Assembly: GCA_013414765.1 (NCBI GenBank)
Contig: CP058708.1
Coordinates: 3,033,553-3,097,552, forward strand
Direction of reading: 5' to 3'
Length of the DNA stretch: 64,000 bases
From: Candidatus Accumulibacter cognatus
GTDB lineage: Bacteria; Pseudomonadota; Gammaproteobacteria; Burkholderiales; Rhodocyclaceae
This document shows positions 1-64,000 of this stretch, in pieces. The notes beneath the pieces are model-generated. The model was not told where the DNA came from and did not search any database. It saw only the letters and a program-made list of their open reading frames with translations. The position numbers and the translations under genes were made by a program. Position 1 is the stretch's first letter, and every line of letters begins with the position of its first letter.

Positions 1-1
1 G

Positions 2-112
2 CGCTCGCAGAAGCAGAATTACGCCGGATTCAGTTCGCCACAGAGGTTCGACACCAACGACCTGACGCCCGCCGGCATCGACGCCCTGGCTCGCCGGGTG
101 TGCGGCAGATGA
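2..112 (+). CDS. C-terminal end of an unidentified protein (gene cut by window edge)
   Basis: An open frame enters from the left edge and ends at a TGA at 110-112, giving about 36 residues that finish with ALARRVCGR. It is polar, has no membrane segment, and points toward the end of the helicase gene on the other strand, so the two genes converge. There is too little sequence to name a family. It could be a chance open frame, but its position at the end of a convergent pair makes a real gene end plausible. Confidence 0.4.
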   Translation, partial: RSQKQNYAGFSSPQRFDTNDLTPAGIDALARRVCGR

Positions 113-155
113 TCGTCGGACCCCGCTTCAGGCCCGGACGGAGGGAACTCCCGCC

Positions 156-2267
156 TCATTTCCACATCGCCCGCATGCGCGCCGCAAGGTCGATCGCCTG
201 CTGCCTGGCGTCCGGATTGGCGGTTGGCGCTGCGGGCGGTGGTGGCCAGGAGATTTGTTCGAAATGCGCTAGCAGGGCATTGGCGATGAAACGCGTGCGC
301 CCGGCGTAAACGTGACGGTCGCAGAATCCCGGCTGATGGGAAACATAAAAGCGCTGCGGCAGCATGAGTTCGAGGTGCTCCCTGGCACGCGTCATGGCCA
401 CATACAGCAGCCGCCGTTCCTCCTCGATTTCGACTGTGGAGCCGCTGGCCAGGTCGGAGGGGATGCAGCCGTCGACGGCATTGAGCACGGTGACGGCGGT
501 CCATTCCTGTCCCTTCGCCGAGTGGATCGTCGACAGGATCAGGTAGTCCTCGTCGAGTAGTGGCGTTCCTGCCTGGTCGCTGCTGGCGTCGGGCGGGTCG
601 AGCGTCAGTTCGGTGAGGAATCGTTCGGCGTTGGCATAGGTGACGGCAATGCGCGCGAGTTGTTCGATGTCGGCCTGCCGGATCGGCGCGTCTTCATGCA
701 GACGCTCCATCTGCGCCTGGTACCAACCGCAGATGCGCTCGAAAGCGGCTGGCCAGGGGCTGCTGGCGCTGGCTTCGATGACCGTTGCAAAATCGATCCA
801 GGCGGCTCTGGCCGCTTCCGGTACCGCGGCCTCCCCGAGCAGTGCGCCAGCCGGGTGCGCCGTGCCGACCCTGGCCAATACCCGGTCGGCGGTTTTCGGG
901 CCGATGCCGGGAACCAGTTGCATGGCCCGGAAACCTGCCAGCCGGTCGCGCGGATTCTGTCCCCAGCGCAGGATCGCCAGCACGTCCTTGACATGCGCCG
1001 CTTCGAGAAATCTGAGACCGCCGTATTTGACGAAAGGAATGTTGCGTCGGGTCAGCTCAAGCTCCAGCCGCACGCTGTGCTGCGCGGTCCTGAACAGCAC
1101 CGCCTGCGCCTTCAGCTTGATGCCGGCCTCACGGCGGGCAAGCGTCTGTTCGACGACGTAAAGCGCTTGCCCGATGTCGTCGTGCACCGTGACCAGCTTC
1201 GGTTTCTCGGAGGACGCGCGATCGCTCCACAGTTCCTTGGTGAAGCGCTCGGTGGCAGCGGCGATCACCTGGTTGGCAGCGGCCAGAATCGGTTGTGTCG
1301 AACGGTAATTGCGCTGCAAGGTCACCCGCTTTGCCGGGGGATCGAAATGATCGGGGAAGTCGAGGATGTTGCGCACGCATGCCCCGCGGAAGGCATAGAT
1401 CGACTGCGCGTCGTCGCCGACCACGGTGAGACCGTGGCCAGCAGGTTTCATGGCCAGCAGGATCGCAGCCTGCAGGCGGTTGGTATCCTGGTACTCGTCG
1501 ACCAGCACGTACCGGAAGCGTTCGCCGATTTCCCGGCCGATTTCGGGCTCGCCGACCATCTGCGCCCAGTAGAGCAGCAGATCGTCGTAGTCGAGCACTT
1601 GCTGTGCCTGCTTGCTCTCGACGTAGGCGAGGAACAGCCGTTGCAGATCGGACGTCCATTCGCTGCACCAGGGAAAGGAGGATTGCAGCACTTCGCCGAG
1701 CGTCGCCTGCGTGTTGATCACCGCCGAATAGATGGCCAGGCAGGTTCCCTTCAACGGAAAGCGTTTGCCCTTGGCCGAGTAGCCGAGGCCGTGACGAACC
1801 AGATTCATCAGGTCGGCCGAATCCTGCCGGTCATGGATGCTGAATGCCGCGTCGAGACCGATCCGGCCGGCGTACTCTCGCAGCAGGCGCGCGCCGACGG
1901 CATGGAATGTGCCGGACCAGGCCAGGGTGCTCATGCCTGCGGCTAGCGAACGCGTCCCGCCGCGCCGCGTCAGCAGGCGTTCGACGCGCTGGCTCATCTC
2001 GTTGGCGGCACGTCGCGAGAAGGTCAGCAGCAGGATGCGGGCGGGATCGGCCCCGTGGGCGATGAGTTGCGCGACGCGGTGAGCCAGGGTGCTGGTTTTT
2101 CCTGATCCGGCCCCGGCGATCACCAACAGGGGAGGGTGCATGCTGTCCCCGTCGACGCTGCCCGGCGCCTCCGTGATGCCGAAGGTGACTGCCGCGCGTT
2201 GCGCGTCGTTGAGTTGCGCGAGCGGGTCGACGGCACCGCCACGCGTGCCGTTCAGAAGGATTTCCAT
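156..2267 (-). CDS. UvrD/Rep-family ATP-dependent DNA helicase (superfamily 1)
   Basis: A 703-residue superfamily 1A 3'-5' DNA helicase that unwinds DNA with ATP, probably in repair or replication restart. Visible motifs: a Q-motif region near the start (LNDAQRAAV), Walker A GAGSGKT, Walker B VDEYQDTN, motif III GDDAQSIYAFRGA, motif IV QRNYRS, and late motifs TIHSAKGQEW and VAMTRARE. I chose the ATG at 2267 because an AGGAC sits seven bases upstream; a TTG seven codons earlier is also possible. The length suits the UvrD-like group and the gene is intact. It is not clearly UvrD, Rep or PcrA, so no symbol is given. Confidence 0.93.
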   Translation of the reverse strand: MEILLNGTRGGAVDPLAQLNDAQRAAVTFGITEAPGSVDGDSMHPPLLVIAGAGSGKTSTLAHRVAQLIAHGADPARILLLTFSRRAANEMSQRVERLLTRRGGTRSLAAGMSTLAWSGTFHAVGARLLREYAGRIGLDAAFSIHDRQDSADLMNLVRHGLGYSAKGKRFPLKGTCLAIYSAVINTQATLGEVLQSSFPWCSEWTSDLQRLFLAYVESKQAQQVLDYDDLLLYWAQMVGEPEIGREIGERFRYVLVDEYQDTNRLQAAILLAMKPAGHGLTVVGDDAQSIYAFRGACVRNILDFPDHFDPPAKRVTLQRNYRSTQPILAAANQVIAAATERFTKELWSDRASSEKPKLVTVHDDIGQALYVVEQTLARREAGIKLKAQAVLFRTAQHSVRLELELTRRNIPFVKYGGLRFLEAAHVKDVLAILRWGQNPRDRLAGFRAMQLVPGIGPKTADRVLARVGTAHPAGALLGEAAVPEAARAAWIDFATVIEASASSPWPAAFERICGWYQAQMERLHEDAPIRQADIEQLARIAVTYANAERFLTELTLDPPDASSDQAGTPLLDEDYLILSTIHSAKGQEWTAVTVLNAVDGCIPSDLASGSTVEIEEERRLLYVAMTRAREHLELMLPQRFYVSHQPGFCDRHVYAGRTRFIANALLAHFEQISWPPPPAAPTANPDARQQAIDLAARMRAMWK

Positions 2268-2348
2268 GGTCTTGTCCTGCCCGATCAATTCCCGGTCGAG
2301 TTTTGCTTGCCACGGTGATTATCGACGGTTTCCGGGCGCAAGGCATGA

Positions 2349-3500
2349 TCAGGCGATCAGTTTCAGATCGAACACCCGTTCGACCAGCCAGATGCCGGCG
2401 GTGGCGATGACCAGCAGCGAGCCTCCCGCGAGAACGCCCCGTCGATAGATCCACTGATTCCGCACGCTCCACGCCAGCGGCAGGAACAGGGCGACGATCG
2501 CCAGTTGTCCGACCTCGACGCCGAGGTTGAAGGCGACCAGCGCCAGCAACAAGGCGTTCTGCGGCAGCCCGAGGTCGGCGAGGACGCTGGCGAAACCGAA
2601 GCCGTGAATCAGGCCGAAAGCGAAGGCGAACAGCCAGCGGCTGGCACCCGCCATCACGATCAGGTTGTTGAGCGCGGCGACGATGACCGATGCAGCGATC
2701 GCCGATTCGACCCAGCGCGACGGCAACTGGACGACTTCCAGCGCGGCCAGCGTCAGGGTGATCGAGTGCGCGAGGGTGAATGCACTGACCACCTTGACGA
2801 CCTCCCAGAGCGCGTCCCTGAAGCGCGAAGCGCCTGTCCAGCCGCCGTCGACGCGGAGCAGGACCGCCGGCAGCAGCAGCGACAACAGAAACAGCAGATG
2901 ATCGAAGCCGATCCAGATGTGCCAGACTCCGTGCGCGGTGTAGTCGATGAGCTGGCGCAGGCGGTCGCTTTCGGCGAGTTCGAATCGCTGCACCGGGGTC
3001 GCCGCGCTGAAGATCGCGGTGCGTGTCTGGCCGGCATGCTCAAGACGCAGCAGCCCGCGGTGCTGCGGATCGACATCGAAGAACAGCCGGTAGTGGGCAC
3101 TCAGCACAGTCGGTTCGGCCTTGCAGCTTGCGCTGAAGCGCAACACGGCGTAGGCGCCGTCGCTGTGATCGTCGACCAGGTGTTCGAGCACCGCCGTCGT
3201 GCATGCCTCGCCATCCGCCGACAAGGCCAGCCGTGCCAGTGCGTAAGCGGCAATCTCGGTGTGATGGGCGCGCAGTTCGCCCCAGGTGATGGCGCCGTCC
3301 TGGTTGTCGTCGAGGCCGAGTGCGTAGTCGAGGTCGCGCAGGGCAATATCCCACTGACCTTGAATGGCCGTTTCGGTGACTTGCAGGCTGAGGTAGCTGT
3401 CGCTGGGCTTGTGCGCCAGCGCGGCCGGCGAGGCAAGCAGGATGAGCAGCATGGCGAAGCCTTTCAGCACCTGCAGCGAAACGAGGCGGACAGTCTGCAT
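2349..3500 (-). CDS. HupE/UreJ-family membrane protein with extracytoplasmic N-terminal domain
   Basis: A 383-residue protein with a signal peptide (about residues 1-28, ending ASPAALA before HKPSDSY), a roughly 170-residue extracytoplasmic domain, and a C-terminal block of about six membrane helices. The helix block carries the HupE/UreJ signature HIWIGFDHLLFLL; relatives are thought to move nickel or cobalt, but the substrate here is unknown. The outer domain holds an EF-hand-like loop, DDNQDGAITWGE, which may bind calcium. The ATG at 3500 was chosen because it starts the signal peptide. It lies two bases after the TPR gene, so they are surely cotranscribed, downstream of the DUF4331 and PEP-CTERM genes. 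Confidence 0.85.
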   Translation of the reverse strand: MQTVRLVSLQVLKGFAMLLILLASPAALAHKPSDSYLSLQVTETAIQGQWDIALRDLDYALGLDDNQDGAITWGELRAHHTEIAAYALARLALSADGEACTTAVLEHLVDDHSDGAYAVLRFSASCKAEPTVLSAHYRLFFDVDPQHRGLLRLEHAGQTRTAIFSAATPVQRFELAESDRLRQLIDYTAHGVWHIWIGFDHLLFLLSLLLPAVLLRVDGGWTGASRFRDALWEVVKVVSAFTLAHSITLTLAALEVVQLPSRWVESAIAASVIVAALNNLIVMAGASRWLFAFAFGLIHGFGFASVLADLGLPQNALLLALVAFNLGVEVGQLAIVALFLPLAWSVRNQWIYRRGVLAGGSLLVIATAGIWLVERVFDLKLIA

Positions 3501-3502
3501 GG

Positions 3503-4675
3503 TCAATCCTGGCGCAGCAAGCGGTTGATCACGACGTCTTCGCTGCGCGCTTGCGCGAGCCATTGGCGTGCGCTGGCCAGCGTTGCGAGATCCCTGGTGG
3601 CGAGGGAAGTTTCCACGAGGAGGCGCAGATCGGGCAGTTCCTTCTGCACCATCCAGTTCTCCCGGGCCAGCGTCAGGGCCGCCTGGGGATCGCCGAGCAG
3701 TTCGAGTGTGAAGCGCGCCTGCTCACGCTGATGGACGCGGTCACCGCGCAACTGGCTGGCGGCAAAGCGGGCGCGCAATTGTTCGACATGGGCCGCCAGC
3801 TCGGGCGAGTTCAGCGCCTTGAGCGCCAGTGTGTAGCGCAGGAGCAGGGCGTCGCTGCCTTGCCGTGAAGTGAGCAGTTTCACGACCTGCGCCGGGCGGC
3901 CGTGGTCGAGCAGCCAGTCGGCGTAGGCGTTGAGGAGATAATGATCGGAACCGTCGATCGCCAGTGCTTCACGAAAATGGGCCTCGGCGGCATCGTCGAG
4001 GCCGGCGCGTGCCGCCATTTCGGCGAGCATGGACAGGACCCAGGCGCGTATCTCGGGGCTGACCTGGGGCTGCCTGGCGAGCAGGGCATGGAGTGCGTCA
4101 TGGCTCTCGCGCAGTCGCCCGTTGACACTGGCCATGCCGTAGTTGCAGGCCGCCCAGACCAGTTCGGGGGCGAGACGGCGCAGTGCCGTGCATTCGGCGG
4201 CGGCAGCCGCGTAATTGCCCTGCACCTGCAGGACAGTCGCGCGTGTCAGGCGCGCCTGGCCGTCGCGGGGATTGCGCCGGATCAGCGCGGCCAGGTCCAG
4301 CAGCGCGGCGTCGAAATCGTGGTTGCGCTGGCGCAGCGTCGCCCGCAACAGAAGGACCTCGGAAGGCGGTTCGGACTGCTCCCACCAGTTTGCCAAAGCG
4401 GCCTGGGCGTAGCCGGCAAAACGCGGATCTCCCCGGACCCGCCCAAGCTCGGTGTAACGACGAGCGATCTCGACCGCGAGATCGAGCCGTTGCGGTTGTC
4501 GGGCGAGTTCCTCGCGCAGCGCGCGCAACTCGCGCGCCGAGGGATCGGTCGGCGCGAAGGGCAGGCGCTCCAGCACCTGCGTGTCGGATTGCGGGAGGTA
4601 GGGCACCGCCATGGCGGCCGTGACGAGGCACCAGCTTGCGGTGAAGGCCAGAAAAGTGCAGAAAATACGGGGCAT
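3503..4675 (-). CDS. Secreted tetratricopeptide-repeat protein
   Basis: A 390-residue protein with a signal peptide (MPRIFCTFLAFTASWCLV, cleavage after about AAMA) followed by helical repeats of TPR type, for example LAELGRVRGDPRFAGYA-like and AEAHFREALAIDGSDHYLLN segments. It should be a periplasmic scaffold rather than an enzyme. It sits between the DUF4331 gene and the HupE gene on the same strand, and the same trio (DUF4331, TPR, HupE) is often found together in other bacteria, so a shared export or metal-linked function is likely but unproven. The gene looks intact. Confidence 0.8.
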   Translation of the reverse strand: MPRIFCTFLAFTASWCLVTAAMAVPYLPQSDTQVLERLPFAPTDPSARELRALREELARQPQRLDLAVEIARRYTELGRVRGDPRFAGYAQAALANWWEQSEPPSEVLLLRATLRQRNHDFDAALLDLAALIRRNPRDGQARLTRATVLQVQGNYAAAAAECTALRRLAPELVWAACNYGMASVNGRLRESHDALHALLARQPQVSPEIRAWVLSMLAEMAARAGLDDAAEAHFREALAIDGSDHYLLNAYADWLLDHGRPAQVVKLLTSRQGSDALLLRYTLALKALNSPELAAHVEQLRARFAASQLRGDRVHQREQARFTLELLGDPQAALTLARENWMVQKELPDLRLLVETSLATRDLATLASARQWLAQARSEDVVINRLLRQD

Positions 4676-4767
4676 GCGAATCCTCCCGCTTGAGGAATGG
4701 CGGGCAGGGCGAATGCGCCTGCCCGTCTGCTGATGCCGGCTTCGTTGCCAGGCCGGGTCGACTGAAA

Positions 4768-6399
4768 TCAGTCGGTCGGGCAGAGTATCGGCAGGAACGG
4801 CGGCGTCGTCGAGACGCAGCCGGAGGTGCCGGGATTCTGGTGCCGACTGTTGCGGCCACTATTGGCGAAAGCCACGTAGGGGAAGCTTTCCTGGTAGGGG
4901 ACATCGTTGCCGTTCACGCCATCGCCAATGCGGTTGTTGGGGAAGACGTTGAATGCCGGGTTGAGCACCCCGGTCACCACACGCGCCGCGATGTCGGTGG
5001 CGTCGTCCGAGAGTCGGCGGCCGTTGGGAAAACCGCCGAAATCGCCGGCCAGGACGCCGAGACGCTTGCGGATGGCCTTGGCCGTTGCCGGAATGCCGGT
5101 GTTGAGCCGCAGCAGGTCGGCGACGGGCCCGGCTTGTGCGGCCGTGCAGCCGGGGCAGATCGGTGCGCTATAGGTCACCAGCGGCAGCAGGTCGAGGCGC
5201 GGCGGGGTCGGAATGGCCACCACGCCACCGTAGGCGGCGTTGAGCACGCGGGCAAGCAGCGGATCGAGCAGGTAGCCCGCAAACTGGCTGTCGTTCTTGG
5301 GCTCGGACATGCTGAACTTGTCCTTGTCGCCAGTGCCGATCAGGAGTTCGTTGATCAGCGGATTACCCATGCGCTGGATCTGGACGAAATTGCTCGACAG
5401 CGAGGGCTTGCCGCCGGCAGTCGTCGGCTGTGCCTTGATGCGCGGGCGCGAGGTGGTGCCGTAAGTCCCGATCACCGCTTTGGCGTCCGTTGCCGGATGG
5501 ACCTGGCCGTCGCTGGTGAGCAGCGTGGTCGGCAGTTCGACGACAATGCTGTTGACGTTGTAGCCGGCCACCGCATCGGGTGCGAAGTTGACCGTGTCGT
5601 CTGCATCCTGATCGTCGCTCAACACCGCCGGAATCCCTGTGGCAAAAGCGCCGGCGCGGAAGTTGAGGGTGTCGAAAGCGGCGCCGAGGTCGATGTAGAA
5701 GGGGTCGTCGACCGTGCCGGCGAAGACCCGGATGCCGCCGCCGAGATCATAAATACCCTGCGCGGCAAGGCTCGGATAATCGGGCATGGTCCGCGGTCCG
5801 ACATTGGCGGGAACGGCGTAAAGCTTTCGACTGCCGCTGCTGAAGACGGTCTGCCAGACGCTGCCAACCTTTTTCTGGATGGTCACGGTATAGGTCTGAC
5901 GCAGGCTCAGGCCGGCGGACCCCGGTCCGTCGAGGGCGGTGATCGCGGGTGGCACGATCGGCGTGCCGGGAGAAACCGGCGCCGGTGAATTGGCCGGTGT
6001 CGAAACGCCGCCACCGGCGCCGACGAAACTGGTAAACACGCCGGGTGCGCGGATTTCGCTCTGGAAGCGGAAAACGACCTTGACGTCTTCATCGCCATCG
6101 AAATTGTTATCGACCTTCATCTCGTATACGACCTCGGGATCGAAGGGATGGTAGTTCGGTCCATTGGCCGGTTCCAGCAACGGGTCGGTATTGAGAATCA
6201 TGGTGACCTTGTTGGGATTGTCGTAGCTGACGAAGGCATACCAGTCGGTGATGTCCGCCTTGTGGTCCAGTGCGGTCAGCGGTGCCTCGCGGTGGCTGGC
6301 GGCGAACACCCCCGTGACCGGCAGGGCAAGGCACGCGGCTGCACACAGCAGGGTCAGCAGGGAACGGCGGTTTGATGCGGTAGCGGTCTTCATGTTCAT
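4768..6399 (-). CDS. DUF4331 domain secreted protein
   Basis: A 543-residue protein with a signal peptide (cleavage near GVFAASHREAP) and a DUF4331 domain filling the rest; the mature start SHREAPL and the segment DITDWYAFVSYD are typical of the family. Members are exported, function unknown. The protein has four cysteines close to its C-terminus that could form disulfides. Its start codon overlaps the end of the upstream PEP-CTERM gene by four bases, so the two are translationally coupled, and it precedes the TPR and HupE genes. Confidence 0.88.
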   Translation of the reverse strand: MNMKTATASNRRSLLTLLCAAACLALPVTGVFAASHREAPLTALDHKADITDWYAFVSYDNPNKVTMILNTDPLLEPANGPNYHPFDPEVVYEMKVDNNFDGDEDVKVVFRFQSEIRAPGVFTSFVGAGGGVSTPANSPAPVSPGTPIVPPAITALDGPGSAGLSLRQTYTVTIQKKVGSVWQTVFSSGSRKLYAVPANVGPRTMPDYPSLAAQGIYDLGGGIRVFAGTVDDPFYIDLGAAFDTLNFRAGAFATGIPAVLSDDQDADDTVNFAPDAVAGYNVNSIVVELPTTLLTSDGQVHPATDAKAVIGTYGTTSRPRIKAQPTTAGGKPSLSSNFVQIQRMGNPLINELLIGTGDKDKFSMSEPKNDSQFAGYLLDPLLARVLNAAYGGVVAIPTPPRLDLLPLVTYSAPICPGCTAAQAGPVADLLRLNTGIPATAKAIRKRLGVLAGDFGGFPNGRRLSDDATDIAARVVTGVLNPAFNVFPNNRIGDGVNGNDVPYQESFPYVAFANSGRNSRHQNPGTSGCVSTTPPFLPILCPTD

Positions 6400-7163
6400 T
6401 CTCCAGGATGGGGATGTGTCGGGGTCGACAAGCGAGCCTGCGCGGCAGCCTCGGTACGATGGGGTACGCAGGGATGGCGGCGGCGGATGCGTTGTCCACC
6501 GATCAGTGCCAGCCCAAGCGAGAACAGCGCGCCCGCGCCGGGTTCGGAAACGGCGATCGGGAGCGCTGGGCTGGATACGGTCGCGAACCGGATTTGCGCC
6601 CCTGGCGAATGATCAACGATCAGCAGCGCGTCCTGGACGGGGACCGGGTCGCTCGAAAAGTCCAAACTGGTATGGACCAGGGTCAGGTTGCTCCCGGCGT
6701 CGAGCAGCAGCAGCGACAGGCGATCCGGCGCGCCGTTGCCCGAGAAACGGGTGGTGAAACTCAAATCGAAGGAAACCGTCGTCCCCAGGGTGAGGTCCTG
6801 CAAAAACTGGCCGAGGCCGAAGGCATCGGAGATCGTGAAGGGTGGGCCACCGGTACATCCGACGCTGCAATCGTCACCGCCGAGCGTCCCGTCGGTGACG
6901 ATTGGACTGATGGTGACGGTATTGTTGCCCAGGTCGCCATCGCCATCGAGCAGAGCGAAATCCAGGCGCGCAGAGGTGCCGCTCAGCAATGTGGTATCCA
7001 GATTGACCAGCACGGCATGCGCGTTGTGGTGAATGCCACCGAGAATGAAAGCGCTGACCAGCGCGGCCAGAGTGGCCGCGAAGCGGGTGCGTGGTCGACG
7101 CTTGACCATCGCCTGGCGTTCGCCAGCGGCAGTCCGACTGTGATTCGGGTTGGGATGTATCAT
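6396..7163 (-). CDS. PEP-CTERM sorting-domain secreted protein
   Basis: A 255-residue exported protein. A signal peptide lies at about residues 19-50 after a polar leader, followed by a beta-rich domain and a C-terminal anchor SEPGAGALFSLGLALIGG with basic residues after it, the layout read by exosortase/EpsH systems. Unusually, some 25 residues follow the basic cluster, probably because the frame runs on into the DUF4331 start. The ATG at 7163 is backed by an AGGAGG nine bases upstream, although the signal peptide would fit a start at 7109 too. First gene of the leftward run that continues with DUF4331. Confidence 0.75.
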   Translation of the reverse strand: MIHPNPNHSRTAAGERQAMVKRRPRTRFAATLAALVSAFILGGIHHNAHAVLVNLDTTLLSGTSARLDFALLDGDGDLGNNTVTISPIVTDGTLGGDDCSVGCTGGPPFTISDAFGLGQFLQDLTLGTTVSFDLSFTTRFSGNGAPDRLSLLLLDAGSNLTLVHTSLDFSSDPVPVQDALLIVDHSPGAQIRFATVSSPALPIAVSEPGAGALFSLGLALIGGQRIRRRHPCVPHRTEAAAQARLSTPTHPHPGE

Positions 7164-7353
7164 GGCTTGAACCTCCTGACTGGATCTAGGGAACCCGGAT
7201 GGACCGATCAGGCCGTTGCTCCGATACCACGATCAATGGCCTGCTTCGTCCTCCGTCATATGGCCTGACTTGATACCGATCGTCTGCGACGCGGCAAACC
7301 CCCCAGGTACCAACAGATACGCAGGAAACCCGGCAGCGGATGCATGCCAGGCC

Positions 7354-7477
7354 AACGGTCATGACTTTTCCAGGCACCCCCGATCATGAAAGTCATGACC
7401 GTTTCCCTCTCCCCCGACCCATTTCCCGCGAGTGGAGAGGGGAGATTCGTGAGTCGCTGACGCGACTTGCACATTAA
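7354..7477. repeat. Dispersed three-hairpin repeat, copy 1
   Basis: About 120 bases with three inverted repeats in a row: 15-bp perfect arms (7354-7368 and 7389-7403), a CCCTCTCC/GGAGAGGG pair, and AGTCGC/GCGACT near 7451-7466. Nearly the same sequence occurs at 46593-46714 and a diverged copy at 40091-40209. It fills most of the 360-base gap between the PEP-CTERM and patatin genes. No protein is encoded. Confidence 0.85.
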
Positions 7478-7525
7478 AATCCGGGGGGAATCGCGGTGAC
7501 TGGCGGCCGCCGCGCTACTCGCTGC

Positions 7526-8728
7526 TCAGGGGCCGGTGATCAGTTCGATCAGTTCGGCGGCGCGGGTCGTGGCATCGCCCCTGCCCAGCGCCAACAGCGA
7601 CTGCACGAAGCCCTGCTCGAACAGCAAATAACTCGCCAGGGTGCCGCCGCCGCCCTTGAGCATTCCGAGGGCGCCCAGGGCATCACGGATCGTCGTCGGC
7701 AGTTCGTCCGTGTATTGCAGCGCCAGCGCGTCGAGCGACTGCGTCGGCGCCATCGCCAGCACTTCGATGGCCTTGTAGCGCATCGCCGAAACCGCCTCCT
7801 GGGGCAGTTCGTTGATCGTTTTGGCGACGCGTCGGGTCTGCTCGACATCGGCCTGCAGCGTATCGTGAAAGACGCTCGCCATCACATGCCCGGCCATGCT
7901 GCCCAGGCTCGGGCCGCCTCCAGGCGTTCCCGGCGCAGCCGCCAGCCACGGGCGTTCAGGCTGCCCGACGCCGATCACCAGAATCTTCTGCGCACCGAGG
8001 TGCATCGCCGGCGACAGCGGCGTGATCTGCCGCATCGAGCCGTCGCCAAAGTATTCTTCCTGACCCTCGACGGTCAGTGAAGTGGCCGGAAAGATGAACG
8101 GAATCGCGCTCGAGGCCATCAGGTGCGCGATCGTCAAGGGCTGGAACTCGGAGCGGCGGCCGGGACTGGTCCACGGTTGAAACGTCTCGCGGCTGGCCGT
8201 CTGACAGAAGGTCCAGTGGACCCCGCTGGTATAGCTCGACCCGGTCACCGCGAGCGCATCGATGGTTTTCGAGCGCAGGGCGCTTTCGATGTTGTCGAGC
8301 TGGATGCCCCGTCGCAGCATTTCCGCCAGGGGCGTGTTGTCGAGCAGCGCCCCCTTGGCCTGGACATGCTGTGACAATCTCAGGGCCAGCGCAACACGGC
8401 TGAAGCGCAGCCAGCGCGAGGTGTTCAGGCGGTAGACGTCGGTCGACCGCAGCCGGCCCCAGAACATCGCCAGTTCTTCGAATGCCTGCAGGCCCGCGCG
8501 CGCGCGCGCGGCCAGAAAGGCGGCGTTGATCGCACCGGCCGAGGTGCCGACCAGAATCTGGAATGGAAACGACCGCGCGCCACCAGGATGCGACTGCAGC
8601 ATGTCCGCCAATGCGCGCAGTACGCCGACCTGATAGGCCGTACGCGCGCCACCCCCCATCAGCACCAGGGCCAGGGGCGGCCGTTCGTGTTGACGCATGC
8701 CGGCATGAATGATGGTCGCAAGGCTCAT
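7526..8728 (-). CDS. Patatin-like phospholipase family protein
   Basis: A 400-residue cytoplasmic or membrane-associated lipid acyl hydrolase. The oxyanion motif GGGARTAYQVG, the nucleophile motif GTSAG (serine of G-x-S-x-G) and the downstream catalytic aspartate in DGSMRQ are all present, so the Ser-Asp dyad looks complete. The ATG at 8728 follows a GGAG at suitable spacing; an upstream ATG at 8800 would add 24 residues without domain support. Monocistronic as far as can be seen. Substrate unknown. Confidence 0.88.
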   Translation of the reverse strand: MSLATIIHAGMRQHERPPLALVLMGGGARTAYQVGVLRALADMLQSHPGGARSFPFQILVGTSAGAINAAFLAARARAGLQAFEELAMFWGRLRSTDVYRLNTSRWLRFSRVALALRLSQHVQAKGALLDNTPLAEMLRRGIQLDNIESALRSKTIDALAVTGSSYTSGVHWTFCQTASRETFQPWTSPGRRSEFQPLTIAHLMASSAIPFIFPATSLTVEGQEEYFGDGSMRQITPLSPAMHLGAQKILVIGVGQPERPWLAAAPGTPGGGPSLGSMAGHVMASVFHDTLQADVEQTRRVAKTINELPQEAVSAMRYKAIEVLAMAPTQSLDALALQYTDELPTTIRDALGALGMLKGGGGTLASYLLFEQGFVQSLLALGRGDATTRAAELIELITGP

Positions 8729-9106
8729 GGGGGTGCTCCGCAAGGGATCGGTGATCCGGGAAGAGCGTCGTATCTGTTCGAACGCTTTTCCGCGCCGCAT
8801 CCGGTCTGCCGAACCGGACGATCACCCGCCGTGCATCGATCAGACGGCGGATGAGCGTCGTGACGCTGCCAGGCGCTGCAGCGCACGCTCCGGATTTGCT
8901 TTTGCCCTTGCCTCATAAGCCTCGACGAACCGTGGGGTGCTGAAGATCGATGTCCGGGCCAAGCACCCCTTCAGGATCTCCCGGCACCCTGGCCCGAAAC
9001 ACGATGCCTGGAAGCCAAGCATACCCGACAACTTGCGGCTTCTGTTCCGTTCCGTAATGAGCTTCCCCCGAAATTTCGTTTTCCAAGGGAGACGCGGTGC
9101 GTATTG
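8729..9106. other. Intergenic stretch; possible small ORF 8840-9031 (minus)
   Basis: Between the patatin gene and the integron integrase. A 63-codon minus-strand frame (8840-9031) reads MSGMLGFQASCFGPG and onward with a charged helical end, but it lacks a clear ribosome-binding site and I do not recognise it; it may be a gene remnant. Nothing else is evident. Confidence 0.3.
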
Positions 9107-10231
9107 CTACCCGGGCGCGTCGAGCAGGCTGCGAACGCCTCGCCCATCCCGCTTGAGCACAGGCGCGTAGATCATCGTCTTCGCGGCATCCGCATGGCCC
9201 AGCCGTTCCTGCACCGTGCGAATATCGTATCCACTTTCCAGCAGGTGGGTGGCAAAGGAATGGCGAAGCGTGTGTGGAGTCGCCAGCTTGGCGATCCCCG
9301 CTGCCGTCACCGCCTTCTTCATCGCCCGTTGCAGCAGCTTCTCGTCGAGATGATGACGCTGCCGCTCCACCCCGCTACGCGGGTCGACCGAGTCACTGCC
9401 CGAGGCAAAAACCTATTGCCAGCCCCAGCTCGTATTCGCCGAGGCGTACTTGCGCTCCAGGGCATCCGGCAAGTAAACGGCCGCTTTGCCCCTCCGTAGA
9501 TCGTCGTCGAAGACTTGCCTTCGCCGCAGCAGGTGAGCACGGAGATCCGCCACCAACGAATCCGGCAGCATCGTGACACGATCCTTGGCCCCCTTGCCCT
9601 CACGAATCAGAATCTCGCCCTGCTCGAAATCCAGATCCTTCACGCGCCAGCGGATCACCTCCATCAGGCGCATCCCTGTGCCGTAAAGCAGGCGGGCGAG
9701 CAAGCCATGGACCCCGTCCATCCGCTCCAGCACCCGCTGCACTTCGAGACGGGTCAGCACCACCGGCAAGCGCTGCGATGGCTTGGCTCGCACCACGTCA
9801 TCGAGCCACGGAAGCTCGACGCCCAACACCTTGCGGTAAAGAAACAACAGCGCCGACAAGGCCTGGTATTGCGTCGCCGAGGCCACCTGCTCGTCGACGG
9901 CCAGATGGGTCAGGAACGCCTCCACCTCAGTCGCGCCCATCTCACGGGGATGGCGCTTGTGGTGAAAGAGAATAAACCTCTTGACCCAGTGGACATATTG
10001 TGCTTCAGTGCGTATGCTGTAATGGCGCAAGCGGATCTGATCACGCACTTGGTCGAGAAGCTTGGGTTCGGAGGGGGAGTTTCCGGTTTTGGCAGGCGTG
10101 TTTTCCGGACCGGAAGGGGTGTCCCTCGGCGGTCCTGGGGTGTTTTCCGGTGTGTTTCCTGGTGTGTTCACGGGCAACAATTCGTTATGAATCTGTGCAT
10201 TGTTCTCACGAGTTCGCAGTATACCCCTCAA
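9107..10231 (-). pseudogene. intI: Integron integrase, interrupted by an in-frame amber codon
   Basis: A tyrosine recombinase of the integron class, which would insert and excise cassettes at attI/attC sites. One reading frame covers the whole gene but contains a TAG at 9413-9415, just after SANTSWGWQ, where integron integrases usually have a tyrosine before V-F. N-terminal SAM-like domain (HYSIRTEAQYVHWVKRF), first catalytic arginine in GTGMRLMEV, the integron-specific patch region, then after the stop [22 protein letters not shown] with the nucleophilic tyrosine, and the hallmark ending GRGVRSLLD. The first 40 residues are an unusual NTP-rich stretch, so the start is uncertain. Either a pseudogene or made by readthrough. 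Confidence 0.88.
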
Positions 10232-10333
10232 TGTGTTTCGGTATACACCTTGATGAGTCTGGAACTACCCCTTGGGAACACCCCTCGCGAAAAAGTAGAT
10301 TGCACCGAAATCGGTGTTCACTATACGTTAGGC
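10232..10333 (+). other. Putative attI region with cassette insertion core
   Basis: Lies directly upstream of the integrase start, where attI belongs. A core GTTAGGC at 10327-10333 matches the GTTRRRY consensus and marks the junction with the first cassette, whose own R'' box (GCCTAAC, 11067) is its exact complement. Accessory integrase-binding sites were not resolved. Confidence 0.55.
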
Positions 10334-10448
10334 ACAAATGATCATCTGGCGCAGGTGATTCTTGACCGTGACTTGAAAGGAAAGATGGCATCGCAATAAA
10401 CTTTTTGTTACTTAAGTCTCAATGGAACCCAAACAATGGAGGATATCA

Positions 10449-11072
10449 ATGAAAATCGGAAAGTATGTATCAGCGCTAGCTGCTATAGCCGTTCTGACGA
10501 TGAGCACGTGTGTTCTCGCGTCGACACATGTTGCATTGTCCGGGAATTACTACAACCTCACTGCGATTACGCCGAATTCAGGAACATTCACGATCGATTT
10601 TGATGTTCCTACCGCACCCCCATCCTCATTCTATGTCGACGGCTGGTTCACGTATAGCAATTTTCCCATGCAGTTGCATTTAGCAGGTAATAGCTATTCG
10701 AGCACGCTCGACACGGCAGGATGGTTCTATTACACAGATATCGATTATAAGGGTATTGATGTTCGCTTCGAATCACTCTTTGAGCAATACGACACACTTC
10801 AGCTGATTCTAGGTACGCCCACCCCCCTCTTTAGCGGCCCGACTTCCAATCCTACAATTGACCCGATGTCACTCGGCAACTTATTTGGTGGGCTCTACTA
10901 CTATTATCCAGTCTTTGGCCACTATGTATCCGGAAGCGTAGCAAATGGCACTTATTCTGCATCCGCCATACCCGAACCTGGTACTAGCGCACTGTTCTTT
11001 GTCGGCGCGGGTGCCCTATTAGTAATTGTCGCTCAAAAAAACCGGGGACAGACCACGGTTTCTTCTGCCTAA
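10449..11072 (+). CDS. PEP-CTERM protein encoded on an integron gene cassette
   Basis: A 207-residue exported protein: signal peptide MKIGKYVSALAAIAVL to about CVLA, an aromatic beta-rich domain, and a C-terminal anchor IPEPGTSALFFVGAG followed by hydrophobic and basic residues. A GGAGG eight bases ahead fixes the ATG at 10449. The gene has visibly lower GC than its neighbours. It is the only gene in the first cassette (about 10328-11129), in the usual orientation away from intI, with an attC overlapping its stop codon. Its product would be sorted by an exosortase encoded elsewhere. Function unknown. Confidence 0.82.
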   Translation: MKIGKYVSALAAIAVLTMSTCVLASTHVALSGNYYNLTAITPNSGTFTIDFDVPTAPPSSFYVDGWFTYSNFPMQLHLAGNSYSSTLDTAGWFYYTDIDYKGIDVRFESLFEQYDTLQLILGTPTPLFSGPTSNPTIDPMSLGNLFGGLYYYYPVFGHYVSGSVANGTYSASAIPEPGTSALFFVGAGALLVIVAQKNRGQTTVSSA

Positions 11073-11135
11073 CTTTTCATTCAACCCGGACTGGCGCGAT
11101 AAAGCCGCGCCAGCCGGTTAATTCAGACGTTAGGC
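11067..11135 (+). other. attC recombination site of cassette 1
   Basis: A 69-base imperfect palindrome. It begins with R'' GCCTAAC (11067-11073) and ends with R' GTTAGGC (11129-11135). Inner arms ACCCGG-A-CTGGCGCG and CGCGCCAG-CCGGTTAA pair with one extrahelical base, leaving a short ATAAAG loop. This is the canonical folded attC layout used for single-strand recombination. Confidence 0.9.
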
Positions 11136-11525
11136 GTCGGAAAGCAGCAACGCCCGGGTCTTGAAGGCTTTCGCCAGCTTCGCGTCCGCTGTCACCAACT
11201 TCACGTCCAGGTACTCGGCGACAGAGACAAACTCGCAGTCGTAGGCTGAGCAGCCGCTTGCCTTTGCCAATCGAAGGACGTCTGAGGTTTCAGGGTTGTA
11301 CTCCTCGGCGCCAATGAGATCCGCTGCGCGCCGGTGCAACGCGAGGGCATCGCTAACCTCGAGCCGCTTTGATCGCACATACGTCGCCAGGACATTCCGC
11401 AGTTCGCTTCGCCAGAGAAGGGGCGCAGCCCACTCTGGCTCGTCCAGCAAGAGTCGCTCTGCGGATTCCGTGTACTGCCCAGGGATCAGGAGATAGGCCA
11501 GAACGTTCGTATCGACAACGATCAC
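11130..11525 (-). CDS. vapC: PIN-domain toxin (VapC family)
   Basis: A 131-residue PIN-fold ribonuclease, the toxin of a type II toxin-antitoxin pair. The acidic residues that bind metal are visible: the aspartate in VVDTNVLAYL, the glutamate in WRSELRNVL, the aspartate in SAYDCEFVSVA and the last in VTADAKL. It overlaps the antitoxin gene by four bases. The gene runs against cassette orientation and its stop codon (TAA at 11130-11132) lies inside the attC core, so it belongs to the second cassette. Such pairs are known to stabilise integron arrays. Confidence 0.88.
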   Translation of the reverse strand: MIVVDTNVLAYLLIPGQYTESAERLLLDEPEWAAPLLWRSELRNVLATYVRSKRLEVSDALALHRRAADLIGAEEYNPETSDVLRLAKASGCSAYDCEFVSVAEYLDVKLVTADAKLAKAFKTRALLLSDA

Positions 11526-11767
11526 GGCCGTCCCTGCTTCTTCAACGCATCGATCTCCGCATGGTCGAAGCCATCCTGTGGCAGCCTCGCCCGGATGGCT
11601 CGGATCGCTGCGAGGTGCTGCGCCGGAGTTGCCTTGCGCGGCATCAGCACACTCTCCAGGCAGGCGATCACCTCACTGTTCAAGCTTCGATGGCTAACAT
11701 CGGCCGCCGACTTGAGTCTGGCATACAGATCGTCTGGAATGCCCTTTAGCGTAATGGTCGTTGGCAT
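11522..11767 (-). CDS. Ribbon-helix-helix antitoxin (FitA/VapB-like)
   Basis: An 81-residue DNA-binding antitoxin: an N-terminal ribbon-helix-helix (TITLKGIPDDLYARLK, then SHRSLNSEVIACLE) and a short toxin-wrapping tail ending in ALKKQGRP. It would neutralise the PIN toxin encoded immediately downstream with a four-base overlap and repress their shared promoter. The ATG at 11767 is backed by a GAGG about nine bases upstream; a longer frame to 12007 lacks support. Part of the second integron cassette. Confidence 0.85.
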   Translation of the reverse strand: MPTTITLKGIPDDLYARLKSAADVSHRSLNSEVIACLESVLMPRKATPAQHLAAIRAIRARLPQDGFDHAEIDALKKQGRP

Positions 11768-11826
11768 GGTTACCTCTACGTCAAAGGCACCATTATGCAA
11801 CCGCTTCGGTGCCGCCGCAAGCCGAC

Positions 11827-11833
11827 GCCTAAC
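11827..11833 (+). other. Orphan attC R'' core of cassette 2
   Basis: GCCTAAC matches the R'' core and pairs with the cassette's own start TTAGGC at 11130. No GTTRRRY partner follows within the usual distance. The site appears cut by the group II intron-like sequence that begins soon after. Confidence 0.5.
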
Positions 11834-12420
11834 CCCTCGGTCGCAGAACCAATAGTGGACAGACCGTTCGCCGTGATCGGCGGTATATCCAGCGGGTTGA
11901 AGTCCCGTGAAAGGAGTTGTCCGTACGCCTTTCCAGCACCGGGAAGCGGCGTTCGAGTCATCGGAGGTCGTCAGTTTCCCAGGGCAAAGCAGCAGGCCGC
12001 AACGCAAGTGAACCTGGACGTAGCCTCGTCACACTAACTGGAGAAGCCGACCCTCTGGTCTGAAGGGGAAGTCCGCTGGATGTCGCTGAAATAACGGAAG
12101 TGGCGGCATCGACTCACGGGGTGGCAGGGGTGGCATGTTGTGGAGGAAATACCGTGCGGCATAGATGGCCGCCCCGGTATGTCAAGCAGTCATAAATGGT
12201 CGTCCCGGTATGTCAAGCAGTCACGGGAAGCCCCGCCGGATGGTGGACAGGCATCAACTGGGGCCTCGCGAGAATCGGACCGGGTTCGGCGGGGTGGCGG
12301 AGGGGTCCGTAGTACCGATGAAGCCGGGTAACGCCGGTGGAGGAAAGGGACCCTGGTTCAAGGCGACGCTTCTCGCGCGTCCCAGGATCGCCACAGCGAT
12401 AGTTTACAGCGTGGGAGCCT
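11834..12420 (+). mobile_element. Group II intron 5' remnant (ribozyme part plus start of reverse transcriptase gene)
   Basis: This stretch resembles the 5' half of bacterial group II introns: a structured non-coding part (for example GTTGAAGTCCCGTGAAAGG near 11896), then a coding start whose frame contains SVVPMKPGNAGGGKGPWFK, the typical opening of an intron-encoded reverse transcriptase/maturase. The reading frame then loses similarity, and no reverse transcriptase motifs or domain V follow, so it is truncated. It lies right after a broken attC, a known target of group IIC introns. Recognition is from memory of the family, without alignment. Confidence 0.6.
12165..12223 (+). repeat. Tandem direct repeat, 28-base unit twice
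   Basis: Two copies of a 28-base unit containing CCCGGTATGTCAAGCAGTCA at 12165-12192 and 12196-12223, differing at two bases. The duplication lies inside the intron remnant. Confidence 0.8.
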
Positions 12421-12461
12421 TAAGTTTACAATTGGCCTCCCTTTGGTTCACAACCTAGGCA

Positions 12462-13496
12462 ATGGCGAAACCCTCGAGATTCGAAGAGTTGGTCCGGACG
12501 GTCACCAGAGACGTTACCGAACACCCGCGCGACCTCACCCGGCACTACGCCGATCGGCTGGGCATATCCCGTGTCGCTGCGAACAAGTATATCCAGCGCC
12601 TTGAGCGGGAGGGTTGGATAGCTCGAAGCGGAGCTTCAACTCATCCTGTCTTCAGCCCCGGGTACAAGCGAAGGTTCGCGCGCCTGTACCCGCTCTCCGG
12701 TCTTGAAGAGCACATTGCCTGGGAAAGAGATTTCAGGCCGTACTTCAGCCTGACCCCAAACATTCATAGCATAGCGAGCCACGGTTTTACTGAAATGGTG
12801 AACAACGCCATTGACCACTCGGCGGGAGAGTCGGTCTTTATCTGGACGAGTCAAGACGAGAGCACGCTCCGAATCATCATCTCAGACAATGGTGTCGGAA
12901 TATTCGCGAAGATTACAGCGGCACTGGGCCTGCCCGACATGAGACAGGCGCTCTTTGAGTTGGCAAAGGGGAAACTGACTACGGACCCAAGCAGACACAC
13001 GGGAGAAGGGGTCTTCTTCACCTCGAGGATGTTTGACTCTTTCGAGATCAGCGCAAACGGACTGCAATTCAATCACGACGCGAGTTCACCTCACGATTGG
13101 CTACGGGAAGCGCCGGGTGTCTTCCCCGATGGCACGGCGGTCTTCATGCGGATCGCACTGAACTCGAGTCGAACTGTGGCAGAAGTCTACTCCCAGTTCA
13201 CCGATGCCCCGGAGGATTACGACTTTTCGAAGACCATTGTTCCGATGAAACTCGCACGATTTGGTGACGAACAATTAGTATCACGTTCACAAGCTAAAAG
13301 GCTGATTGCACGATTTGATCGCTTTCGGACGGTAATTCTTGACTTTGCGGACGTGCAGGAGATCGGGCAGGCTTTTGCGGACGAACTGTTTAGAGTATAT
13401 GGAGGTTGTCATCGAGAAGTTGAACTACTTCCAAAGAACATGACCGAGCAAGTTGAGCGAATGTGGCTTCGTGCTGTCGCACCGCGAGGCGCTTAG
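12462..13496 (+). CDS. Helix-turn-helix / GHKL ATPase / STAS-like DUF4325 protein
   Basis: A 344-residue protein with three parts. Residues 20-56 form a winged helix (DRLGISRVAANKYIQRLERE). Residues 100-200 are a GHKL (histidine-kinase-like) ATPase with N-box EMVNNAIDHS, G1 box DNGVGI and G2 region RHTGEG. The C-terminal 80 residues match the STAS-like DUF4325 fold (VILDFADVQEIGQAFADEL). No histidine phosphorylation domain is present, so it resembles anti-sigma or switch ATPases fused to their partner. It sits alone between intron and transposase debris, perhaps as an integron passenger. Role unknown; it could be a defence or stress regulator. Confidence 0.75.
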   Translation: MAKPSRFEELVRTVTRDVTEHPRDLTRHYADRLGISRVAANKYIQRLEREGWIARSGASTHPVFSPGYKRRFARLYPLSGLEEHIAWERDFRPYFSLTPNIHSIASHGFTEMVNNAIDHSAGESVFIWTSQDESTLRIIISDNGVGIFAKITAALGLPDMRQALFELAKGKLTTDPSRHTGEGVFFTSRMFDSFEISANGLQFNHDASSPHDWLREAPGVFPDGTAVFMRIALNSSRTVAEVYSQFTDAPEDYDFSKTIVPMKLARFGDEQLVSRSQAKRLIARFDRFRTVILDFADVQEIGQAFADELFRVYGGCHREVELLPKNMTEQVERMWLRAVAPRGA

Positions 13497-13499
13497 CGG

Positions 13500-13644
13500 C
13501 GAGGCCTAAGGCCATCGTCAGGGCCTCAGCATCCGACAATTTTGGCGGGAACCCTCGCTTGTGCGGATTTCCGCCGAACGACCCCGTGTTCAGAGCCTCG
13601 AAAACAAGGCAGTAGACCGTGACAAAGAAGGTTTCGATGGGCAT
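13500..13644 (-). pseudogene. Transposase N-terminal remnant
   Basis: A minus-strand frame starting at 13644 reads MPIETFFVTVYCLV and later KRGFPPKLSDAEALTM, the opening of IS4/IS982-like DDE transposases. Similarity ends after about 45 residues, so only the first part of the gene survives. It abuts the end of the DUF4325 gene. Confidence 0.6.
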
Positions 13645-13755
13645 GGCCGACTCCGGTTTGTGAAAACCGGTAGGGCAGGACAAGCTCATTGAAAGTTGCA
13701 CATCGCGTTACGCTAATAAAACGCCCGGTTTCGCCTCACTTTGCGGTCCACTGGA

Positions 13756-13780
13756 CGCTGCGCGATAAAGCCGCGCAGCG
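13756..13780 (+). other. attC-like stem-loop remnant
   Basis: CGCTGCGCG and CGCGCAGCG form a perfect 9-bp stem around ATAAAGC, closely matching the centre of the good attC at 11067-11135 (GCGCG-ATAAAG-CCGCGC). Proper R' and R'' cores are not recognisable. It may mark the old far end of the cassette array; a chance hairpin is possible. Confidence 0.4.
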
Positions 13781-13909
13781 CGAGCTATCCGCGTTGTTCG
13801 GACGGAGCGTTGATCTGGTGCCGCGTGCTGGCCTCAAACCGGTGTCCGAAGCCTGGACTCTCGTTGCCGAACCCGTGCTCTCAGCGTCATCGGGCAGCAC
13901 GGGATATGT

Positions 13910-14557
13910 TCAGACGTGCAGCCGACCGCCCATCAGGTCCAGCCGACGCATGTCGGGCAGCTCGATGAGGTCGCGATCATGGCAGGCGATCACCGCCGTG
14001 GTCCGGGCCGTACAGAAGCCGCGCAGCAGGTCGATGGTTTGCCGCCGCGATTCGGCATCGAGATTGGCCGTCGGTTCGTCGAGCAGCAATATCTTCGGTT
14101 TCAGTACCCAGGCACGTGCCATGGCCACGCGCTGCCTTTCTCCCCCGGACAGCTTCTGCGGCGGTATTGCCAGAAGATGCGTCAGGCGTGCCCAGGCAAT
14201 CGCTGCCGCGACCAGCCGTTGCCGTTCGTTCGCTTCGATGCCTCTGGCACGCAGCCCATAAGCGATATTTTCGGCGACACTGGTATGAAACAGGTAGGGT
14301 TGCTGATGCACGTAGATCACTTGCCGGCGCAGCCAGTCGGGATAGGGCCGCCAGTCGAAGCGCTGTTCCTGGTAGTGTCCGAACCCGCTGTCTGGTGCTT
14401 CGATGCCGGCCAGGATACGCAGCAGGGTGGACTTGCCGCTGCCGTTCTCACCGGTCAGGACGTAGCTCTCGCCAGCCAGTAGCGTCAGCTCATCGATCGA
14501 GAACAGGCGTCGTGCCGCGAACGATTTGGTCAGCGTGGACACCCCGAGCAGGCTCAT
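13910..14557 (-). CDS. tupC: Tungstate-type ABC transporter, ATP-binding protein
   Basis: A 215-residue ABC ATPase. Walker A GENGSGKST, Q-loop in VIYVHQQPYLF, signature LSGGERQRVAMARA, Walker B ILLLDEPTANLD and the switch histidine in VIACHD are all present. It energises the permease encoded just upstream, whose end it overlaps by four bases. The ATG at 14557 begins the conserved domain (MSLLGVSTLTKSF). Substrate is assigned from the binding protein in the same operon. Confidence 0.85.
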   Translation of the reverse strand: MSLLGVSTLTKSFAARRLFSIDELTLLAGESYVLTGENGSGKSTLLRILAGIEAPDSGFGHYQEQRFDWRPYPDWLRRQVIYVHQQPYLFHTSVAENIAYGLRARGIEANERQRLVAAAIAWARLTHLLAIPPQKLSGGERQRVAMARAWVLKPKILLLDEPTANLDAESRRQTIDLLRGFCTARTTAVIACHDRDLIELPDMRRLDLMGGRLHV

Positions 14558-15339
14558 CGCCGTGACTCTCCCTGAAAGAAGGCGAAAGCCGAATTGATTC
14601 CCAGGGCAACGACCAGCAGGACGATGCCCAGGGCAATGCCCTGCGCGAACTCGCCCTTGCTGGTTTCGAGCGCAATCGCCGTCGGGATGTTGCGCGTCAC
14701 GCCGGCGATGTTGCCGCCCACCATCAGCGAGCAACCGATCTCCGAGACGACCCGGCCAAAAGCGCTGCAGACCGCTGCCATCAGCGCAAAGCGCACTTCG
14801 ACGAGCATCGTCCAGGCGATGCGCGGAGCCGATGCGCCGAGCCCGACGGCGGTTTCGCGGGCGCGCGGATCGGCGCCCTGGATCGCGGAGAGCGAGAAGG
14901 CAATCAGCACCGGCAGGGCGATCAGTATCTGGCCAATGACCATCGCAGTCTGGGTAAACAGCAGTTGGAGCTGCCCCAGGACCCCCTGGCGGGAAAGCAG
15001 CAGGTACAGGATCAGACCGACAACCACGGTCGGCGACGCCAGCAGTCCCTGCGTCAGGACGATCAGTGGTCGTCGGCCTGGGAACTCCAGCGTTGCCAGC
15101 AGATAGCCGATGCCAATACCCAGGGGCATGGCGATCAGCATCGCGCGCAGCGTCACCGACAGCGAAACGCCGACGATCAGCCACAGCTCGGGATCGCCGG
15201 AAAACAGCAGGCGCAGCGCCGCTTCGCTGGCATCGAGAAGTCCCAGGGCGCTTACCTCGCCGGCGTGACGAAGAACAGCTGCTCGCCGTTCGGCCGGAAG
15301 GCACTGATCGCCGAGCGCCCGGCGGCACTGCTCAGCCAC
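14554..15339 (-). CDS. tupB: Tungstate-type ABC transporter permease
   Basis: An integral membrane permease with about five helices and the ABC permease contact loop region (RETAVGLGASAPRIAWTML). It ends with a four-base overlap onto the ATPase gene. The start is unclear: the ATG at 15339 would overlap the binding-protein gene by 88 bases, while conserved sequence begins near LLDASEAALRLLFSGDP, where only a CTG (15246, preceded by GAGG) is available. TupB/WtpB-type permeases are single proteins that dimerise, consistent with one permease gene here. Confidence 0.82.
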   Translation of the reverse strand: MAEQCRRALGDQCLPAERRAAVLRHAGEVSALGLLDASEAALRLLFSGDPELWLIVGVSLSVTLRAMLIAMPLGIGIGYLLATLEFPGRRPLIVLTQGLLASPTVVVGLILYLLLSRQGVLGQLQLLFTQTAMVIGQILIALPVLIAFSLSAIQGADPRARETAVGLGASAPRIAWTMLVEVRFALMAAVCSAFGRVVSEIGCSLMVGGNIAGVTRNIPTAIALETSKGEFAQGIALGIVLLVVALGINSAFAFFQGESRR

Positions 15340-16079
15340 TCGATCAGCGCCATGGCACCGGCGAAATGGATCTCCGGGTACCTTTTCGGATTGACGGCGA
15401 TGACGCCATACGGATTGAATAGGCGCGGGTCACCCTGGACGAGAATCGCGAGGCCGGTGCGGGTCTTGTAACTGGCGAAGGTGGCCCGGTCGGTCAGCGT
15501 GTAGGCCTGCATCTCGCCGGCCATGGTCAGCACCTCGCCCATTCCAAGCCCGGCCGAGACGTACCATGGCGCTCCCTTGGTGGCAATACCGAGCTGTTGC
15601 CAATAGCTTCTTTCCATCCGTTCGGTTCCCGAATCGTCACCGCGGGAAACGAAACGCGCCTGCCTGGCGGCGATCTGGCGAAAGGCCTCGAGTACCTCCC
15701 TGCCGCCGCGTAGTGCGGCCGGGTCGCTGGCAGGGCCAACGATGACGAAATCGTTGTACATCACATCGCGTCGATTGACTCCGTATCCGGCCGCGACGAA
15801 TGCCTCTTCGGCCTGGCGATCATGCACCAGCACGACATCGACGTCACCGTTCTCGGCCAGCTTGAGCGCCTTGCCGGTTCCGACCGAGATGATCTGCACC
15901 CTGATGCCCTGCTGCCATTCGAACTGCGGCAGGATGGCGCGCAGCAGACCGGAGTTGTCGGTACTGGTGGTCGTTGCCAGACGCAGGTCGCGGGCCGCGA
16001 GGTGGGTGGAGAAGAAAGCAAGCAGCAGGACCATGGCGGTTGCCAAGTGACCACAGCGGAAGAAAGCAGCGCGGGCCAT
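15252..16079 (-). CDS. tupA: Tungstate-binding periplasmic protein
   Basis: A 275-residue exported binding protein. A signal peptide (MARAAFFRCGHLATAMVLLL to about HLAA) precedes RDLRLATTTSTDNSGLL, the strongly conserved TupA opening in which the TTTSTDNSG residues hold the oxyanion. The start at 16079 follows an AGGA at eight bases; an ATG at 16103 is an alternative. First gene of tupABC. Tungstate preference over molybdate is inferred from family resemblance. Confidence 0.87.
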   Translation of the reverse strand: MARAAFFRCGHLATAMVLLLAFFSTHLAARDLRLATTTSTDNSGLLRAILPQFEWQQGIRVQIISVGTGKALKLAENGDVDVVLVHDRQAEEAFVAAGYGVNRRDVMYNDFVIVGPASDPAALRGGREVLEAFRQIAARQARFVSRGDDSGTERMERSYWQQLGIATKGAPWYVSAGLGMGEVLTMAGEMQAYTLTDRATFASYKTRTGLAILVQGDPRLFNPYGVIAVNPKRYPEIHFAGAMALIEWLSSAAGRSAISAFRPNGEQLFFVTPAR

Positions 16080-16114
16080 GCCTGATTTCCTGTAAGAATT
16101 CATCGATAGTTGCA

Positions 16115-16133
16115 CAGCCCCTGTGAGGGGCTG
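16115..16133 (-). promoter_or_regulatory. Hairpin in the tupA leader
   Basis: CAGCCCC and GGGGCTG form a 7-bp stem around TGTGA, about 40-55 bases upstream of the tupA start. It could be an operator or leader element; no known molybdenum or tungsten riboswitch pattern was recognised. Confidence 0.3.
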
Positions 16134-16844
16134 AACGGTGGGCGGTACGTGGTTTTTTCGCAGTGCCCCTGTTGCCCAGGGAGAGCGATCATCAGCCGCA
16201 AGGGGTGTCGCATCCTGGTCGTTGCGGCCGCCGCCACGGGGTATGCGGGCAGCGCAATGTCGGCGGATCGTCATCGGCAAGCGCAAGTATGGCATGAACC
16301 GCGATCTCATCGGTACACCAGCAATCCGCCCTTCTCTCCGTAGGTGCCAACGTGTTTGAGCCCGGAGCTACAGTGATGAGCAGGGTATCGAAGGTGCGAC
16401 GCAACTCGCTGGGTACCGGAAGCGGCTATGCGCTTGCTCCTCGATCGTCAGAACGAAGCACAGGTGGAGTACACCCAACGATCAGACAGTTGCGGCGATG
16501 GTAGAGTGGTCCAGGCGGGTCAGGGAATAGCAATAGCCAACGACCTTCTTGATAAGATCGAACTGGCGCAGGCGTAAAGCTGGCGCGTGATGCTGGATGG
16601 CGAAATTTGGCGCAAGAAGGGGGCGAGGTCGGCGCCGGGGGATGCCTTTGTCGTACTGTGTGTCGCCCGCTTCGGCAGGAACCCCGGCCGGCGGGACCCG
16701 CATGTGTCTAAATTTACGTCAGTTCGGGATAAGGAAGCTCGAAATGTAGCGCTAAGAGGTTGATGTGAAACGGATGAGCAGGAATGCTGTCTTGGCAAGT
16801 TGGGTGCACAACCTGATCAACCACGTCACACGGAGGCTCTCATC
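16134..16844. other. Non-coding and remnant region, with a 58-bp duplicated fragment (16353-16410)
   Basis: No convincing gene. Positions 16353-16410 repeat at 38638-38702; on the minus strand both read LRRTFDTLLITVAPGS, apparently the end of an unidentified coding sequence. The part from about 16690 leads into the IS982-type transposase and probably contains its left end. Confidence 0.5.
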
Positions 16845-17219
16845 ATGGACGATCTTACCGAGACTTACTGCCTGATAGACGACTTTTACAAAGCGATCGA
16901 ACCCCAACTGAACGCCCGGCTGCTGACCGATGGCAAGCGTCATCGGTCGAGAAAATGTAGCCTCTCCCTACCGGAATTGATGACGCTGGTGGTGCTGTTC
17001 CATCAGATTCGCTACCGGCAGTTCAAATCCTTCTATCTGAATCATGTGTGCCAACACCTGCGCGCCGAATTTCCCCAGCTTCCGACGTATCAGCGGTGTG
17101 TCGAGTGGCTACAACGCTGCGCAATAGCGCTGGCCGCCCTGTTCGAGGCGCTCACGGGCAAGTGCTCCGGAGTGTCGATTGCCGATTCGACACCCATCGC
17201 TGTCTGCGAAAACCTGCGG
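16845..17219 (+). pseudogene. IS982-family transposase, N-terminal part
   Basis: The first 125 codons of an IS982-type DDE transposase: MDDLTETYCLIDDFYKAIEP, LSLPELMTLVVLFHQIR, and the first catalytic aspartate in SIADSTPIAVC. A GGAGG lies eight bases ahead of the ATG at 16845. The gene is cut at 17219 by the left end of the IS66 element, and its remaining portion is not found on the other side, so the insertion was followed by a deletion. Confidence 0.85.
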
Positions 17220-18735
17220 GTAACTACTCAGGTCGGCTGGCACGCTTGATGCTTTTAATTCGGCATGGACGAACTTCCCGACCTTGAAAAGCTGAGCGTT
17301 GCCGAGAAGGAGCAGTTGATCCGTGAGCTGTGGCCGCTGCGGGCGCTGGTTCGTGATCTGGCGGCGCAAGTGACAGCCCTTCAATTGAAGGTCACGGAAC
17401 TGGAAGCGCGGCTGGCGACCAACAGTCGAAATTCGAGCAAGCCACCGTCTTCGGACGGTCTGAACAAGCCGCAGCCCAAATCTCTGCGCAAATGCGGGGA
17501 ACGCCCGACGGGCGGGCAGAAAGGGCACCAGGGGCATGGTCTCAAGAAGGTTGCCGAACCGGATCGGATCGTGACGCATGCGCCACCGTCGCACTGCGCA
17601 GAGTGCCAGCGTCCCTTGCCCGAGAGATCGGTGGTCGAAACCCGTCAGGTGTTCGATTTGCCGCCGTTGCGCTTCGAGGTGACGGAGCATCAGGTTCTGG
17701 CGGCGCAGTGCGCCTGCGGCAAGATTTGCCGCGGCGAGTTTCCTCCCGGCATTTCTGCGCCGGTGCAGTATGGTCCGGCGGCCATGGCTGCCGCTGTTCA
17801 TCTCACGCACCACCACATGATGCCGGTACAACGCACGGCGGCGTTGATGGGCGATTTCTTTGGCCTGCCGATGGCTGAGGCGACGGTGCTGGCGGCCAGC
17901 GAAGAGGCGGCTGTTCGCCTGGCGCCGACCGTGGCCTTGATGGGTGAAGCCATCCAAACGGCCGAGGTCGCTCATGCGGACGAAACCGGGATGCGGGTGG
18001 CCGGTAAGCTGCACTGGATGCACGCGCTGGTGACGGCGACGCTCACCTGGGTCGGCTGTCACGAGAAACGGGGCAAGCGGGCCTTCGATGCGCTGGGGAT
18101 TCTCCCCGGCTTTCTGGGCACACTGATCCACGACGGCTGGAAACCTTACCGCGATCTGCTGTGCAAGCACGGGCTGTGCAATGCCCATCACCTGCGGGAA
18201 TTGACCTATCTTTTCGAGGAACTCCAGCAGGCTTGGGCAGGCCGCCTGATCGAACTTCTGGTGGCTGCCTGCCATGAGGTGAACCAGGCGGGCGGTTCGC
18301 TACCCGTCGAACGCGTTGCGCTGTGGCGTAACCGATATACCGAAATTCTCAGCGAAGGCGAGGTCCTCAATCCGCAGGCGGAAAAATCGGGGAAGCGCGG
18401 ACGAACACGACAGAGCAAGGCGACCAACCTCCTCTGGCGCTTGCGCACCTATGCCGATGATGTCTGGCGCTTCGCTTCTGACCCCAGCGTCCCGTTCTCC
18501 AACAACCTTGCCGAGCAGGCGGTTCGCATGCCGAAGGTCAAACAGAAGATCTCCGGCGGCTTCCGGACCAGAAACGGCGCCGATACCTTTTGCACGATCC
18601 GTTCCTACCTTGCCACCCTGCACAAGCAAGGGAGCAATCTCTTTCACGCCCTCACGCTGACTTTCCAAGGCCAACCTCCTCAGCCTCGTTTGGCTTGACC
18701 TACACAGCCCTTGGCTGGGGCTACTGAGTAGTTAC
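17220..18735 (+). mobile_element. IS66-family insertion sequence, copy 1 (1516 bp)
   Basis: Ends are the inverted repeat GTAACTACTCAG (17220-17231) and its complement (18724-18735). A single transposase gene fills it. The same 1516-bp length and the same protein occur at 31497-33012 in opposite orientation. The flanking eight bases do not match, so no target duplication remains here. Confidence 0.93.
17265..18698 (+). CDS. tnpC: IS66-family transposase (TnpC type)
   Basis: A 477-residue DDE transposase. N-terminal leucine-zipper region (LRALVRDLAAQVTALQLKV), the linker NSSKPPSSDGLNKPQ, a CxxC-type zinc finger (CAECQRPL and CACGKIC), then the catalytic core with HADETGMRV, IHDGWKPY and SNNLAEQAVRMPKV, ending in the IS66 C-terminal motif region. 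Intact. The TnpA/TnpB partners of some IS66 elements are absent, as in single-gene members. Identical in protein to the copy at 31534-32967. Confidence 0.95.
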   Translation: MDELPDLEKLSVAEKEQLIRELWPLRALVRDLAAQVTALQLKVTELEARLATNSRNSSKPPSSDGLNKPQPKSLRKCGERPTGGQKGHQGHGLKKVAEPDRIVTHAPPSHCAECQRPLPERSVVETRQVFDLPPLRFEVTEHQVLAAQCACGKICRGEFPPGISAPVQYGPAAMAAAVHLTHHHMMPVQRTAALMGDFFGLPMAEATVLAASEEAAVRLAPTVALMGEAIQTAEVAHADETGMRVAGKLHWMHALVTATLTWVGCHEKRGKRAFDALGILPGFLGTLIHDGWKPYRDLLCKHGLCNAHHLRELTYLFEELQQAWAGRLIELLVAACHEVNQAGGSLPVERVALWRNRYTEILSEGEVLNPQAEKSGKRGRTRQSKATNLLWRLRTYADDVWRFASDPSVPFSNNLAEQAVRMPKVKQKISGGFRTRNGADTFCTIRSYLATLHKQGSNLFHALTLTFQGQPPQPRLA

Positions 18736-18818
18736 AATTTCAGATGTAAGAAAAACCGACACGAGATTGCGCGCAAACAAGCAGACGACCAAGAAGGCCG
18801 AGTTTTTACCGGGAAAGT

Positions 18819-18843
18819 CCGCCGGCGACTCGTCGAGTCGCCG
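18819..18843 (-). terminator. Strong hairpin, possible terminator of the split PEP-CTERM gene
   Basis: GCCGGCGACTC and GAGTCGCCGGC form an 11-bp perfect stem with a GTC loop, 33 bases past the stop codon of the minus-strand PEP-CTERM gene. The following T tract is short (ACTTTC), so termination is plausible but not certain. Confidence 0.45.
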
Positions 18844-18875
18844 GCGCAACTTCCACGACAAGCCGGTTTGGGCGA

Positions 18876-19052
18876 TCAGCGATGACGTAGGCCGACGATG
18901 CCGATCAGGCCAAGCGAGAGTAGCAAGATGGAAGCCGGCTCGGGAACATGAGTTACTGGGTTCCCCGGACCGTTCAGGACGAACCTATCGAGCGTTCCCT
19001 CGAAGACGGTGGAGTTGTACGGCTCGATGCTCGTTGCGTACTTGGTAAAGTT
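18876..19052 (-). pseudogene. PEP-CTERM protein gene, C-terminal half (split by the island)
   Basis: An open minus-strand frame without a start reads NFTKYATSIEPYNSTVFEG, then VPEPASILLLSLGLIGIVG and RHR before the stop at 18876-18878, a complete PEP-CTERM anchor. It begins exactly where the ISAzo13 left end starts. Its missing front lies at 34194-34719 on the same strand; joining the two ends restores a continuous frame at a codon boundary (ttt-aac). Confidence 0.85.
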
Positions 19053-19117
19053 AAGGTGATTTCCTCATTTTTCTATACCTTTGTGTGCGATACTTAGAGT
19101 AGATTCTGAGTGGAGGG

Positions 19118-20359
19118 ATGTTAGGGATGAAGCTCGGTACTGATGAAGGAAGTCACGTTCGTCTCGAGGCCAGTCACCTGGAAGATATCCAACTTGCTTC
19201 GAGCAAGATGACGGGTGCGGACCGCCGGGCGTTTCAGGCGGAGATGGCGTTGAAGTACTGTGGCGGCAATCCTCGACGCGCGGAGGACGTCTTCGGATGG
19301 AGCCGGAAGGCGGTGCAGCTTGGCTTGCACGAGAAGCGTAGCGGGATGGTTTGTTTGGGGCATCACCAGTTCTGCTGCGGAGCCAAATTGTGGGAAGAGA
19401 AGCACCCGGAGGTGGCACAGGCCCTCTGGGCAGTGGCAGGCAGCCATTCCCAACAGGATCCGACCTTTCGCACGACGCTGTCGTTCACCCGCTTGACGGC
19501 CGAGGAAGCGATCAAGCAGTTGCGGGCGCAAGGATTTGCCGAGGACGTGCTGCCCTCCAGGAGCTGCATGTCGGAAGTGTTGAACCGTAATGGGTACCGG
19601 CTGCGTCCGGTGATCAAGGCCAAACCCCAAAAAAAGTCCCCGAAACCGACGCCATCTTTACCAACCTCCAGCGACAGGACCGGGCTTGCGAAGGCAAAGC
19701 CGTGATGCGCTTGAGCATCGACTGCAAGGCGACGGTGAAGATTGGCGAGTACTCGCGAGGCGGCCAGACGCGGGGCGACCCTAAAGCGGCTGACCACGAT
19801 ATGGGATGCGAGGAAAAACACACCCCGTTTGGCGTGGTCAACGAAGACAGCGGACAACTGCACCTGTCCTTCGGAAGCTCGGCCAAGACCAGCGATTTCC
19901 TCGTCGACAGCCTCTACGCCTGGTGGAAGTGTCAATCGCCGGAGGAGCAGGCTCGTGTCACGGACCTGCAGATCAAGACCGATAACGGGCCGGAGAGCAG
20001 CGGCCGACGCACCCAATTCCTCAAGCGAATGGTCGGAGTTTGCCGATCACACCGGCAAGTCCATCCACCTTCTGTACTATCCGCCCTACCACAGCAAATA
20101 CAATCCCGTCGAGCGTTGCTGGGGAATCCTCGAAAAGCACTGGAACGGCGCCAAACTGACCGATACGCAAACGATGCTCGAGTGGGCCAAGAGCATGACC
20201 TGGAAAGGGCTTCATCCCATCGTCGAGTTGAGCCGCACAGCCTATCAGAAAGGAGTTTCCCTCGGCAAAGACGCCATGCAAGCTGTCGAATCCAGACTGG
20301 AACGAAACCCGCTTCTACCCAAGTGGGACATCTTGATCCGACCGGCTTGCTTGGTATAA
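19118..20359 (+). pseudogene. ISAzo13-family transposase with a -1 slip site and a second frameshift
   Basis: The frame from the ATG at 19118 covers an N-terminal helix-turn-helix part (AEDVFGWSRKAVQLGL). A first shift falls at A-AAA-AAG (19630-19636), correctly phased for programmed -1 frameshifting, and continues with ETDAIFTNLQRQDRA, the DDE-domain start with SIDCKATVKIGEYSRGG and ADHD. A second shift near 20034 (an extra G in GGTCGGAG) moves the end, ADHTGKSIHLLYYPPYHSKY and NPVERCWGIL, to another frame. The first shift may be natural; the second looks like inactivation or a sequencing indel. Confidence 0.8.
19630..19636 (+). promoter_or_regulatory. Candidate programmed -1 ribosomal frameshift site
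   Basis: A-AAA-AAG in the X-XXY-YYZ phase of the upstream transposase frame; a -1 slip there leads exactly into the frame encoding the catalytic domain. Related transposases carry an equivalent conserved KKIPETDAIF-like join. Confidence 0.55.
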
Positions 20360-20378
20360 GGATTTGCGGAGATCACCT

Positions 20379-20581
20379 AAGGTCCATGGCAGCGAGACCC
20401 AGAACCCCAGCGAAGCGATGAACTCCGCTGACAGCGCAAGGTGTTCCTTGACGAAGAACGTACCGACGATGTTCGTGACACCGGACAAGCCGGCGGCCAG
20501 ATAGATCGTCAGCGGCGGCAGGGTCTCACGCCAAGTCAGGCGCTGTTCGCAAGTGGCATCACCGGCGAATGCCCTAGGCAT
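20379..20581 (-). pseudogene. MFS transporter, N-terminal fragment
   Basis: The first 68 codons of a membrane transporter: a cytoplasmic lead (MPRAFAGDATCEQRLTWRE), then a first helix TIYLAAGLSGVTNIVGTFFV and the loop SAEFIASLGFWVSLPWTL, which resembles BT1-type major facilitator proteins. The ISAzo13 right end cuts it at 20378. Its start overlaps the TauD gene end by eight bases, so it was the last cotranscribed gene of the cluster and probably the exporter. Family assignment rests on a short segment. Confidence 0.6.
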
Positions 20582-21440
20582 GCGAAGAGACCGTTTCGGT
20601 GCCCACCAGCGTCGCGCCGCGCATCACGCGCCTGTGGCATGCGAGGTCGTAGGGGGTCACCTTATGCATCGTCCAGCGGTTGTCCCAAATGAGTACGTCT
20701 CCCGGGAGCCAGCGATGGAGGTACACGAAACGATCGGCGCTCGCCCACTCGGTGAGTTCTTCAACAAGCGCTCGGGAGTTGTTGTACGACAGACCGTCAA
20801 TGTGCGCCATGTAGGGCGGGCTTAGGAATAGCGACCGCCGGCCATCGGAATGGCGCCACACGAGCGGATGCGACGCTTCAGGCAGCCGAGCCGCCTCGAG
20901 CGGCGTGACCGGCGGCATGCCACAACACTCGATCATGTGCGCGAAGCTATGGCGACAGATCAGGCCTTCGATCGTCGACCTCAGCGTCGGCGGCAGAGTT
21001 ACGTAAGCTAGTCGCAGGTCGGCGAACACGGTGTCGCCGCCAATCGGAGGTACGACAAGTGCGCGCAGTACGACGCCACGGTTGGGCTTCGCGCGGTAAC
21101 AGCCGTCGACGTGCCAAAACCAGTTCATCTTTAGCAGCTTGACGCGTTCGTGACCGAGCGGCAGCAATGCGCTGTCATCGGCGGTGTTGGACGCACCATA
21201 GATGCACGAGCTCTCGGCCGCGCTAGCCCCTGAAGCAAAGATCGCCGGTGTGCCGAAGTGAGCGGCGAACGCCGCATGCGCGGGATCGTCGATCGACTGG
21301 TCGCGCAATAGCAGCACGCGGTATGACCACCAAGCATCCAGGATCTGTGCGACGTCCTCCCTTGGCAGCGGCCGGCGCAAGTCGATACCGTCGATCTGCG
21401 CGCCGATCGTGTCGGTGAGGGGTCGCACTCTCAGCGCCAT
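20574..21440 (-). CDS. TauD/TfdA-family Fe(II)/2-oxoglutarate dioxygenase
   Basis: A 288-residue non-haem iron oxygenase. The iron ligands H110-x-D112 (WFWHVDGCY) and H259 (RWTMHK) and the 2-oxoglutarate-binding arginine (CHRRVMRG, about R270-R274) are all visible, and the length is typical. Members hydroxylate, desaturate or halogen-independently oxidise small molecules and peptides. Here it is the second-last gene of the lanthipeptide operon, 22 bases after the 674-residue protein gene, so hydroxylation of the modified peptide is the likely role. The substrate is inferred. No strong ribosome-binding site is seen before the ATG. Confidence 0.87.
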   Translation of the reverse strand: MALRVRPLTDTIGAQIDGIDLRRPLPREDVAQILDAWWSYRVLLLRDQSIDDPAHAAFAAHFGTPAIFASGASAAESSCIYGASNTADDSALLPLGHERVKLLKMNWFWHVDGCYRAKPNRGVVLRALVVPPIGGDTVFADLRLAYVTLPPTLRSTIEGLICRHSFAHMIECCGMPPVTPLEAARLPEASHPLVWRHSDGRRSLFLSPPYMAHIDGLSYNNSRALVEELTEWASADRFVYLHRWLPGDVLIWDNRWTMHKVTPYDLACHRRVMRGATLVGTETVSSHA

Positions 21441-21462
21441 GGAGGAGCTGTTTTCGGGCTCA

Positions 21463-23487
21463 TCATTCCTGCGCGAGTCGGGAGCGCATCACGCCCGAGA
21501 ACGTCAGCAGCGCCAGTGTCGTCACGATCCAGCCGAGCGTCGCATAGAGAGCCTTCAAGAACTGGTACAGCGCCACTTCCCAGTCCCGCGGGCGCGGCGT
21601 CGCCGCCTCGACCGCGCCGATATCACACTTGCCTTCTTCGCGCAGGTCCACTAGCGGTACGAACACATCAGCCGCGTAGATCAGCAGCCGGCCGAATGTG
21701 ACAGCAATGGCTACCGCCGAGGGCTGCGCGGGCGATTTCTGGGTCAAGCCACAGGCGATGTCGCCAACGGCTGCATCGCTCGCATGCGCGGCAAACCTCG
21801 GTGATTCGCCTATCTTGACCCAACTCGCAACTGGCGTTTGCGCAATGACCATCGCGTTGCGGTGGTCCATCCAACCGAACAGACCCGCGCCGAGTATGAT
21901 CGACAACAACAACGTAGCTAGCGCACTGATGGGCGAAAGGCCGAAATCGAAGAAAAAGCCGTAGAAGCGAGCCGCCACATATACAGGCGAGTACAACAAG
22001 CGGCGCGAGCATGGCTGGAGCTTCCAGCGCGACTTGGCGTCGAAGAGTGCCTTTCTCGATAGCACCTTCCAAGCACCAGCTTCGTTGCCATGGGCAGCTA
22101 AGACGCTAGCCAGCTGGGTGAATGGTTGCGGCCGATACGCTGACCGGGATTGGCCTACACGTTTCCCGGGGTCGCCCGGCAACCAGCTATCGAAGCGACC
22201 ATCGATGCCGGATTCCCAGCCAGTGTTGTCTACGCGCCCGTATCGAAACCCATCGAGGAGGATGGACTTTGCGCCTGCGTACCCGGAAGGGCTGTCGCGC
22301 AACGATGCACACTGTGCGTCGCGAAAGTCCATGTCGCCGCGGAATTCGTTCTCGCTCAGCGAGATCGTGCTGCCAATATGCGCGCCGCTTAGGTCGAGGG
22401 ACACTAGTCCGTCCGGTTCGCGGTGCTTGAACCATGTATCGAGCTGGTTACACCTGTCAACGCGCACATGCGTGATCTCAATCTTTCCCGCTACGTGCAT
22501 GTCCTGGAGCCAAAGCCTGCCTTCGACGCGCACCATACCGCTTTGATCGCCGTCGACCGCTCGCTGGCCAAGCGTGAACCAGCTGCCGATCGCTGCCCCG
22601 GCTGCGTACAACGCGAAGCCCGATTCTGGAGCCAAGTGGGCGCCGTAGAGATCGAACGATCCGCTTATCTGACAACGCATCATCCAGATCGCTCCGGCGC
22701 ATTTGAACATACTGGGCGTGCCGTGCAGACCGGCGATGGTCAAGCTCCCTGCGATGCGTGCTCTTTCAAGGGAGACCGCGTGCGCTCGGGCGAGACCCGC
22801 GACCCTCGCTGCACGCAGGTATATATCGCCATCGACGCTGGCCGCATCGAGGAGGATGCCACCCTCAATAGACGGGAGACGGTCGCCCGGCGCGTCCCGG
22901 CTCATGACCGCGCCGCCGATTCTACTGGCGCATAGGTTGAGAGCCCAGTCCCACTCCGACATGTTCGAGAACCGGAATCCCTCTGGAACCGATCGTTGGG
23001 GCGCGCGCAAATGGATGCCGTCGGCCAGAACGTCACCTTCGATGACAGAGCGCGACAGTTTGCACCAGCACAGCGCTTCGTCGCTGTCTCCGAACGGCTG
23101 CACTGCTTGGAGATCGACAGGTCCGTGCACACACGCCGCCACTGCGCGTAGGTGAGTGAGCCGTGAGCCTACCAAGGACAGCGAGCCGATGTGTGCGTCG
23201 GACAGATCCACATTCGGACGCCGCGCATTCGCTGGCTCATCGCCGTCGACGATGAAGCAACACTCGTTGAAGCACAACGCTGGCAGCGGAGCCTGGCTCG
23301 ATCCGCACCAGCGCAGGTCGAGGGCACCGAAAATCGTCGCACCCCTCATGCGAATACTGGCGGCCTTGACTTGCAAGACTAGGTCCCGCAGTGCCGGTGC
23401 ATCGATCAGCCTGTCAGACCGGTCCGAGTAGTCGGCCTCCAAACCCTTTTCGACGCAATCCCTCAGGTATTCGATGGCATCGGACAT
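21463..23487 (-). CDS. Large unrecognised protein with beta-helix-like repeats and C-terminal membrane helices
   Basis: A 674-residue protein I do not recognise by name. Residues about 40-430 show loosely repeated short strands of the type D-L-S-G/D-A-x-I-G-x-x-x-L (for example VDLSDAHIGSLSLVGSRL and LDLSGAHIGSTISLSENEF), as in right-handed beta-helices related to pentapeptide-repeat proteins. Two to three membrane helices follow (LATLLLSIILGAGLFGW, VAIAVTFGRLLIYAADVF, LYATLGWIVTTLALLTF). A GGAGA six bases ahead supports the ATG. Located inside the lanthipeptide operon; immunity, export or membrane anchoring of the synthetase are possibilities. A broken paralog lies at 33354-34118. Confidence 0.7.
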   Translation of the reverse strand: MSDAIEYLRDCVEKGLEADYSDRSDRLIDAPALRDLVLQVKAASIRMRGATIFGALDLRWCGSSQAPLPALCFNECCFIVDGDEPANARRPNVDLSDAHIGSLSLVGSRLTHLRAVAACVHGPVDLQAVQPFGDSDEALCWCKLSRSVIEGDVLADGIHLRAPQRSVPEGFRFSNMSEWDWALNLCASRIGGAVMSRDAPGDRLPSIEGGILLDAASVDGDIYLRAARVAGLARAHAVSLERARIAGSLTIAGLHGTPSMFKCAGAIWMMRCQISGSFDLYGAHLAPESGFALYAAGAAIGSWFTLGQRAVDGDQSGMVRVEGRLWLQDMHVAGKIEITHVRVDRCNQLDTWFKHREPDGLVSLDLSGAHIGSTISLSENEFRGDMDFRDAQCASLRDSPSGYAGAKSILLDGFRYGRVDNTGWESGIDGRFDSWLPGDPGKRVGQSRSAYRPQPFTQLASVLAAHGNEAGAWKVLSRKALFDAKSRWKLQPCSRRLLYSPVYVAARFYGFFFDFGLSPISALATLLLSIILGAGLFGWMDHRNAMVIAQTPVASWVKIGESPRFAAHASDAAVGDIACGLTQKSPAQPSAVAIAVTFGRLLIYAADVFVPLVDLREEGKCDIGAVEAATPRPRDWEVALYQFLKALYATLGWIVTTLALLTFSGVMRSRLAQE

Positions 23488-23502
23488 TGGGCTTCTCCCG
23501 GT

Positions 23503-25260
23503 TCAGGTTGCCAGCATTACTTCGCGCAGCGCCAGCAGCATGACAAACAGCTTGTCGTTGGATGGTCGTGCGAAATGCTCGGCGAGCGCCAGGAAGTAGC
23601 GGCCAGTTTCGGAGCTCGCGTCACTCGCATCGTACATCAACTGCGCGATGTGGTCGAGCCGCTCGCCGTACGCCGCGGGATCGGGTGACAAAGCATCGCG
23701 CTTGCCGATCAGGGAGACGTCGCGCAGGTCGCGAGCGCCAGCGGCCATGCGAGCAGCGATTGCGTCAAGATCAGCATCGCCCGTAGCAGCATACCCACTC
23801 TGGATCACATGGTCACGACGCAACAGCTGCAGAAACGGTCGACCCAGTGTGGTCAAGAGATTGGCAGTCGTTTGGCCTTCGATCACGCAGGGCAGATCAG
23901 CATCACTGACGAAGCGGTGAAAAGCATCCATTGACACAGGTCCGAGTTCGACCAAGTGCACCGCTGCGTTGCCGTGGCGCGCGAGCGCCACCCGCAGCGA
24001 CTCGTCGAGGTTGCGCGACCGCTTCTTGCTGCCTACGCTTACCCGATGGACGACTAGCGATACGTCGCGGCAGCGAGCATGGAGCCAACGGCCCAGCTCG
24101 CGCGTGCGGCTCGAGAGGGTGTCCGGTCGCAATCGGCCCGCGTCGACATCGTCGGCGTGGCGTCGCGCCAGTGCGGTCGCGAGTGCAGGCAGCGCGTGCT
24201 CGCATGCCGCTAGATCCTGAGATAGCGCCTCGGCGAGATCCGCCCAGTCGGGCAGGTCCTCTGACGGATTGAACGAGCAAAGCAGAACCGCGCTGCGCCG
24301 TTGGTACGCGATGCATAGACCCAGAACCGAGCACGACAGGACGATGTTCGCAGCATCAGGTGCGAAGTGCTGGAGGCCGTAGACTGGCCAAAGTAGGAGG
24401 CGTCCGTTGCTCCGTGTAGTGAGAACCGTCAACGCGTTGTCCATGCGACGGGCCAGCTCCGCATCGAAGCTCTGCTGCCGTGCGTACCAACGCCATAACG
24501 ACGACTCGGTTGGATAGTGCAGCGACGGTGGCGGCCGGATCGCCAGGGTCCGCAGTTCAGGCCAGGACTGAAGCGGATAGAGGTGGCGGCCGTCGGGTTG
24601 CTCGATGCGCGAGCACTCGTAGTACGCGTCACGGCGCGCCGCCGGCGGGTCGTCCCAGAGGTAGGGCTGTAGGCGCAGGAAGAAGCGCACGTTGAGCGCC
24701 GCCGCTGCGTTGAACGCAAGGTCATCAGCGCCACCAGTGAAACCGAACGCGATCGCCTCGCGTAGTTCTCCGGCGCGCTGCAGCGGTAGGAAGCGGATCT
24801 CGCCGCACGACCCGTAGCTGGTTAATTCGTCGTCCAGCCGCCGCGGGTCGACGCCCGCAAACATCAGCGCTAACTTGTCAGCCGTGCTGCCCAGCAGGGC
24901 ACGCCCCTGGTCGGCGTAGACGACTACGACCCAGCCTCGAAACGCCGTCAAGTCGATCAACCGCCGCAGCAGCAGTACGGTCGAGGCCTGGTGCCCGAGG
25001 TTCTTCGTGCCATCAACGAATACGCGCCATTCGGTCTGCTCTGCCAGTAACGACAGCATCTCGCTGAGATCGCGGGTCAACGCGTCGCGCTCGGTTCCAG
25101 TGGTCCAGCTGCGGACTGCGGCCGCAAAGCGCGCCGCAGCGGTTGCGAGCGAAGGGTCAGTGTCCGAGGCCAGCACGTTCAACGCAGCTGCACGAAGCCC
25201 GGGTGGCGAAACGGCGCCCCCGGTGATTGCCTCGCCATCGCGGCCATCGGATCGTTGCAC
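23503..25260 (-). CDS. Unrecognised 585-residue protein of the lanthipeptide operon
   Basis: No signal peptide or membrane helix. An N-terminal segment VFVDGTKNLGHQASTVLLL and a C-terminal PCVIEGQTTANLLTTLGRPF recall glycosyltransferase-like (GT-B) proteins, where glycine-rich loops of this sort bind nucleotide sugars, but I cannot confirm the family. Two starts are possible: GTG at 25260, overlapping the PhyH gene by 82 bases, or GTG at 25176, three bases after the PhyH stop; the second is tidier. It is placed between two oxygenase-related genes, so a tailoring enzyme, perhaps glycosylation of the peptide, is a reasonable guess. Confidence 0.65.
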   Translation of the reverse strand: MQRSDGRDGEAITGGAVSPPGLRAAALNVLASDTDPSLATAAARFAAAVRSWTTGTERDALTRDLSEMLSLLAEQTEWRVFVDGTKNLGHQASTVLLLRRLIDLTAFRGWVVVVYADQGRALLGSTADKLALMFAGVDPRRLDDELTSYGSCGEIRFLPLQRAGELREAIAFGFTGGADDLAFNAAAALNVRFFLRLQPYLWDDPPAARRDAYYECSRIEQPDGRHLYPLQSWPELRTLAIRPPPSLHYPTESSLWRWYARQQSFDAELARRMDNALTVLTTRSNGRLLLWPVYGLQHFAPDAANIVLSCSVLGLCIAYQRRSAVLLCSFNPSEDLPDWADLAEALSQDLAACEHALPALATALARRHADDVDAGRLRPDTLSSRTRELGRWLHARCRDVSLVVHRVSVGSKKRSRNLDESLRVALARHGNAAVHLVELGPVSMDAFHRFVSDADLPCVIEGQTTANLLTTLGRPFLQLLRRDHVIQSGYAATGDADLDAIAARMAAGARDLRDVSLIGKRDALSPDPAAYGERLDHIAQLMYDASDASSETGRYFLALAEHFARPSNDKLFVMLLALREVMLAT

Positions 25261-26015
25261 GCCTCCTCACCGGTGAGCTTGTCGACCTCGCACAGCCCCG
25301 CCTCGGGCCGTGCCGCGCAACACGCGTCGTCGCCAAAGAACCGCAGCGAGATCGTGCGCCGCCGTTCATTAGCGCGTGTGGGCGCGCCACCGTGCAGCAT
25401 TGCTGGATGGAAAACGACGAGATCGCCGGGGTTTACGTCCCAAGACACGATCGGCCAGCGCGCGCGCTGCGCCTCGATGTCTGGCAGCGACGGCCATACT
25501 CCGGGAGCGAACATCGCCGCCACGGGGTCCACGGGGTCGAACGCGGTCGGGTTGTACAACGGCCCGCGGTGCGATCCGAGGACAAACTCGAGCGATCGTT
25601 CGCGCGGCACAGGGTCGAGGTTGAGCCACGCGGTGGCCAGGTGGTCGCCGGCCATCGGCACGTAAGATAAGTCCTGGTGCCACGGCGTGCGTTGCGTCTC
25701 GCCGCCGTGCTTGAGCCAGATTTGTTCGTAAAGGAGCCACAACGAGCGGCTCCCCATCAGGTCTGCGACCAGATCGGTCAAACTGGTGCCGTACAGTAGC
25801 GGCCGATAGGCAGGCCATGCGGAGGGGTTAGCGTGGTCCTGATAGAAGGAACCCGGTTGTCCACCGAGCACACGGTTGGCGTTCGGACCAGGGTGTTCCA
25901 TCGACCATCGATACGCCCGTTCTGCGAGTTGCATGCCGCCAGGATCGAACGCACCGCGCACGACGGTAACGCCGTCACGCACGAATTCGGTGTGGTGCCG
26001 GCCAATGCTGGTCAT
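25179..26015 (-). CDS. Phytanoyl-CoA dioxygenase (PhyH)-family Fe(II)/2-oxoglutarate oxygenase
   Basis: A 278-residue non-haem iron oxygenase. H113-x-D115 (PWHQDLSY) and H208 (PAMLHGGAPTRANERRR) supply the iron ligands, and R220 or R225 in TISLRFFG should bind 2-oxoglutarate. Its start overlaps the synthetase stop by four bases, which ties it to lanthipeptide maturation. Family members hydroxylate carbon next to functional groups in many natural products; here a peptide side chain is the inferred target. Intact. Confidence 0.88.
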   Translation of the reverse strand: MTSIGRHHTEFVRDGVTVVRGAFDPGGMQLAERAYRWSMEHPGPNANRVLGGQPGSFYQDHANPSAWPAYRPLLYGTSLTDLVADLMGSRSLWLLYEQIWLKHGGETQRTPWHQDLSYVPMAGDHLATAWLNLDPVPRERSLEFVLGSHRGPLYNPTAFDPVDPVAAMFAPGVWPSLPDIEAQRARWPIVSWDVNPGDLVVFHPAMLHGGAPTRANERRRTISLRFFGDDACCAARPEAGLCEVDKLTGEEACNDPMAAMARQSPGAPFRHPGFVQLR

Positions 26016-28732
26016 AACCCGACAGACGGCTCAGCATCACAAGCGCCAGCAAAGAATTTGCTCCGTCGGCGGGGCGGAGTTGCTCGCCGTGTCGCTGGCG
26101 TGAGCTCACGCGGCGAGGCGATGCGAGTGAGTGCGAGGGACGAAAGCAGTGCCTCGCGCGCGCCAGCGGCGTGCCGGGCTAGCGCGCTCGCTGGCCCGAG
26201 GAAGCCGATCCACAGATCAGGTGTGACGATTGCCGGATCGTCAGAGGTCCACGCGCAGCAACCATCAACTTTGACGTGCAGGCAGCGTAGCGCGCGGGCG
26301 ACCTTCTGCGCGCGGGAGTGTGCAAGAGCTGAGAACCGGGGTACTGCCTGAAGCATCTGCCACAATTCAAGGTGCCCGGCCAGACCATGGCAGAAGGTGG
26401 GCGTGCCAGCCGCCGGCGCGCGCTCGAGCGTGTGCACAGCCCAATCGATCTCAGCTCGCAGCGTGGGGTAGTCGCCAACACCGTTCAGCACCGCCCAAAG
26501 GTAGCCCGCGACGCCGTGACACCAGTTACCTACAGCGTGGTGGCGCGAATCGCCGGGTCCAATTCGTAGCGCGGTGCCATCGCTGGTACGCGCGCGCCGG
26601 GCAATTGCAGACCAGGTTTCGCAAGCCTGCTCAACAGCCGTGGTGTCGCCAGTGGCTCGGCCCCAAACGGCGTGTGCGAGCGCGATACCGGCCGAGCCGT
26701 GCGCGCAGCCGAAAAACACGGTGTCGCTATCCGGCGCGACCGTCCACACTGGAACACCATCGACTTGCGATTTTCGTGCGTGTAGGTAGTTGAGCGCATT
26801 GGCCACCAGATCGAGCGGCCAGTCCTCGCGCAGAAGGTCGCGGAGCAAGACGGCAGCCCAGATCACCCCTGCGATGCCCGAGAACAGGTCCACTTCGCGG
26901 CAGTCGCGCGCGGCGGCCTCGAAGCGCACTCGGGCCGAGCGAACGAGGCGTTCATCGCTTAATCGCTGCCCAGAGGCGGCGAGTGCTAGAGCGACACCGG
27001 CGTTTCCCGTGAACGGACCGGCGGCCCTACCGTCCGCACTGCGCGACGCGAGCCAGGTTGCGCCGGCCGCCACGGCAGCGTCGAAGTCCGTGCGCCTGCA
27101 CGCGTCGCCGACGGCGAGCAGCCCGAGCACGATGCCTGCGGCACCGAGGTTGATCCCCTCACAGTCGTGCGCGCGCATGAAGTGCTCGTTACGCCAGCAC
27201 GCACCGGCAGCGCGCGGCTGCACGAAGGCCATGCTCGCGTGCGCCGCTTCGATAGCGGCGCGCCGGCACCAACGCGTGAGGGCGTCGGCGGCGGGGAGGT
27301 CGCACTCGTCCACTACTTTCCAGTCGGATGCGCTCGTACGCAACACTTGGCCGACCGCGGCCGCGTCAGGTCGCAACGAGGCGTCGCTTGCCTGCCAGCG
27401 CTGCACGCAACGCGCGGCCTCATGCAGCCCCTCATTGCGCAACAGCGATGCCGCCCGGCCGATCGGCAGCAGGCCAGGCGGCGTATCCAGAAACGCCTGC
27501 ACAACGCAACCACCGAGCGCGAAGACGTCACGCGCGGTGGCAGCGGGCGAGATACGTCCTCGAATCCCAGGGTCGAGGTAGCCGGGCGTTCCGCCCGGCC
27601 GCATCAACGCGCCTATGTGCGTTGCCAGTTCGAAGTCGATCAGGCCGACACCGCCAGCGTGTCGGATGGCGTTTTCCAGCTTGACATCGCCGTGGACCAA
27701 ACCGGCCGCATGCACCTGTGCGACCGCTTCAGCTAGCAGTGGCAAGGCTGCAATGCGCTCGGTGCGAGATAGCTCGCAGACCAGCTCGCCGCGGAAATCG
27801 GCCATCACCAGCAACGGCTGGGATTCGTCGACAAACACGAGCGGAGCGGGCACGAGTCCGGGTTGGTGCTGCAGTAAGCGCAGCGCGGCGAATTCGTTGC
27901 GCATCAGGTCGCGGATGTCAAAGCCCATCGCATCGCCCGCGGCGCCGCGGCGCCCGGCTTTGATCACTACGGTTTGCAGCGATTGGACCTGGACCGAGAG
28001 CCAGGTAGCCGCGCGCGGCGTTTGCCCCAAGCGCACGAGCGGCAGGTACTCTGATCCGGCCAGCCAGAGCGGCTGGTTCGACATGACACGCGGGGGTTCC
28101 GGTGGAACACCCGGCAGCGGTGGTGCAGGTTTGTCGACATCCGTCTTCACGACGGCGGCCCCTGCGTCAGCGACGAGCGAACCATTGGGACCCCGCCACC
28201 CAAAGCGGTGCACGCCGACGCCGTCGACCACCTCGTCGGTGACGCGGTACACGCCATAACGGAACGATACCGCGCCGGCGGCGCGGAGCTGCCGATCCGT
28301 GATCACCTCCGGCCCCCGACTGATTGGCCACGCGGCATCGAGCGCGACTATCGCCGCGCGCGCACTGGCGATATCGGGGGAGTAAACGGTGAGCACCTTG
28401 CCGAGTTGATTAGCGCCAGCGTCGCCCGAGTTAAGCAACACAACATCTTCAAGATGCCGCAGCACCTTGAAGGGCACCCGCAGACCGGCGAGCAATCCGG
28501 CAAGTTCGCGCAGCATTCTTGCTGCCTCGGCAGCTGATGCACTGACGTGGATCTTCCAACCCTGCGCAAGTGACTCGCTGCCCACAGGATCGAAGAAACG
28601 CCATCGCAATGGCCGATCGACCCAATCAACGGTACGCCACCCGTGGGCGAACACCTCGCCCAGAAACGAGAGCGTGGCGCAATAATCCTGTGCCGCGCTG
28701 TCGTTCACGTCCGTGGCCGGCGCGGCTTGCAT
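26012..28732 (-). CDS. Lanthipeptide synthetase, lyase-kinase-cyclase type (LanKC/LanL)
   Basis: A 906-residue three-domain enzyme that phosphorylates Ser/Thr of a precursor peptide, eliminates phosphate and cyclises Cys onto the alkene. Residues 1-200 are the lyase-like part (GWKIHVSASAAEAARML, K60; GKVLTVYSPD, K112). The kinase spans about 220-470: ATP lysine in VVIKAG (K258), catalytic loop HGDVKLEN (D349, N354), and DFE in place of DFG (366-368). The cyclase covers about 500-880, with GCAHGSAG, NWCHGVAGY (C738) and FCHGLAGH (C781, H782), i.e. all three zinc ligands. Those ligands mark class IV (LanL); class III enzymes lack them. Start 25 bases after the precursor gene. Confidence 0.9.
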   Translation of the reverse strand: MQAAPATDVNDSAAQDYCATLSFLGEVFAHGWRTVDWVDRPLRWRFFDPVGSESLAQGWKIHVSASAAEAARMLRELAGLLAGLRVPFKVLRHLEDVVLLNSGDAGANQLGKVLTVYSPDIASARAAIVALDAAWPISRGPEVITDRQLRAAGAVSFRYGVYRVTDEVVDGVGVHRFGWRGPNGSLVADAGAAVVKTDVDKPAPPLPGVPPEPPRVMSNQPLWLAGSEYLPLVRLGQTPRAATWLSVQVQSLQTVVIKAGRRGAAGDAMGFDIRDLMRNEFAALRLLQHQPGLVPAPLVFVDESQPLLVMADFRGELVCELSRTERIAALPLLAEAVAQVHAAGLVHGDVKLENAIRHAGGVGLIDFELATHIGALMRPGGTPGYLDPGIRGRISPAATARDVFALGGCVVQAFLDTPPGLLPIGRAASLLRNEGLHEAARCVQRWQASDASLRPDAAAVGQVLRTSASDWKVVDECDLPAADALTRWCRRAAIEAAHASMAFVQPRAAGACWRNEHFMRAHDCEGINLGAAGIVLGLLAVGDACRRTDFDAAVAAGATWLASRSADGRAAGPFTGNAGVALALAASGQRLSDERLVRSARVRFEAAARDCREVDLFSGIAGVIWAAVLLRDLLREDWPLDLVANALNYLHARKSQVDGVPVWTVAPDSDTVFFGCAHGSAGIALAHAVWGRATGDTTAVEQACETWSAIARRARTSDGTALRIGPGDSRHHAVGNWCHGVAGYLWAVLNGVGDYPTLRAEIDWAVHTLERAPAAGTPTFCHGLAGHLELWQMLQAVPRFSALAHSRAQKVARALRCLHVKVDGCCAWTSDDPAIVTPDLWIGFLGPASALARHAAGAREALLSSLALTRIASPRELTPATRRATPPRRRSKFFAGACDAEPSVGL

Positions 28733-28757
28733 ACGCCAGCCTCGACAAGTCGAAAAG

Positions 28758-28958
28758 TCAACCGTGGCGCGTCGCTTGGCAGGTGTGCCAGGGGCAGGCG
28801 TGGACTAGGCCGCCGCGATTCTCAGACTCCAGGTTCGCGGTGGGAGGTACCGATCTCGACAACGCGTCCAGTAGTTGTGAGCGGTCGCTGCATCCGGCGT
28901 ACCCTGCGTCACGCATCTCATCCACCTTAGAACGAACCATATCCCGAAGTTGCTCCAT
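28758..28958 (-). CDS. Candidate lanthipeptide precursor peptide
   Basis: A 66-residue peptide, MEQLRDMVRSKVDEMRDAGY at the start, with a helical acidic/basic leader containing SQLLDALSRS, a Gly-Gly at 49-50 (SENRGG), and a 16-residue tail LVHACPWHTCQATRHG. The tail has two cysteines (C55, C60) and two threonines (T59, T63), enough for one or two lanthionine rings, plus Trp, Pro and three His for oxidative tailoring. An AAGGAG eight bases upstream gives a strong start. It is the first gene of the leftward operon, directly ahead of the synthetase. Not similar to a precursor I know; the cleavage point is inferred. Confidence 0.7.
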   Translation of the reverse strand: MEQLRDMVRSKVDEMRDAGYAGCSDRSQLLDALSRSVPPTANLESENRGGLVHACPWHTCQATRHG

Positions 28959-29085
28959 TTTCCGATCTCCTTGTAGAGGAATGTTGCCCGTCAACCTGCT
29001 AAGCATGCCTGATCCACTTTGGCGGCGCGATGTTAGCATATTGCATGTATGATGTGATAGTCGGAGTGATGCAATAGGAATCGTC
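28959..29085. promoter_or_regulatory. Divergent promoter region of the lanthipeptide cluster
   Basis: 127 bases between the precursor gene (leftward) and the P450 gene (rightward). The middle is AT-rich (GCATATTGCATGTATGATG near 29036), unlike the surrounding GC-rich genes, and should hold both promoters. The P450 start is preceded by TAGGAA seven bases ahead. No operator could be assigned. Confidence 0.5.
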
Positions 29086-30324
29086 ATGTGTCTGCCCGGA
29101 GAGCCTGCAAGCGCGTTATTGCCGATCTTCGATCCCGCCTTTAAGGCAGACCCTCACCCGTTCTATGCAGCGCTGCGCAGACTCGCCGGCGTAAGCAGGA
29201 TGCGCCTGCCTTCCGGCACGGGGGTCTGGATCGTCTTGCGCTACGATCACGCGCGCAAGCTGCTAAGGGATCCCCGACTGTCGAAGGTGCCGCAGCGCGA
29301 GGACGGCGCCGCGCCGAAGCACGCGCTGTTCAACCACTTGCTGACAATGGACCCGCCGTCGCACGCCGTGGCACGCAGCGTCCTCGCCCCGTGCTTCTCG
29401 CCGCGTGTCCTGCGCGCGTTCGAGCCGCGCGTTTCAGGCCTCGTGGACGCGCTGTTGCAGCGCATACCATGCGACGACGAGCCGTTCGACGTTCTGACCG
29501 CATTTGCCGGACCGCTCGCGCAGTCAGTGGTGTGCGAACTGGTCGGCGTACCCGACGACGTGCGCGAATCGCTCGCGCGCGGACTCGACGACCTCGACCG
29601 CGCCGACTTCGATGCGCCCGATCGGGTACCTGGAATCACGCAGCACCTGTTCGATACACTGCTGGGCGTGTGCAATCGACGCGCGAGCTTGCCGCCCGAG
29701 AGCCTGCTGGCCACCCTGTGCGCAGCGCGTGACCACGGAAGCATCCCTCCTGAACAGGTGGTTTCGCTAACGTACCTCGTTTTGGCCGCCGGCCGCGAGA
29801 CTGCAGCCAACCTAATCGCCAACGGCCTCCTCAGGCTGCTGACCCGGCCCCCCACTTGGGCTGAACTGGCGCGCGCGCCCCAACACGCTGGGGCGCTAGT
29901 GGAAGAGTTGCTGCGGCTCGAAAGTCCATTGGAGATGGCGACCGCGCGCTACGCGATCGCTGACATCGCGATCGACGACACAACGATTCGCGCCGGCGAT
30001 ACGGTATTCGTCGGACTTGCCGCGAGCAATCGTGACCCGCTCGCGTTCGAGCGGCCGGACGAGCTTGACCTCTCACGCACCGCAGGTAGCAAGCACCTCG
30101 CGTTCGGTTACGGGATCCACAGATGCCTCGGCGCGATCCTGGCGCGCATCGAGGCGCGCATCGCGCTAGCTAGGCTCGCCGCCCACTTCCCGTCGTTGGA
30201 ACTCGCGGTACCCGCTGGCCAGCTTGCCTGGAAGCCGGGGCTGATCACGCGCGGACTACAGAACCTGCCAGTGCGCCGTGGTGCGCCCGGCCGAAAAACA
30301 TTCGCCGACCTTCTCCCGGGATGA
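29086..30324 (+). CDS. Cytochrome P450
   Basis: A 412-residue soluble haem monooxygenase of bacterial class. I-helix oxygen-binding region AAGRETAAN (T239), K-helix E274-x-x-R277 (EELLR), and the haem loop FGYGIHRCLG with thiolate C347 are intact. It is transcribed away from the precursor/synthetase operon from the shared 127-bp region, and is probably a tailoring enzyme that hydroxylates or cross-links the peptide. Redox partners are not encoded nearby. Its stop overlaps an ATG (ATGA at 30321) of a 32-codon frame of unclear meaning, just before the ISKra4 insertion. Confidence 0.92.
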   Translation: MCLPGEPASALLPIFDPAFKADPHPFYAALRRLAGVSRMRLPSGTGVWIVLRYDHARKLLRDPRLSKVPQREDGAAPKHALFNHLLTMDPPSHAVARSVLAPCFSPRVLRAFEPRVSGLVDALLQRIPCDDEPFDVLTAFAGPLAQSVVCELVGVPDDVRESLARGLDDLDRADFDAPDRVPGITQHLFDTLLGVCNRRASLPPESLLATLCAARDHGSIPPEQVVSLTYLVLAAGRETAANLIANGLLRLLTRPPTWAELARAPQHAGALVEELLRLESPLEMATARYAIADIAIDDTTIRAGDTVFVGLAASNRDPLAFERPDELDLSRTAGSKHLAFGYGIHRCLGAILARIEARIALARLAAHFPSLELAVPAGQLAWKPGLITRGLQNLPVRRGAPGRKTFADLLPG

Positions 30325-31496
30325 GTTGCGATGCGCGGAGTGCTCAAAGCGAGCTGCATATTCGCATGTTTTCGATAACCCGAAAGAGGCCCAACGACCA
30401 GGGGTGTGATTCAAAGTGATGCGTCGTTGAGATGACCCCTTTATGCGGCTTCTTTTTCGACACCCCGCCAATAGGCGTCCCATTCCCGGTTGGCCCGGTT
30501 AAGCCGTAGGGCTAACATGGTCTCGATATGATCTGGTGACCACCAAGCACCGGGAAGCTTGATCCGCTCCTGGATAACGTAGCGGTGGGCGCTCTCGATT
30601 TCCCCCGACCCAATGGGTAGCCCCTGCTTGATCGCGCCTTGGTAGTCCAGTTGATCCCGGCGGTTACGAATATAGCGGTCACAGGCGGTGGCGGGGTCGT
30701 CGCTATTGGTCTCTACGAACGGTGCCAACGCTTCCAGCACAGCACCGGATTGGTTCGCCTTGAGCCGACTTTTTTGTTCTTCCAACCAGGCTCGGGGATC
30801 ATTGGCGGCGCAGACCTTGGACGCTTCGCCGAGGTACTCGCAGAGATGGAAGAAATCCACCAAATAGGCTCCTTGCGCACCGAATTGGATCTCCTCCTGC
30901 GTGACAATCCACGACGCGCCATCGCCCACCGCATGCAGGTAACTCCCCGGGCCAAACCCCGCTTTGGCCGCACAACGCCACCACTGTCGCCCGCTTTCCT
31001 CGACCCCACCGGCAAAATTTCCACCAAATATCGGGGTGACGCTGCCTTTCGGATGCACGAGACTCAGGCGAACTTCTTTCCAGGCCAAACGCTTCCCTTT
31101 GCGTTTGTCTTCGGCATCCGAAGAAATTTCCACCACCGGGACCATCGAACCATCCATCTCGCCGATAAAGGTGACTCCGGCCATCGTCCCGGCCACAATC
31201 TCCCGCTTGGCCTCTTGCTCGCAAATGATTGGCGGGTGATGTTCGGTGATCCGTTGAATCGTGCTTACCGGCATCTCGATCCCATAGTGTTCCTTCAGCT
31301 TTTCCGGCACCCGCCCAAAAGCCGCATCTGCCCCAAAATCACTCATCACCCGTTGCAACGGCTGCGAACTGCCCCGGCAACTGATCCCCGCACGGGTGCT
31401 GAAACGCCGCTCGATCCGTGTGCCATTCCGCCACAGAGGCTCTACCACATCGACTTTACCGAAGGTCGTGTGCCAATAGAGTTTTTTTACCCGCCG

Positions 31497-33012
31497 GTAA
31501 CTACTCAGTAGCCCCAGCCAAGGGCTGTGTAGGTCAAGCCAAACGAGGCTGAGGAGGTTGGCCTTGGAAAGTCAGCGTGAGGGCGTGAAAGAGATTGCTC
31601 CCTTGCTTGTGCAGGGTGGCAAGGTAGGAACGGATCGTGCAAAAGGTATCGGCGCCGTTTCTGGTCCGGAAGCCGCCGGAGATCTTCTGTTTGACCTTCG
31701 GCATGCGAACCGCCTGCTCGGCAAGGTTGTTGGAGAACGGGACGCTGGGGTCAGAAGCGAAGCGCCAGACATCATCGGCATAGGTGCGCAAGCGCCAGAG
31801 GAGGTTGGTCGCCTTGCTCTGTCGTGTTCGTCCGCGCTTCCCCGATTTTTCCGCCTGCGGATTGAGGACCTCGCCTTCGCTGAGAATTTCGGTATATCGG
31901 TTACGCCACAGCGCAACGCGTTCGACGGGTAGCGAACCGCCCGCCTGGTTCACCTCATGGCAGGCAGCCACCAGAAGTTCGATCAGGCGGCCTGCCCAAG
32001 CCTGCTGGAGTTCCTCGAAAAGATAGGTCAATTCCCGCAGGTGATGGGCATTGCACAGCCCGTGCTTGCACAGCAGATCGCGGTAAGGTTTCCAGCCGTC
32101 GTGGATCAGTGTGCCCAGAAAGCCGGGGAGAATCCCCAGCGCATCGAAGGCCCGCTTGCCCCGTTTCTCGTGACAGCCGACCCAGGTGAGCGTCGCCGTC
32201 ACCAGCGCGTGCATCCAGTGCAGCTTACCGGCCACCCGCATCCCGGTTTCGTCCGCATGAGCGACCTCGGCCGTTTGGATGGCTTCACCCATCAAGGCCA
32301 CGGTCGGCGCCAGGCGAACAGCCGCCTCTTCGCTGGCCGCCAGCACCGTCGCCTCAGCCATCGGCAGGCCAAAGAAATCGCCCATCAACGCCGCCGTGCG
32401 TTGTACCGGCATCATGTGGTGGTGCGTGAGATGAACAGCGGCAGCCATGGCCGCCGGACCATACTGCACCGGCGCAGAAATGCCGGGAGGAAACTCGCCG
32501 CGGCAAATCTTGCCGCAGGCGCACTGCGCCGCCAGAACCTGATGCTCCGTCACCTCGAAGCGCAACGGCGGCAAATCGAACACCTGACGGGTTTCGACCA
32601 CCGATCTCTCGGGCAAGGGACGCTGGCACTCTGCGCAGTGCGACGGTGGCGCATGCGTCACGATCCGATCCGGTTCGGCAACCTTCTTGAGACCATGCCC
32701 CTGGTGCCCTTTCTGCCCGCCCGTCGGGCGTTCCCCGCATTTGCGCAGAGATTTGGGCTGCGGCTTGTTCAGACCGTCCGAAGACGGTGGCTTGCTCGAA
32801 TTTCGACTGTTGGTCGCCAGCCGCGCTTCCAGTTCCGTGACCTTCAATTGAAGGGCTGTCACTTGCGCCGCCAGATCACGAACCAGCGCCCGCAGCGGCC
32901 ACAGCTCACGGATCAACTGCTCCTTCTCGGCAACGCTCAGCTTTTCAAGGTCGGGAAGTTCGTCCATGCCGAATTAAAAGCATCAAGCGTGCCAGCCGAC
33001 CTGAGTAGTTAC
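31497..33012 (-). mobile_element. IS66-family insertion sequence, copy 2 (1516 bp)
   Basis: Same ends and length as 17220-18735, opposite orientation. Target ACCCGCCG is duplicated at 31489-31496 and 33013-33020, within the ISKra4 transposase gene. Together with copy 1 it brackets most of the lanthipeptide cluster as an inverted pair 12.8 kb apart. Confidence 0.95.
31534..32967 (-). CDS. tnpC: IS66-family transposase, second identical copy
   Basis: A 477-residue protein identical to that encoded at 17265-18698, with the same zipper, zinc-finger and DDE motifs. The lack of any difference means that the two copies are recent duplicates or kept alike by recombination. Intact and possibly active. 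Confidence 0.95.
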   Translation of the reverse strand: MDELPDLEKLSVAEKEQLIRELWPLRALVRDLAAQVTALQLKVTELEARLATNSRNSSKPPSSDGLNKPQPKSLRKCGERPTGGQKGHQGHGLKKVAEPDRIVTHAPPSHCAECQRPLPERSVVETRQVFDLPPLRFEVTEHQVLAAQCACGKICRGEFPPGISAPVQYGPAAMAAAVHLTHHHMMPVQRTAALMGDFFGLPMAEATVLAASEEAAVRLAPTVALMGEAIQTAEVAHADETGMRVAGKLHWMHALVTATLTWVGCHEKRGKRAFDALGILPGFLGTLIHDGWKPYRDLLCKHGLCNAHHLRELTYLFEELQQAWAGRLIELLVAACHEVNQAGGSLPVERVALWRNRYTEILSEGEVLNPQAEKSGKRGRTRQSKATNLLWRLRTYADDVWRFASDPSVPFSNNLAEQAVRMPKVKQKISGGFRTRNGADTFCTIRSYLATLHKQGSNLFHALTLTFQGQPPQPRLA

Positions 33013-33353
33013 ACCCGCCGAACGTAACTCAGGCTCCACTCGTGCCACTGCCACACTCTTCTCCACTCCACGTTCCGCCCAGGCGGCCAGAGCTTCGTTG
33101 CCCATCTGGCGGAGTTCTTCGATCACTCGACGTTCCGCTGCATCCGCCTTCTCCAAGTCTCCGGCAGCGTCTTCCACCACGCCCAGCAAGCTTTCCATAC
33201 GGGCACGCAACGTAGGATGACGATTCAGACGCTCCAACAACATCTGGTCGCGGTCAGTGGCTAGCATGGCTGTTCCCTCTGGTGGCAAATGCTGAAATTA
33301 TCGGGCTTGCATCACTTTGAATCACACCCACGACCAGTTGTAGAGAGGGGAGT

Positions 33354-34118
33354 ATGTCAATTGACAAGCGGCACGCGTATCTGATCAGTTGTACGGCGTT
33401 GGGACTTGAGGCTGACTTCGAATCGTTCGAGGGCGCCACCGGTTATGCAGATGTCGAAGCGCTCTGGCTCCGCAATCTGCTCCTGGGCTTGCCATTAGCA
33501 AGAGATCATCACTCCGAGATAGGGGGAACTTCATGAGCACTATAAGCCCCTTGTTCCTCCATCTGATGGACCGGCCGCGGTCACTCCGTATGGCGTCAGC
33601 ATTCGCCACGCTTGCATCGTCGGGGCGCTCGATCTATCGGGCTGTGGAACAGCAGATCGCCCATTGCCTGCCCTTACATGTCGGGATTGTCACTTTCGGG
33701 ATACCGATGAGATAGAAGTGGGGACGGATGCCAACAAGGTATCGACGAGCCTCAATCTGTCACATGCGCATCTGGCACGGCTCTCGCTGCAGGGGTCTCG
33801 ATTGACGCATCTACGAGGCATAGGCATGAAAGTGGATGTGGCGGTAGATATCTCTCGTATAGAGCCTCTCGACGATTTTCGTGAACAGAAATGGCCAGGC
33901 GTGGAACCGGGGGTATTCATCCGCGAAACAGAGGGTCAAGCTAAGGCTAGGCAGGAAGGAATCGACAAGGGGGGTTCCGCACTACCTAGCCCTCCGCCTC
34001 TCCCCGCGCAACTCCAAGCATGCTCGAACGGTGACTGGCCTTCTTCGTCGCGCGAACATTGCTGGTGTGATCTGTCGCGATCCGTAGTTGGGGGACAGTT
34101 CATTGCTGACGGAGCAAC
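33354..34118 (+). pseudogene. Frameshifted, truncated paralog of the 674-residue cluster protein
   Basis: Starts at 33354 (MSIDKRHAYLISCTALGLEA) behind GAGGGGAG. The first frame ends at 33536 after IGGTS; dropping one G from the GGGGG at 33522-33526 continues into VSIRHACIVGALDLSGCG, LNLSHAHLARLSLQGSRLTHL and CWCDLSRSVVGG, each matching the front half of the 21463-23487 protein (for example LDLRWCGSSQ, VDLSDAHIGSLSLVGSRLTH, CWCKLSRSVIEG). An extra insert of about 50 residues precedes CWC. It is cut at 34118 by an ISAzo13 remnant, so the back half and membrane part are missing. Before ISKra4 arrived it stood directly after the P450 gene. Confidence 0.82.
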
Positions 34119-34193
34119 AAAACCCGCTCCTCCCCAAGTGGGACATCTTGATCCGACCGACCTGCCCGGTATGAATATTCGCAGAAATCACCT
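34119..34193 (+). mobile_element. ISAzo13 right-end remnant (75 bp)
   Basis: Matches the last part of the 19054-20378 element with scattered differences: CCCAAGTGGGACATCTTGAT followed by CCGACC and the ending AAATCACCT. Same orientation. It forms the right edge of the island. Confidence 0.85.
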
Positions 34194-34719
34194 AAAGAAG
34201 CCGAATCCTCTGTCGTCCGAGGGCTGGAAGAGATACTCGATCGATTGGAACAGGCCGGTACTGGGGACGAAGTCGTTCGACAGGCTGTATACCTGTTGAC
34301 GTGCTTCGAGCTTGGTTGGCCCACCGTCCTGTCTGACATGTCCGGAGACTTCCCCATAGGATTTGACCCACGCGTCATTGTAGTCTGGCACGGAGAAATC
34401 GCGGGTTACCGTTACCCCCATTGACAGTGACCGAGAAGCTGGCGGCCGAGGTCGCACCGTAAGACAGACCGCCGTAGGAATAGCTTTCGGTCGCACTCGA
34501 CCCGTTGGCGGCATTTGCCGCGGGATCCGCGATCTCCGTCGTCAGACTGTACCCGCGACCCACCAGACTTGCGTACGCGGGACCGAACAGACCCAATCCG
34601 TCGACCCCTGTAAAGATCGTACCGCTGGTCGTGAAAGTCCACGGTGTCGCGGCTGCTGGGCCTATCGTGGCGAACCCCGCCGCAATTGTGACGCTGGTTA
34701 TCCATGCGCCAAGTCTCAT
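34194..34719 (-). pseudogene. PEP-CTERM protein gene, N-terminal half (split by the island)
   Basis: Begins MRLGAWITSVTIAAGFATIG with a signal peptide ending near AAATP, followed by WTFTTSGTIFTGVDGLGLFG, a common exosortase-substrate opening. A one-base shift at a run of five C/G (34415-34419) moves the frame, which continues VTVTRDFSVPDYNDAWVKSY to GFGFF at the island edge. Its C-terminal half lies at 18876-19052. Together they give about 233 residues, a normal size. Probably nonfunctional. Confidence 0.8.
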
Positions 34720-34907
34720 TACATTTCCTCGCTAGAACACGCGCAGCGGAATGGCGCTGTTCCGTCTGTGTGCTGCCCGCCCTTGCCCCAGCGCCATCGT
34801 CGCTGAGGCAACCGCAGGATGTCTGGTTGTAACAAAGAACAAGATCAGCATCGTTCTTCGTAAGCGTTCAGCGCAGCCATCTCTGAGTGGACGCAATTTC
34901 CGCCGGG

Positions 34908-37730
34908 TCAACCGTGTATCCGCCGGCGCAACAGCCGGAGGCCGGCAAGCGCGAGTCCCAACAGGGCCAGTGATGAGGGTTCTGGCACTCCAGTCGGTGG
35001 TGGGGGGGAGGCTCCGATCGCCCGCAACGAACCACCGCCCGCCAACGCATAGGCGGCGCCGCGCAGGTAGGCATTACGGCTGTCGCTGGCGTCGTAGTAG
35101 ATGTCGATGCCGTTGCCGTACAAATGACTCAGCAGGGAAAGGTCATTTCCTTCGAGCAGCAGCGCATCGATGTACAACGCGGTGCCGTGGTTGTCTGTAT
35201 TGCCGTCACCCAACCGCAGGATATCGCCAGCCCCGAGAAACAGCGTGTCCCACGCGAAGTTGTCGGCAAAGCCTCCCGCGCCGCGATCTTCACCAGCCAG
35301 CAGGAAGGTATGGTCACCGCCCCCAACGAATGCCAGATAGGCGTCGAGCGTGTTCCACAGGTCGCCCTGCCGGCTGTAGTTCTCGAAGTCGCCACCGACG
35401 AACCAGCGGTCACCGGTGCCACCGACCAGATAGCCGGCAGCCCCCACGACGAGTTTGCCGACATGGGTATCGGAAGGATCGCTGATATAGGCGCCGTGGT
35501 TGGTAAAGGTTCCGGTAAAGGTCGCGGTCGTGTCGGTGAGCTTCCATGTGCCGTGGTTGACGACATCGCTATTGAACACCGATCCGCCGGCGTTGTGCAG
35601 ATGGACCTTGCCGCCCGTCTGGTTGACGACGCTGCCGGTGAAATTCAGGCTGCCGCCTCCGCCCACGTCGACCGTGCCGCGGTTGTCGAGCGCCGTGGCG
35701 AGAGACTGGCTGCCAGCGATGACGACGTTCATCGTGCCGCGGTTGTCGATGCTCGGGGTGTTCAGCGTGCCACCGGAGAGGTGCAGCGTTCCCTCATTCT
35801 GGATGCTGCCCGCGTTCAGCACACCGCCTGCGAGACGGTAGGTGCCTTTGTGGCCAGTTTCCAGCCTGTCGGTCGTATGCGTCCCACCGGTCTGTTTGAA
35901 GATGCCGGTAGCCGGAGCGTAATGATGCACTTCATCCCATGTGTCGTCGTCATGCCAGACATAGTCGATCCAGTTATCCTCGCCAACGACGGTTTTTCCA
36001 GTTACGGAAAGCGTACCGGATCCAGAAAGGTTGTACGTGCCCGTTCCACCCGACTGGCCGCCAGTTACCCACAAGCGTCCCGTCGTGTGCAGGCCTCCAG
36101 TATGCTCGAACGTGCCGCTTTCCGATCCGCCGATCTGTGATTCGGCGCGTACCGAAAGAGTCCCGCTACCCAAGCTGTACGAACCCTTTCCTCCATAGTT
36201 ATGGTTGCCCACTTCTAGAAAGAATGCAGAGGTGCTCCCACCGTTCTGGATGAAAGTCCCGGTACCCCCATATCCGACAGAAACACTTCCCGCGGTCAGG
36301 TTTCCGTCATTCAGCCTATAGTCCCCTGTGCCATCGAACACGCCAATACTGAGAGAACGTATATCCGCACTTCCACCATCCTGGACGAACGATCCGCGGC
36401 CACCAGAGAATCCAACCTCTACGTTGCCTGCTGCTTGGAGAGACCCGGCTCCCGACAGACGATACACCGGCACGGACGCTGACGAAGCACCGTCGCTAGC
36501 TCCTACAGCGATCAACAGGAAATCCTTTACCACATGCGCCCCGCCGGTGTTGTTTAGCACGCCGTACGCTCGAAGATCGAGGCGGTCGCCTTCGAGCCTG
36601 CCGCCGAGCAAGTTATAAGTGGCGCCCTCGCCCCCTATGCTCAGGTAGTTCGCGTTGTTGTTCCCCAACGACTGTTGAACAACGCTACCTTTGTTCACGA
36701 GCATGACCCCAGAGTTTATCTGCCCTCCCGCCAAGACCAGACTACCGGTGCCGCCGCCGCCTGCTCCCACAGTGATCTGGCCACTCACGGACAACAACCC
36801 ACCCCGGAACGTCGCTTCACCCCTTCCTCCGTCCCATCCGATATCGAGGTTCTTGGCCATGATGGTTCCGCCGGACTGATCCAGAATACCCGTCCCAGCG
36901 TGGCCGACCACCAGCTTCTTGCCAACGGTCAGATCTCCGCCAGCGACTATCGCTGTCCCCTCACCACGACCATCGATCGAGCCCCCGACATGGAAATCGC
37001 CGACCGTGGTCGAGGTCCCACCCGATTGCTTGTAAAGGCCGCTGCCGTATGGTCCGACGTAGGTATCGAGTCCCACCGTCAGGTTGCCGCCAGCCAGCGT
37101 ATAAGTGCCGTCATGTCCCGACCACCCACCAAGGATAAGATAGCGCCCCACACTGTGCGTGCCGCCCTCTTGAATGATTACTCCTGTGGATGAACCGATA
37201 ACATCAACATAATTGGTGCCAGCAACGACATCCCTGCCCACCGAAAGCGTACCGTTGGACAAGTGATAAGTTCCAGACGATCCGGCATCGTTGCCTACCC
37301 TCAAGTCCAAATTGACGACGTTGCTTCCCGCGCTCTGAAGATGGAACCCGACGCCCGAACCAGAACTGCCGCAGTCACTGTAGCAATTCACGCCGACCAG
37401 TTCGTAGGTCGACTGCAGAGTGCCGCCGAGTTGATAAAGCATGTGATCACTGCCGATTTGCAGTGTATGCAGCGCAACAGGAGCAACCCCATCGTGGTAG
37501 AAGACGAACGGATCTGTCCCTGCGCGGACCAGTAGCGCCTCATCGCCCGCGCCCGGAACCCCTGCGGTCCAGTTGCTTCCGTGGTTCCAATCGCTACCAA
37601 AAATGGGGTCGCTGGGCTCCCCCAGCCAGTACGTGCTAGCCGTCAGGGCCGGGGTGGCGTAGGCCAGCAGCAGGGCGGCAGCCAGTTTGTCAAGATGAAA
37701 GCGGCGCGTCGGACGCGACTTGAGGTTCAC
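34908..37730 (-). CDS. Large repetitive beta-helix surface protein with PEP-CTERM tail
   Basis: A 940-residue exported protein. The signal peptide (LDKLAAALLLAYATPALTAS) is followed by WLGEPSDPIFGSDWNHGSNW and then dozens of short glycine-rich turns (GTYTLAGGNLTVG, GTGTFIQNGGS, YNLSGSGTLSVTG) typical of autotransporter-like or pectate-lyase-like beta-helices. It ends VPEPSSLALLGLALAGLRLL plus arginines, a PEP-CTERM anchor rather than an autotransporter barrel. The GTG at 37730 has AAGGAA behind it and opens directly on the signal peptide. Likely role in surface layer, matrix or adhesion; no enzymatic motif was seen. Confidence 0.82.
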   Translation of the reverse strand: MNLKSRPTRRFHLDKLAAALLLAYATPALTASTYWLGEPSDPIFGSDWNHGSNWTAGVPGAGDEALLVRAGTDPFVFYHDGVAPVALHTLQIGSDHMLYQLGGTLQSTYELVGVNCYSDCGSSGSGVGFHLQSAGSNVVNLDLRVGNDAGSSGTYHLSNGTLSVGRDVVAGTNYVDVIGSSTGVIIQEGGTHSVGRYLILGGWSGHDGTYTLAGGNLTVGLDTYVGPYGSGLYKQSGGTSTTVGDFHVGGSIDGRGEGTAIVAGGDLTVGKKLVVGHAGTGILDQSGGTIMAKNLDIGWDGGRGEATFRGGLLSVSGQITVGAGGGGTGSLVLAGGQINSGVMLVNKGSVVQQSLGNNNANYLSIGGEGATYNLLGGRLEGDRLDLRAYGVLNNTGGAHVVKDFLLIAVGASDGASSASVPVYRLSGAGSLQAAGNVEVGFSGGRGSFVQDGGSADIRSLSIGVFDGTGDYRLNDGNLTAGSVSVGYGGTGTFIQNGGSTSAFFLEVGNHNYGGKGSYSLGSGTLSVRAESQIGGSESGTFEHTGGLHTTGRLWVTGGQSGGTGTYNLSGSGTLSVTGKTVVGEDNWIDYVWHDDDTWDEVHHYAPATGIFKQTGGTHTTDRLETGHKGTYRLAGGVLNAGSIQNEGTLHLSGGTLNTPSIDNRGTMNVVIAGSQSLATALDNRGTVDVGGGGSLNFTGSVVNQTGGKVHLHNAGGSVFNSDVVNHGTWKLTDTTATFTGTFTNHGAYISDPSDTHVGKLVVGAAGYLVGGTGDRWFVGGDFENYSRQGDLWNTLDAYLAFVGGGDHTFLLAGEDRGAGGFADNFAWDTLFLGAGDILRLGDGNTDNHGTALYIDALLLEGNDLSLLSHLYGNGIDIYYDASDSRNAYLRGAAYALAGGGSLRAIGASPPPPTGVPEPSSLALLGLALAGLRLLRRRIHG

Positions 37731-37806
37731 GTGGGATTCCTTTCTGAAATGAGCCTTGTGGTGGAAACGCGTTGAGGAGAGAAAAGCGGCGAGGACGATT
37801 GCCACA

Positions 37807-38172
37807 TCACTTGGCTGGCATCTGGGCGATCATCTTCGCCACCTGTGAATCCTTGCCTACCGGCTCAAGCGCTACGATGTGGCGATCGTTGAGATACATG
37901 AGGTTTGGCGCGTGCTATTCGGAGCCGCGACGCAGCAGCACGTTCTTGACTTCCTTGGTTTCGGGATCCGTCTGGCGCTGGATGTAATAGACATCGCGCA
38001 GCAAGGGATACGCGCTGCCAGCCCCTTCAAGCCGCCCATAGAGCACCTGGCCGTTATCCAGATAGACAGCCTGATACTCGGTTTCCAAGTGGATTTTTGC
38101 GGCTTTCTGGTCGCAGCCGGCAAGCAACGACAAGACCGCGGCGAGCACAACAATGCCCCGTGTGTTGTTCAT
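37807..38172 (-). pseudogene. Small lipoprotein with an in-frame amber codon
   Basis: A 121-codon frame. MNNTRGIVVLAAVLSLLAGC is a lipoprotein signal with lipobox LLAGC; then a short beta-rich domain (YQAVYLDNGQVLYGRLEG, DVYYIQRQTDPETKEVKNVL). A TAG at 37915-37917 follows LLRRGSE, and the same frame goes on HAPNLMYLNDRHIVALEPVG to a TGA at 37807. Similar small proteins carry W-H-x-P at this spot, so TGG to TAG is likely. The start at 38172 has GGGGA just ahead. Either truncated by 36 residues or read through. Adjacent to the large PEP-CTERM gene on the same strand. Confidence 0.7.
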
Positions 38173-38184
38173 GATCTTCCCCAT

Positions 38185-38963
38185 GAATTATTCTTGTTAG
38201 TGACTCATGGTTAATAAGCAATAATCATGCTAACAATTTATATTAATGTTAAATCATATGATTATGATCTTTCTTCTTCTTCTTCTTCTTCTTCTTCTTC
38301 TTCTTCTGCAGTGTAAAAAATTCCGACAGTGGGATCCGTATGGTCACACGCGATTCGCCTCTTGGATGGTTTGCGGGTGGCTGGCAGTCTTCTCCGCGAG
38401 TTGCGCTGCTGGTGATCGTGCAGAGGCTCGCCCGTCAGTCGGTTGAGACATGAACCCAGAAACCGAAGTTAGCCAACTCCATGCGCATCATTTACCAGCA
38501 ACTGATGCCTTGGTTTATGGCCATCGAGCCTTGAAGCCAGGCAGAGACTCGTCTCAACGCCTCCCGCGCTGGCGCGAAGTGAGCAGGCAATCCGGTTAGG
38601 CGTTTAAGCGGGTGTTGAAACAAGCAGATTGGTGTGAGTGTTTGAACCCGGAGCCCGGAGCCACAGTGATGAGCAGGGTATCGAAGGTGCGACGCAACTC
38701 GCGTTGGAGATTCTCGTCGTGTGGATCAATGGCCTGGAGGTTCTTGAGTGGCGGTCCCAGGTGGGGTTTACCGGCACTGGCGAGAACGGGTTTGATGATT
38801 TTCTCTCGGAGGATGAGCTAGCTAGCGAGAATACTGTTGAGGGAGGGTGATCACCGATGTCAACGCCTCTCCATCGAACAAGGCACTTCGACCAACATTT
38901 TCATTCACACCCGCCGACATTGCCGGGCACGCGCGGCATGCTGCGATGCGGTAAAATGCCGGC
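38185..38963. other. Intergenic region with AT-rich DNA, microsatellite and coding remnant
   Basis: 778 bases without a convincing gene. The left part is AT-rich and should hold the promoter of the lipoprotein gene. A TTC microsatellite lies at 38271-38307. Positions 38638-38850 on the minus strand read as part of an unidentified protein (KPHLGPPLKNLQAIDPHDEN, then LRRTFDTLLITVAPGS), partly duplicated at 16353-16410. Confidence 0.55.
38271..38307 (+). repeat. Trinucleotide microsatellite (TTC)12
   Basis: Twelve uninterrupted TTC units plus one base, in an otherwise AT-rich gap about 100 bases upstream of the lipoprotein gene. Such tracts change length by slippage. Confidence 0.95.
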
Positions 38964-40001
38964 ATGTTCTATCCTTTTTTACGTCGCTTTTTCTTCGCTC
39001 TCGACCCCGAAACCGCCCACCTTGTCGGGATGAGCGGCGTCGATTTCCTCAACGCCACGGGCGCGCGCTGTCTGCTTGCTGCCGCGGTGCCGCCGGACCC
39101 GCGGCAGGTGATGGGACTGGTTTTTCCCAACCCGGTCGGCCTGGCGGCGGGTCTCGACAAGAACGGCGAACATATCGATGCTCTGGCCGCCCTCGGTTTC
39201 GGTTTCATCGAGATCGGTACCGTGACCCCGCGTGCGCAGCCCGGCAATCCGAAGCCACGCCTGTTCCGCATTCCGGAGCGGCAGGCGATCATCAATCGCA
39301 TGGGCTTCAACAACGATGGCGTCGAGAAGCTGCTGGCCAATGTCGCCCGTTCACGCTTCGCTCGTACCGGCGGAATTCTCGGAATCAATATCGGCAAGAA
39401 CTTCGATACCCCGATCGAGAACGCCGCCGACGATTACCTGAGCTGTCTTGAGCGCGTTTATGGCGTCGCCAGTTATGTGACGGTCAACATTTCGAGTCCG
39501 AACACCAAGAACCTGCGCGAACTGCAGCAGGACACCGCGCTCGACGCGCTGCTCGGTCGGCTGAAAGGCGCCCAGTCGCGGCTCGCCGACCGCCATGGCC
39601 GATATGTGCCGCTGGCCCTGAAAATTGCTCCGGACCTCGAAGATTCGCAGATCCAGGCGATTGCCGACCTGTTGCGCCAGCACCGGATGGAGGGCGTCAT
39701 CGCCACCAACACCACGCTCTCGCGGGCCGCTGTCGCCGGCCTGGCGAATGCCGAACAGGCAGGCGGTCTGTCCGGTGCGCCGCTGCGGGCGATGTCCACC
39801 GCGGTGGTGAAAAAACTGTCGCTCGCCCTGGCCGGTGAAGTGCCGATCATCGGCGTCGGCGGCATCCTGTGTGGTGCCGACGCGGCCGAGAAGATCGCTG
39901 CCGGTGCCAGCCTGGTGCAGTTCTATACGGGCTTCATCTACCGCGGCCCTGGGCTGGTTGGCGAGGTGGCCGCGGCGATCGCCGGCCAGCGCCGTGTTTG
40001 A
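38964..40001 (+). CDS. pyrD: Dihydroorotate dehydrogenase (quinone), class 2
   Basis: A 345-residue membrane-associated flavoenzyme that oxidises dihydroorotate to orotate with quinone in pyrimidine synthesis. The amphipathic N-terminal helix ([18 protein letters not shown]) marks class 2. FMN and substrate motifs: [34 protein letters not shown] with the catalytic serine region, [16 protein letters not shown] and the phosphate loop GVGGILCG. Length is typical. Start fixed by the helix. Stands alone ahead of the rnf operon. Confidence 0.97.
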
Positions 40002-40090
40002 TTTTGCATGGCGTGGTTGGCAACGTGGTTGAATGGACACACTGGCCGGGGGATAATCGCGGCGCCCCGGACCCCGTTGCCTCCTGCCCA

Positions 40091-40209
40091 ACGGTCGTCG
40101 CTGCTCAGACCCCCCGGATCATGAAAACCATGAACGTTTCCACCAACCCCGCCCATCTCCCACTCGCTGGCGATGGGGAGATTCGTCAGTCGCCAGCGCG
40201 ACTTTCAGG
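40091..40209. repeat. Dispersed three-hairpin repeat, copy 3 (diverged)
   Basis: Shares GGATCATGAAAACCATGAACG, TGGGGAGATTCGT and AGTCGCCAGCGCGACTT-type segments with the copies at 7354 and 46593, but the first hairpin arms no longer pair well. It fills the gap between pyrD and rnfA. Confidence 0.7.
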
Positions 40210-40220
40210 GTAAGCGGAAC

Positions 40221-40805
40221 ATGACTCACTACCTGTTCATCATTGTCGGTGCCGTCCTCGTGAACAACGTCGTGCTGGTGAAAATCCTCGGGCTGTGCCC
40301 GTTCACGGGGGTTTCCAAGAAACTGGAGACGGCGTTCGGCATGGGCGCGGCGACCACTTTCGTGCTCACTGTGGCGACCGGTGCCAGCTACGTCATCGAT
40401 CACTACCTATTGATGCCGTTCGGACTCGAATATCTGCGGACCCTTTCCTTCATCTTCACCATCGCCGCCATCGTGCAGCTCACCGAGATGGTGATCCAGA
40501 AGACCAGCCCCTTGCTGCACCAGGTGCTCGGCATTTATCTGCCGCTGATCACGACCAACTGTGCGGTACTCGGCGTCCCCTTGCTGAACGTTGCCAACAA
40601 GCATGACTTTGTCGAGTCCCTGCTTTTTGGTGCCGGCTGTGCCATTGGTTTCTCACTGGTTCTGGTGCTCTTTGCGGGTATCCGCGAACGCGTCGAAGGG
40701 GCCGATGTGCCGACCCATTTTCGGGGAACGGCGATTGCCATGGTGACCGCCGGCCTGATGAGCCTGGCGTTCATGGGCTTTGCCGGACTGGACAAGTATC
40801 AATGA
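40221..40805 (+). CDS. rsxA: Rnf/Rsx complex subunit A
   Basis: A 194-residue membrane protein with six helices, part of the ion-pumping Rnf (Rsx) complex that moves electrons between NADH and ferredoxin or reduces SoxR. Conserved segments: [15 protein letters not shown] with the membrane cysteine near the 2Fe-2S site, and [13 protein letters not shown] in the mirrored half. The ATG at 40221 starts the first helix. First gene of rsxABCDGE, overlapping rsxB by four bases. Confidence 0.95.
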
Positions 40806-41344
40806 TCAGCACGCTGTTGATCATGGCGCTCGGTGCCCTCGTGCTCGGTGCCGCGCTTGGCTACGCGTCGATCAAATTCAAGGTCGAAGGCGATCCGCTG
40901 GTCGAGAAAATCGAAGCCATCCTGCCACAGACGCAGTGCGGCCAATGCGGTTATCCGGGGTGCAAACCTTACGCGGCGGCGATTTCAGCCGGTGAGGCCG
41001 ACATCAACCTGTGCCCGCCGGGTGGCATGGACGGCGTGCGCAAGCTCGCCGATTTGCTCGGCCGCGAAGTCAAGCCGCTGGAAGTCGAGGAGAAGCCGAA
41101 ACAGGTGGCGATCATCGACGAGACGACCTGTATCGGCTGTACTCTGTGCATCCAGGCCTGCCCGGTGGACGCCATCGTCGGCGCTGCCAAACAGATGCAC
41201 ACCATCATCGAACCGCTGTGTACCGGTTGCGAGTTGTGCATCAAACCCTGCCCGGTCGAGTGCATCCACATGCAGCCGATCACCGAGAATCTCGATAACT
41301 GGAAGTGGAAATACCCGGTGATCGAAATCAAGCGCGCCGCCTGA
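40802..41344 (+). CDS. rsxB: Rnf/Rsx complex ferredoxin subunit B
   Basis: A 180-residue iron-sulfur protein with an N-terminal membrane helix, an Fe-S domain with [12 protein letters not shown], and a ferredoxin domain with two 4Fe-4S motifs, [16 protein letters not shown] and [16 protein letters not shown]. It passes electrons within the Rnf complex. Overlaps rsxA by four bases. Intact, normal length for betaproteobacteria. Confidence 0.95.
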
Positions 41345-41354
41345 GTTGCCGGCA

Positions 41355-43100
41355 ATGCTCCAGCACCTGTTCGGTTTCAAGGGCGGTGTCAAACCGCAGA
41401 CCAACAAGGCCCCGTCTGTGCAGCAAGCGATAGGCCAGGCACCACTGCCGGAGCGTCTGTACGTGCCCTTGCACCAGAGCATCGGCGGTTCGCCGAACCC
41501 GCTCGTCGAGGCCGGCGAGCAGGTACTGAAAGGGCAATTGATCGGTGGTGCCGACGGCTGGATGTCGGCGGCCGTGCATGCACCGACTTCCGGCATCGTT
41601 CTGGCGATCGAGCAGCATGTGGCGGCGCACCCTTCGGGTCTGCCGACGCTGACCGTGGTCATCGCGCCGGATGGTCGTGACGAATGGATCGCGCGTACGC
41701 CGCTCGATTACCGGAGCCTGGCGCCCGAGCGCGTCCGCGAAGCGCTGCGCGATGCCGGCGTCGTCGGCCTTGGGGGCGCCGTCTTTCCGAGCCACGCCAA
41801 GCTCACCGCGGCCAGCTCCGTCGCCGTCGAACAACTGGTCATCAACGGGGCCGAGTGCGAACCCTTCATGACCTGCGACGATCTGCTGATGCGCGAGCGC
41901 GCCGAGGAAATCGTGCGCGGAAGCGCGATCTTTCGTGAGCTGCTGGCCGCCAGGCGAGTGCTGATCGGCATCGAGGACAACAAGCCGGAAGCCGTCGCGG
42001 CAATGCAGGCAGCGGTGCAGCGGCTGGGCGAGGATCATGAGGTGGTCGCCGTTCCCACCCGCTACCCTGCCGGCGGTGCCAAGCAACTGATCCGCGTCCT
42101 GACCGGCAAGGAAGTCCCGGCCAGCAAGCGCTCGACCGAACTCGGCGTGCAGTGCTTCAACGTCGCCACCGCCTATACCGCGTATCGGGCGCTGGCCTAC
42201 GGCGAGCCCGTGATCTCGCGCATCGTCACGCTGACCGGCAACGTCCTGCAGCCACGCAACTGGGAAGTTCGGCTCGGGACGCCGCTACGCAATCTGGTTG
42301 CGCTTGGCCAGCCGAAAGCCGACACCAGCAGTTACCTGATGGGGGGGCCGATGATGGGCTTCGAGATCCCGGACCTCGCTGCGCCGGTGATCAAGGCCAC
42401 CAACTGTGTCATCGCCGGTTCGCCGACGCTGTTTCCGCCGCGTCCGCCCGAGATGCCGTGCATCCGTTGCGGCGCCTGTGCCGAAGTCTGTCCGCACGAA
42501 CTGCAACCATTCGAGTTGTACTGGTTCGCGCGCGCCAGGAACTTCGGCAAGACGCAGGAGTATCATCTCTTCGACTGTATCGAATGTGGCTGCTGCAGCT
42601 ATGTTTGCCCGTCGCACATTCCGCTGGTGCAGTACTTTCGTTTTGCCAAGAGTGAAATCTGGTCGCGCGAGCGCGAGAAACAGGCTGCCGAAGCTGCCAA
42701 GGCCCGCTTCGAACTGCGCAATGCACGGGCCGAGCGGGAACAGGCCGAGAAGGCCGAACGCCTGGCCCGGGCCGCCACTACCAGGAGCAGCGAACGCAAG
42801 CCGGCCAGCGTCGCGGCGAGCCCGCCGGTCGCGGTCTCGGAACCGGGCGTTGCCAGTGCCGTTGCTAGCGAGCCGGCCATTGCCCCCACTCCGGTCGATG
42901 CCGATGCGCTGAAGAAAGCGACCATCGTCGCGGCGATGGAACGTGCCCGCGCCCAGCGCGCTGCCGTACAGCCGAGAAATACCGAACAACTCACTCCTCA
43001 GCAGCAGCGCGAAATCGCCGCCATCGAGGCGCGCCGCGCCAACCTGCAAGCCGAGTCGCCGCCGGACGCAGTGAACCAACCGCGGCGGGCAGCGGAATGA
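41355..43100 (+). CDS. rsxC: Rnf/Rsx complex subunit C
   Basis: A soluble subunit of about 581 residues that carries the NADH/FMN site and two 4Fe-4S clusters (CIRCGACAEVCP and CIECGCCSYVCPSHIP). The Rossmann-type segment GLGGAVFPSHAKL and NGAECEPFMTCDD are typical. The last 130 residues are an alanine- and arginine-rich coiled tail, as in many RsxC proteins. I prefer the ATG at 41355; a TTG at 41346 is also open. It overlaps rsxD by four bases. Confidence 0.95.
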   Translation: MLQHLFGFKGGVKPQTNKAPSVQQAIGQAPLPERLYVPLHQSIGGSPNPLVEAGEQVLKGQLIGGADGWMSAAVHAPTSGIVLAIEQHVAAHPSGLPTLTVVIAPDGRDEWIARTPLDYRSLAPERVREALRDAGVVGLGGAVFPSHAKLTAASSVAVEQLVINGAECEPFMTCDDLLMRERAEEIVRGSAIFRELLAARRVLIGIEDNKPEAVAAMQAAVQRLGEDHEVVAVPTRYPAGGAKQLIRVLTGKEVPASKRSTELGVQCFNVATAYTAYRALAYGEPVISRIVTLTGNVLQPRNWEVRLGTPLRNLVALGQPKADTSSYLMGGPMMGFEIPDLAAPVIKATNCVIAGSPTLFPPRPPEMPCIRCGACAEVCPHELQPFELYWFARARNFGKTQEYHLFDCIECGCCSYVCPSHIPLVQYFRFAKSEIWSREREKQAAEAAKARFELRNARAEREQAEKAERLARAATTRSSERKPASVAASPPVAVSEPGVASAVASEPAIAPTPVDADALKKATIVAAMERARAQRAAVQPRNTEQLTPQQQREIAAIEARRANLQAESPPDAVNQPRRAAE

Positions 43101-44119
43101 TGGCGTTCTCGACGCCCCCTTATGTGCTCGGGCCAGGCAGCGTGCGGCGGGTGATGCTGCAGGTGCTGATCGGCCTGTTGCCAGGCATTGCCGCTTATAT
43201 CTGGCTACTCGGCGCGAGCATCGTCTTGCAGTTGTTGATCGCCACGGTCGCCGCGCTGGCTGGAGAAGCGCTGATGCTCTGGCTGCGCGGCAAGCCGCAA
43301 GGACTGTTCTTGAGCGATGGCAGTGCGGTCGTCACCGCCTGGCTGATTGCCCTGGCCTTTCCACCGCTGGCGCCGTGGTGGTTGATCGTCGGCGGCACGC
43401 TGTTCGCGATCGTCGTTGCCAAGCACCTCTACGGCGGGCTCGGTCAGAATCCTTTCAATCCGGCGATGATCGCCTTTGCCGTGTGCATCGTTTCGTTTCC
43501 GGCCCTGATGTCGCAATGGCCGGCACTCGGCCTCAAACTGACCCTGGTCGAGCAGCTCAAGTTTATTGCCGGTCTCATCCCGCGCATCGACGTGATGAGT
43601 GGAGCAACTCCGCTTGACGCGCTCAAGACGGCCCTGAAACTCGGCGAGGGCACGGTCGACGTGCCGACCCTTCTGGCGACGCAGGAGGTTTTCGGGAACT
43701 TCGCAGGGCGTGGCTGGGAATGGGTCTCGGTCGGCTATCTCGTCGGCGGTCTGTGGCTGTGGCAGAAGAAGATCATCAGCTGGCAGGCGCCGCTCGGTTT
43801 CCTCGGCAGCCTGTTTTTGCTGGCCGCTGTGCTCTGGATCTGGAGCCCGCAGCAGTTCGCCAATCCGTTCTTCCACCTGTTCTCCGGCGGCAGCATGCTG
43901 GGTGCCTTCTTCATCGTCACCGATCCGGTTTCCGGGTCGACGACCAGCCGGGGCAAACTGATCTTCGGCTTTGCCGCCGGTGTGCTGGCCTACCTCATCC
44001 GCGTTTTCGGCGGCTACCCTGACGGCATCGCCTTTGCCGTGCTGCTGATGAATCTCTGTGTACCACTGATCGACATGTACACACAGCCACCGATCTTCGG
44101 GATGAAGAACGAGCGATGA
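43097..44119 (+). CDS. rsxD: Rnf/Rsx complex subunit D
   Basis: A 340-residue membrane flavoprotein with eight to nine helices. The covalent-FMN motif SGATPLDALK is present, its threonine being the likely attachment site, along with GGLGQNPFNPAMI. It forms part of the ion-translocating core with RsxA, E and G. Overlaps rsxC and rsxG. Confidence 0.95.
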   Translation: MMAFSTPPYVLGPGSVRRVMLQVLIGLLPGIAAYIWLLGASIVLQLLIATVAALAGEALMLWLRGKPQGLFLSDGSAVVTAWLIALAFPPLAPWWLIVGGTLFAIVVAKHLYGGLGQNPFNPAMIAFAVCIVSFPALMSQWPALGLKLTLVEQLKFIAGLIPRIDVMSGATPLDALKTALKLGEGTVDVPTLLATQEVFGNFAGRGWEWVSVGYLVGGLWLWQKKIISWQAPLGFLGSLFLLAAVLWIWSPQQFANPFFHLFSGGSMLGAFFIVTDPVSGSTTSRGKLIFGFAAGVLAYLIRVFGGYPDGIAFAVLLMNLCVPLIDMYTQPPIFGMKNER

Positions 44120-44781
44120 AACTTCTGCACAGGACACCCAGTGCGACCAGGATGGCGATGCGCACGGCGGTCATCCTGCTGATCTTCGTGGTGGTGTTCA
44201 CCAGCCTGCTGGCAGCCGTTTTCCTGTGGACCCGGCCGGCGATCGAGGCCGCCGCCGCCGAGGAAAAAATGAAGCTGATCAGCGAGGTGCTGCCGCGCGA
44301 ACTCTACGATAACGACTTGCTGAGCGACCGTTTACAACTGCCGCCCGACCCCGCACTGGGTGCCGACGAGGCGTCGACTGCCTACCTGGCACGGCGGGCT
44401 GGTCAGGCCAGTGCGCTGGTCTTCGAAGCGGTGGCTCCCGATGGTTATTCCGGAAAGATCCGCCTGTTGATCGCCGTCACCGCCGACGGCACGCTGCTCG
44501 GCGTGCGCGTGACCCAACACAAGGAGACACCGGGCCTGGGCGACTACATCGACCCAAGGAAGGACCGGAACAAGGAGCATCCGTGGATCCGTCAGTTCGA
44601 CGGCCTCTCGTTGGCAACGGTCGCCGACCGCGAGTGGCGGGTCAAAAAGGACAGCGGACGTTTCGACTCGATTGTCGGGGCAACGATCACGCCACGCGCC
44701 GTGATCAAGGCGGTGCACAAGGCCTTACACTACGTTGCCGAGAATCGCCGGCAACTCTTTGCCACAGGAGGAGGGAAATGA
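44116..44781 (+). CDS. rsxG: Rnf/Rsx complex subunit G
   Basis: A 221-residue protein with one N-terminal membrane helix (ILLIFVVVFTSLLAAVFLW) and a periplasmic FMN-binding domain; the FMN threonine lies in VGATITPRAVIK. It relays electrons through covalently bound flavin. Four-base overlaps with rsxD and rsxE show tight coupling. Confidence 0.94.
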   Translation: MKLLHRTPSATRMAMRTAVILLIFVVVFTSLLAAVFLWTRPAIEAAAAEEKMKLISEVLPRELYDNDLLSDRLQLPPDPALGADEASTAYLARRAGQASALVFEAVAPDGYSGKIRLLIAVTADGTLLGVRVTQHKETPGLGDYIDPRKDRNKEHPWIRQFDGLSLATVADREWRVKKDSGRFDSIVGATITPRAVIKAVHKALHYVAENRRQLFATGGGK

Positions 44782-45461
44782 TCAGTCGCGAGGAATTCCG
44801 CCAGATCGGTGCCAACGGCGTCTGGCACCAGAATACCAGCCTGGTGCAGATCCTGGGCCTCTGTCCGCTGCTCGCCGTGACCACCAATCTGGTCAACGGC
44901 GTGATGCTGTCGCTGGCGACGATCATCGTCATGGCCATCGCCAACGTCGCCGTGGCATCGCTGCGCAACCTGATCCCGCACGAGATTCGCATCCCGGTCT
45001 TCATTCTGATCGTCGCAGCGCTGGTGACCGTGGTCGATCTGCTGTTCAACGCCCAACTGCATGAGTTGTACCTGGTTCTTGGCATCTTCATTCCCCTGAT
45101 CGTCACCAACTGCATCGTGCTGGCGCGTGTCGAAGCCTTCGCCAACAAGAACCCGCCGCTGCAGGCAGCATTCGACGGCGTCTGCATGGGCATCGGCATG
45201 CTGTGGACGCTGGCGCTGCTCGGCGGACTGCGCGAGCTGATCGGCGGCGGTACGCTGCTGGCCGGGATCGACATGGTTTTTCCGGGGCTGCAACCCCTGC
45301 AGTTGCTGCCGGCTGACTATCCCGGTTTCCTGCTGGCGTTGCTGCCGCCTGGCGCCTTCATCCTGCTCGGCTGTCTGATTGCCTGGAAAAACTGGGTCGA
45401 GGCCCGCGCCGCGGCGCGCCGGCCGAGTTCGCCGCCGCTGGCACTGGGCGATGGCGTCTGA
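44778..45461 (+). CDS. rsxE: Rnf/Rsx complex subunit E
   Basis: A 227-residue membrane protein homologous to RsxA, with the mirrored motif NTSLVQILGLCPLLAVT carrying the cofactor cysteine and VTNCIVLARVEAFA. The ATG at 44778 overlaps the rsxG stop as ATGA and has AGGAGGAGGG immediately ahead. Last rsx gene, 12 bases before nth. Confidence 0.95.
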   Translation: MISREEFRQIGANGVWHQNTSLVQILGLCPLLAVTTNLVNGVMLSLATIIVMAIANVAVASLRNLIPHEIRIPVFILIVAALVTVVDLLFNAQLHELYLVLGIFIPLIVTNCIVLARVEAFANKNPPLQAAFDGVCMGIGMLWTLALLGGLRELIGGGTLLAGIDMVFPGLQPLQLLPADYPGFLLALLPPGAFILLGCLIAWKNWVEARAAARRPSSPPLALGDGV

Positions 45462-45473
45462 GAGTCGGCGACG

Positions 45474-46130
45474 ATGGACCGTATTCAGCGCCAGGAACTC
45501 TTCGCCCGCCTGCGCGCTGCCAACCCGGAACCGACCACCGAACTGGCCTACGCCAGCACCTTCCAGTTGCTGATTGCCGTCATCCTGTCGGCACAGGCCA
45601 CCGACAAGAGCGTCAATCTCGCCACCCGGCAGCTCTTTGCCGATGCGCCGACGCCACAGGCGATCCTGGCGCTCGGTGAAAGCGGTCTGATTCCTTACCT
45701 CAACCGCATCGGTCTTTACCAGGGCAAGACCAGGAACATTCTCGCCACCTGCCGGCAGTTGCTCGAACAACATGGCGGCGAAGTCCCGCACTCGCGCACC
45801 GCCCTCGAAGCCCTGCCGGGGGTCGGTCGCAAGACCGCCAACGTGGTTCTCAACACCGCTTTCGGCGAAGCCACGATCGCTGTCGATACACATATTTTTC
45901 GGGTCGCCAATCGCACCGGGCTGGCCCCCGGCAAGACGCCCCTGGCCGTCGAACGCGAGCTGCTGCAGGCGGTACCAGAGGAATTCCTGCATGCCGCCCA
46001 TCACTGGCTGATCCTGCACGGGCGCTACGTCTGCAAGGCGCGCAAGCCCGATTGCAGGCGCTGCAGCATTGCCGATCTCTGTGCCTACCCGGAGAAAACC
46101 GGTGCTCCGCCCGCTTCGCCACCCCGATGA
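45474..46130 (+). CDS. nth: Endonuclease III
   Basis: A 218-residue DNA glycosylase/AP lyase that removes oxidised pyrimidines. Helix-hairpin-helix LPGVGRKTANVVLN includes the catalytic lysine, VDTHIFRV the catalytic aspartate, and the 4Fe-4S loop C-x6-C-x2-C-x5-C (CKARKPDCRRCSIADLC) is complete. The rsx-nth order is common in proteobacteria. Confidence 0.97.
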   Translation: MDRIQRQELFARLRAANPEPTTELAYASTFQLLIAVILSAQATDKSVNLATRQLFADAPTPQAILALGESGLIPYLNRIGLYQGKTRNILATCRQLLEQHGGEVPHSRTALEALPGVGRKTANVVLNTAFGEATIAVDTHIFRVANRTGLAPGKTPLAVERELLQAVPEEFLHAAHHWLILHGRYVCKARKPDCRRCSIADLCAYPEKTGAPPASPPR

Positions 46131-46172
46131 ACGCCATCACGGCTCCGATCCCCCGCGCAGCCTGGAGAAGCC

Positions 46173-46628
46173 ATGTTCAATCCCAGCCGTGAACAGGTCC
46201 GCCAGTTTTTCTGCGAAGCCTGGCGTAAATATCGCGAACGCGCGATTCTCGAAGGCGCCGAGGTCACGGCGGCCGACCTGATCCGGCATCACCCCGAATA
46301 CCACGCCCTGCTCGAAAACCCGGCGCTGGCGCTGGAGCAGGAGTTCACGCCCGAGAGCGGGCAGATGAATCCCTTTCTCCATCTTTCGCTGCACCTCGCC
46401 GTTGCCGAGCAGATCAGCATCGACCAGCCGCCGGGAATTCGTGCCGCCTATCAGGCCCTGCGCACCCGTCTCGACGTGCATGCCGCCGAACATGCGATCC
46501 TGGAATGCCTGGGCGAAGCGCTCTGGCGTGCCCAGCGGCAGGGCGGGGCGATCGATGCGGCGGCTTACCTCGAATCCCTGCGGCGAGTGGCTAACGGTCA
46601 TGACTTTTCCAGACACTCCCAATCATGA
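46173..46628 (+). CDS. DUF1841 family protein
   Basis: A 151-residue cytoplasmic protein of unknown function, DUF1841 type: MFNPSREQVRQFFCEAWRKY at the start and NPFLHLSLHLAVAEQISIDQ in the middle are characteristic. It commonly follows nth in betaproteobacteria. The last twelve codons (from about ANGHDFSRHSQS) and the stop are supplied by the inserted three-hairpin repeat at 46593, so the natural C-terminus has been replaced. Confidence 0.85.
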   Translation: MFNPSREQVRQFFCEAWRKYRERAILEGAEVTAADLIRHHPEYHALLENPALALEQEFTPESGQMNPFLHLSLHLAVAEQISIDQPPGIRAAYQALRTRLDVHAAEHAILECLGEALWRAQRQGGAIDAAAYLESLRRVANGHDFSRHSQS

Positions 46629-46714
46629 AAGTCATGACCGTTTCCCTCTCCCCCGACCCATCCCCCACGAGTGGGGAGGGGAGATTCGTGAGTCGCTGAC
46701 GCGACTTCCACATT
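46593..46714. repeat. Dispersed three-hairpin repeat, copy 2
   Basis: Nearly identical to 7354-7477: 15-bp arms at 46593-46607 and 46628-46642, then the CCCTC and AGTCGC hairpins. Its first 36 bases form the end of the DUF1841 gene. Confidence 0.88.
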
Positions 46715-46730
46715 AACAGTCATGACTGTT
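46715..46730. repeat. 16-nt perfect palindrome beside the repeat
   Basis: AACAGTCATGACTGTT, related to the repeat's first arm (AACGGTCATGAC), and followed by CCAGGCACT as in the repeat loop. It looks like the start of a second, truncated unit. Confidence 0.7.
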
Positions 46731-46839
46731 CCAGGCACTGACGATCCTCACTTTCGCATGAAAGGCTGAAGCGCTGCCGCCCGACCCCTGTTGTGAAATT
46801 TACGGGTAGAATCAGACCCTCTTCGAGAGGATCACTCCC

Positions 46840-47682
46840 ATGCGCTTTTCCGGTTCCGATACCTATGTCGCCACCCGCGACCTGACCCTGGCGGTCAACG
46901 CCGCGATCACCCTGCAGCGCCCGCTCCTGATCAAGGGCGAGCCGGGGACCGGCAAGACCATGCTTGCCGAAGAGGTGGCCGCTTCCCTGGGCTTGCCGCT
47001 GTTCGAGTGGCACGTCAAATCGACGACCAAGGCGCAGCAGGGGCTCTACGAATACGATGCGGTGTCGCGCCTGCGCGACTCGCAGCTCGGCGAGGCGAAG
47101 GTTGCCGACATCGGCAGCTACATCGTCAAGGGTGTGCTCTGGCAGGCGTTTGAATGCGAAACGCCGTCGGTGGTGCTGATCGACGAGATCGACAAGGCCG
47201 ACATCGAATTCCCCAACGATCTGTTGCGCGAACTCGACCGCATGGAATTCTTCGTCTACGAAACCCGTCAGCAGGTGCGTGCGCGCCACCGGCCGGTACT
47301 GTTCATCACTTCGAACAACGAGAAGGAACTGCCCGACGCCTTCCTGCGCCGCTGTTTCTTCCATTACATCCGCTTTCCCGACAAGGAGACGATGACCAGG
47401 ATCGTTAACGTGCACTTCCCTGGCCTGAAACCGACGCTGCTGCGCGAAGCACTGGAGGTCTTCTTCGAACTGCGCGAGATTCCGGGCCTGAAGAAAAAGC
47501 CCTCGACCTCGGAACTGCTTGACTGGCTCAAGCTGCTGCTGGCCGAAGACATTCCGCCGGAAGTGCTGCGCAGCAAGGATCAGAAGTCCGCGATCCCGCC
47601 GCTGCATGGCGCGCTGCTGAAGAACGAACAGGACGTACACCTCTTCGAGCGCCTGATTTTCATGGCGCGTCAGAACCGCTGA
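46840..47682 (+). CDS. MoxR-family AAA+ ATPase
   Basis: A 280-residue AAA+ ATPase with Walker A GEPGTGKT, Walker B VVLIDEIDKAD, sensor ITSNNEKELPDAFLRRC. MoxR proteins act with VWA-domain partners as chaperones that mature metalloenzymes or membrane complexes; the partner gene follows 19 bases downstream. No target enzyme gene is nearby, so the client is unknown. Confidence 0.93.
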   Translation: MRFSGSDTYVATRDLTLAVNAAITLQRPLLIKGEPGTGKTMLAEEVAASLGLPLFEWHVKSTTKAQQGLYEYDAVSRLRDSQLGEAKVADIGSYIVKGVLWQAFECETPSVVLIDEIDKADIEFPNDLLRELDRMEFFVYETRQQVRARHRPVLFITSNNEKELPDAFLRRCFFHYIRFPDKETMTRIVNVHFPGLKPTLLREALEVFFELREIPGLKKKPSTSELLDWLKLLLAEDIPPEVLRSKDQKSAIPPLHGALLKNEQDVHLFERLIFMARQNR

Positions 47683-47701
47683 GGCCACTCGGGCAGCGAC
47701 G

Positions 47702-48871
47702 ATGCTGATCGACTTCTTCCTGCACCTCAAGGCGAGCCGCCTGCCGGTATCGATCAAGGAGTTTCTGACCCTGCTCGAAGCGCTGCAGCAGCATGTCATC
47801 GAGCAGAGCATCGACGACTTCTATGTGCTGTCGCGTGCCGCCCTGGTCAAGGACGAGACCCATTTCGACAAGTTCGACCGCGCGTTTGGCGAGTACTTCA
47901 AGGGAGTCGAGGCTCTGCCGGGGATGGACGTATTGATCCCCGAAGAGTGGCTGCGGCAGGCGGTCAAGCAGCATCTGAGCGACGCCGAACGCGCCAGACT
48001 CGAAAAACTCGGCTGGGACAAGCTGATGGAAACCTTCAAACAGCGCCTCGCCGAACAGAAGGAGCGGCATTCCGGCGGCAACAAATGGATTGGCAGCGGC
48101 GGCAGTTCGCCGTTTGGACACGGCGGCACGCATCCCGAAGGAATCCGCGTCGGCGGCAGGAGCGAGAACCGCTCGGCGGTCAAGGTCTGGGAGAAGCGCG
48201 AATACCGCAACCTCGACGATCGCATCGAAATCGGCACACGCAACATCAAGGTCGCGCTGCGCCGCCTGCGCCGTTTCGCCCGCCAGGGCGCTCCCGATGA
48301 ACTCGACCTTGAAGGCACGATCACCGGCACCGCGCGCAACGCCGGCTGGCTCGACCTGCACATGCGCCCGGAACGTCACAACGCCGTCAAGGTGCTGCTG
48401 TTCCTCGACATCGGCGGCTCGATGGACGACCACATCCGCGTCTGTGAAGAACTCTTCTCGGCCTGCCGCAGCGAGTTCAAGCACCTCGAACACTACTATT
48501 TCCACAACTGCGTCTATGACCGTCTGTGGAAGGATAATCGACGTCGCCACAGCGAGCGCATCGCCACCCAGGACGTATTGCACAAATACGGCAACGACTA
48601 CAAGCTGATCTTCGTCGGCGACGCGTCGATGAGTCCTTACGAACTCATCCAGCCCAACGGCTGCATCGAATACCACAACGCCGAACCTGGCGCGACCTGG
48701 TTGCGCCGCCTGGCCGACACCTGGCCGCACGCAATCTGGCTCAACCCCGAGGCGGAACAGTCGTGGCCATACCGGCAATCGACCTCGCTGATCTACAACC
48801 TGATGGGGGGGCGGATGTTCCCGCTGACGCTCGATGGGCTGGAGCGCGGGATGAGGTTGTTGAGCAAGTAG
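47702..48871 (+). CDS. VWA-domain protein (CoxE-like), MoxR partner
   Basis: A 389-residue protein with an N-terminal CoxE-like helical part (FFLHLKASRLPVSIKEFL), a glycine-rich linker around GSGGSSPFGHGGTHPEG, and a C-terminal von Willebrand A domain whose metal site reads DIGGSMDD, where the usual DxSxS has glycine at the middle serine, as in this subfamily. It forms a pair with the MoxR ATPase just upstream. Confidence 0.9.
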   Translation: MLIDFFLHLKASRLPVSIKEFLTLLEALQQHVIEQSIDDFYVLSRAALVKDETHFDKFDRAFGEYFKGVEALPGMDVLIPEEWLRQAVKQHLSDAERARLEKLGWDKLMETFKQRLAEQKERHSGGNKWIGSGGSSPFGHGGTHPEGIRVGGRSENRSAVKVWEKREYRNLDDRIEIGTRNIKVALRRLRRFARQGAPDELDLEGTITGTARNAGWLDLHMRPERHNAVKVLLFLDIGGSMDDHIRVCEELFSACRSEFKHLEHYYFHNCVYDRLWKDNRRRHSERIATQDVLHKYGNDYKLIFVGDASMSPYELIQPNGCIEYHNAEPGATWLRRLADTWPHAIWLNPEAEQSWPYRQSTSLIYNLMGGRMFPLTLDGLERGMRLLSK

Positions 48872-49181
48872 TTGAGCCAGGTCGCACCCGGCCCCTCCGC
48901 AGAACGCTGGACTCCTGAAGTGGCGCATGGGTGCCAGTGCACCGGGAATTCGACGTAGGCCGCCTGCAGCAGCGGTTGACCGCAGAGCCGCGAGCGCGCA
49001 GACCCCAGGTGTTCGATCTTCTTGCACCTGCGCCGCAGCCCGATTTCCAGCTCTGGCCGGGCTTCCAGCGGTATTTCCGCCACCGGAGAAGTCTGTGGAT
49101 TGGCACCCGGAAACGCACTGCTGGGGTCTTGAAATCACGCATGCGTGATTTCAAGACCCCGTGTGTGTGACCCACTTCCGC
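48872..49181. other. Gap containing an unidentified remnant and a perfect palindrome
   Basis: On the minus strand 48900-49110 reads as plausible coding (RPELEIGLRRRCKKIEHLG, ARSRLCGQPLLQAAYVEF) without a good start or known family, probably a gene remnant. The palindrome at 49123-49160 follows. Confidence 0.4.
49123..49160. repeat. Perfect 38-nt palindrome
   Basis: Arms GGGGTCTTGAAATCACGC and complement with no loop, centred on GCATGC. It could extrude as a cruciform or be a bidirectional terminator, though no T tract follows. It lies between convergent genes. Confidence 0.9.
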
Positions 49182-49637
49182 CTATAACACAAGCACTACG
49201 GCAACCAGAAGTGTTGCTAAGCCAATGCCGAAGAATAGGAGCAGGTCGGATAGCTGACTTCCCGCAAGAAAGTAGTCGGCCGCCGAGACCTCAACCATGC
49301 CGGGTAGGTCAGGCCTCCACTTAACCCTGCAATCGCCCTCCAGAAATTCAAACGTGTAATTCGTTTGAGAAGCGTCTGAAGGGCTGGAGTAACTGAAGTA
49401 GAAATCTTCTCCCCATCTGCGAATAGCCCATGATTCGAATTCTTTGGTCGTGGGCATGCGGCCATGATGAGCGGCATGGTGGTTTACGAAAGCAGATGCT
49501 TCCTCAACCAATGCAGCGTGATGAAGACGCCGCATGATTGGAGGAGACTCTGTATTGAGCGCGATATACGTTCCGAAAATGAAAGCCAATAGGCTTGTGA
49601 CAAGCAATAGTGCCGAAAATAGCCCGCGCAACACCAT
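49182..49637 (-). CDS. Small membrane protein of unknown function
   Basis: A 151-residue protein with membrane helices at both ends (LFSALLLVTSLLAFIFGTYI; LLLFFGIGLATLLVAVVLVL) around a 90-residue polar domain containing HHAAHHGRMPTTKEFESWA and DFYFSYSSP. Not recognised. The ATG at 49637 starts the first helix. The GC content looks lower than that of its neighbours, and it is flanked by a palindrome and an inverted repeat, which suggests an acquired gene. Confidence 0.6.
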   Translation of the reverse strand: MVLRGLFSALLLVTSLLAFIFGTYIALNTESPPIMRRLHHAALVEEASAFVNHHAAHHGRMPTTKEFESWAIRRWGEDFYFSYSSPSDASQTNYTFEFLEGDCRVKWRPDLPGMVEVSAADYFLAGSQLSDLLLFFGIGLATLLVAVVLVL

Positions 49638-49645
49638 GATGAGTG

Positions 49646-50059
49646 CTAATGACGAATGAAAGGGACTTCCCCGTGCCGAGCGGAACGGGCGGCGAAAGCC
49701 CGTAGACCGTAGGTTGGGCTGAGGTACGAAGCCCAACGATCCAGGGTAACCATCTTGGCTGTTGGGCTTCGTACCTCAGCCCAACCTACTCCACTTGAAT
49801 GGCAGCCCCCGAGCATTCTGATTCCGGCTGTCGGATTTTTAAACTCCGTGCAATGTTCTCTTCCCGCCCCTACCGGGGCTTTCAGCACGATCGGCTCGCT
49901 CCTGGATGCCATGCGGTCCATTGTCGCAAACCATTCATCGATGCGCTGGATCTTGAGTTGCTCGCGCAACCAACGTTCCAGTTGGGTCGACGACAGCAGC
50001 CCAGCGCGCTGGGCTTCCTGTGAAAGTTGGTCGGGTAATGTGATCTGAACCGTGGTCAT
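49646..50059 (-). CDS. VapB-like antitoxin with altered C-terminus
   Basis: The first 50 codons are a ribbon-helix-helix-type antitoxin (MTTVQITLPDQLSQEAQRAG, then LERWLREQLKIQRIDEWFAT). After about residue 65 the frame runs through low-similarity sequence and the 29-bp inverted repeat, ending at 49646, so the normal acidic tail is missing. No toxin gene lies beside it. Start at 50059 is set by the conserved MTTVQITLPD. Probably a decayed orphan antitoxin. Confidence 0.6.
   Translation of the reverse strand: MTTVQITLPDQLSQEAQRAGLLSSTQLERWLREQLKIQRIDEWFATMDRMASRSEPIVLKAPVGAGREHCTEFKNPTAGIRMLGGCHSSGVGWAEVRSPTAKMVTLDRWASYLSPTYGLRAFAARSARHGEVPFIRH
49709..49789. repeat. 29-bp perfect inverted repeat (REP-like)
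   Basis: Arms at 49709-49737 and 49761-49789, containing GTAGGTTGGGCTGAGGTACG, around a 23-nt loop. The motif family GTAGGTTGGGCTGAG...GCCCAAC is widespread in proteobacterial genomes as an extragenic palindrome. Confidence 0.9.
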
Positions 50060-50244
50060 GTGCTTTTTCCGTGGTAGATGTTCGGCAGCGAGAGCAGGCA
50101 GCGAGGTCTTGAAATAACGCATTGATAAAATTTCATGATCCCCCCGTCTTCCTTCGTCAGGCGGAACCGCTGACGAGTTGCAGGGTGGTTTGAGATGCGG
50201 TATTCCCCAGTTTCGATTCCCTGTCATTCCATCCGGGCTACGGG

Positions 50245-50970
50245 CTACTCTCGCTGATCGAAGACTTCGTTCAACGATTCGGCATCCAGTACCCTGATCG
50301 CCCAGGTTTCCAATTGATCGATGCTTGCGCTGGTCAGTCGGGCGCGGACAGCGTCAGGCAGGGGACCAAACCGGCGCGAGAGTTGGCGCTGCAGCAGGGC
50401 GACTTCGCCCTGCTGCAGCCCCTCTGCAGTCCCTGCTGTCGTCCTTTTTCAATTCCAAAGCGTTCGGCAGAAGTGATGTAGGGCATGGTGACGTTCCTTT
50501 CCCGTGTGTAGACTTCTTGCAGAAGTCGTTGCTCCAATTCGTTCGGCAATCGCATCAGCCAGTCGATGACGCCGAACAGATCGATGATGCGCTGCTTGTC
50601 CCAGTGGCGTTCTTAGAGCAGCTTGGCCAGTTGCCATTTTGCCGGGTACCGCTGTTCCAGGTCACCCCCTCGTTCTGCGGGTGAACAGGTGCGCAGCGGT
50701 GACCAGGGCGAAGGGATTGGGATCTTCCAGCAAGGCTTCGATCTGGCGGGCGTAGTCCAGGATCTGGACCGTTGGGAAGTGGATGCCGACCTCGCGGCCG
50801 TACAGTTGGTAGCCGTAGTGGGTGGGTTTCCAGCTTTCGCGGTCATCGGCCAGCACGGCCAGGCTGGCGACCGGGCGACGATAGCGGTCGTAGAGCCGGT
50901 AGTTGTAGGTGAACAGGCGCTCGGGGAAGGTGGCATCGTGTTGGCCCTGGACGAATGGGCTTGTTGAGCA
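50245..50970 (-). pseudogene. Rpn-family (recombination-promoting nuclease / DUF4351) gene, frameshifted
   Basis: Pieces in three frames together resemble a PD-(D/E)XK Rpn protein: VQGQHDATFPERLFTYNY, YGYQLYGREVGIHFPTVQIL, then after a shift near 50690 DLEQRYPAKWQLAKLL, after a stop RLPNELEQRLLQEVYTRERN, and after another shift near 50420 LQRQLSRRFGPLPDAVRARL and LDAESLNEVF (DUF4351 end). The N-terminus before VQGQ is missing. Clearly inactive. Confidence 0.8.
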
Positions 50971-50980
50971 AGTAATTACC

Positions 50981-50998
50981 TGCGTGCGTGCGTGCGTG
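50981..50998 (+). repeat. Short tandem repeat (TGCG)4
   Basis: Four and a half copies of TGCG between the Rpn remnant and the riboswitch promoter. Confidence 0.85.
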
Positions 50999-51030
50999 AG
51001 AATTTTCACGGCAGGTTTGCGGTCCAGACA

Positions 51031-51036
51031 TATAAT
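51031..51036 (+). promoter_or_regulatory. -10 promoter element for the riboswitch transcript
   Basis: A consensus TATAAT eight bases before the riboswitch P1 stem. The -35 box is weak. Position fits a transcript starting at about 51042. Confidence 0.55.
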
Positions 51037-51043
51037 GGCTTCA

Positions 51044-51131
51044 CGAGACAAATGGCAAACGGGGTGAAAGCCCCGGACGCAAAGCTGCAGACCCTAACCT
51101 GGAATGACAGGAGGGTGGCTGGGTTACCTCG
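51044..51131 (+). promoter_or_regulatory. Cyclic di-GMP (GEMM-I) riboswitch
   Basis: The class I GEMM signature is present in order: closing stem CGAG/CTCG (51044-51047 with 51128-51131), GGCAAAC, stem GGGG-TGAAAG-CCCC with a GNRA-like loop, the invariant GGACGCAAAGC, a second stem ACCCT...AGGGT with inner CCTG/CAGG, and GGGTTACC. It is in sense orientation upstream of the 51299 gene. Ligand preference (c-di-GMP or 3',3'-cGAMP) cannot be told by eye. Confidence 0.9.
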
Positions 51132-51298
51132 CTCCAGGCACATTCGTGCGGGTACTTGGTTTCCTTCCCACAGCTGAAACATGGCTCTCGTAAGAGAGGG
51201 CAGCAACGGCCTTGTTGAATTGATGCCGACTGTATGGCGCAACAACACTGACCACTTCTGATGCCATGTATGGTATGCGTTGAGAGTCTGAGGAAACC

Positions 51299-51568
51299 AT
51301 GAAAACCTATATCGCGACGATCGAAACTCCTGGCGGAACCGAGACCATGAAACTGGCGGCGGCGAATATCCAGGAAGCCTACGGACAGGTGGCAGAACGT
51401 AGTCTGTCGGCTGCGGGCGCGTCGTATCATTACTCGATCAAGGAAGCATCGCCCGTTGCCTCGCCCCAGTTTTTCGACGGGTTTGCCAACGCCAGCTTCG
51501 CTCTCATGGCCTGCATGATTCTTTTCATCGTTTTCGACCACATGCTGCGCAAGTGGCTCAGGAGCTGA
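51299..51568 (+). CDS. Small C-terminally anchored membrane protein under riboswitch control
   Basis: An 89-residue protein: a polar beta/alpha N-terminal part (MKTYIATIETPGGTETMKLA, IQEAYGQVAERSLSAAG) and a single C-terminal helix FALMACMILFIVFDHML followed by basic KWLRS, a tail-anchor layout. GAGG precedes the ATG at eight bases. The GEMM-I riboswitch 170 bases upstream means its expression should respond to a cyclic dinucleotide, hinting at surface, motility or biofilm control. No family recognised. Confidence 0.75.
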   Translation: MKTYIATIETPGGTETMKLAAANIQEAYGQVAERSLSAAGASYHYSIKEASPVASPQFFDGFANASFALMACMILFIVFDHMLRKWLRS

Positions 51569-51636
51569 TGCTGAATCAAGAGAGCCTGCATACGAACACT
51601 GCGGTTTCTCTGATCGAATGGATTGGCGAGCGGTGA

Positions 51637-52218
<582 letters not shown>

Positions 52219-52220
52219 GC

Positions 52221-52703
52221 ATGCACATCGAGATCTCCATCAGAAGACAGACGTTGACCCTCTCCGACGACTCCGGACAGGTGCTGCGTTGCTATCCGGT
52301 GTCCACCGCAAAAAATGGTCCGGGGGAAGTGTCGGGCAGTTTCTGCACGCCGCGCGGCAGGCACCTGATCCGCGCCAAGATTGGTACCGGCGAAGCTGTG
52401 AACACCGTTTTTTCCGCCCGCCGGCCGACTGGCGAGATCTATGGCAAGGAACTTGCCGAACGATTTCCGCAGCGAGACTGGATTCTCACGCGCATCCTCT
52501 GGTTATCCGGATGCGAACCCGGTCGAAATCGGTTGGGCCGGGTCGATACCATGCGCCGTTACGTCTATATCCACGGCAGCCCGGATACGACGCCGATGGG
52601 CTGCCCCGGATCGATCGGCTGCATTCGCATGCGCAACGCCGACATTGTCGAACTGTTCGATCTGGTGCCGCCCTACACGCCGGTCGATATCCTAGAGGAC
52701 TGA
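52221..52703 (+). CDS. L,D-transpeptidase (YkuD domain)
   Basis: A 160-residue single-domain YkuD protein with the active-site stretch HGSPDTTPMGCPGSIGCIRM, holding the catalytic His and Cys (S-x-G-C-I-R-M). No signal peptide is seen, which is unusual for a peptidoglycan cross-linking enzyme; a GTG at 52215 adds only two residues. It overlaps the stop region of tadA closely and its end overlaps the convergent NRDE gene by 31 bases. Confidence 0.88.
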   Translation: MHIEISIRRQTLTLSDDSGQVLRCYPVSTAKNGPGEVSGSFCTPRGRHLIRAKIGTGEAVNTVFSARRPTGEIYGKELAERFPQRDWILTRILWLSGCEPGRNRLGRVDTMRRYVYIHGSPDTTPMGCPGSIGCIRMRNADIVELFDLVPPYTPVDILED

Positions 52704-53455
52704 AAGCGCTCGCAGACCTCGCCGGTGACCCGGGCGTCGACATCGAAACTTCGCTCGATCAGCGTGGTCTGCCCGTCGCGGTGCCTGCTGAGCAGCGTCG
52801 AGGCGCGCGTGCCGTAGTTTTCGGAGCGAACGAAGACCGCCGAGAGGATACGCTCCCATTCGAGCGGCACGCCGGTTTCGGGCAGGTGGGCATCGGGGAC
52901 GATCTCCTGGTCGGCGAGCAGCGTGAAGAACGGCGCCGACGCCGGCAGTCCTGACAGGGCCGCAGCAAAGGTCGCCTTGGCGCTGGCCAGCTTCGGCCAG
53001 GGCGTGTCGATGAGGTGGTTGGAGAGGCCGTAGAGGCCAGGCTCCAGCCAGCGCGGCTGGTCGTCACCACGGTTGCTGAAATAGCCCAGGCACTGGTCGT
53101 CGCCAACGAACAGGTTGAAGCCGTTGTAGTCGGCGGCGGCGGCCGAGATCCCGGCCAGGTACGCCGCCGGACTGGCGTTGCCGGTCAGGAAATCGGCCAC
53201 CAGTGCACCACGCGAGCGTGCAGCGGGGTCCTGTTTGCCGCCCTCACGATAGTTGGTCAGGGCGGCGAAACGTTGCGCACGACTGACGCCCAGCCAGGTA
53301 CCGCCGGCCTCGAGGTCACGCCCGGCGAGCACCTGCGGGGCTTCCTGCCAGAAAGCGGCGGGCGCTGCAGGGCGGGCGAAGAACTCGTCGCGGTTGGCGG
53401 CGACGACCAGCGGATAGTCGGGGTGCGCCTGCCAGGCGAGGACAATCAGGCACAT
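52673..53455 (-). CDS. NRDE (TANGO2-like) family protein
   Basis: A 260-residue protein starting MCLIVLAWQAHPDYPLVVAA followed by the NRDE motif, with the conserved catalytic-like Cys at position 2. It belongs to the Ntn-hydrolase-like TANGO2 family; the bacterial role is unclear, perhaps haem or lipid related. FAALTNYREGG is another family mark. Its end overlaps the L,D-transpeptidase gene tail to tail. Confidence 0.9.
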   Translation of the reverse strand: MCLIVLAWQAHPDYPLVVAANRDEFFARPAAPAAFWQEAPQVLAGRDLEAGGTWLGVSRAQRFAALTNYREGGKQDPAARSRGALVADFLTGNASPAAYLAGISAAAADYNGFNLFVGDDQCLGYFSNRGDDQPRWLEPGLYGLSNHLIDTPWPKLASAKATFAAALSGLPASAPFFTLLADQEIVPDAHLPETGVPLEWERILSAVFVRSENYGTRASTLLSRHRDGQTTLIERSFDVDARVTGEVCERFQSSRISTGV

Positions 53456-53467
53456 CGCGGCCTGCGC

Positions 53468-54499
53468 TCAAGGCGTAGTGATGGCGCGATGCACCGGCTG
53501 AAGATCAAGGCGCGGACCCCCCGGAGCACCGAGTTCCAGATTCCCGGCGCCGACGAAGTTCTCCTGAACGATCGCCAGGGCATCGTAGCCACCCGACGGC
53601 GCCGGTGCGGCGTTGGCTATCATGCCGCAATGGTGCTGGGGACTCGACGGCGAGAAGATCGCATCGCCGGCCGCCATCGGCGTGGTCGAGTGGGCACGGT
53701 AGAGATGGCGCTTGACCTTGCCGAGGTACTGCGTGCGGGCGACGATTTCCTGGCCGGGATAACAGCCCTTATGGAAACTGATCGCTCCGAGTTGCTCGAA
53801 ATTCGCCATTTGCGGAACGAACTCCTCTCTGGTGCGCTCGCTGATCAGCGGCACGCCGGCCTGAATATCCAGCCATTGCCAGACAGCGGTGCCAACCGGT
53901 CGGGCCTGTGTGCGCAGTTCCTGCCACAGCGTCGGGGCGGTGTCGCAATGGACGAGAATTTCGAAACGGTGGCCATCGAGGCGGATCACGGCCCCAGCCG
54001 CGAAAACAGCGGTGTTCAAGGGACTTGCGGGGACTGGCAGCAGGACGGTTTGCAGTACCGCCTCGGCCTGCGGACCGGCGATCCCGATCAGTACGCAATC
54101 GCCAGACGGGTCAACGATGCTCACCTTGCTGCGTAGAACGAACATCTGCAGACGCTTGTGGATTGCCGGCAGCAGATCGGCGGACAGTTGCAACTGATAG
54201 TCGGGGCCGACGCGGAAAATCAGGAAGCTGGCGAGCATCCGCCCCTTGGCCGAGCACCAGGCCGAATACTGCGCAGCGTCACTCGCTAGATGCTTGACGT
54301 CGCTGGTCAATTGATGATGCAGAAAAGTGGTGGCTTCAGGGCCGCTGACCCTGATCACACCGAGGTGGGCCAGGGGCGCAACGATGGTCGTCGTAGCCGC
54401 CGCCGCCAGTTCTGTGGCGGCATCGCCAAAATCGTTGAGCAAACCGTTTTCGATGTGTGCGCCGGAAGATCCCAGAATGTCCTGCCAGATCGAGTTCAT
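53468..54499 (-). CDS. ygfZ: Folate-binding protein YgfZ (Fe-S cluster repair)
   Basis: A 343-residue GcvT-like protein that uses tetrahydrofolate in maintaining Fe-S enzymes such as MiaB. The signature K-G-C-Y-P-G-Q-E (SFHKGCYPGQEIVARTQ) with its conserved cysteine is present, and LGVIRVSGPEATTFLHHQLT is the typical start of the folate domain. Divergent from mltG. Confidence 0.93.
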   Translation of the reverse strand: MNSIWQDILGSSGAHIENGLLNDFGDAATELAAAATTTIVAPLAHLGVIRVSGPEATTFLHHQLTSDVKHLASDAAQYSAWCSAKGRMLASFLIFRVGPDYQLQLSADLLPAIHKRLQMFVLRSKVSIVDPSGDCVLIGIAGPQAEAVLQTVLLPVPASPLNTAVFAAGAVIRLDGHRFEILVHCDTAPTLWQELRTQARPVGTAVWQWLDIQAGVPLISERTREEFVPQMANFEQLGAISFHKGCYPGQEIVARTQYLGKVKRHLYRAHSTTPMAAGDAIFSPSSPQHHCGMIANAAPAPSGGYDALAIVQENFVGAGNLELGAPGGPRLDLQPVHRAITTP

Positions 54500-54677
54500 T
54501 GTTGCCTCATTTCCATGAAATCTTGAGCGTCAAAGCCTCTGGTCCGTGGCCTTCACCCGCGGTCGGCGATCCGCAGCCCGCGGGTCCGGTTCAGGGCAGG
54601 GCGTTTCGGCTATTATAGAGCCACTCTAGGTCCATTCCCTCGTTCCCGCCCCGCAGCCTGCCGGTTGCGCAGGATTG

Positions 54678-55679
54678 ATGCGCAAAATCCTCTATCGCTT
54701 GGTCGTTTTTTTTGTGGTGGTGTGCGTGCTGTTGAGCGCGCTGTTCGCCAGCGTGCTGCTGACGCCGATCAGTCTGGAGCGCACGACGGTCGATTTCACG
54801 ATCACGCCCGGCAGCAGCCTCCGCGCCGCGACCCGTGAAATTGCTGCGGCTGGTATCGAACTCGATCCCTGGGCGCTGATCCTGCTCGCCAGGATGCTGG
54901 GCGTCGAATCTTCGATCAAGGCCGGCAGTTACGAAATCGCCCACGGTGTGACGCAACTGCAACTGTTGAGGAAACTGACCCGTGGCGACTTCACGCAGGC
55001 GGAACTGGCCTTCATCGAAGGGTGGACCTTCCGGCAAATGCGCGAGCGCCTCGATGCGCATCCGGAACTCCGCCATGAAACCACGGGCGTTCCCGAAACC
55101 GAGATCATGCGCCTGCTGGGTGTGCCGGAGACTGCTGCCGAGGGACTCTTCTTTCCCGACACCTATCTTTTTGCCAAACGAAGCAGCGATGTCGAACTGC
55201 TGGCGCGCGCCTACCGCGCGATGCAGCGGCATCTGGCGCGCGAATGGTCCGCACGGGCAGCCGGTCTGCCTTATGGTGATCCCTATCAGGCCTTGATCAT
55301 GGCCTCGATCGTCGAAAAGGAGACCGGGCGCGACCAGGATCGCTCGCTGGTGGCGGCGGTATTCGTCAACCGTCTGCGCCAGGGAATGCTCCTGCAGACC
55401 GACCCGACCGTGATTTATGGCCTGGGTAACCACTTCGATGGCAACCTGCGCAAAAGCGACCTGCTGGCCGATACGCCCTACAATACCTACAAACGCGCAG
55501 GCCTGCCACCGACACCGATCGCCATGCCCGGCCTGGCCGCCTTGCGCGCGACACTGCACCCGGCGCCCAGCGATGCGCTGTATTTTGTTGCCCGTGGCGA
55601 TGGCACGAGCCATTTTTCAAATACGCTGCTCGAACACAACCAGGCGGTAACGCGCTATCAGAGAGGGGGCAAGCCTTGA
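54678..55679 (+). CDS. mltG: Endolytic murein transglycosylase
   Basis: A 333-residue inner-membrane protein that cleaves nascent glycan strands and sets their length. N-terminal helix ([20 protein letters not shown]), a LysM-like region, then the YceG domain with catalytic glutamate in ASIVEKETG and [16 protein letters not shown] one codon earlier is an alternative start. It overlaps tmk by four bases, the usual mltG-tmk-holB order. Confidence 0.95.
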
Positions 55680-56311
55680 GTCAAGGTGAGTACAAACCGC
55701 GCGGCAAATTGATCACCTTTGAAGGCATCGACGGCGCCGGCAAGAGCAGTCATCTGGCCGACGTCGCAGCCTTCCTTGGCAACCATGGCCGGACGGTGCT
55801 GGTCACCCGGGAACCGGGAGGGACGCCGCTTGGTGAGAAACTTCGGGAACTGCTGCTGCACCAGGCGATGCACTTCGAGACGGAAGCGCTGCTGATGTTT
55901 GCGGCTCGCCGCGAGCATCTCGAACGGGTCATCGAACCGGCCCTAGAACGCGGCGACTGGGTAGTCTGCGACCGTTTCAGCGATGCCACTTACGCCTACC
56001 AGAGCGGTGGTCGTGGCCTCGACAGGCTGAAATTCGTGCAGCTCGAACAGTGGGTGCATCCCCATCTGCAGCCGGATTTGACTCTGCTTTTCGATTTGCC
56101 GTCGGTCATCGCTGGTCGGCGCATCGCGGTCCAGGCACGTGACCTCGACCGTTTTGAACAGGAGCGGGCCGATTTTCATGAACGCGTGCGCCATGCCTAT
56201 CTGGAACGTGCGGCCGCCGCACCACAGCGCATGCAGGTCATCGACGCTGCCCAGGCTCCGGAAGTCATCCGTAAACTGATTCAAGAAACGATTGCAAGAC
56301 ACTGTTTATGA
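55676..56311 (+). CDS. tmk: Thymidylate kinase
   Basis: A 211-residue kinase making dTDP from dTMP. P-loop [14 protein letters not shown] motif in [14 protein letters not shown], and the lid region. The start codon is TTG overlapping the mltG stop (TTGA), which keeps [20 protein letters not shown]. Overlaps holB by four bases. Confidence 0.95.
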
Positions 56312-57348
56312 ATATCATCGAATTGCATTCAGCGGTCTGGCAAGAACTTCGCGCGCGGCGAGCGCAATTGCCGCACGCGCTGCTGATGGCAGGTCAGCGG
56401 GGAATTGGCAAGTTCGAGCTGGCTCGCGCTTTTACTGAATCACTGCTCTGCGAAGACCTCGCTGCTTCCGGCGAGGCCTGTGGCAAATGCCTGGCCTGCG
56501 GCTGGCTGGCGCAAGGCAATCACCCCGATCTGCGCCTGTTGCAGCCCGGCGCGCTCGTTGCCGACGTGGCGGCTGAAGCCGGGGAGGGTGAAGAGACGGG
56601 CAAGAAGAAGCCCAGCCAGCAGATCACGATCGATCAAGTGCGGGCGCTCGATGACTTCCTGCATGTCGGTACACACCGTCATGGCGTGCGCGTGGTGTTG
56701 CTCAACCCGGCCGAGGCAATGAATCGCTCGACTGCCAATGCGCTTCTCAAATCACTGGAAGAACCGATCGCTGCGACCCTGTTTCTCCTGGTTTCCAGCG
56801 AACCCCACCGCTTGCTGCCGACGATCCGTAGCCGCTGTCAGATGATGCCCGTGCGTAGCCCGGCGAATGGGGTTGCCAGGCAGTGGCTGCGTGATGCCGG
56901 GGTCAGCGATGCTGGAAGCTGGCTGGCGCTGGCTGGCGGTTCGCCGCTGCTGGCGCTTGCCCTGAGCGGCAGTGGTGAACGCGTGTTGCTCGATTCGCTG
57001 CTCGCGCAGCTCTCACGTGGCCGGGAACTCGACCCTCTGGTCGCCGCCGCCAGCCTCGACAAGCTGGTCAAGGCCGAAAAGCGCCCGGCACCTTTGAAAC
57101 GCGTTGTCGACTGGGCGCAGAGGTGGCTGTTCGACCTCAGCCTGACGAGCGAGGGTCTGCCGCCCCGCTATTTTCTGGGGCAGACGCCGCTGCTGCAAGG
57201 TCTGGCGCAAACCACCGAAGTTCGCAAGCTCTTGGCATTGCACCGAAAGGCGATACAATACAAAGCTCAATGCGAGCAACCCCTGAACAGCCGCCTGTTT
57301 CTCGAAGAATTTTTCCTGAGCTACGCGCGGCTGTTCCGAACCCCTTGA
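56308..57348 (+). CDS. holB: DNA polymerase III subunit delta'
   Basis: A 346-residue clamp-loader subunit. AAA-like fold with a degenerate P-loop ([16 protein letters not shown]), zinc-binding cysteines ([20 protein letters not shown]) and the SRC motif in [11 protein letters not shown]. An insert of about 25 residues after [10 protein letters not shown] is typical of betaproteobacteria. Confidence 0.94.
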
Positions 57349-57355
57349 GAAGGAT

Positions 57356-57736
57356 ATGGCAGAAGCAAATCCCGGCAAGCCTGTAGCCCCTGCTGCACCG
57401 CGCCCGAGCGTCTTGTCGCTGAACATCAACTCGAAGTCGGCGTTGTACGCGGCGTACATGCCGCTTCTGCGCAACGGCGGAATCTTCATTCCGACCAACC
57501 GCAACTATGGCATGGGCGATGAGGTGTTCATGCTGTTGTCGCTGATGGAGGACCCGGCCAAATTGCCGATCGCCGGTACAGTCGTCTGGATCACTCCGGT
57601 CGGCGCGCATAACAACAAGGTCCAGGGAATTGGAGTGCATTTCAAGAACGACGAAAGTGGCATCGAGGCGCGCAGACGCATCGAAGGACTGCTCGGCGGC
57701 GTGATGCAGTCCGGTCGCCCGACCCATACCGTCTGA
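57356..57736 (+). CDS. PilZ-domain protein
   Basis: A 126-residue single PilZ domain. The segments SVLSLNINSKSALYAAYMPL and TNRNYGMGDEVFMLLSL match the type IV pilus PilZ proteins rather than classical c-di-GMP binders; the RxxxR and D/NxSxxG motifs are not obvious. Likely helps pilus assembly or motility. Gene order holB-pilZ-tatD is conserved. Overlaps tatD by one base. Confidence 0.9.
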   Translation: MAEANPGKPVAPAAPRPSVLSLNINSKSALYAAYMPLLRNGGIFIPTNRNYGMGDEVFMLLSLMEDPAKLPIAGTVVWITPVGAHNNKVQGIGVHFKNDESGIEARRRIEGLLGGVMQSGRPTHTV

Positions 57737-58524
57737 TGGGGATGCTGGTCGATTCCCACTGTCACCTCGATTTCCCGAAGTTGTCTGGTCATATCGAGCA
57801 GGTGCTTGAATCGATGCACGAGAATGGGGTGGGTTGTGCCGTGTGCATCGGCGTCACGCTCGAAGACCTGCCACGGGTGCTGATGCTGGCCGAGGCCTGG
57901 CCAACGATTCTGGCGTCGGTCGGCGTTCATCCCGAGAGCACCGGGGTTCGCGAGCCGACGCCTGACGAACTCGTCGAACTGGCTCGCCATCCGCGAATCA
58001 TTGCCATCGGTGAGACCGGGCTGGATTACTACTGGCACAAGGATGCTCCGGAGTGGCAGCGAGAGCGTTTCCGTACGCACATTCGCGCTGCCCGTGCTGC
58101 TGGCAAACCGCTGGTGATCCATACGCGGGAGGCGGCGGCCGATACTCTGCGAGTAATGCGGGAAGAGGAGGCCGGCGAAGCTGGCGGGGTGATGCATTGC
58201 TTCACTGAGACCTGGCCGGTCGCCGAAGCGGCGCTTGATCAGGGTTTTTACATTTCCCTGTCCGGCATCGTTACCTTCAAGAATGCGCTGACGGTGCGGG
58301 AGGTGGCAGGGCGTGTGCCACTCGACCGCCTGTTGGTTGAAACCGATTCACCCTATCTCGCACCGGTCCCGTATCGGGGAAAGACCAACCAGCCTGCTTA
58401 CGTGAAACATGTTGCCGAAGAGATCGCAAGACTGCGTGGCCTGAGCTACCAGGACCTGGTAGACGCCACCACCCGCAATTTCTTCCGACTGTTTCCTGAT
58501 GCCCGCACGAAAGTTCCTCAATGA
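57736..58524 (+). CDS. TatD-family hydrolase (YcfH type)
   Basis: A 262-residue metal-dependent nuclease-like hydrolase with the metal ligands in DSHCHLDF, the glutamate in AIGETGLDYY, histidines in VIHTREA and MHCFTE, and the aspartate in VETDSPYLAP. Complete and of normal length. Fits the tmk-holB-pilZ-tatD cluster. Confidence 0.94.
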   Translation: MGMLVDSHCHLDFPKLSGHIEQVLESMHENGVGCAVCIGVTLEDLPRVLMLAEAWPTILASVGVHPESTGVREPTPDELVELARHPRIIAIGETGLDYYWHKDAPEWQRERFRTHIRAARAAGKPLVIHTREAAADTLRVMREEEAGEAGGVMHCFTETWPVAEAALDQGFYISLSGIVTFKNALTVREVAGRVPLDRLLVETDSPYLAPVPYRGKTNQPAYVKHVAEEIARLRGLSYQDLVDATTRNFFRLFPDARTKVPQ

Positions 58525-59177
58525 AAATGATCACTTTGCTGTTTGCCTTGCTGCTCCCCTCCTTGGCCGCGGCCGGAGTGTACGAAGACATGGAGGAGGC
58601 GCTGATCTCCGGTGACACGCCTTGGGCGATCCAGTTGATCAACCGCGGCATGGATGTCAATTCAGTCGATGCCTTGGGCAACACGCTGCTGATGCAGACT
58701 GTCCAGCGCAGCAACATGGATTTCTTCGATTACCTGCTCAAGCGCCGCGCCCGCATCAATAGCCGCAACCGCAACGGCGAGACCGCGCTGAGCCTGGCCG
58801 CCTATAAGGGCAAGCTGCCGTTCGTCAAACGGCTGGTTGAAGCGGGCGCAGACGTCAACCTGTACGGCTGGCCTCCACTGATCTACGCGTCGTTCAACGG
58901 CCATGCGGCGGTGGTTGACTACCTGCTCAAGAAGGGTGCCGAGGTCAATGCAACGACGGCCAATGGTTCGACGGCGCTGCTGTTTGCCGCACGCTTTGGA
59001 CATCTCGAGGTCGTCGAACTCCTGTTGCAGAACAACGCCGATCCGAACATTGCCAACGAACGGGGTGCGACGGCCATCGACTGGGCGCTGAAGACCGAGA
59101 ATACCGACATCGCCGACCTCTTGCGCAAGGCCGGTGGACATCCCGGCAATCCGGAGGCTATCGAGCGCTCAAGGTGA
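58521..59177 (+). CDS. Ankyrin-repeat protein, exported
   Basis: A 218-residue protein with a signal peptide (MKMITLLFALLLPSLAAAG) and about five ankyrin repeats (GNTLLMQTVQRSNMDFFDYL, NGETALSLAAYKGKLPFVKR, NGSTALLFAARFGHLEVVEL). Probably a periplasmic binding scaffold. Starts with a four-base overlap on tatD and ends with a nine-base tail-to-tail overlap with the exonuclease gene. Confidence 0.9.
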   Translation: MKMITLLFALLLPSLAAAGVYEDMEEALISGDTPWAIQLINRGMDVNSVDALGNTLLMQTVQRSNMDFFDYLLKRRARINSRNRNGETALSLAAYKGKLPFVKRLVEAGADVNLYGWPPLIYASFNGHAAVVDYLLKKGAEVNATTANGSTALLFAARFGHLEVVELLLQNNADPNIANERGATAIDWALKTENTDIADLLRKAGGHPGNPEAIERSR

Positions 59178-60638
59178 GAATCCGGGGCAGGGACGCACGC
59201 GCAGCTTGCCGGCTTGCAGGACCTTGTCGATGAGCCGGTAGATATCGGGGTCGAAGCGGCTCGCAGTTGGGCCATCACCCAGGCACGCCTGCACGGCTTC
59301 TTCGCTGTGCAGCGTGCCCAGCAAGCGCCAGCGATCGATCAGATGCAGGTCTTCGCGCATGCCGAATTCATCACGCTCGATCAGGACCACTGCTCCCTGG
59401 TAAGGCCAGGTCCTGATTCTGAACTTTGCCAGCGCGGTCAGCAGCCGGGCGCTGTGCAACCCGACGCCTTCCTTGCCGATGCAGACGCCGCGGCAGTTCT
59501 TCTGCCGGTAGGAGGTGCAGGCTTCCCCTGGTCCCGTTTCTTCAAGCCCGAGCTGCCGGTGGCACAGACGGTGTGCGTCGGCGAGCGTGCGCAAGCTGCG
59601 CAGCGCTTCGCGACGAGTCGGGTACAGGCCGAACAGATCATCGGCAAGTGCAAAATCGATGTCTTCGGCAAAAACGAGTTGCGGCCGGAAGTCGCCCTGG
59701 GCCTGTTGCCGTAGTTGCCACGAACAGAGTCCATTGGCTACCGTGTGTCGCTGCACAGCGTGATCCCCGACCGTCGGGCTGGCCTCTGGTATCGAGTGGG
59801 AAAGCTCGAGTTGGCGCAGGCGTGCGCCGAATTCTCCAGCTGCAGCACGCCACCCGATCTGCCAGGTGTCGCGGATCAGGGCCGTGTCGCGCTTGTCCGG
59901 CGTGAAATGTGCCAGGACCTGCTGGCGGAGATTGCTGCTGCGCCGGCTCAGCAGCAGGCGACCGTCTCTGCCGTAAAACGCATAAGCACCTGCCGCTTCG
60001 GGCAGGTCGTCGATCAGTGCAGGGTCGATCTGCGGCGGCAATTCGGGGCGACCGACAATCGCCGCGACCGCGCTTTCGATGGTTGCGGCGGGAAGTTGCC
60101 GATGCCAGCACCGCCACAAGTCCCAAAGTGCACGCGCGTCGGCTAGCGCACGGTGACGAGTACCCGCAATGCGGAGGCCATGGCGCATCATCAGGGTATC
60201 GAGGCTGTGGCGGTGATGCTCTGGAAACAGCTTGCGTGAAAGCTTGACCGTACACAGGCTGGATGCCCGAAAATCCACGCCGAGCCGTGCGAACTCGCTT
60301 TTCAGGAAGCCGTAGTCGAAGCGCGCATTGTGCGCGATCAACAAGCGCCCGCGCAGCCGGTCGAGCAGCGCCGGCGCGAGTTGCCGAAACGTGGGGGCAG
60401 AGCGGAGCATGGCGTCATCGATGCCGGTGAGCCCGGTGATGAAAGAGGACAGAGGTGTTTCGGGATTGACCAGGACGCTCCATTCATGTGCGCCATTCGC
60501 GTCGACTTCGATCAGGCCGACTTCAATGATCCGGTCGTTCGCAAAATTGGCGCCGCTGGTTTCCAGGTCGACAAAAATCAACGGTTCGGGTGCAAGAATG
60601 GCGTTCACTGGCTGTTGTGCCGGGGTGTCCGCAAGCAC
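59169..60638 (-). CDS. DnaQ-like 3'-5' exonuclease fused to a UvrC/Cho-like domain
   Basis: A 489-residue two-part protein. Residues 15-180 are a DEDDh exonuclease (FVDLETSGANFANDRIIEVG, AHNARFDYGFL, HRALADARAL). Residues 205-480 resemble the GIY-YIG nuclease end of UvrC or Cho (LPEAAGAYAFYGRDGRLLLS; CTSYRQKNCRGVCIGKEGVG). Such fusions are found in betaproteobacteria and probably act in DNA repair. The ATG start is a little upstream of the first motif. Confidence 0.88.
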   Translation of the reverse strand: MLADTPAQQPVNAILAPEPLIFVDLETSGANFANDRIIEVGLIEVDANGAHEWSVLVNPETPLSSFITGLTGIDDAMLRSAPTFRQLAPALLDRLRGRLLIAHNARFDYGFLKSEFARLGVDFRASSLCTVKLSRKLFPEHHRHSLDTLMMRHGLRIAGTRHRALADARALWDLWRCWHRQLPAATIESAVAAIVGRPELPPQIDPALIDDLPEAAGAYAFYGRDGRLLLSRRSSNLRQQVLAHFTPDKRDTALIRDTWQIGWRAAAGEFGARLRQLELSHSIPEASPTVGDHAVQRHTVANGLCSWQLRQQAQGDFRPQLVFAEDIDFALADDLFGLYPTRREALRSLRTLADAHRLCHRQLGLEETGPGEACTSYRQKNCRGVCIGKEGVGLHSARLLTALAKFRIRTWPYQGAVVLIERDEFGMREDLHLIDRWRLLGTLHSEEAVQACLGDGPTASRFDPDIYRLIDKVLQAGKLRVRPCPGFSP

Positions 60639-60692
60639 CCTACAGCCAATGTACGGGGGGCTGCTGCAGAGGAAACTGCGAGCGCGGGTAGA

Positions 60693-61577
60693 TCAGCGTT
60701 CCGCCGCTTGTGCCACGCTGGCAATCGCATCGGCGAACACTTCGGTGAGGGCCAGCGGGAGGTCATGCGCGAGTCCCTCGATCACCCGCATCTGCGCGCC
60801 TGGGATGTGCGCTGCCACGTCGTAGCCACAAGCAACCGGAATCAGCGGATCCTCGGCGCCGTGCAAGACCAGTGTGGGCGCCTTGATCGTTGCCAGCAAC
60901 GCACGCCGGTCACCACTGACCAGAAAGGCCGCCAATTGCCGTGCCACTCCAGGCGGGTGGAAGCCGCGCGCATGCTCTTCGGTGAGCACTTCCCGCAAAC
61001 GTTCCGGACAACTTGGGAAATCGGGGCTGGCGACGGCTAGCTGGCGTTGGAGGGCGTCTTCGATCAGCACTTCCTTGTCACGCGTCGGCGGCAGGGGTGC
61101 CATCAGCGCCTGTGCAGCCTCGCGCGTCGGTGGCGGTAGGTCGGGGTGGCTGCTGGTGGACATGATGCTAGTCAGTGACAGTGTGCGCTGCGGATAGCGT
61201 GCCGCGACAATCTGCGCGATTGCGCCGCCCATCGACGCCCCCACGATATGCGCCTTTTCGATCCCTAGTGCATCGAGCAGACCGACACTGTCCGCTGCCA
61301 TATCCTCAAGCGTGTAGGGGGCGACCAACGGTGTGCCGGTGCGCAGTGCCCGGCCCACTTCCGGAATGCCGGCTGCGTCGAGCTTGCTGGACAGCCCACA
61401 ATCGCGGTTGTCGAAACGGAGCACGCGATAGTTGCGGGCGACGAGTGCCTCACAGAGTTCGATGTTCCAGCGCCCCAATTGCGCGCCCAGCCCCATGATC
61501 AGCAGGATCACCGGCGCCGACTCGGCGCCGAAGGATTCATATTCGATCTGAAGATTGTTGGCGGTGATCTGTGGCAT
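60693..61577 (-). CDS. Alpha/beta-hydrolase fold enzyme
   Basis: A 294-residue hydrolase with nucleophile elbow GASMGG, an oxyanion region LLIMGLGAQLGRW, acid residue in VLHGAEDPLIP and catalytic histidine in VIEGLAHDLP. A typical serine esterase/hydrolase; substrate unknown. Six bases ahead of... its start lies upstream of the dksA gene end on the same strand, so it precedes no operon partner except the region after dksA. Confidence 0.87.
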   Translation of the reverse strand: MPQITANNLQIEYESFGAESAPVILLIMGLGAQLGRWNIELCEALVARNYRVLRFDNRDCGLSSKLDAAGIPEVGRALRTGTPLVAPYTLEDMAADSVGLLDALGIEKAHIVGASMGGAIAQIVAARYPQRTLSLTSIMSTSSHPDLPPPTREAAQALMAPLPPTRDKEVLIEDALQRQLAVASPDFPSCPERLREVLTEEHARGFHPPGVARQLAAFLVSGDRRALLATIKAPTLVLHGAEDPLIPVACGYDVAAHIPGAQMRVIEGLAHDLPLALTEVFADAIASVAQAAER

Positions 61578-61583
61578 CGGAAA

Positions 61584-62018
61584 TCAGCCGAAACGGCGCT
61601 TTACCAGTTCACGTCGCTCCTGGGCTTCGAGGCAGAGGGCCGCCGTTGGCCGCGCCAGCAGCCGGGGAATGCCGATCGGCTCGCCGGTTTCCTCGCACCA
61701 GCCATAGTTGCCTTCATCAATGCGTTTCAGGGCTTCGCGAATTTTCTGGAGCAGTTTTCTCTCGCGATCGCGAACGCGCAGCTCGAGAGTGTGCTCTTCC
61801 TCGGCACTGGCACGATCGTTCCAGTCGGAACTGGTGGCGCTCTCCTGGAGGTGGCCGGTCGTCGCCTTCACTGCCGAAAGCAGGGCCTGTTCTTCTTCGA
61901 GCAGTCGTCGGCGAAAAAATGCCAGTTGCCCGGAAGACATGTATTGTTCCGGCGGGGCGGACAACAGCGTCGCCTCGGTTTCTGCGTCAACTCGTCCGGC
62001 AAGCTTGTCCATGTTCAT
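61584..62018 (-). CDS. dksA: RNA polymerase-binding transcription factor DksA
   Basis: A 144-residue regulator that binds the RNA polymerase secondary channel with ppGpp. Coiled coil with the DxxDxA-type tip (SSDWNDRASAEEEHTLELR) and a C-terminal finger reading C-E-E-T ... C-L-E-A (YGWCEETGEPIGIPRLLARP, then ALCLEAQE). Only two of the four canonical zinc cysteines are present. A GGAGGAGGG directly before the ATG at 62018 fixes the start; a longer frame lacks support. The hydrolase gene follows seven bases downstream. Confidence 0.93.
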   Translation of the reverse strand: MNMDKLAGRVDAETEATLLSAPPEQYMSSGQLAFFRRRLLEEEQALLSAVKATTGHLQESATSSDWNDRASAEEEHTLELRVRDRERKLLQKIREALKRIDEGNYGWCEETGEPIGIPRLLARPTAALCLEAQERRELVKRRFG

Positions 62019-62311
62019 CCCTCCTCCAGTTTCTGTTTGACCACCGATCAGGGAAAGCGCTTGAGGAGGCTGGTTCGACCCCGGCTCACCCCTGCGGATG
62101 GCGTGGCAGTCGCCCGCCTGGTTGCTGGCTTCAGCGATCCATGTTAGCGCATCGCGCGCCGGCAGCATAGCCTGGAACCAATGGTCGCCCAGCCCGGCAG
62201 CGGCGAAGTTCCGATTCCTGAACATGTAGCGGGGTTATGTCCAGGGGCAGTCAGGCCAGCGATGAAATTTTTCGCTTCTCCGGTGCGCACGCGATCCGCC
62301 GGCCGTCAACG

Positions 62312-62332
62312 AAAAAGCCGCCTGTGGGCGGC
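62312..62332 (-). terminator. Rho-independent terminator after tRNA-Val
   Basis: On the minus strand GCCGCC-CACA-GGCGGC is followed by TTTTT, 78 bases past the tRNA 3' end. A standard intrinsic terminator. Confidence 0.85.
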
Positions 62333-62409
62333 CTGTTCATGGCTTCCTGCGATTGAATACATTTCCCAAAGGCATCCGCTAAATGCCAGAGTGGCACTAA
62401 CGATGCGAT

Positions 62410-62486
62410 TGGTAGGCGCGATTGGACTCGAACCAACGACCCCCACCATGTCAAGGTGGTGCTCTAACCAGCTGAGCTACGCGCCT
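62410..62486 (-). tRNA. tRNA-Val (anticodon GAC)
   Basis: A 77-nt cloverleaf on the minus strand: acceptor AGGCGCG/CGCGCCT, D arm GCTC-AGCTGGTTA-GAGC, anticodon stem CCACC/GGTGG with loop TTGACAT (anticodon GAC), T arm GTTGG-TTCGAGT-CCAAT, and an encoded CCA end. Confidence 0.96.
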
Positions 62487-62570
62487 TCTTCGGAATCAAC
62501 ATTGCTGACGACTCCAAGGAAGTGCGCATTATACGGGGCTGGAACTTCAAGTCAAGCCACTGCGCACTGC

Positions 62571-63197
62571 TCATTCACCAATCACATCGGTATTGGCGGG
62601 CGGGACGAAGCGGAACAGCGAGGGAGCCAGGGGCGGGTTGCGCTCAAGGTGGGCAAAGCGCAGCAAGGTGGTCTGGCCGAGGCTGTCGAACAACTCCATT
62701 GCCATGAGATCCTTATTGGCAAAACCGAGACGGACCTTCTCGAAGCCGCTGTCCTGCACTTTGGGGATCGCTTCGAGCCATTCCAGCCCATCGTGATCAC
62801 CCGCTTCGCGCAGGGTGAAGTTTCTTTCGATCGCACTGTCCCCACCGGCGAGCAGCGCCGCCGGCGTCCCGCCGATTGCCGTGCCGGTGTTCCTGACCGT
62901 CACCTGGCGCAGCTCCGGATCATGGATCCAGACTTTTTCACCATCACCCACCAGCAACTGGCTGTAGGGCTTCTTGATCTGCCAGCGAAACTTGTCTGGG
63001 CGCGAAAACATCATGACGCCGCTCGACGTTTGCGCCTGGCGTCCGTTCTTGGCGACCACCGTCTGCGCGAAATCGGCGCGTACCGTCCGCGTTGATTCGA
63101 GGAACTGGTGCAGCTTGTCGATCGCTCCGGCGTCGGCTGCCTGGGCAGCCAGCAGGCAGGCGGCGGCGAGGAGAGTGCGGCGAATCATGTCAGTCAT
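62571..63197 (-). CDS. lolA: Outer-membrane lipoprotein carrier protein
   Basis: A 208-residue periplasmic chaperone moving lipoproteins from the LolCDE complex to LolB. Signal peptide [20 protein letters not shown], then [20 protein letters not shown] and [19 protein letters not shown], the hydrophobic-cavity strands of the LolA fold. The start overlaps the ftsK stop as ATGA, supporting 63197. The ftsK-lolA order is conserved. Confidence 0.95.
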
Positions 63198-64000
63198 TCA
63201 TCTTCCCTGCGGGCCAGGACTTCGCGACCACCGCGGGCATCCATGGCAGAAACCAGCCCGGCTTTTTCCATGGCCTCGATCAATCGCGCCGAGCGGTTAT
63301 AGCCGATGCGCAAGTGGCGTTGTACCAGCGAAATCGACGCGCGGCGATTCTTCAGCACCACTTCGACCGCCTGGTCATAGACCGGGTCGGCTTCGCCATC
63401 GCTATCCTGGTTTTCGCCACCGCTGGCGTCGTCGCCTTCGTTGTCTGCACCGGCCCCGGCGAGAACGCCTTCGACGTAATCCGGGACCCCGGTTTTTTTC
63501 AGGTAGTCGACCACCCGATGCACTTCTTCGTCAGCGACAAAAGCGCCATGGACGCGTGTTGGATAGCCGGTCCCAGGTGCCAGGTAGAGCATGTCGCCCT
63601 GGCCGAGCAGGGCTTCGGCCCCCATCTGATCGAGGATGGTGCGTGAATCGATCTTGGATGACACCTGGAAGGAGATGCGGGTAGGTATGTTGGCCTTGAT
63701 CAGGCCGGTGATGACATCGACCGATGGCCGCTGCGTCGCCAGAATCAGATGGATTCCCGAGGCGCGCGCTTTCTGCGCGAGACGGGCGATCAGCTGCTCG
63801 ACGGTCTTGCCGGAAAGCATCATCAGGTCAGCGAGTTCGTCGATGACCACCACGATGAACGGCAGACAGGACAGCGGTTCGGGGTGGTCCGGGGTCAGCG
63901 ATACCGGGTTGGCGATTTTCTCGCCGTTCTTCGCGGCATCACGGATGCGTTGATTGAGGCCGGCCAGATTGCGTACGCCCATCGCCGACATCAGCTTGTA
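63194..64000 (-). CDS. ftsK: DNA translocase FtsK, C-terminal part (cut by window edge)
   Basis: The frame runs in from the right edge. Visible are the Walker B region [54 protein letters not shown] and the C-terminal gamma winged helix [20 protein letters not shown] that reads KOPS sites. An acidic linker ([20 protein letters not shown]) lies between. It moves DNA through the septum during division. Confidence 0.96.

Follow-up and report, generated by a model that had tools for sequence, protein, structure and literature searches.

A candidate class IV-like lanthipeptide gene cluster with a conserved CPWxTCxATRHG core peptide in Candidatus Accumulibacter cognatus and two further genomes

Background

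The described systems closest to the locus reported here belong to several lanthipeptide classes and to one protein-modifying glycosyltransferase. Cinnamycin, a class II lanthipeptide, contains some rings in which Cys precedes Thr, and its pathway includes a Fe/2-oxoglutarate hydroxylase. Lanthipeptides of the NAI-112 type are class III, actinobacterial products with a glycosylated Trp. In PMC7268733, the genes of classes III and IV are assigned mostly to Actinobacteria and Firmicutes, which agrees with the mainly actinobacterial distribution given in a first-pass annotation of the DNA studied here, and no secondary modifications are reported for class IV up to 2020. According to PMC4159009, VenL-like lyase domains occur in proteobacteria as well as in other classes; hence a bare occurrence in proteobacteria is not new. 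The EF-P arginine rhamnosyltransferase EarP (PF10093; PDB 5wxk) requires D17, and its D17N and E273Q variants behave as inactive, according to PMC5615199.

Against this background we analysed a window of 64,000 nucleotides from Candidatus Accumulibacter cognatus. Our principal reading, to which we assign a probability of about 0.7, is that it encodes a new class IV-like lanthipeptide family, whose products would probably contain Cys-first rings, be hydroxylated and perhaps be glycosylated. The same fixed core peptide, accompanied by two tailoring-type enzymes of which one belongs to an unclassified family, occurs in three genomes; two of these carry proteobacterial names. The literature searched, which left out most subscription papers, yielded no account of such a gene combination.

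Results and discussion

Organization of the locus

The lanthipeptide cluster proposed in the first-pass annotation is present, with every named gene at its given position and each Pfam domain scoring over its cut-off:

29086..30324, plus strand: cytochrome P450, 412 aa (Pfam E 2e-22), a candidate pathway member only
28758..28958, minus strand: precursor peptide gene, 66 aa
26012..28732, minus strand: class IV-like lanthionine synthetase, 906 aa (Pfam, NCBIfam, motif columns)
25179..26015, minus strand: PhyH-type 2-oxoglutarate/Fe(II) oxygenase, 278 aa (Pfam PhyH E 3.1e-16)
23503..25260, minus strand: 585-aa protein, possible GT-B glycosyltransferase, without a Pfam or NCBIfam family
21463..23487, minus strand: 674-aa protein with a sub-threshold bactofilin match and hydrophobic C-terminal stretches
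20574..21440, minus strand: TauD/TfdA-type oxygenase, 288 aa (Pfam E 9.3e-58)
20381..20581, minus strand: truncated BT1/folate-biopterin-type MFS transporter gene, of which a 5' remnant of about 66 aa is left (57% identical to a Ruegeria protein, the match ending at 20378)

Six minus-strand genes (20574-28958) run in the order precursor, synthetase, PhyH, 585-aa protein, 674-aa protein and TauD, with successive spacings, from the precursor end onward, of +25, -4, -82, +15 and +22 nt, as expected from the leftward operon of overlapping or close genes described earlier. The P450 gene is divergent from this operon, its start lying 127 nt from that of the precursor. The seventh and last gene of the row is the transporter, which is cut by an ISAzo13-type element; the other reading frames are intact. 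While the gene content originally assigned to 20379-30324 stands, its left limit, 20379, proved to be the end of this element. The GTG start of the 585-aa gene overlaps PhyH by 82 nt and an ATG occurs at codon 68, so the N terminus of its product is uncertain.

A class IV-like synthetase

The synthetase combines in one protein, in the order seen in class IV LanL (NF038150; VenL type), a RamC_N lyase domain (aa 40-194), a kinase (Pkinase, 248-419) and a LanC-like cyclase (LANC_like, 530-794), as detected with Pfam, and its active-site motifs are complete. Its better score with the class IV than with the class III NCBIfam model (297.7 versus 215.6 bits) and the retention of the three zinc-ligand positions (Cys738, Cys781 and His782) support the earlier designation as class IV-like, nearer to class IV than to class III; both scores nonetheless lie far below the respective cut-offs of 650 and 575 bits. 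Four relative synthetases score 342.2, 348.9, 326.0 and 534.0 bits with the class IV model (cut-off 650). WCHG and CHG motifs, and with them the Cys/Cys/His signature that separates class IV from class III, occur in the window synthetase and these four, and the cyclase zinc-ligand and AHG motifs are kept in all five. Structures have been solved for class III LanKC proteins related in sequence (8car and other PDB entries), but in the alignment 8car lacks the His after the last zinc-site Cys. The locus differs from known LanL systems not only in model score, but also in its Cys-before-Thr core and its PhyH and GT-B-like partner genes.

The precursor and its conserved core

A single pattern scan of a species-genome collection recovered two close relatives, in an Azoarcus MAG and a Proteobacteria MAG (loci L007 and L008), with precursor homologues that could be aligned to the window peptide. 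The precursor candidate of the first-pass annotation is present, but is most likely the 66-aa ORF, with AAGGAG before its ATG at 28958, rather than the 109-aa longest ORF. A leader of about 50 aa is followed by ...GGLVHACPWHTCQATRHG, which includes the following segment:

28761..28796, minus strand: conserved core segment CPWHTCQATRHG (CPWxTCxATRHG in all three loci, with synonymous codon changes)

In each locus a short ORF directly before the synthetase carries Ser/Thr and Cys in this C-terminal core. The three precursors are divergent apart from the CPWxTCxATRHG end, and the last 13 codons show 4-6 synonymous and 3 amino-acid changes per pair of loci (n=3). That two other genomes also have this core as the C terminus of a small ORF, immediately preceding a related synthetase, confirms, by sequence comparison, that the cluster is real rather than a product of chance.

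The arrangement usual for class III/IV cores, with Ser/Thr spaced before Cys, is represented by no conserved pair in the three-locus alignment, the only such residues being the neighbours T5 and C6. Each Cys precedes its nearest non-adjacent Thr (C1-P-W-x-T5 and C6-x-A-T9). In the L007 peptide, the 15 residues preceding C1 include neither Ser nor Thr. A weak Pfam match of the precursor to TTRAP was judged to be due to chance.

The conserved gene set and its distribution

Four genes, namely those for the precursor, synthetase, PhyH and 585-aa protein, occur together in all three loci, the extent to which both this linkage and the core conservation have been followed. The PhyH homologues of L007 and L008, both recognized by Pfam PhyH, are 68% and 59% identical to the window protein, and WHQD and LHGG are invariant among the three; these motifs we take to form the HxD...H iron site. 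The shared genes and the near-unchanged peptide end mark the likely product and the enzymes probably shaping it. By contrast, three loci whose synthetases are more distant and whose cores differ had no significant PhyH or 585-aa match.

TauD, P450 and the 674-aa protein found no match in L007 or L008 (tblastn, E 0.1), the L007 contig ending just upstream of the precursor. This comparison does not support the three oxygenases proposed earlier as one set, since PhyH alone recurs, and of the two large unnamed proteins the 585-aa protein recurs in both relatives and the 674-aa protein does not; the latter is no longer counted as a conserved cluster member. It has no Pfam or NCBIfam family above threshold, was detected in one of 41 whole genomes (its own, twice) and had two weak Streptomyces matches (about 24%) among plasmids. 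That P450, TauD and the 674-aa protein are nevertheless true tailoring components, making the product here more decorated than in the relatives, has not far short of an even chance: the TauD and 674-aa genes are closely spaced members of the operon row and the P450 gene starts close to the precursor, but none of the three was matched in either relative.

In overlapping samples of whole genomes the synthetase was found in 1 of 41, 1 of 399 and 1 of 398, each time only in its own genome, leaving no close synthetase among the 40 other genomes of the smallest sample. The 585-aa protein was likewise confined to its own genome (1/41; 1/299 with its profile). Among relatives of the two MAGs, a synthetase profile matched 4 of 96 genomes in one case, namely the MAG itself plus three distant synthetases, and in the other 1 of 149, again the MAG itself. 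Plasmids yielded no synthetase match at 1e-10 and one match to the 585-aa protein, formed by the opening portion of a giant Azospirillum protein; viral contigs contained neither a relative of the 585-aa family nor the core pattern.

The 585-aa protein

A family profile of the 585-aa protein retrieved nothing significant from the PDB (best E 1.4), and the predicted structures are weak (mean pLDDT 49.8 and 57.9). In Foldseek searches with the first model, glycogen synthases occupied ranks 1-20, none under E 0.001, and the highest probability (0.69) belonged to a histidinol dehydrogenase. The weak model of a 474-aa homologue gave EarP (probability 0.96), a methyltransferase (0.95), WecB (0.92) and a polysialyltransferase (0.84); its sole match under E 0.001 was an AAA protein (probability 0.33), with many more AAA proteins listed. 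Glycogen synthases, EarP, WecB and polysialyltransferase share the GT-B fold, and from these models a GT-B glycosyltransferase is a possible identity for the 585-aa protein. We regard it as plausible, while leaning against it, that the protein is some other two-Rossmann protein (e.g. epimerase-like) or a partner protein: it matches no family, its fold matches are mixed, with an AAA protein giving the best E-value for the 474-aa homologue, and a related domain heads the giant Azospirillum protein, but the highest-probability match of the homologue and the top-ranked matches of the first model are glycosyltransferases.

EarP itself is kept only as a fold lead from these models because profile tests showed no homology. 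The hhalign probability was 0.3% (EarP set: the 20 of 25 loci passing a motif filter). With an EarP profile searched against a background of 1000 shuffles plus 125 real ORFs, which included some EarP sequences, three of four 585-aa family members ranked 43, 173 and 192, the fourth not being listed; in the reverse test the best EarP ranked 22nd. Pfam finds no PF10093 match in the 585-aa protein. By-eye alignment suggests a shared D-x3-[DN]-x-G pattern, in which D83 fits D13 of EarP, but Asn87 takes the place of D17; the E273 position has no clear counterpart. The core peptide does contain an invariant Arg, the kind of residue that EarP modifies.

A proposed pathway and its alternatives

From the gene content we infer the following chemistry, including ring pattern and sugar. 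The leader would bind the synthetase, whose kinase would phosphorylate both invariant threonines of the core; phosphate removal by the lyase would give dehydrobutyrine, and the cyclase would add the two invariant cysteines. If both are used, Cys-first rings C1-T5 and C6-T9 would be the simplest pattern, because the cysteines precede non-adjacent threonines, T5 and C6 are neighbours, and L007 has no Ser/Thr in the 15 residues before C1. Ring closure by the cyclase would then run in the less usual direction. PhyH would hydroxylate a core residue, and the 585-aa protein, as a putative GT-B glycosyltransferase, would attach a sugar whose acceptor could be the invariant Trp, Arg or Thr. No protease was found among the proteins scanned.

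Outside L007 the argument for Cys-first rings is weaker: C1 is preceded by an unconserved Ser at a distance of 10 residues in the window peptide, and by an unconserved Ser and Thr close by in the L008 peptide.

A product with one ring or none, i.e. a linear or mixed dehydropeptide in which one or both dehydrobutyrines stay open or the cysteines form a disulfide, appears unlikely; the adjacency of T5 and C6, the position of both cysteines before their non-adjacent Thr partners and the lack of a conserved, spaced Ser/Thr-before-Cys pair are in its favour, but the cyclase motifs are preserved in every synthetase compared. Less probable still is the most specific version of the pathway, a new proteobacterial lanthipeptide family in which the 12-residue core CPWxTCxATRHG would bear two Cys-first methyllanthionine rings, be hydroxylated by a dedicated PhyH enzyme and be glycosylated on its invariant Arg by a GT-B enzyme that resembles EarP but represents an undescribed family; if true, a ribosomal natural product would here be glycosylated on arginine.

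The class IV-like product with Cys-first rings would resemble cinnamycin in ring direction and in the Fe/2-oxoglutarate hydroxylase, but the cinnamycin synthetase is class II and the core and other enzymes differ. By the same token, the Trp that is glycosylated in NAI-112 is invariant here, but that lanthipeptide is class III and actinobacterial. The cluster offers a defined substrate of 12-16 residues and a testable enzyme, the 585-aa protein.

Mobile elements around the cluster

The cluster is flanked by insertion elements:

17220..18735, plus strand: left copy of an IS66-type element, at whose flanks no direct repeat was seen
19118..20380, plus strand: ISAzo13-type element, transposase split over frames; only the right end, which is the cut in the transporter gene, is defined
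31497..33012, minus strand: IS66-type element, right copy, flanked by an 8-bp direct repeat

The two IS66-type copies (1516 nt each) are identical and inverted, but a composite transposon is not supported: the right copy, with its own 8-bp repeat (CGGCGGGT on both sides) and none at the left copy, was therefore inserted by itself.

These elements on both sides, the transporter gene cut by one of them and the lack of a close synthetase in the other 40 genomes of the smallest sample could indicate that the cluster is decaying or silent in this genome, a remnant whose product is no longer exported. We consider this improbable, as the other reading frames are intact, the transporter remnant has no match in either relative (the query being the remnant and not the full transporter), and the genome contains, at another site, a transporter paralogue whose frame is open. 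The Ruegeria homologue of the transporter matches BT1 and, below cut-off, fbt. Pieces of the ISAzo13-type transposase lie within 19118-20421. A broken paralogue of the 674-aa protein is found beyond the right IS66 copy, and the end of the ISAzo13-type element recurs, with 84% identity, at 34116-34195.

Organization of the gene cluster

The class IV-like lanthipeptide cluster of Candidatus Accumulibacter cognatus lies in a genome assembled as one contig of 5.17 Mb, with completeness rated at 100%. ORF calling delineated six intact reading frames in a tightly spaced row (gaps of +25, -4, -82, +15 and +22 nt), followed after the last gene by a cut seventh frame:

20574-28958 (minus): precursor, 906-residue synthetase, PhyH oxygenase, 585-residue protein, 674-residue protein and TauD oxygenase, in that order
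from 29086 (opposite direction to the row): P450 gene

The Pfam matches are RamC_N (3.4e-29), LANC_like (2.2e-26) and Pkinase (2.1e-8) in the synthetase, and PhyH (3.1e-16), TauD (9.3e-58) and p450 (2e-22) in the oxygenases; the 585- and 674-residue proteins match no Pfam or NCBIfam family above cut-off.

The synthetase scores 297.7 bits with the NCBIfam class IV model against 215.6 with the class III model, for which the cut-offs are 650 and 575 bits, respectively. It shares with two close relatives the GWKxH, FK and GK motifs of the lyase, the Lys, HGD and DFE motifs of the kinase, and the AHG motif and zinc-ligand Cys/Cys/His of the cyclase, the roles of which we take from established knowledge of these families. 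Its best relative in the structural database is PDB 8car, in which, as aligned here, the zinc-site His is missing. Given the retained motifs, including Cys/Cys/His, and the higher class IV score, the enzyme is predicted to work like a class IV synthetase, outside the bounds of the curated family.

A conserved precursor core and its linked genes

The longest ORF at the precursor position has 109 residues, but since AAGGAG precedes the ATG at 28958 we regard the precursor as a 66-residue peptide; AAGGAG likewise precedes the ATG of its counterparts in an Azoarcus MAG (L007) and a Proteobacteria MAG (L008). The window ORF recovered these counterparts with E-values of 2.6e-13 and 5.6e-7, respectively, in a small search, and 10 of the 13 C-terminal residues are identical across all three in the alignment. 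Between any two loci the last 13 codons carry 4-6 synonymous and 3 amino-acid changes, the synonymous ones indicating that the peptide, and not the DNA alone, has been kept. In a six-frame scan of the collected loci, the conserved end CPWxTCxATRHG occurred only at these three peptides, each appearing twice, in overlapping records.

Exact peptide patterns, which reach close relatives only, found 14 stretches in one scan of species-genome contigs, two of which encode relatives of the synthetase (54% identity in L007, 46% in L008). Both loci also contain the precursor, PhyH (68% and 59%, respectively) and a homologue of the 585-residue protein (in the locus search 48% in L007, and 46% and 31% in two parts in L008), with no match at E 0.1 to TauD, the P450, the 674-residue protein or the transporter remnant represented by the cut frame. 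L007 retains the window gene order and stops at a contig end upstream of the precursor, so that a P450 may still lie there. In L008 PhyH lies ahead of the precursor and the 585-residue homologue is on the opposite strand, so that the four-gene linkage outlasts rearrangement.

Three more distant class IV-like synthetase genes, in relatives of the L008 genome, are accompanied by other precursors:

L015, 8589-8891: precursor with Cys-rich core
L016, 8989-9438: precursor, Cys-rich with TC repeats; no match in the family scan
L017, about 8200-8600: precursor, Cys-rich with TC repeats, read by eye

Their leaders look nitrile-hydratase-like; of the two scanned for families, L015 and L016, L015 alone has a match, a weak one (TIGR04351, E 2.3e-4, below cut-off). 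Neither PhyH nor the 585-residue protein has a significant match in the 17-20 kb examined at these loci (best E 0.08 and 0.5, respectively). Both are thus present at 3/3 loci with the CPWxTCxATRHG core and 0/3 without it, and hence go with this core. Proteobacterial class IV-like lyase domains are already on record (PMC4159009); as far as our literature searches reach, the core family and its link to PhyH and the 585-residue family are new. At L016, a luciferase-type oxidoreductase lookalike, recognized from sequence alone (12218-13129), directly follows the synthetase.

The 585-residue protein as a candidate glycosyltransferase

The 585-residue protein is 48% and 35% identical to its two homologues, and the family retains D-G-T-x-N-x-G-H-Q near the start and E-G-Q ... 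G-R-P-F near the end, segments that on our reading look like the two ends of a GT-B enzyme, acceptor and donor respectively. Structure prediction with AlphaFold2 from three sequences gave weak models (pLDDT 49.8; 57.9 for the shorter L008 homologue). In Foldseek searches against the PDB the former placed yeast glycogen synthase first (E 2.3e-3, probability 0.60), with no match under E 0.001 and the highest probability, 0.69, for histidinol dehydrogenase. Among the 50 matches listed for the L008 model, EarP (PF10093), the EF-P arginine rhamnosyltransferase, bound to EF-P, ranked second (E 2.2e-3) with the highest probability, 0.96; other listed proteins include the methyltransferase MnmC2 (0.95), WecB (0.92) and a polysialyltransferase (0.84); AAA proteins were numerous among those listed, one being best by E-value and alone under 0.001 (5.3e-4, probability 0.33).

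We consider a GT-B glycosyltransferase the probable identity of this protein (about 0.6). The mixed nature of the Foldseek matches lends some weight to the view that it is no glycosyltransferase, which we regard as a serious, if lesser, possibility. Arginine glycosylation as its putative activity appears rather unlikely. Profile methods found no connection of the family to EarP, and a by-eye alignment puts Asp at the place of EarP D13 and Asn at that of D17. According to PMC5615199, D13, D17 and E273 are invariant in EarP, and D17N and E273Q resemble the inactive alanine forms whereas D13N resembles the wild type.

EarP itself has no match in the cluster's own genome, although 26 of the 41 genomes searched do match; the set includes 24 further members of this genus, and 14 of them have a match. 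On the Azospirillum sp. B510 plasmid pAB510d (L003, 7914-16759), a relative of the 585-residue protein makes up roughly the first 520 residues of a giant protein that carries an Ig-like annotation; no lanthipeptide gene is listed in the stretch examined around it.

Proposed biosynthesis

Genes, motifs, linkage and core constitute the observed part of the pathway. The two core Thr would be phosphorylated and then eliminated, the two core Cys would be added, and the peptide would be hydroxylated and glycosylated. The leader would be cut off by a protease encoded elsewhere; none was found among the 20 window proteins scanned for families. As the conserved core reads C1...T5-C6...T9, with T5 adjoining C6, and the 15 residues ahead of C1 in the L007 peptide include no Ser or Thr, rings with Cys first would be simplest if both Cys are used. 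A Ser or Thr, not conserved, does stand ahead of C1 in the peptides of the window and L008, which speaks against this ring pattern.

Mobile elements and origin

The region is flanked by two identical 1516-nt IS66-type copies, inverted relative to each other, of which the right has its own 8-bp direct repeat and the left has none at its flanks. An ISKra4-like transposase is also present:

30441-31448: ISKra4-like transposase, NCBIfam match below cut-off

An ISAzo13-type element, its transposase split across frames, ends at 20380 and cuts the seventh frame, a BT1-type transporter gene. A paralogue with an open frame at 5.13 Mb is only 72% identical in DNA over 125 nt and is therefore not a moved copy. 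Acquisition of the cluster from elsewhere fits the lack of a close synthetase in 40 other genomes searched, 24 of the same genus, an agreement that falls short of proof. Beyond the right IS66 copy lies a broken paralogue of the 674-residue protein (33580-34131, plus strand; 43% over 103 residues, then one more piece), after which the ISAzo13 end is copied at 34116-34195 (80 nt, 84%).
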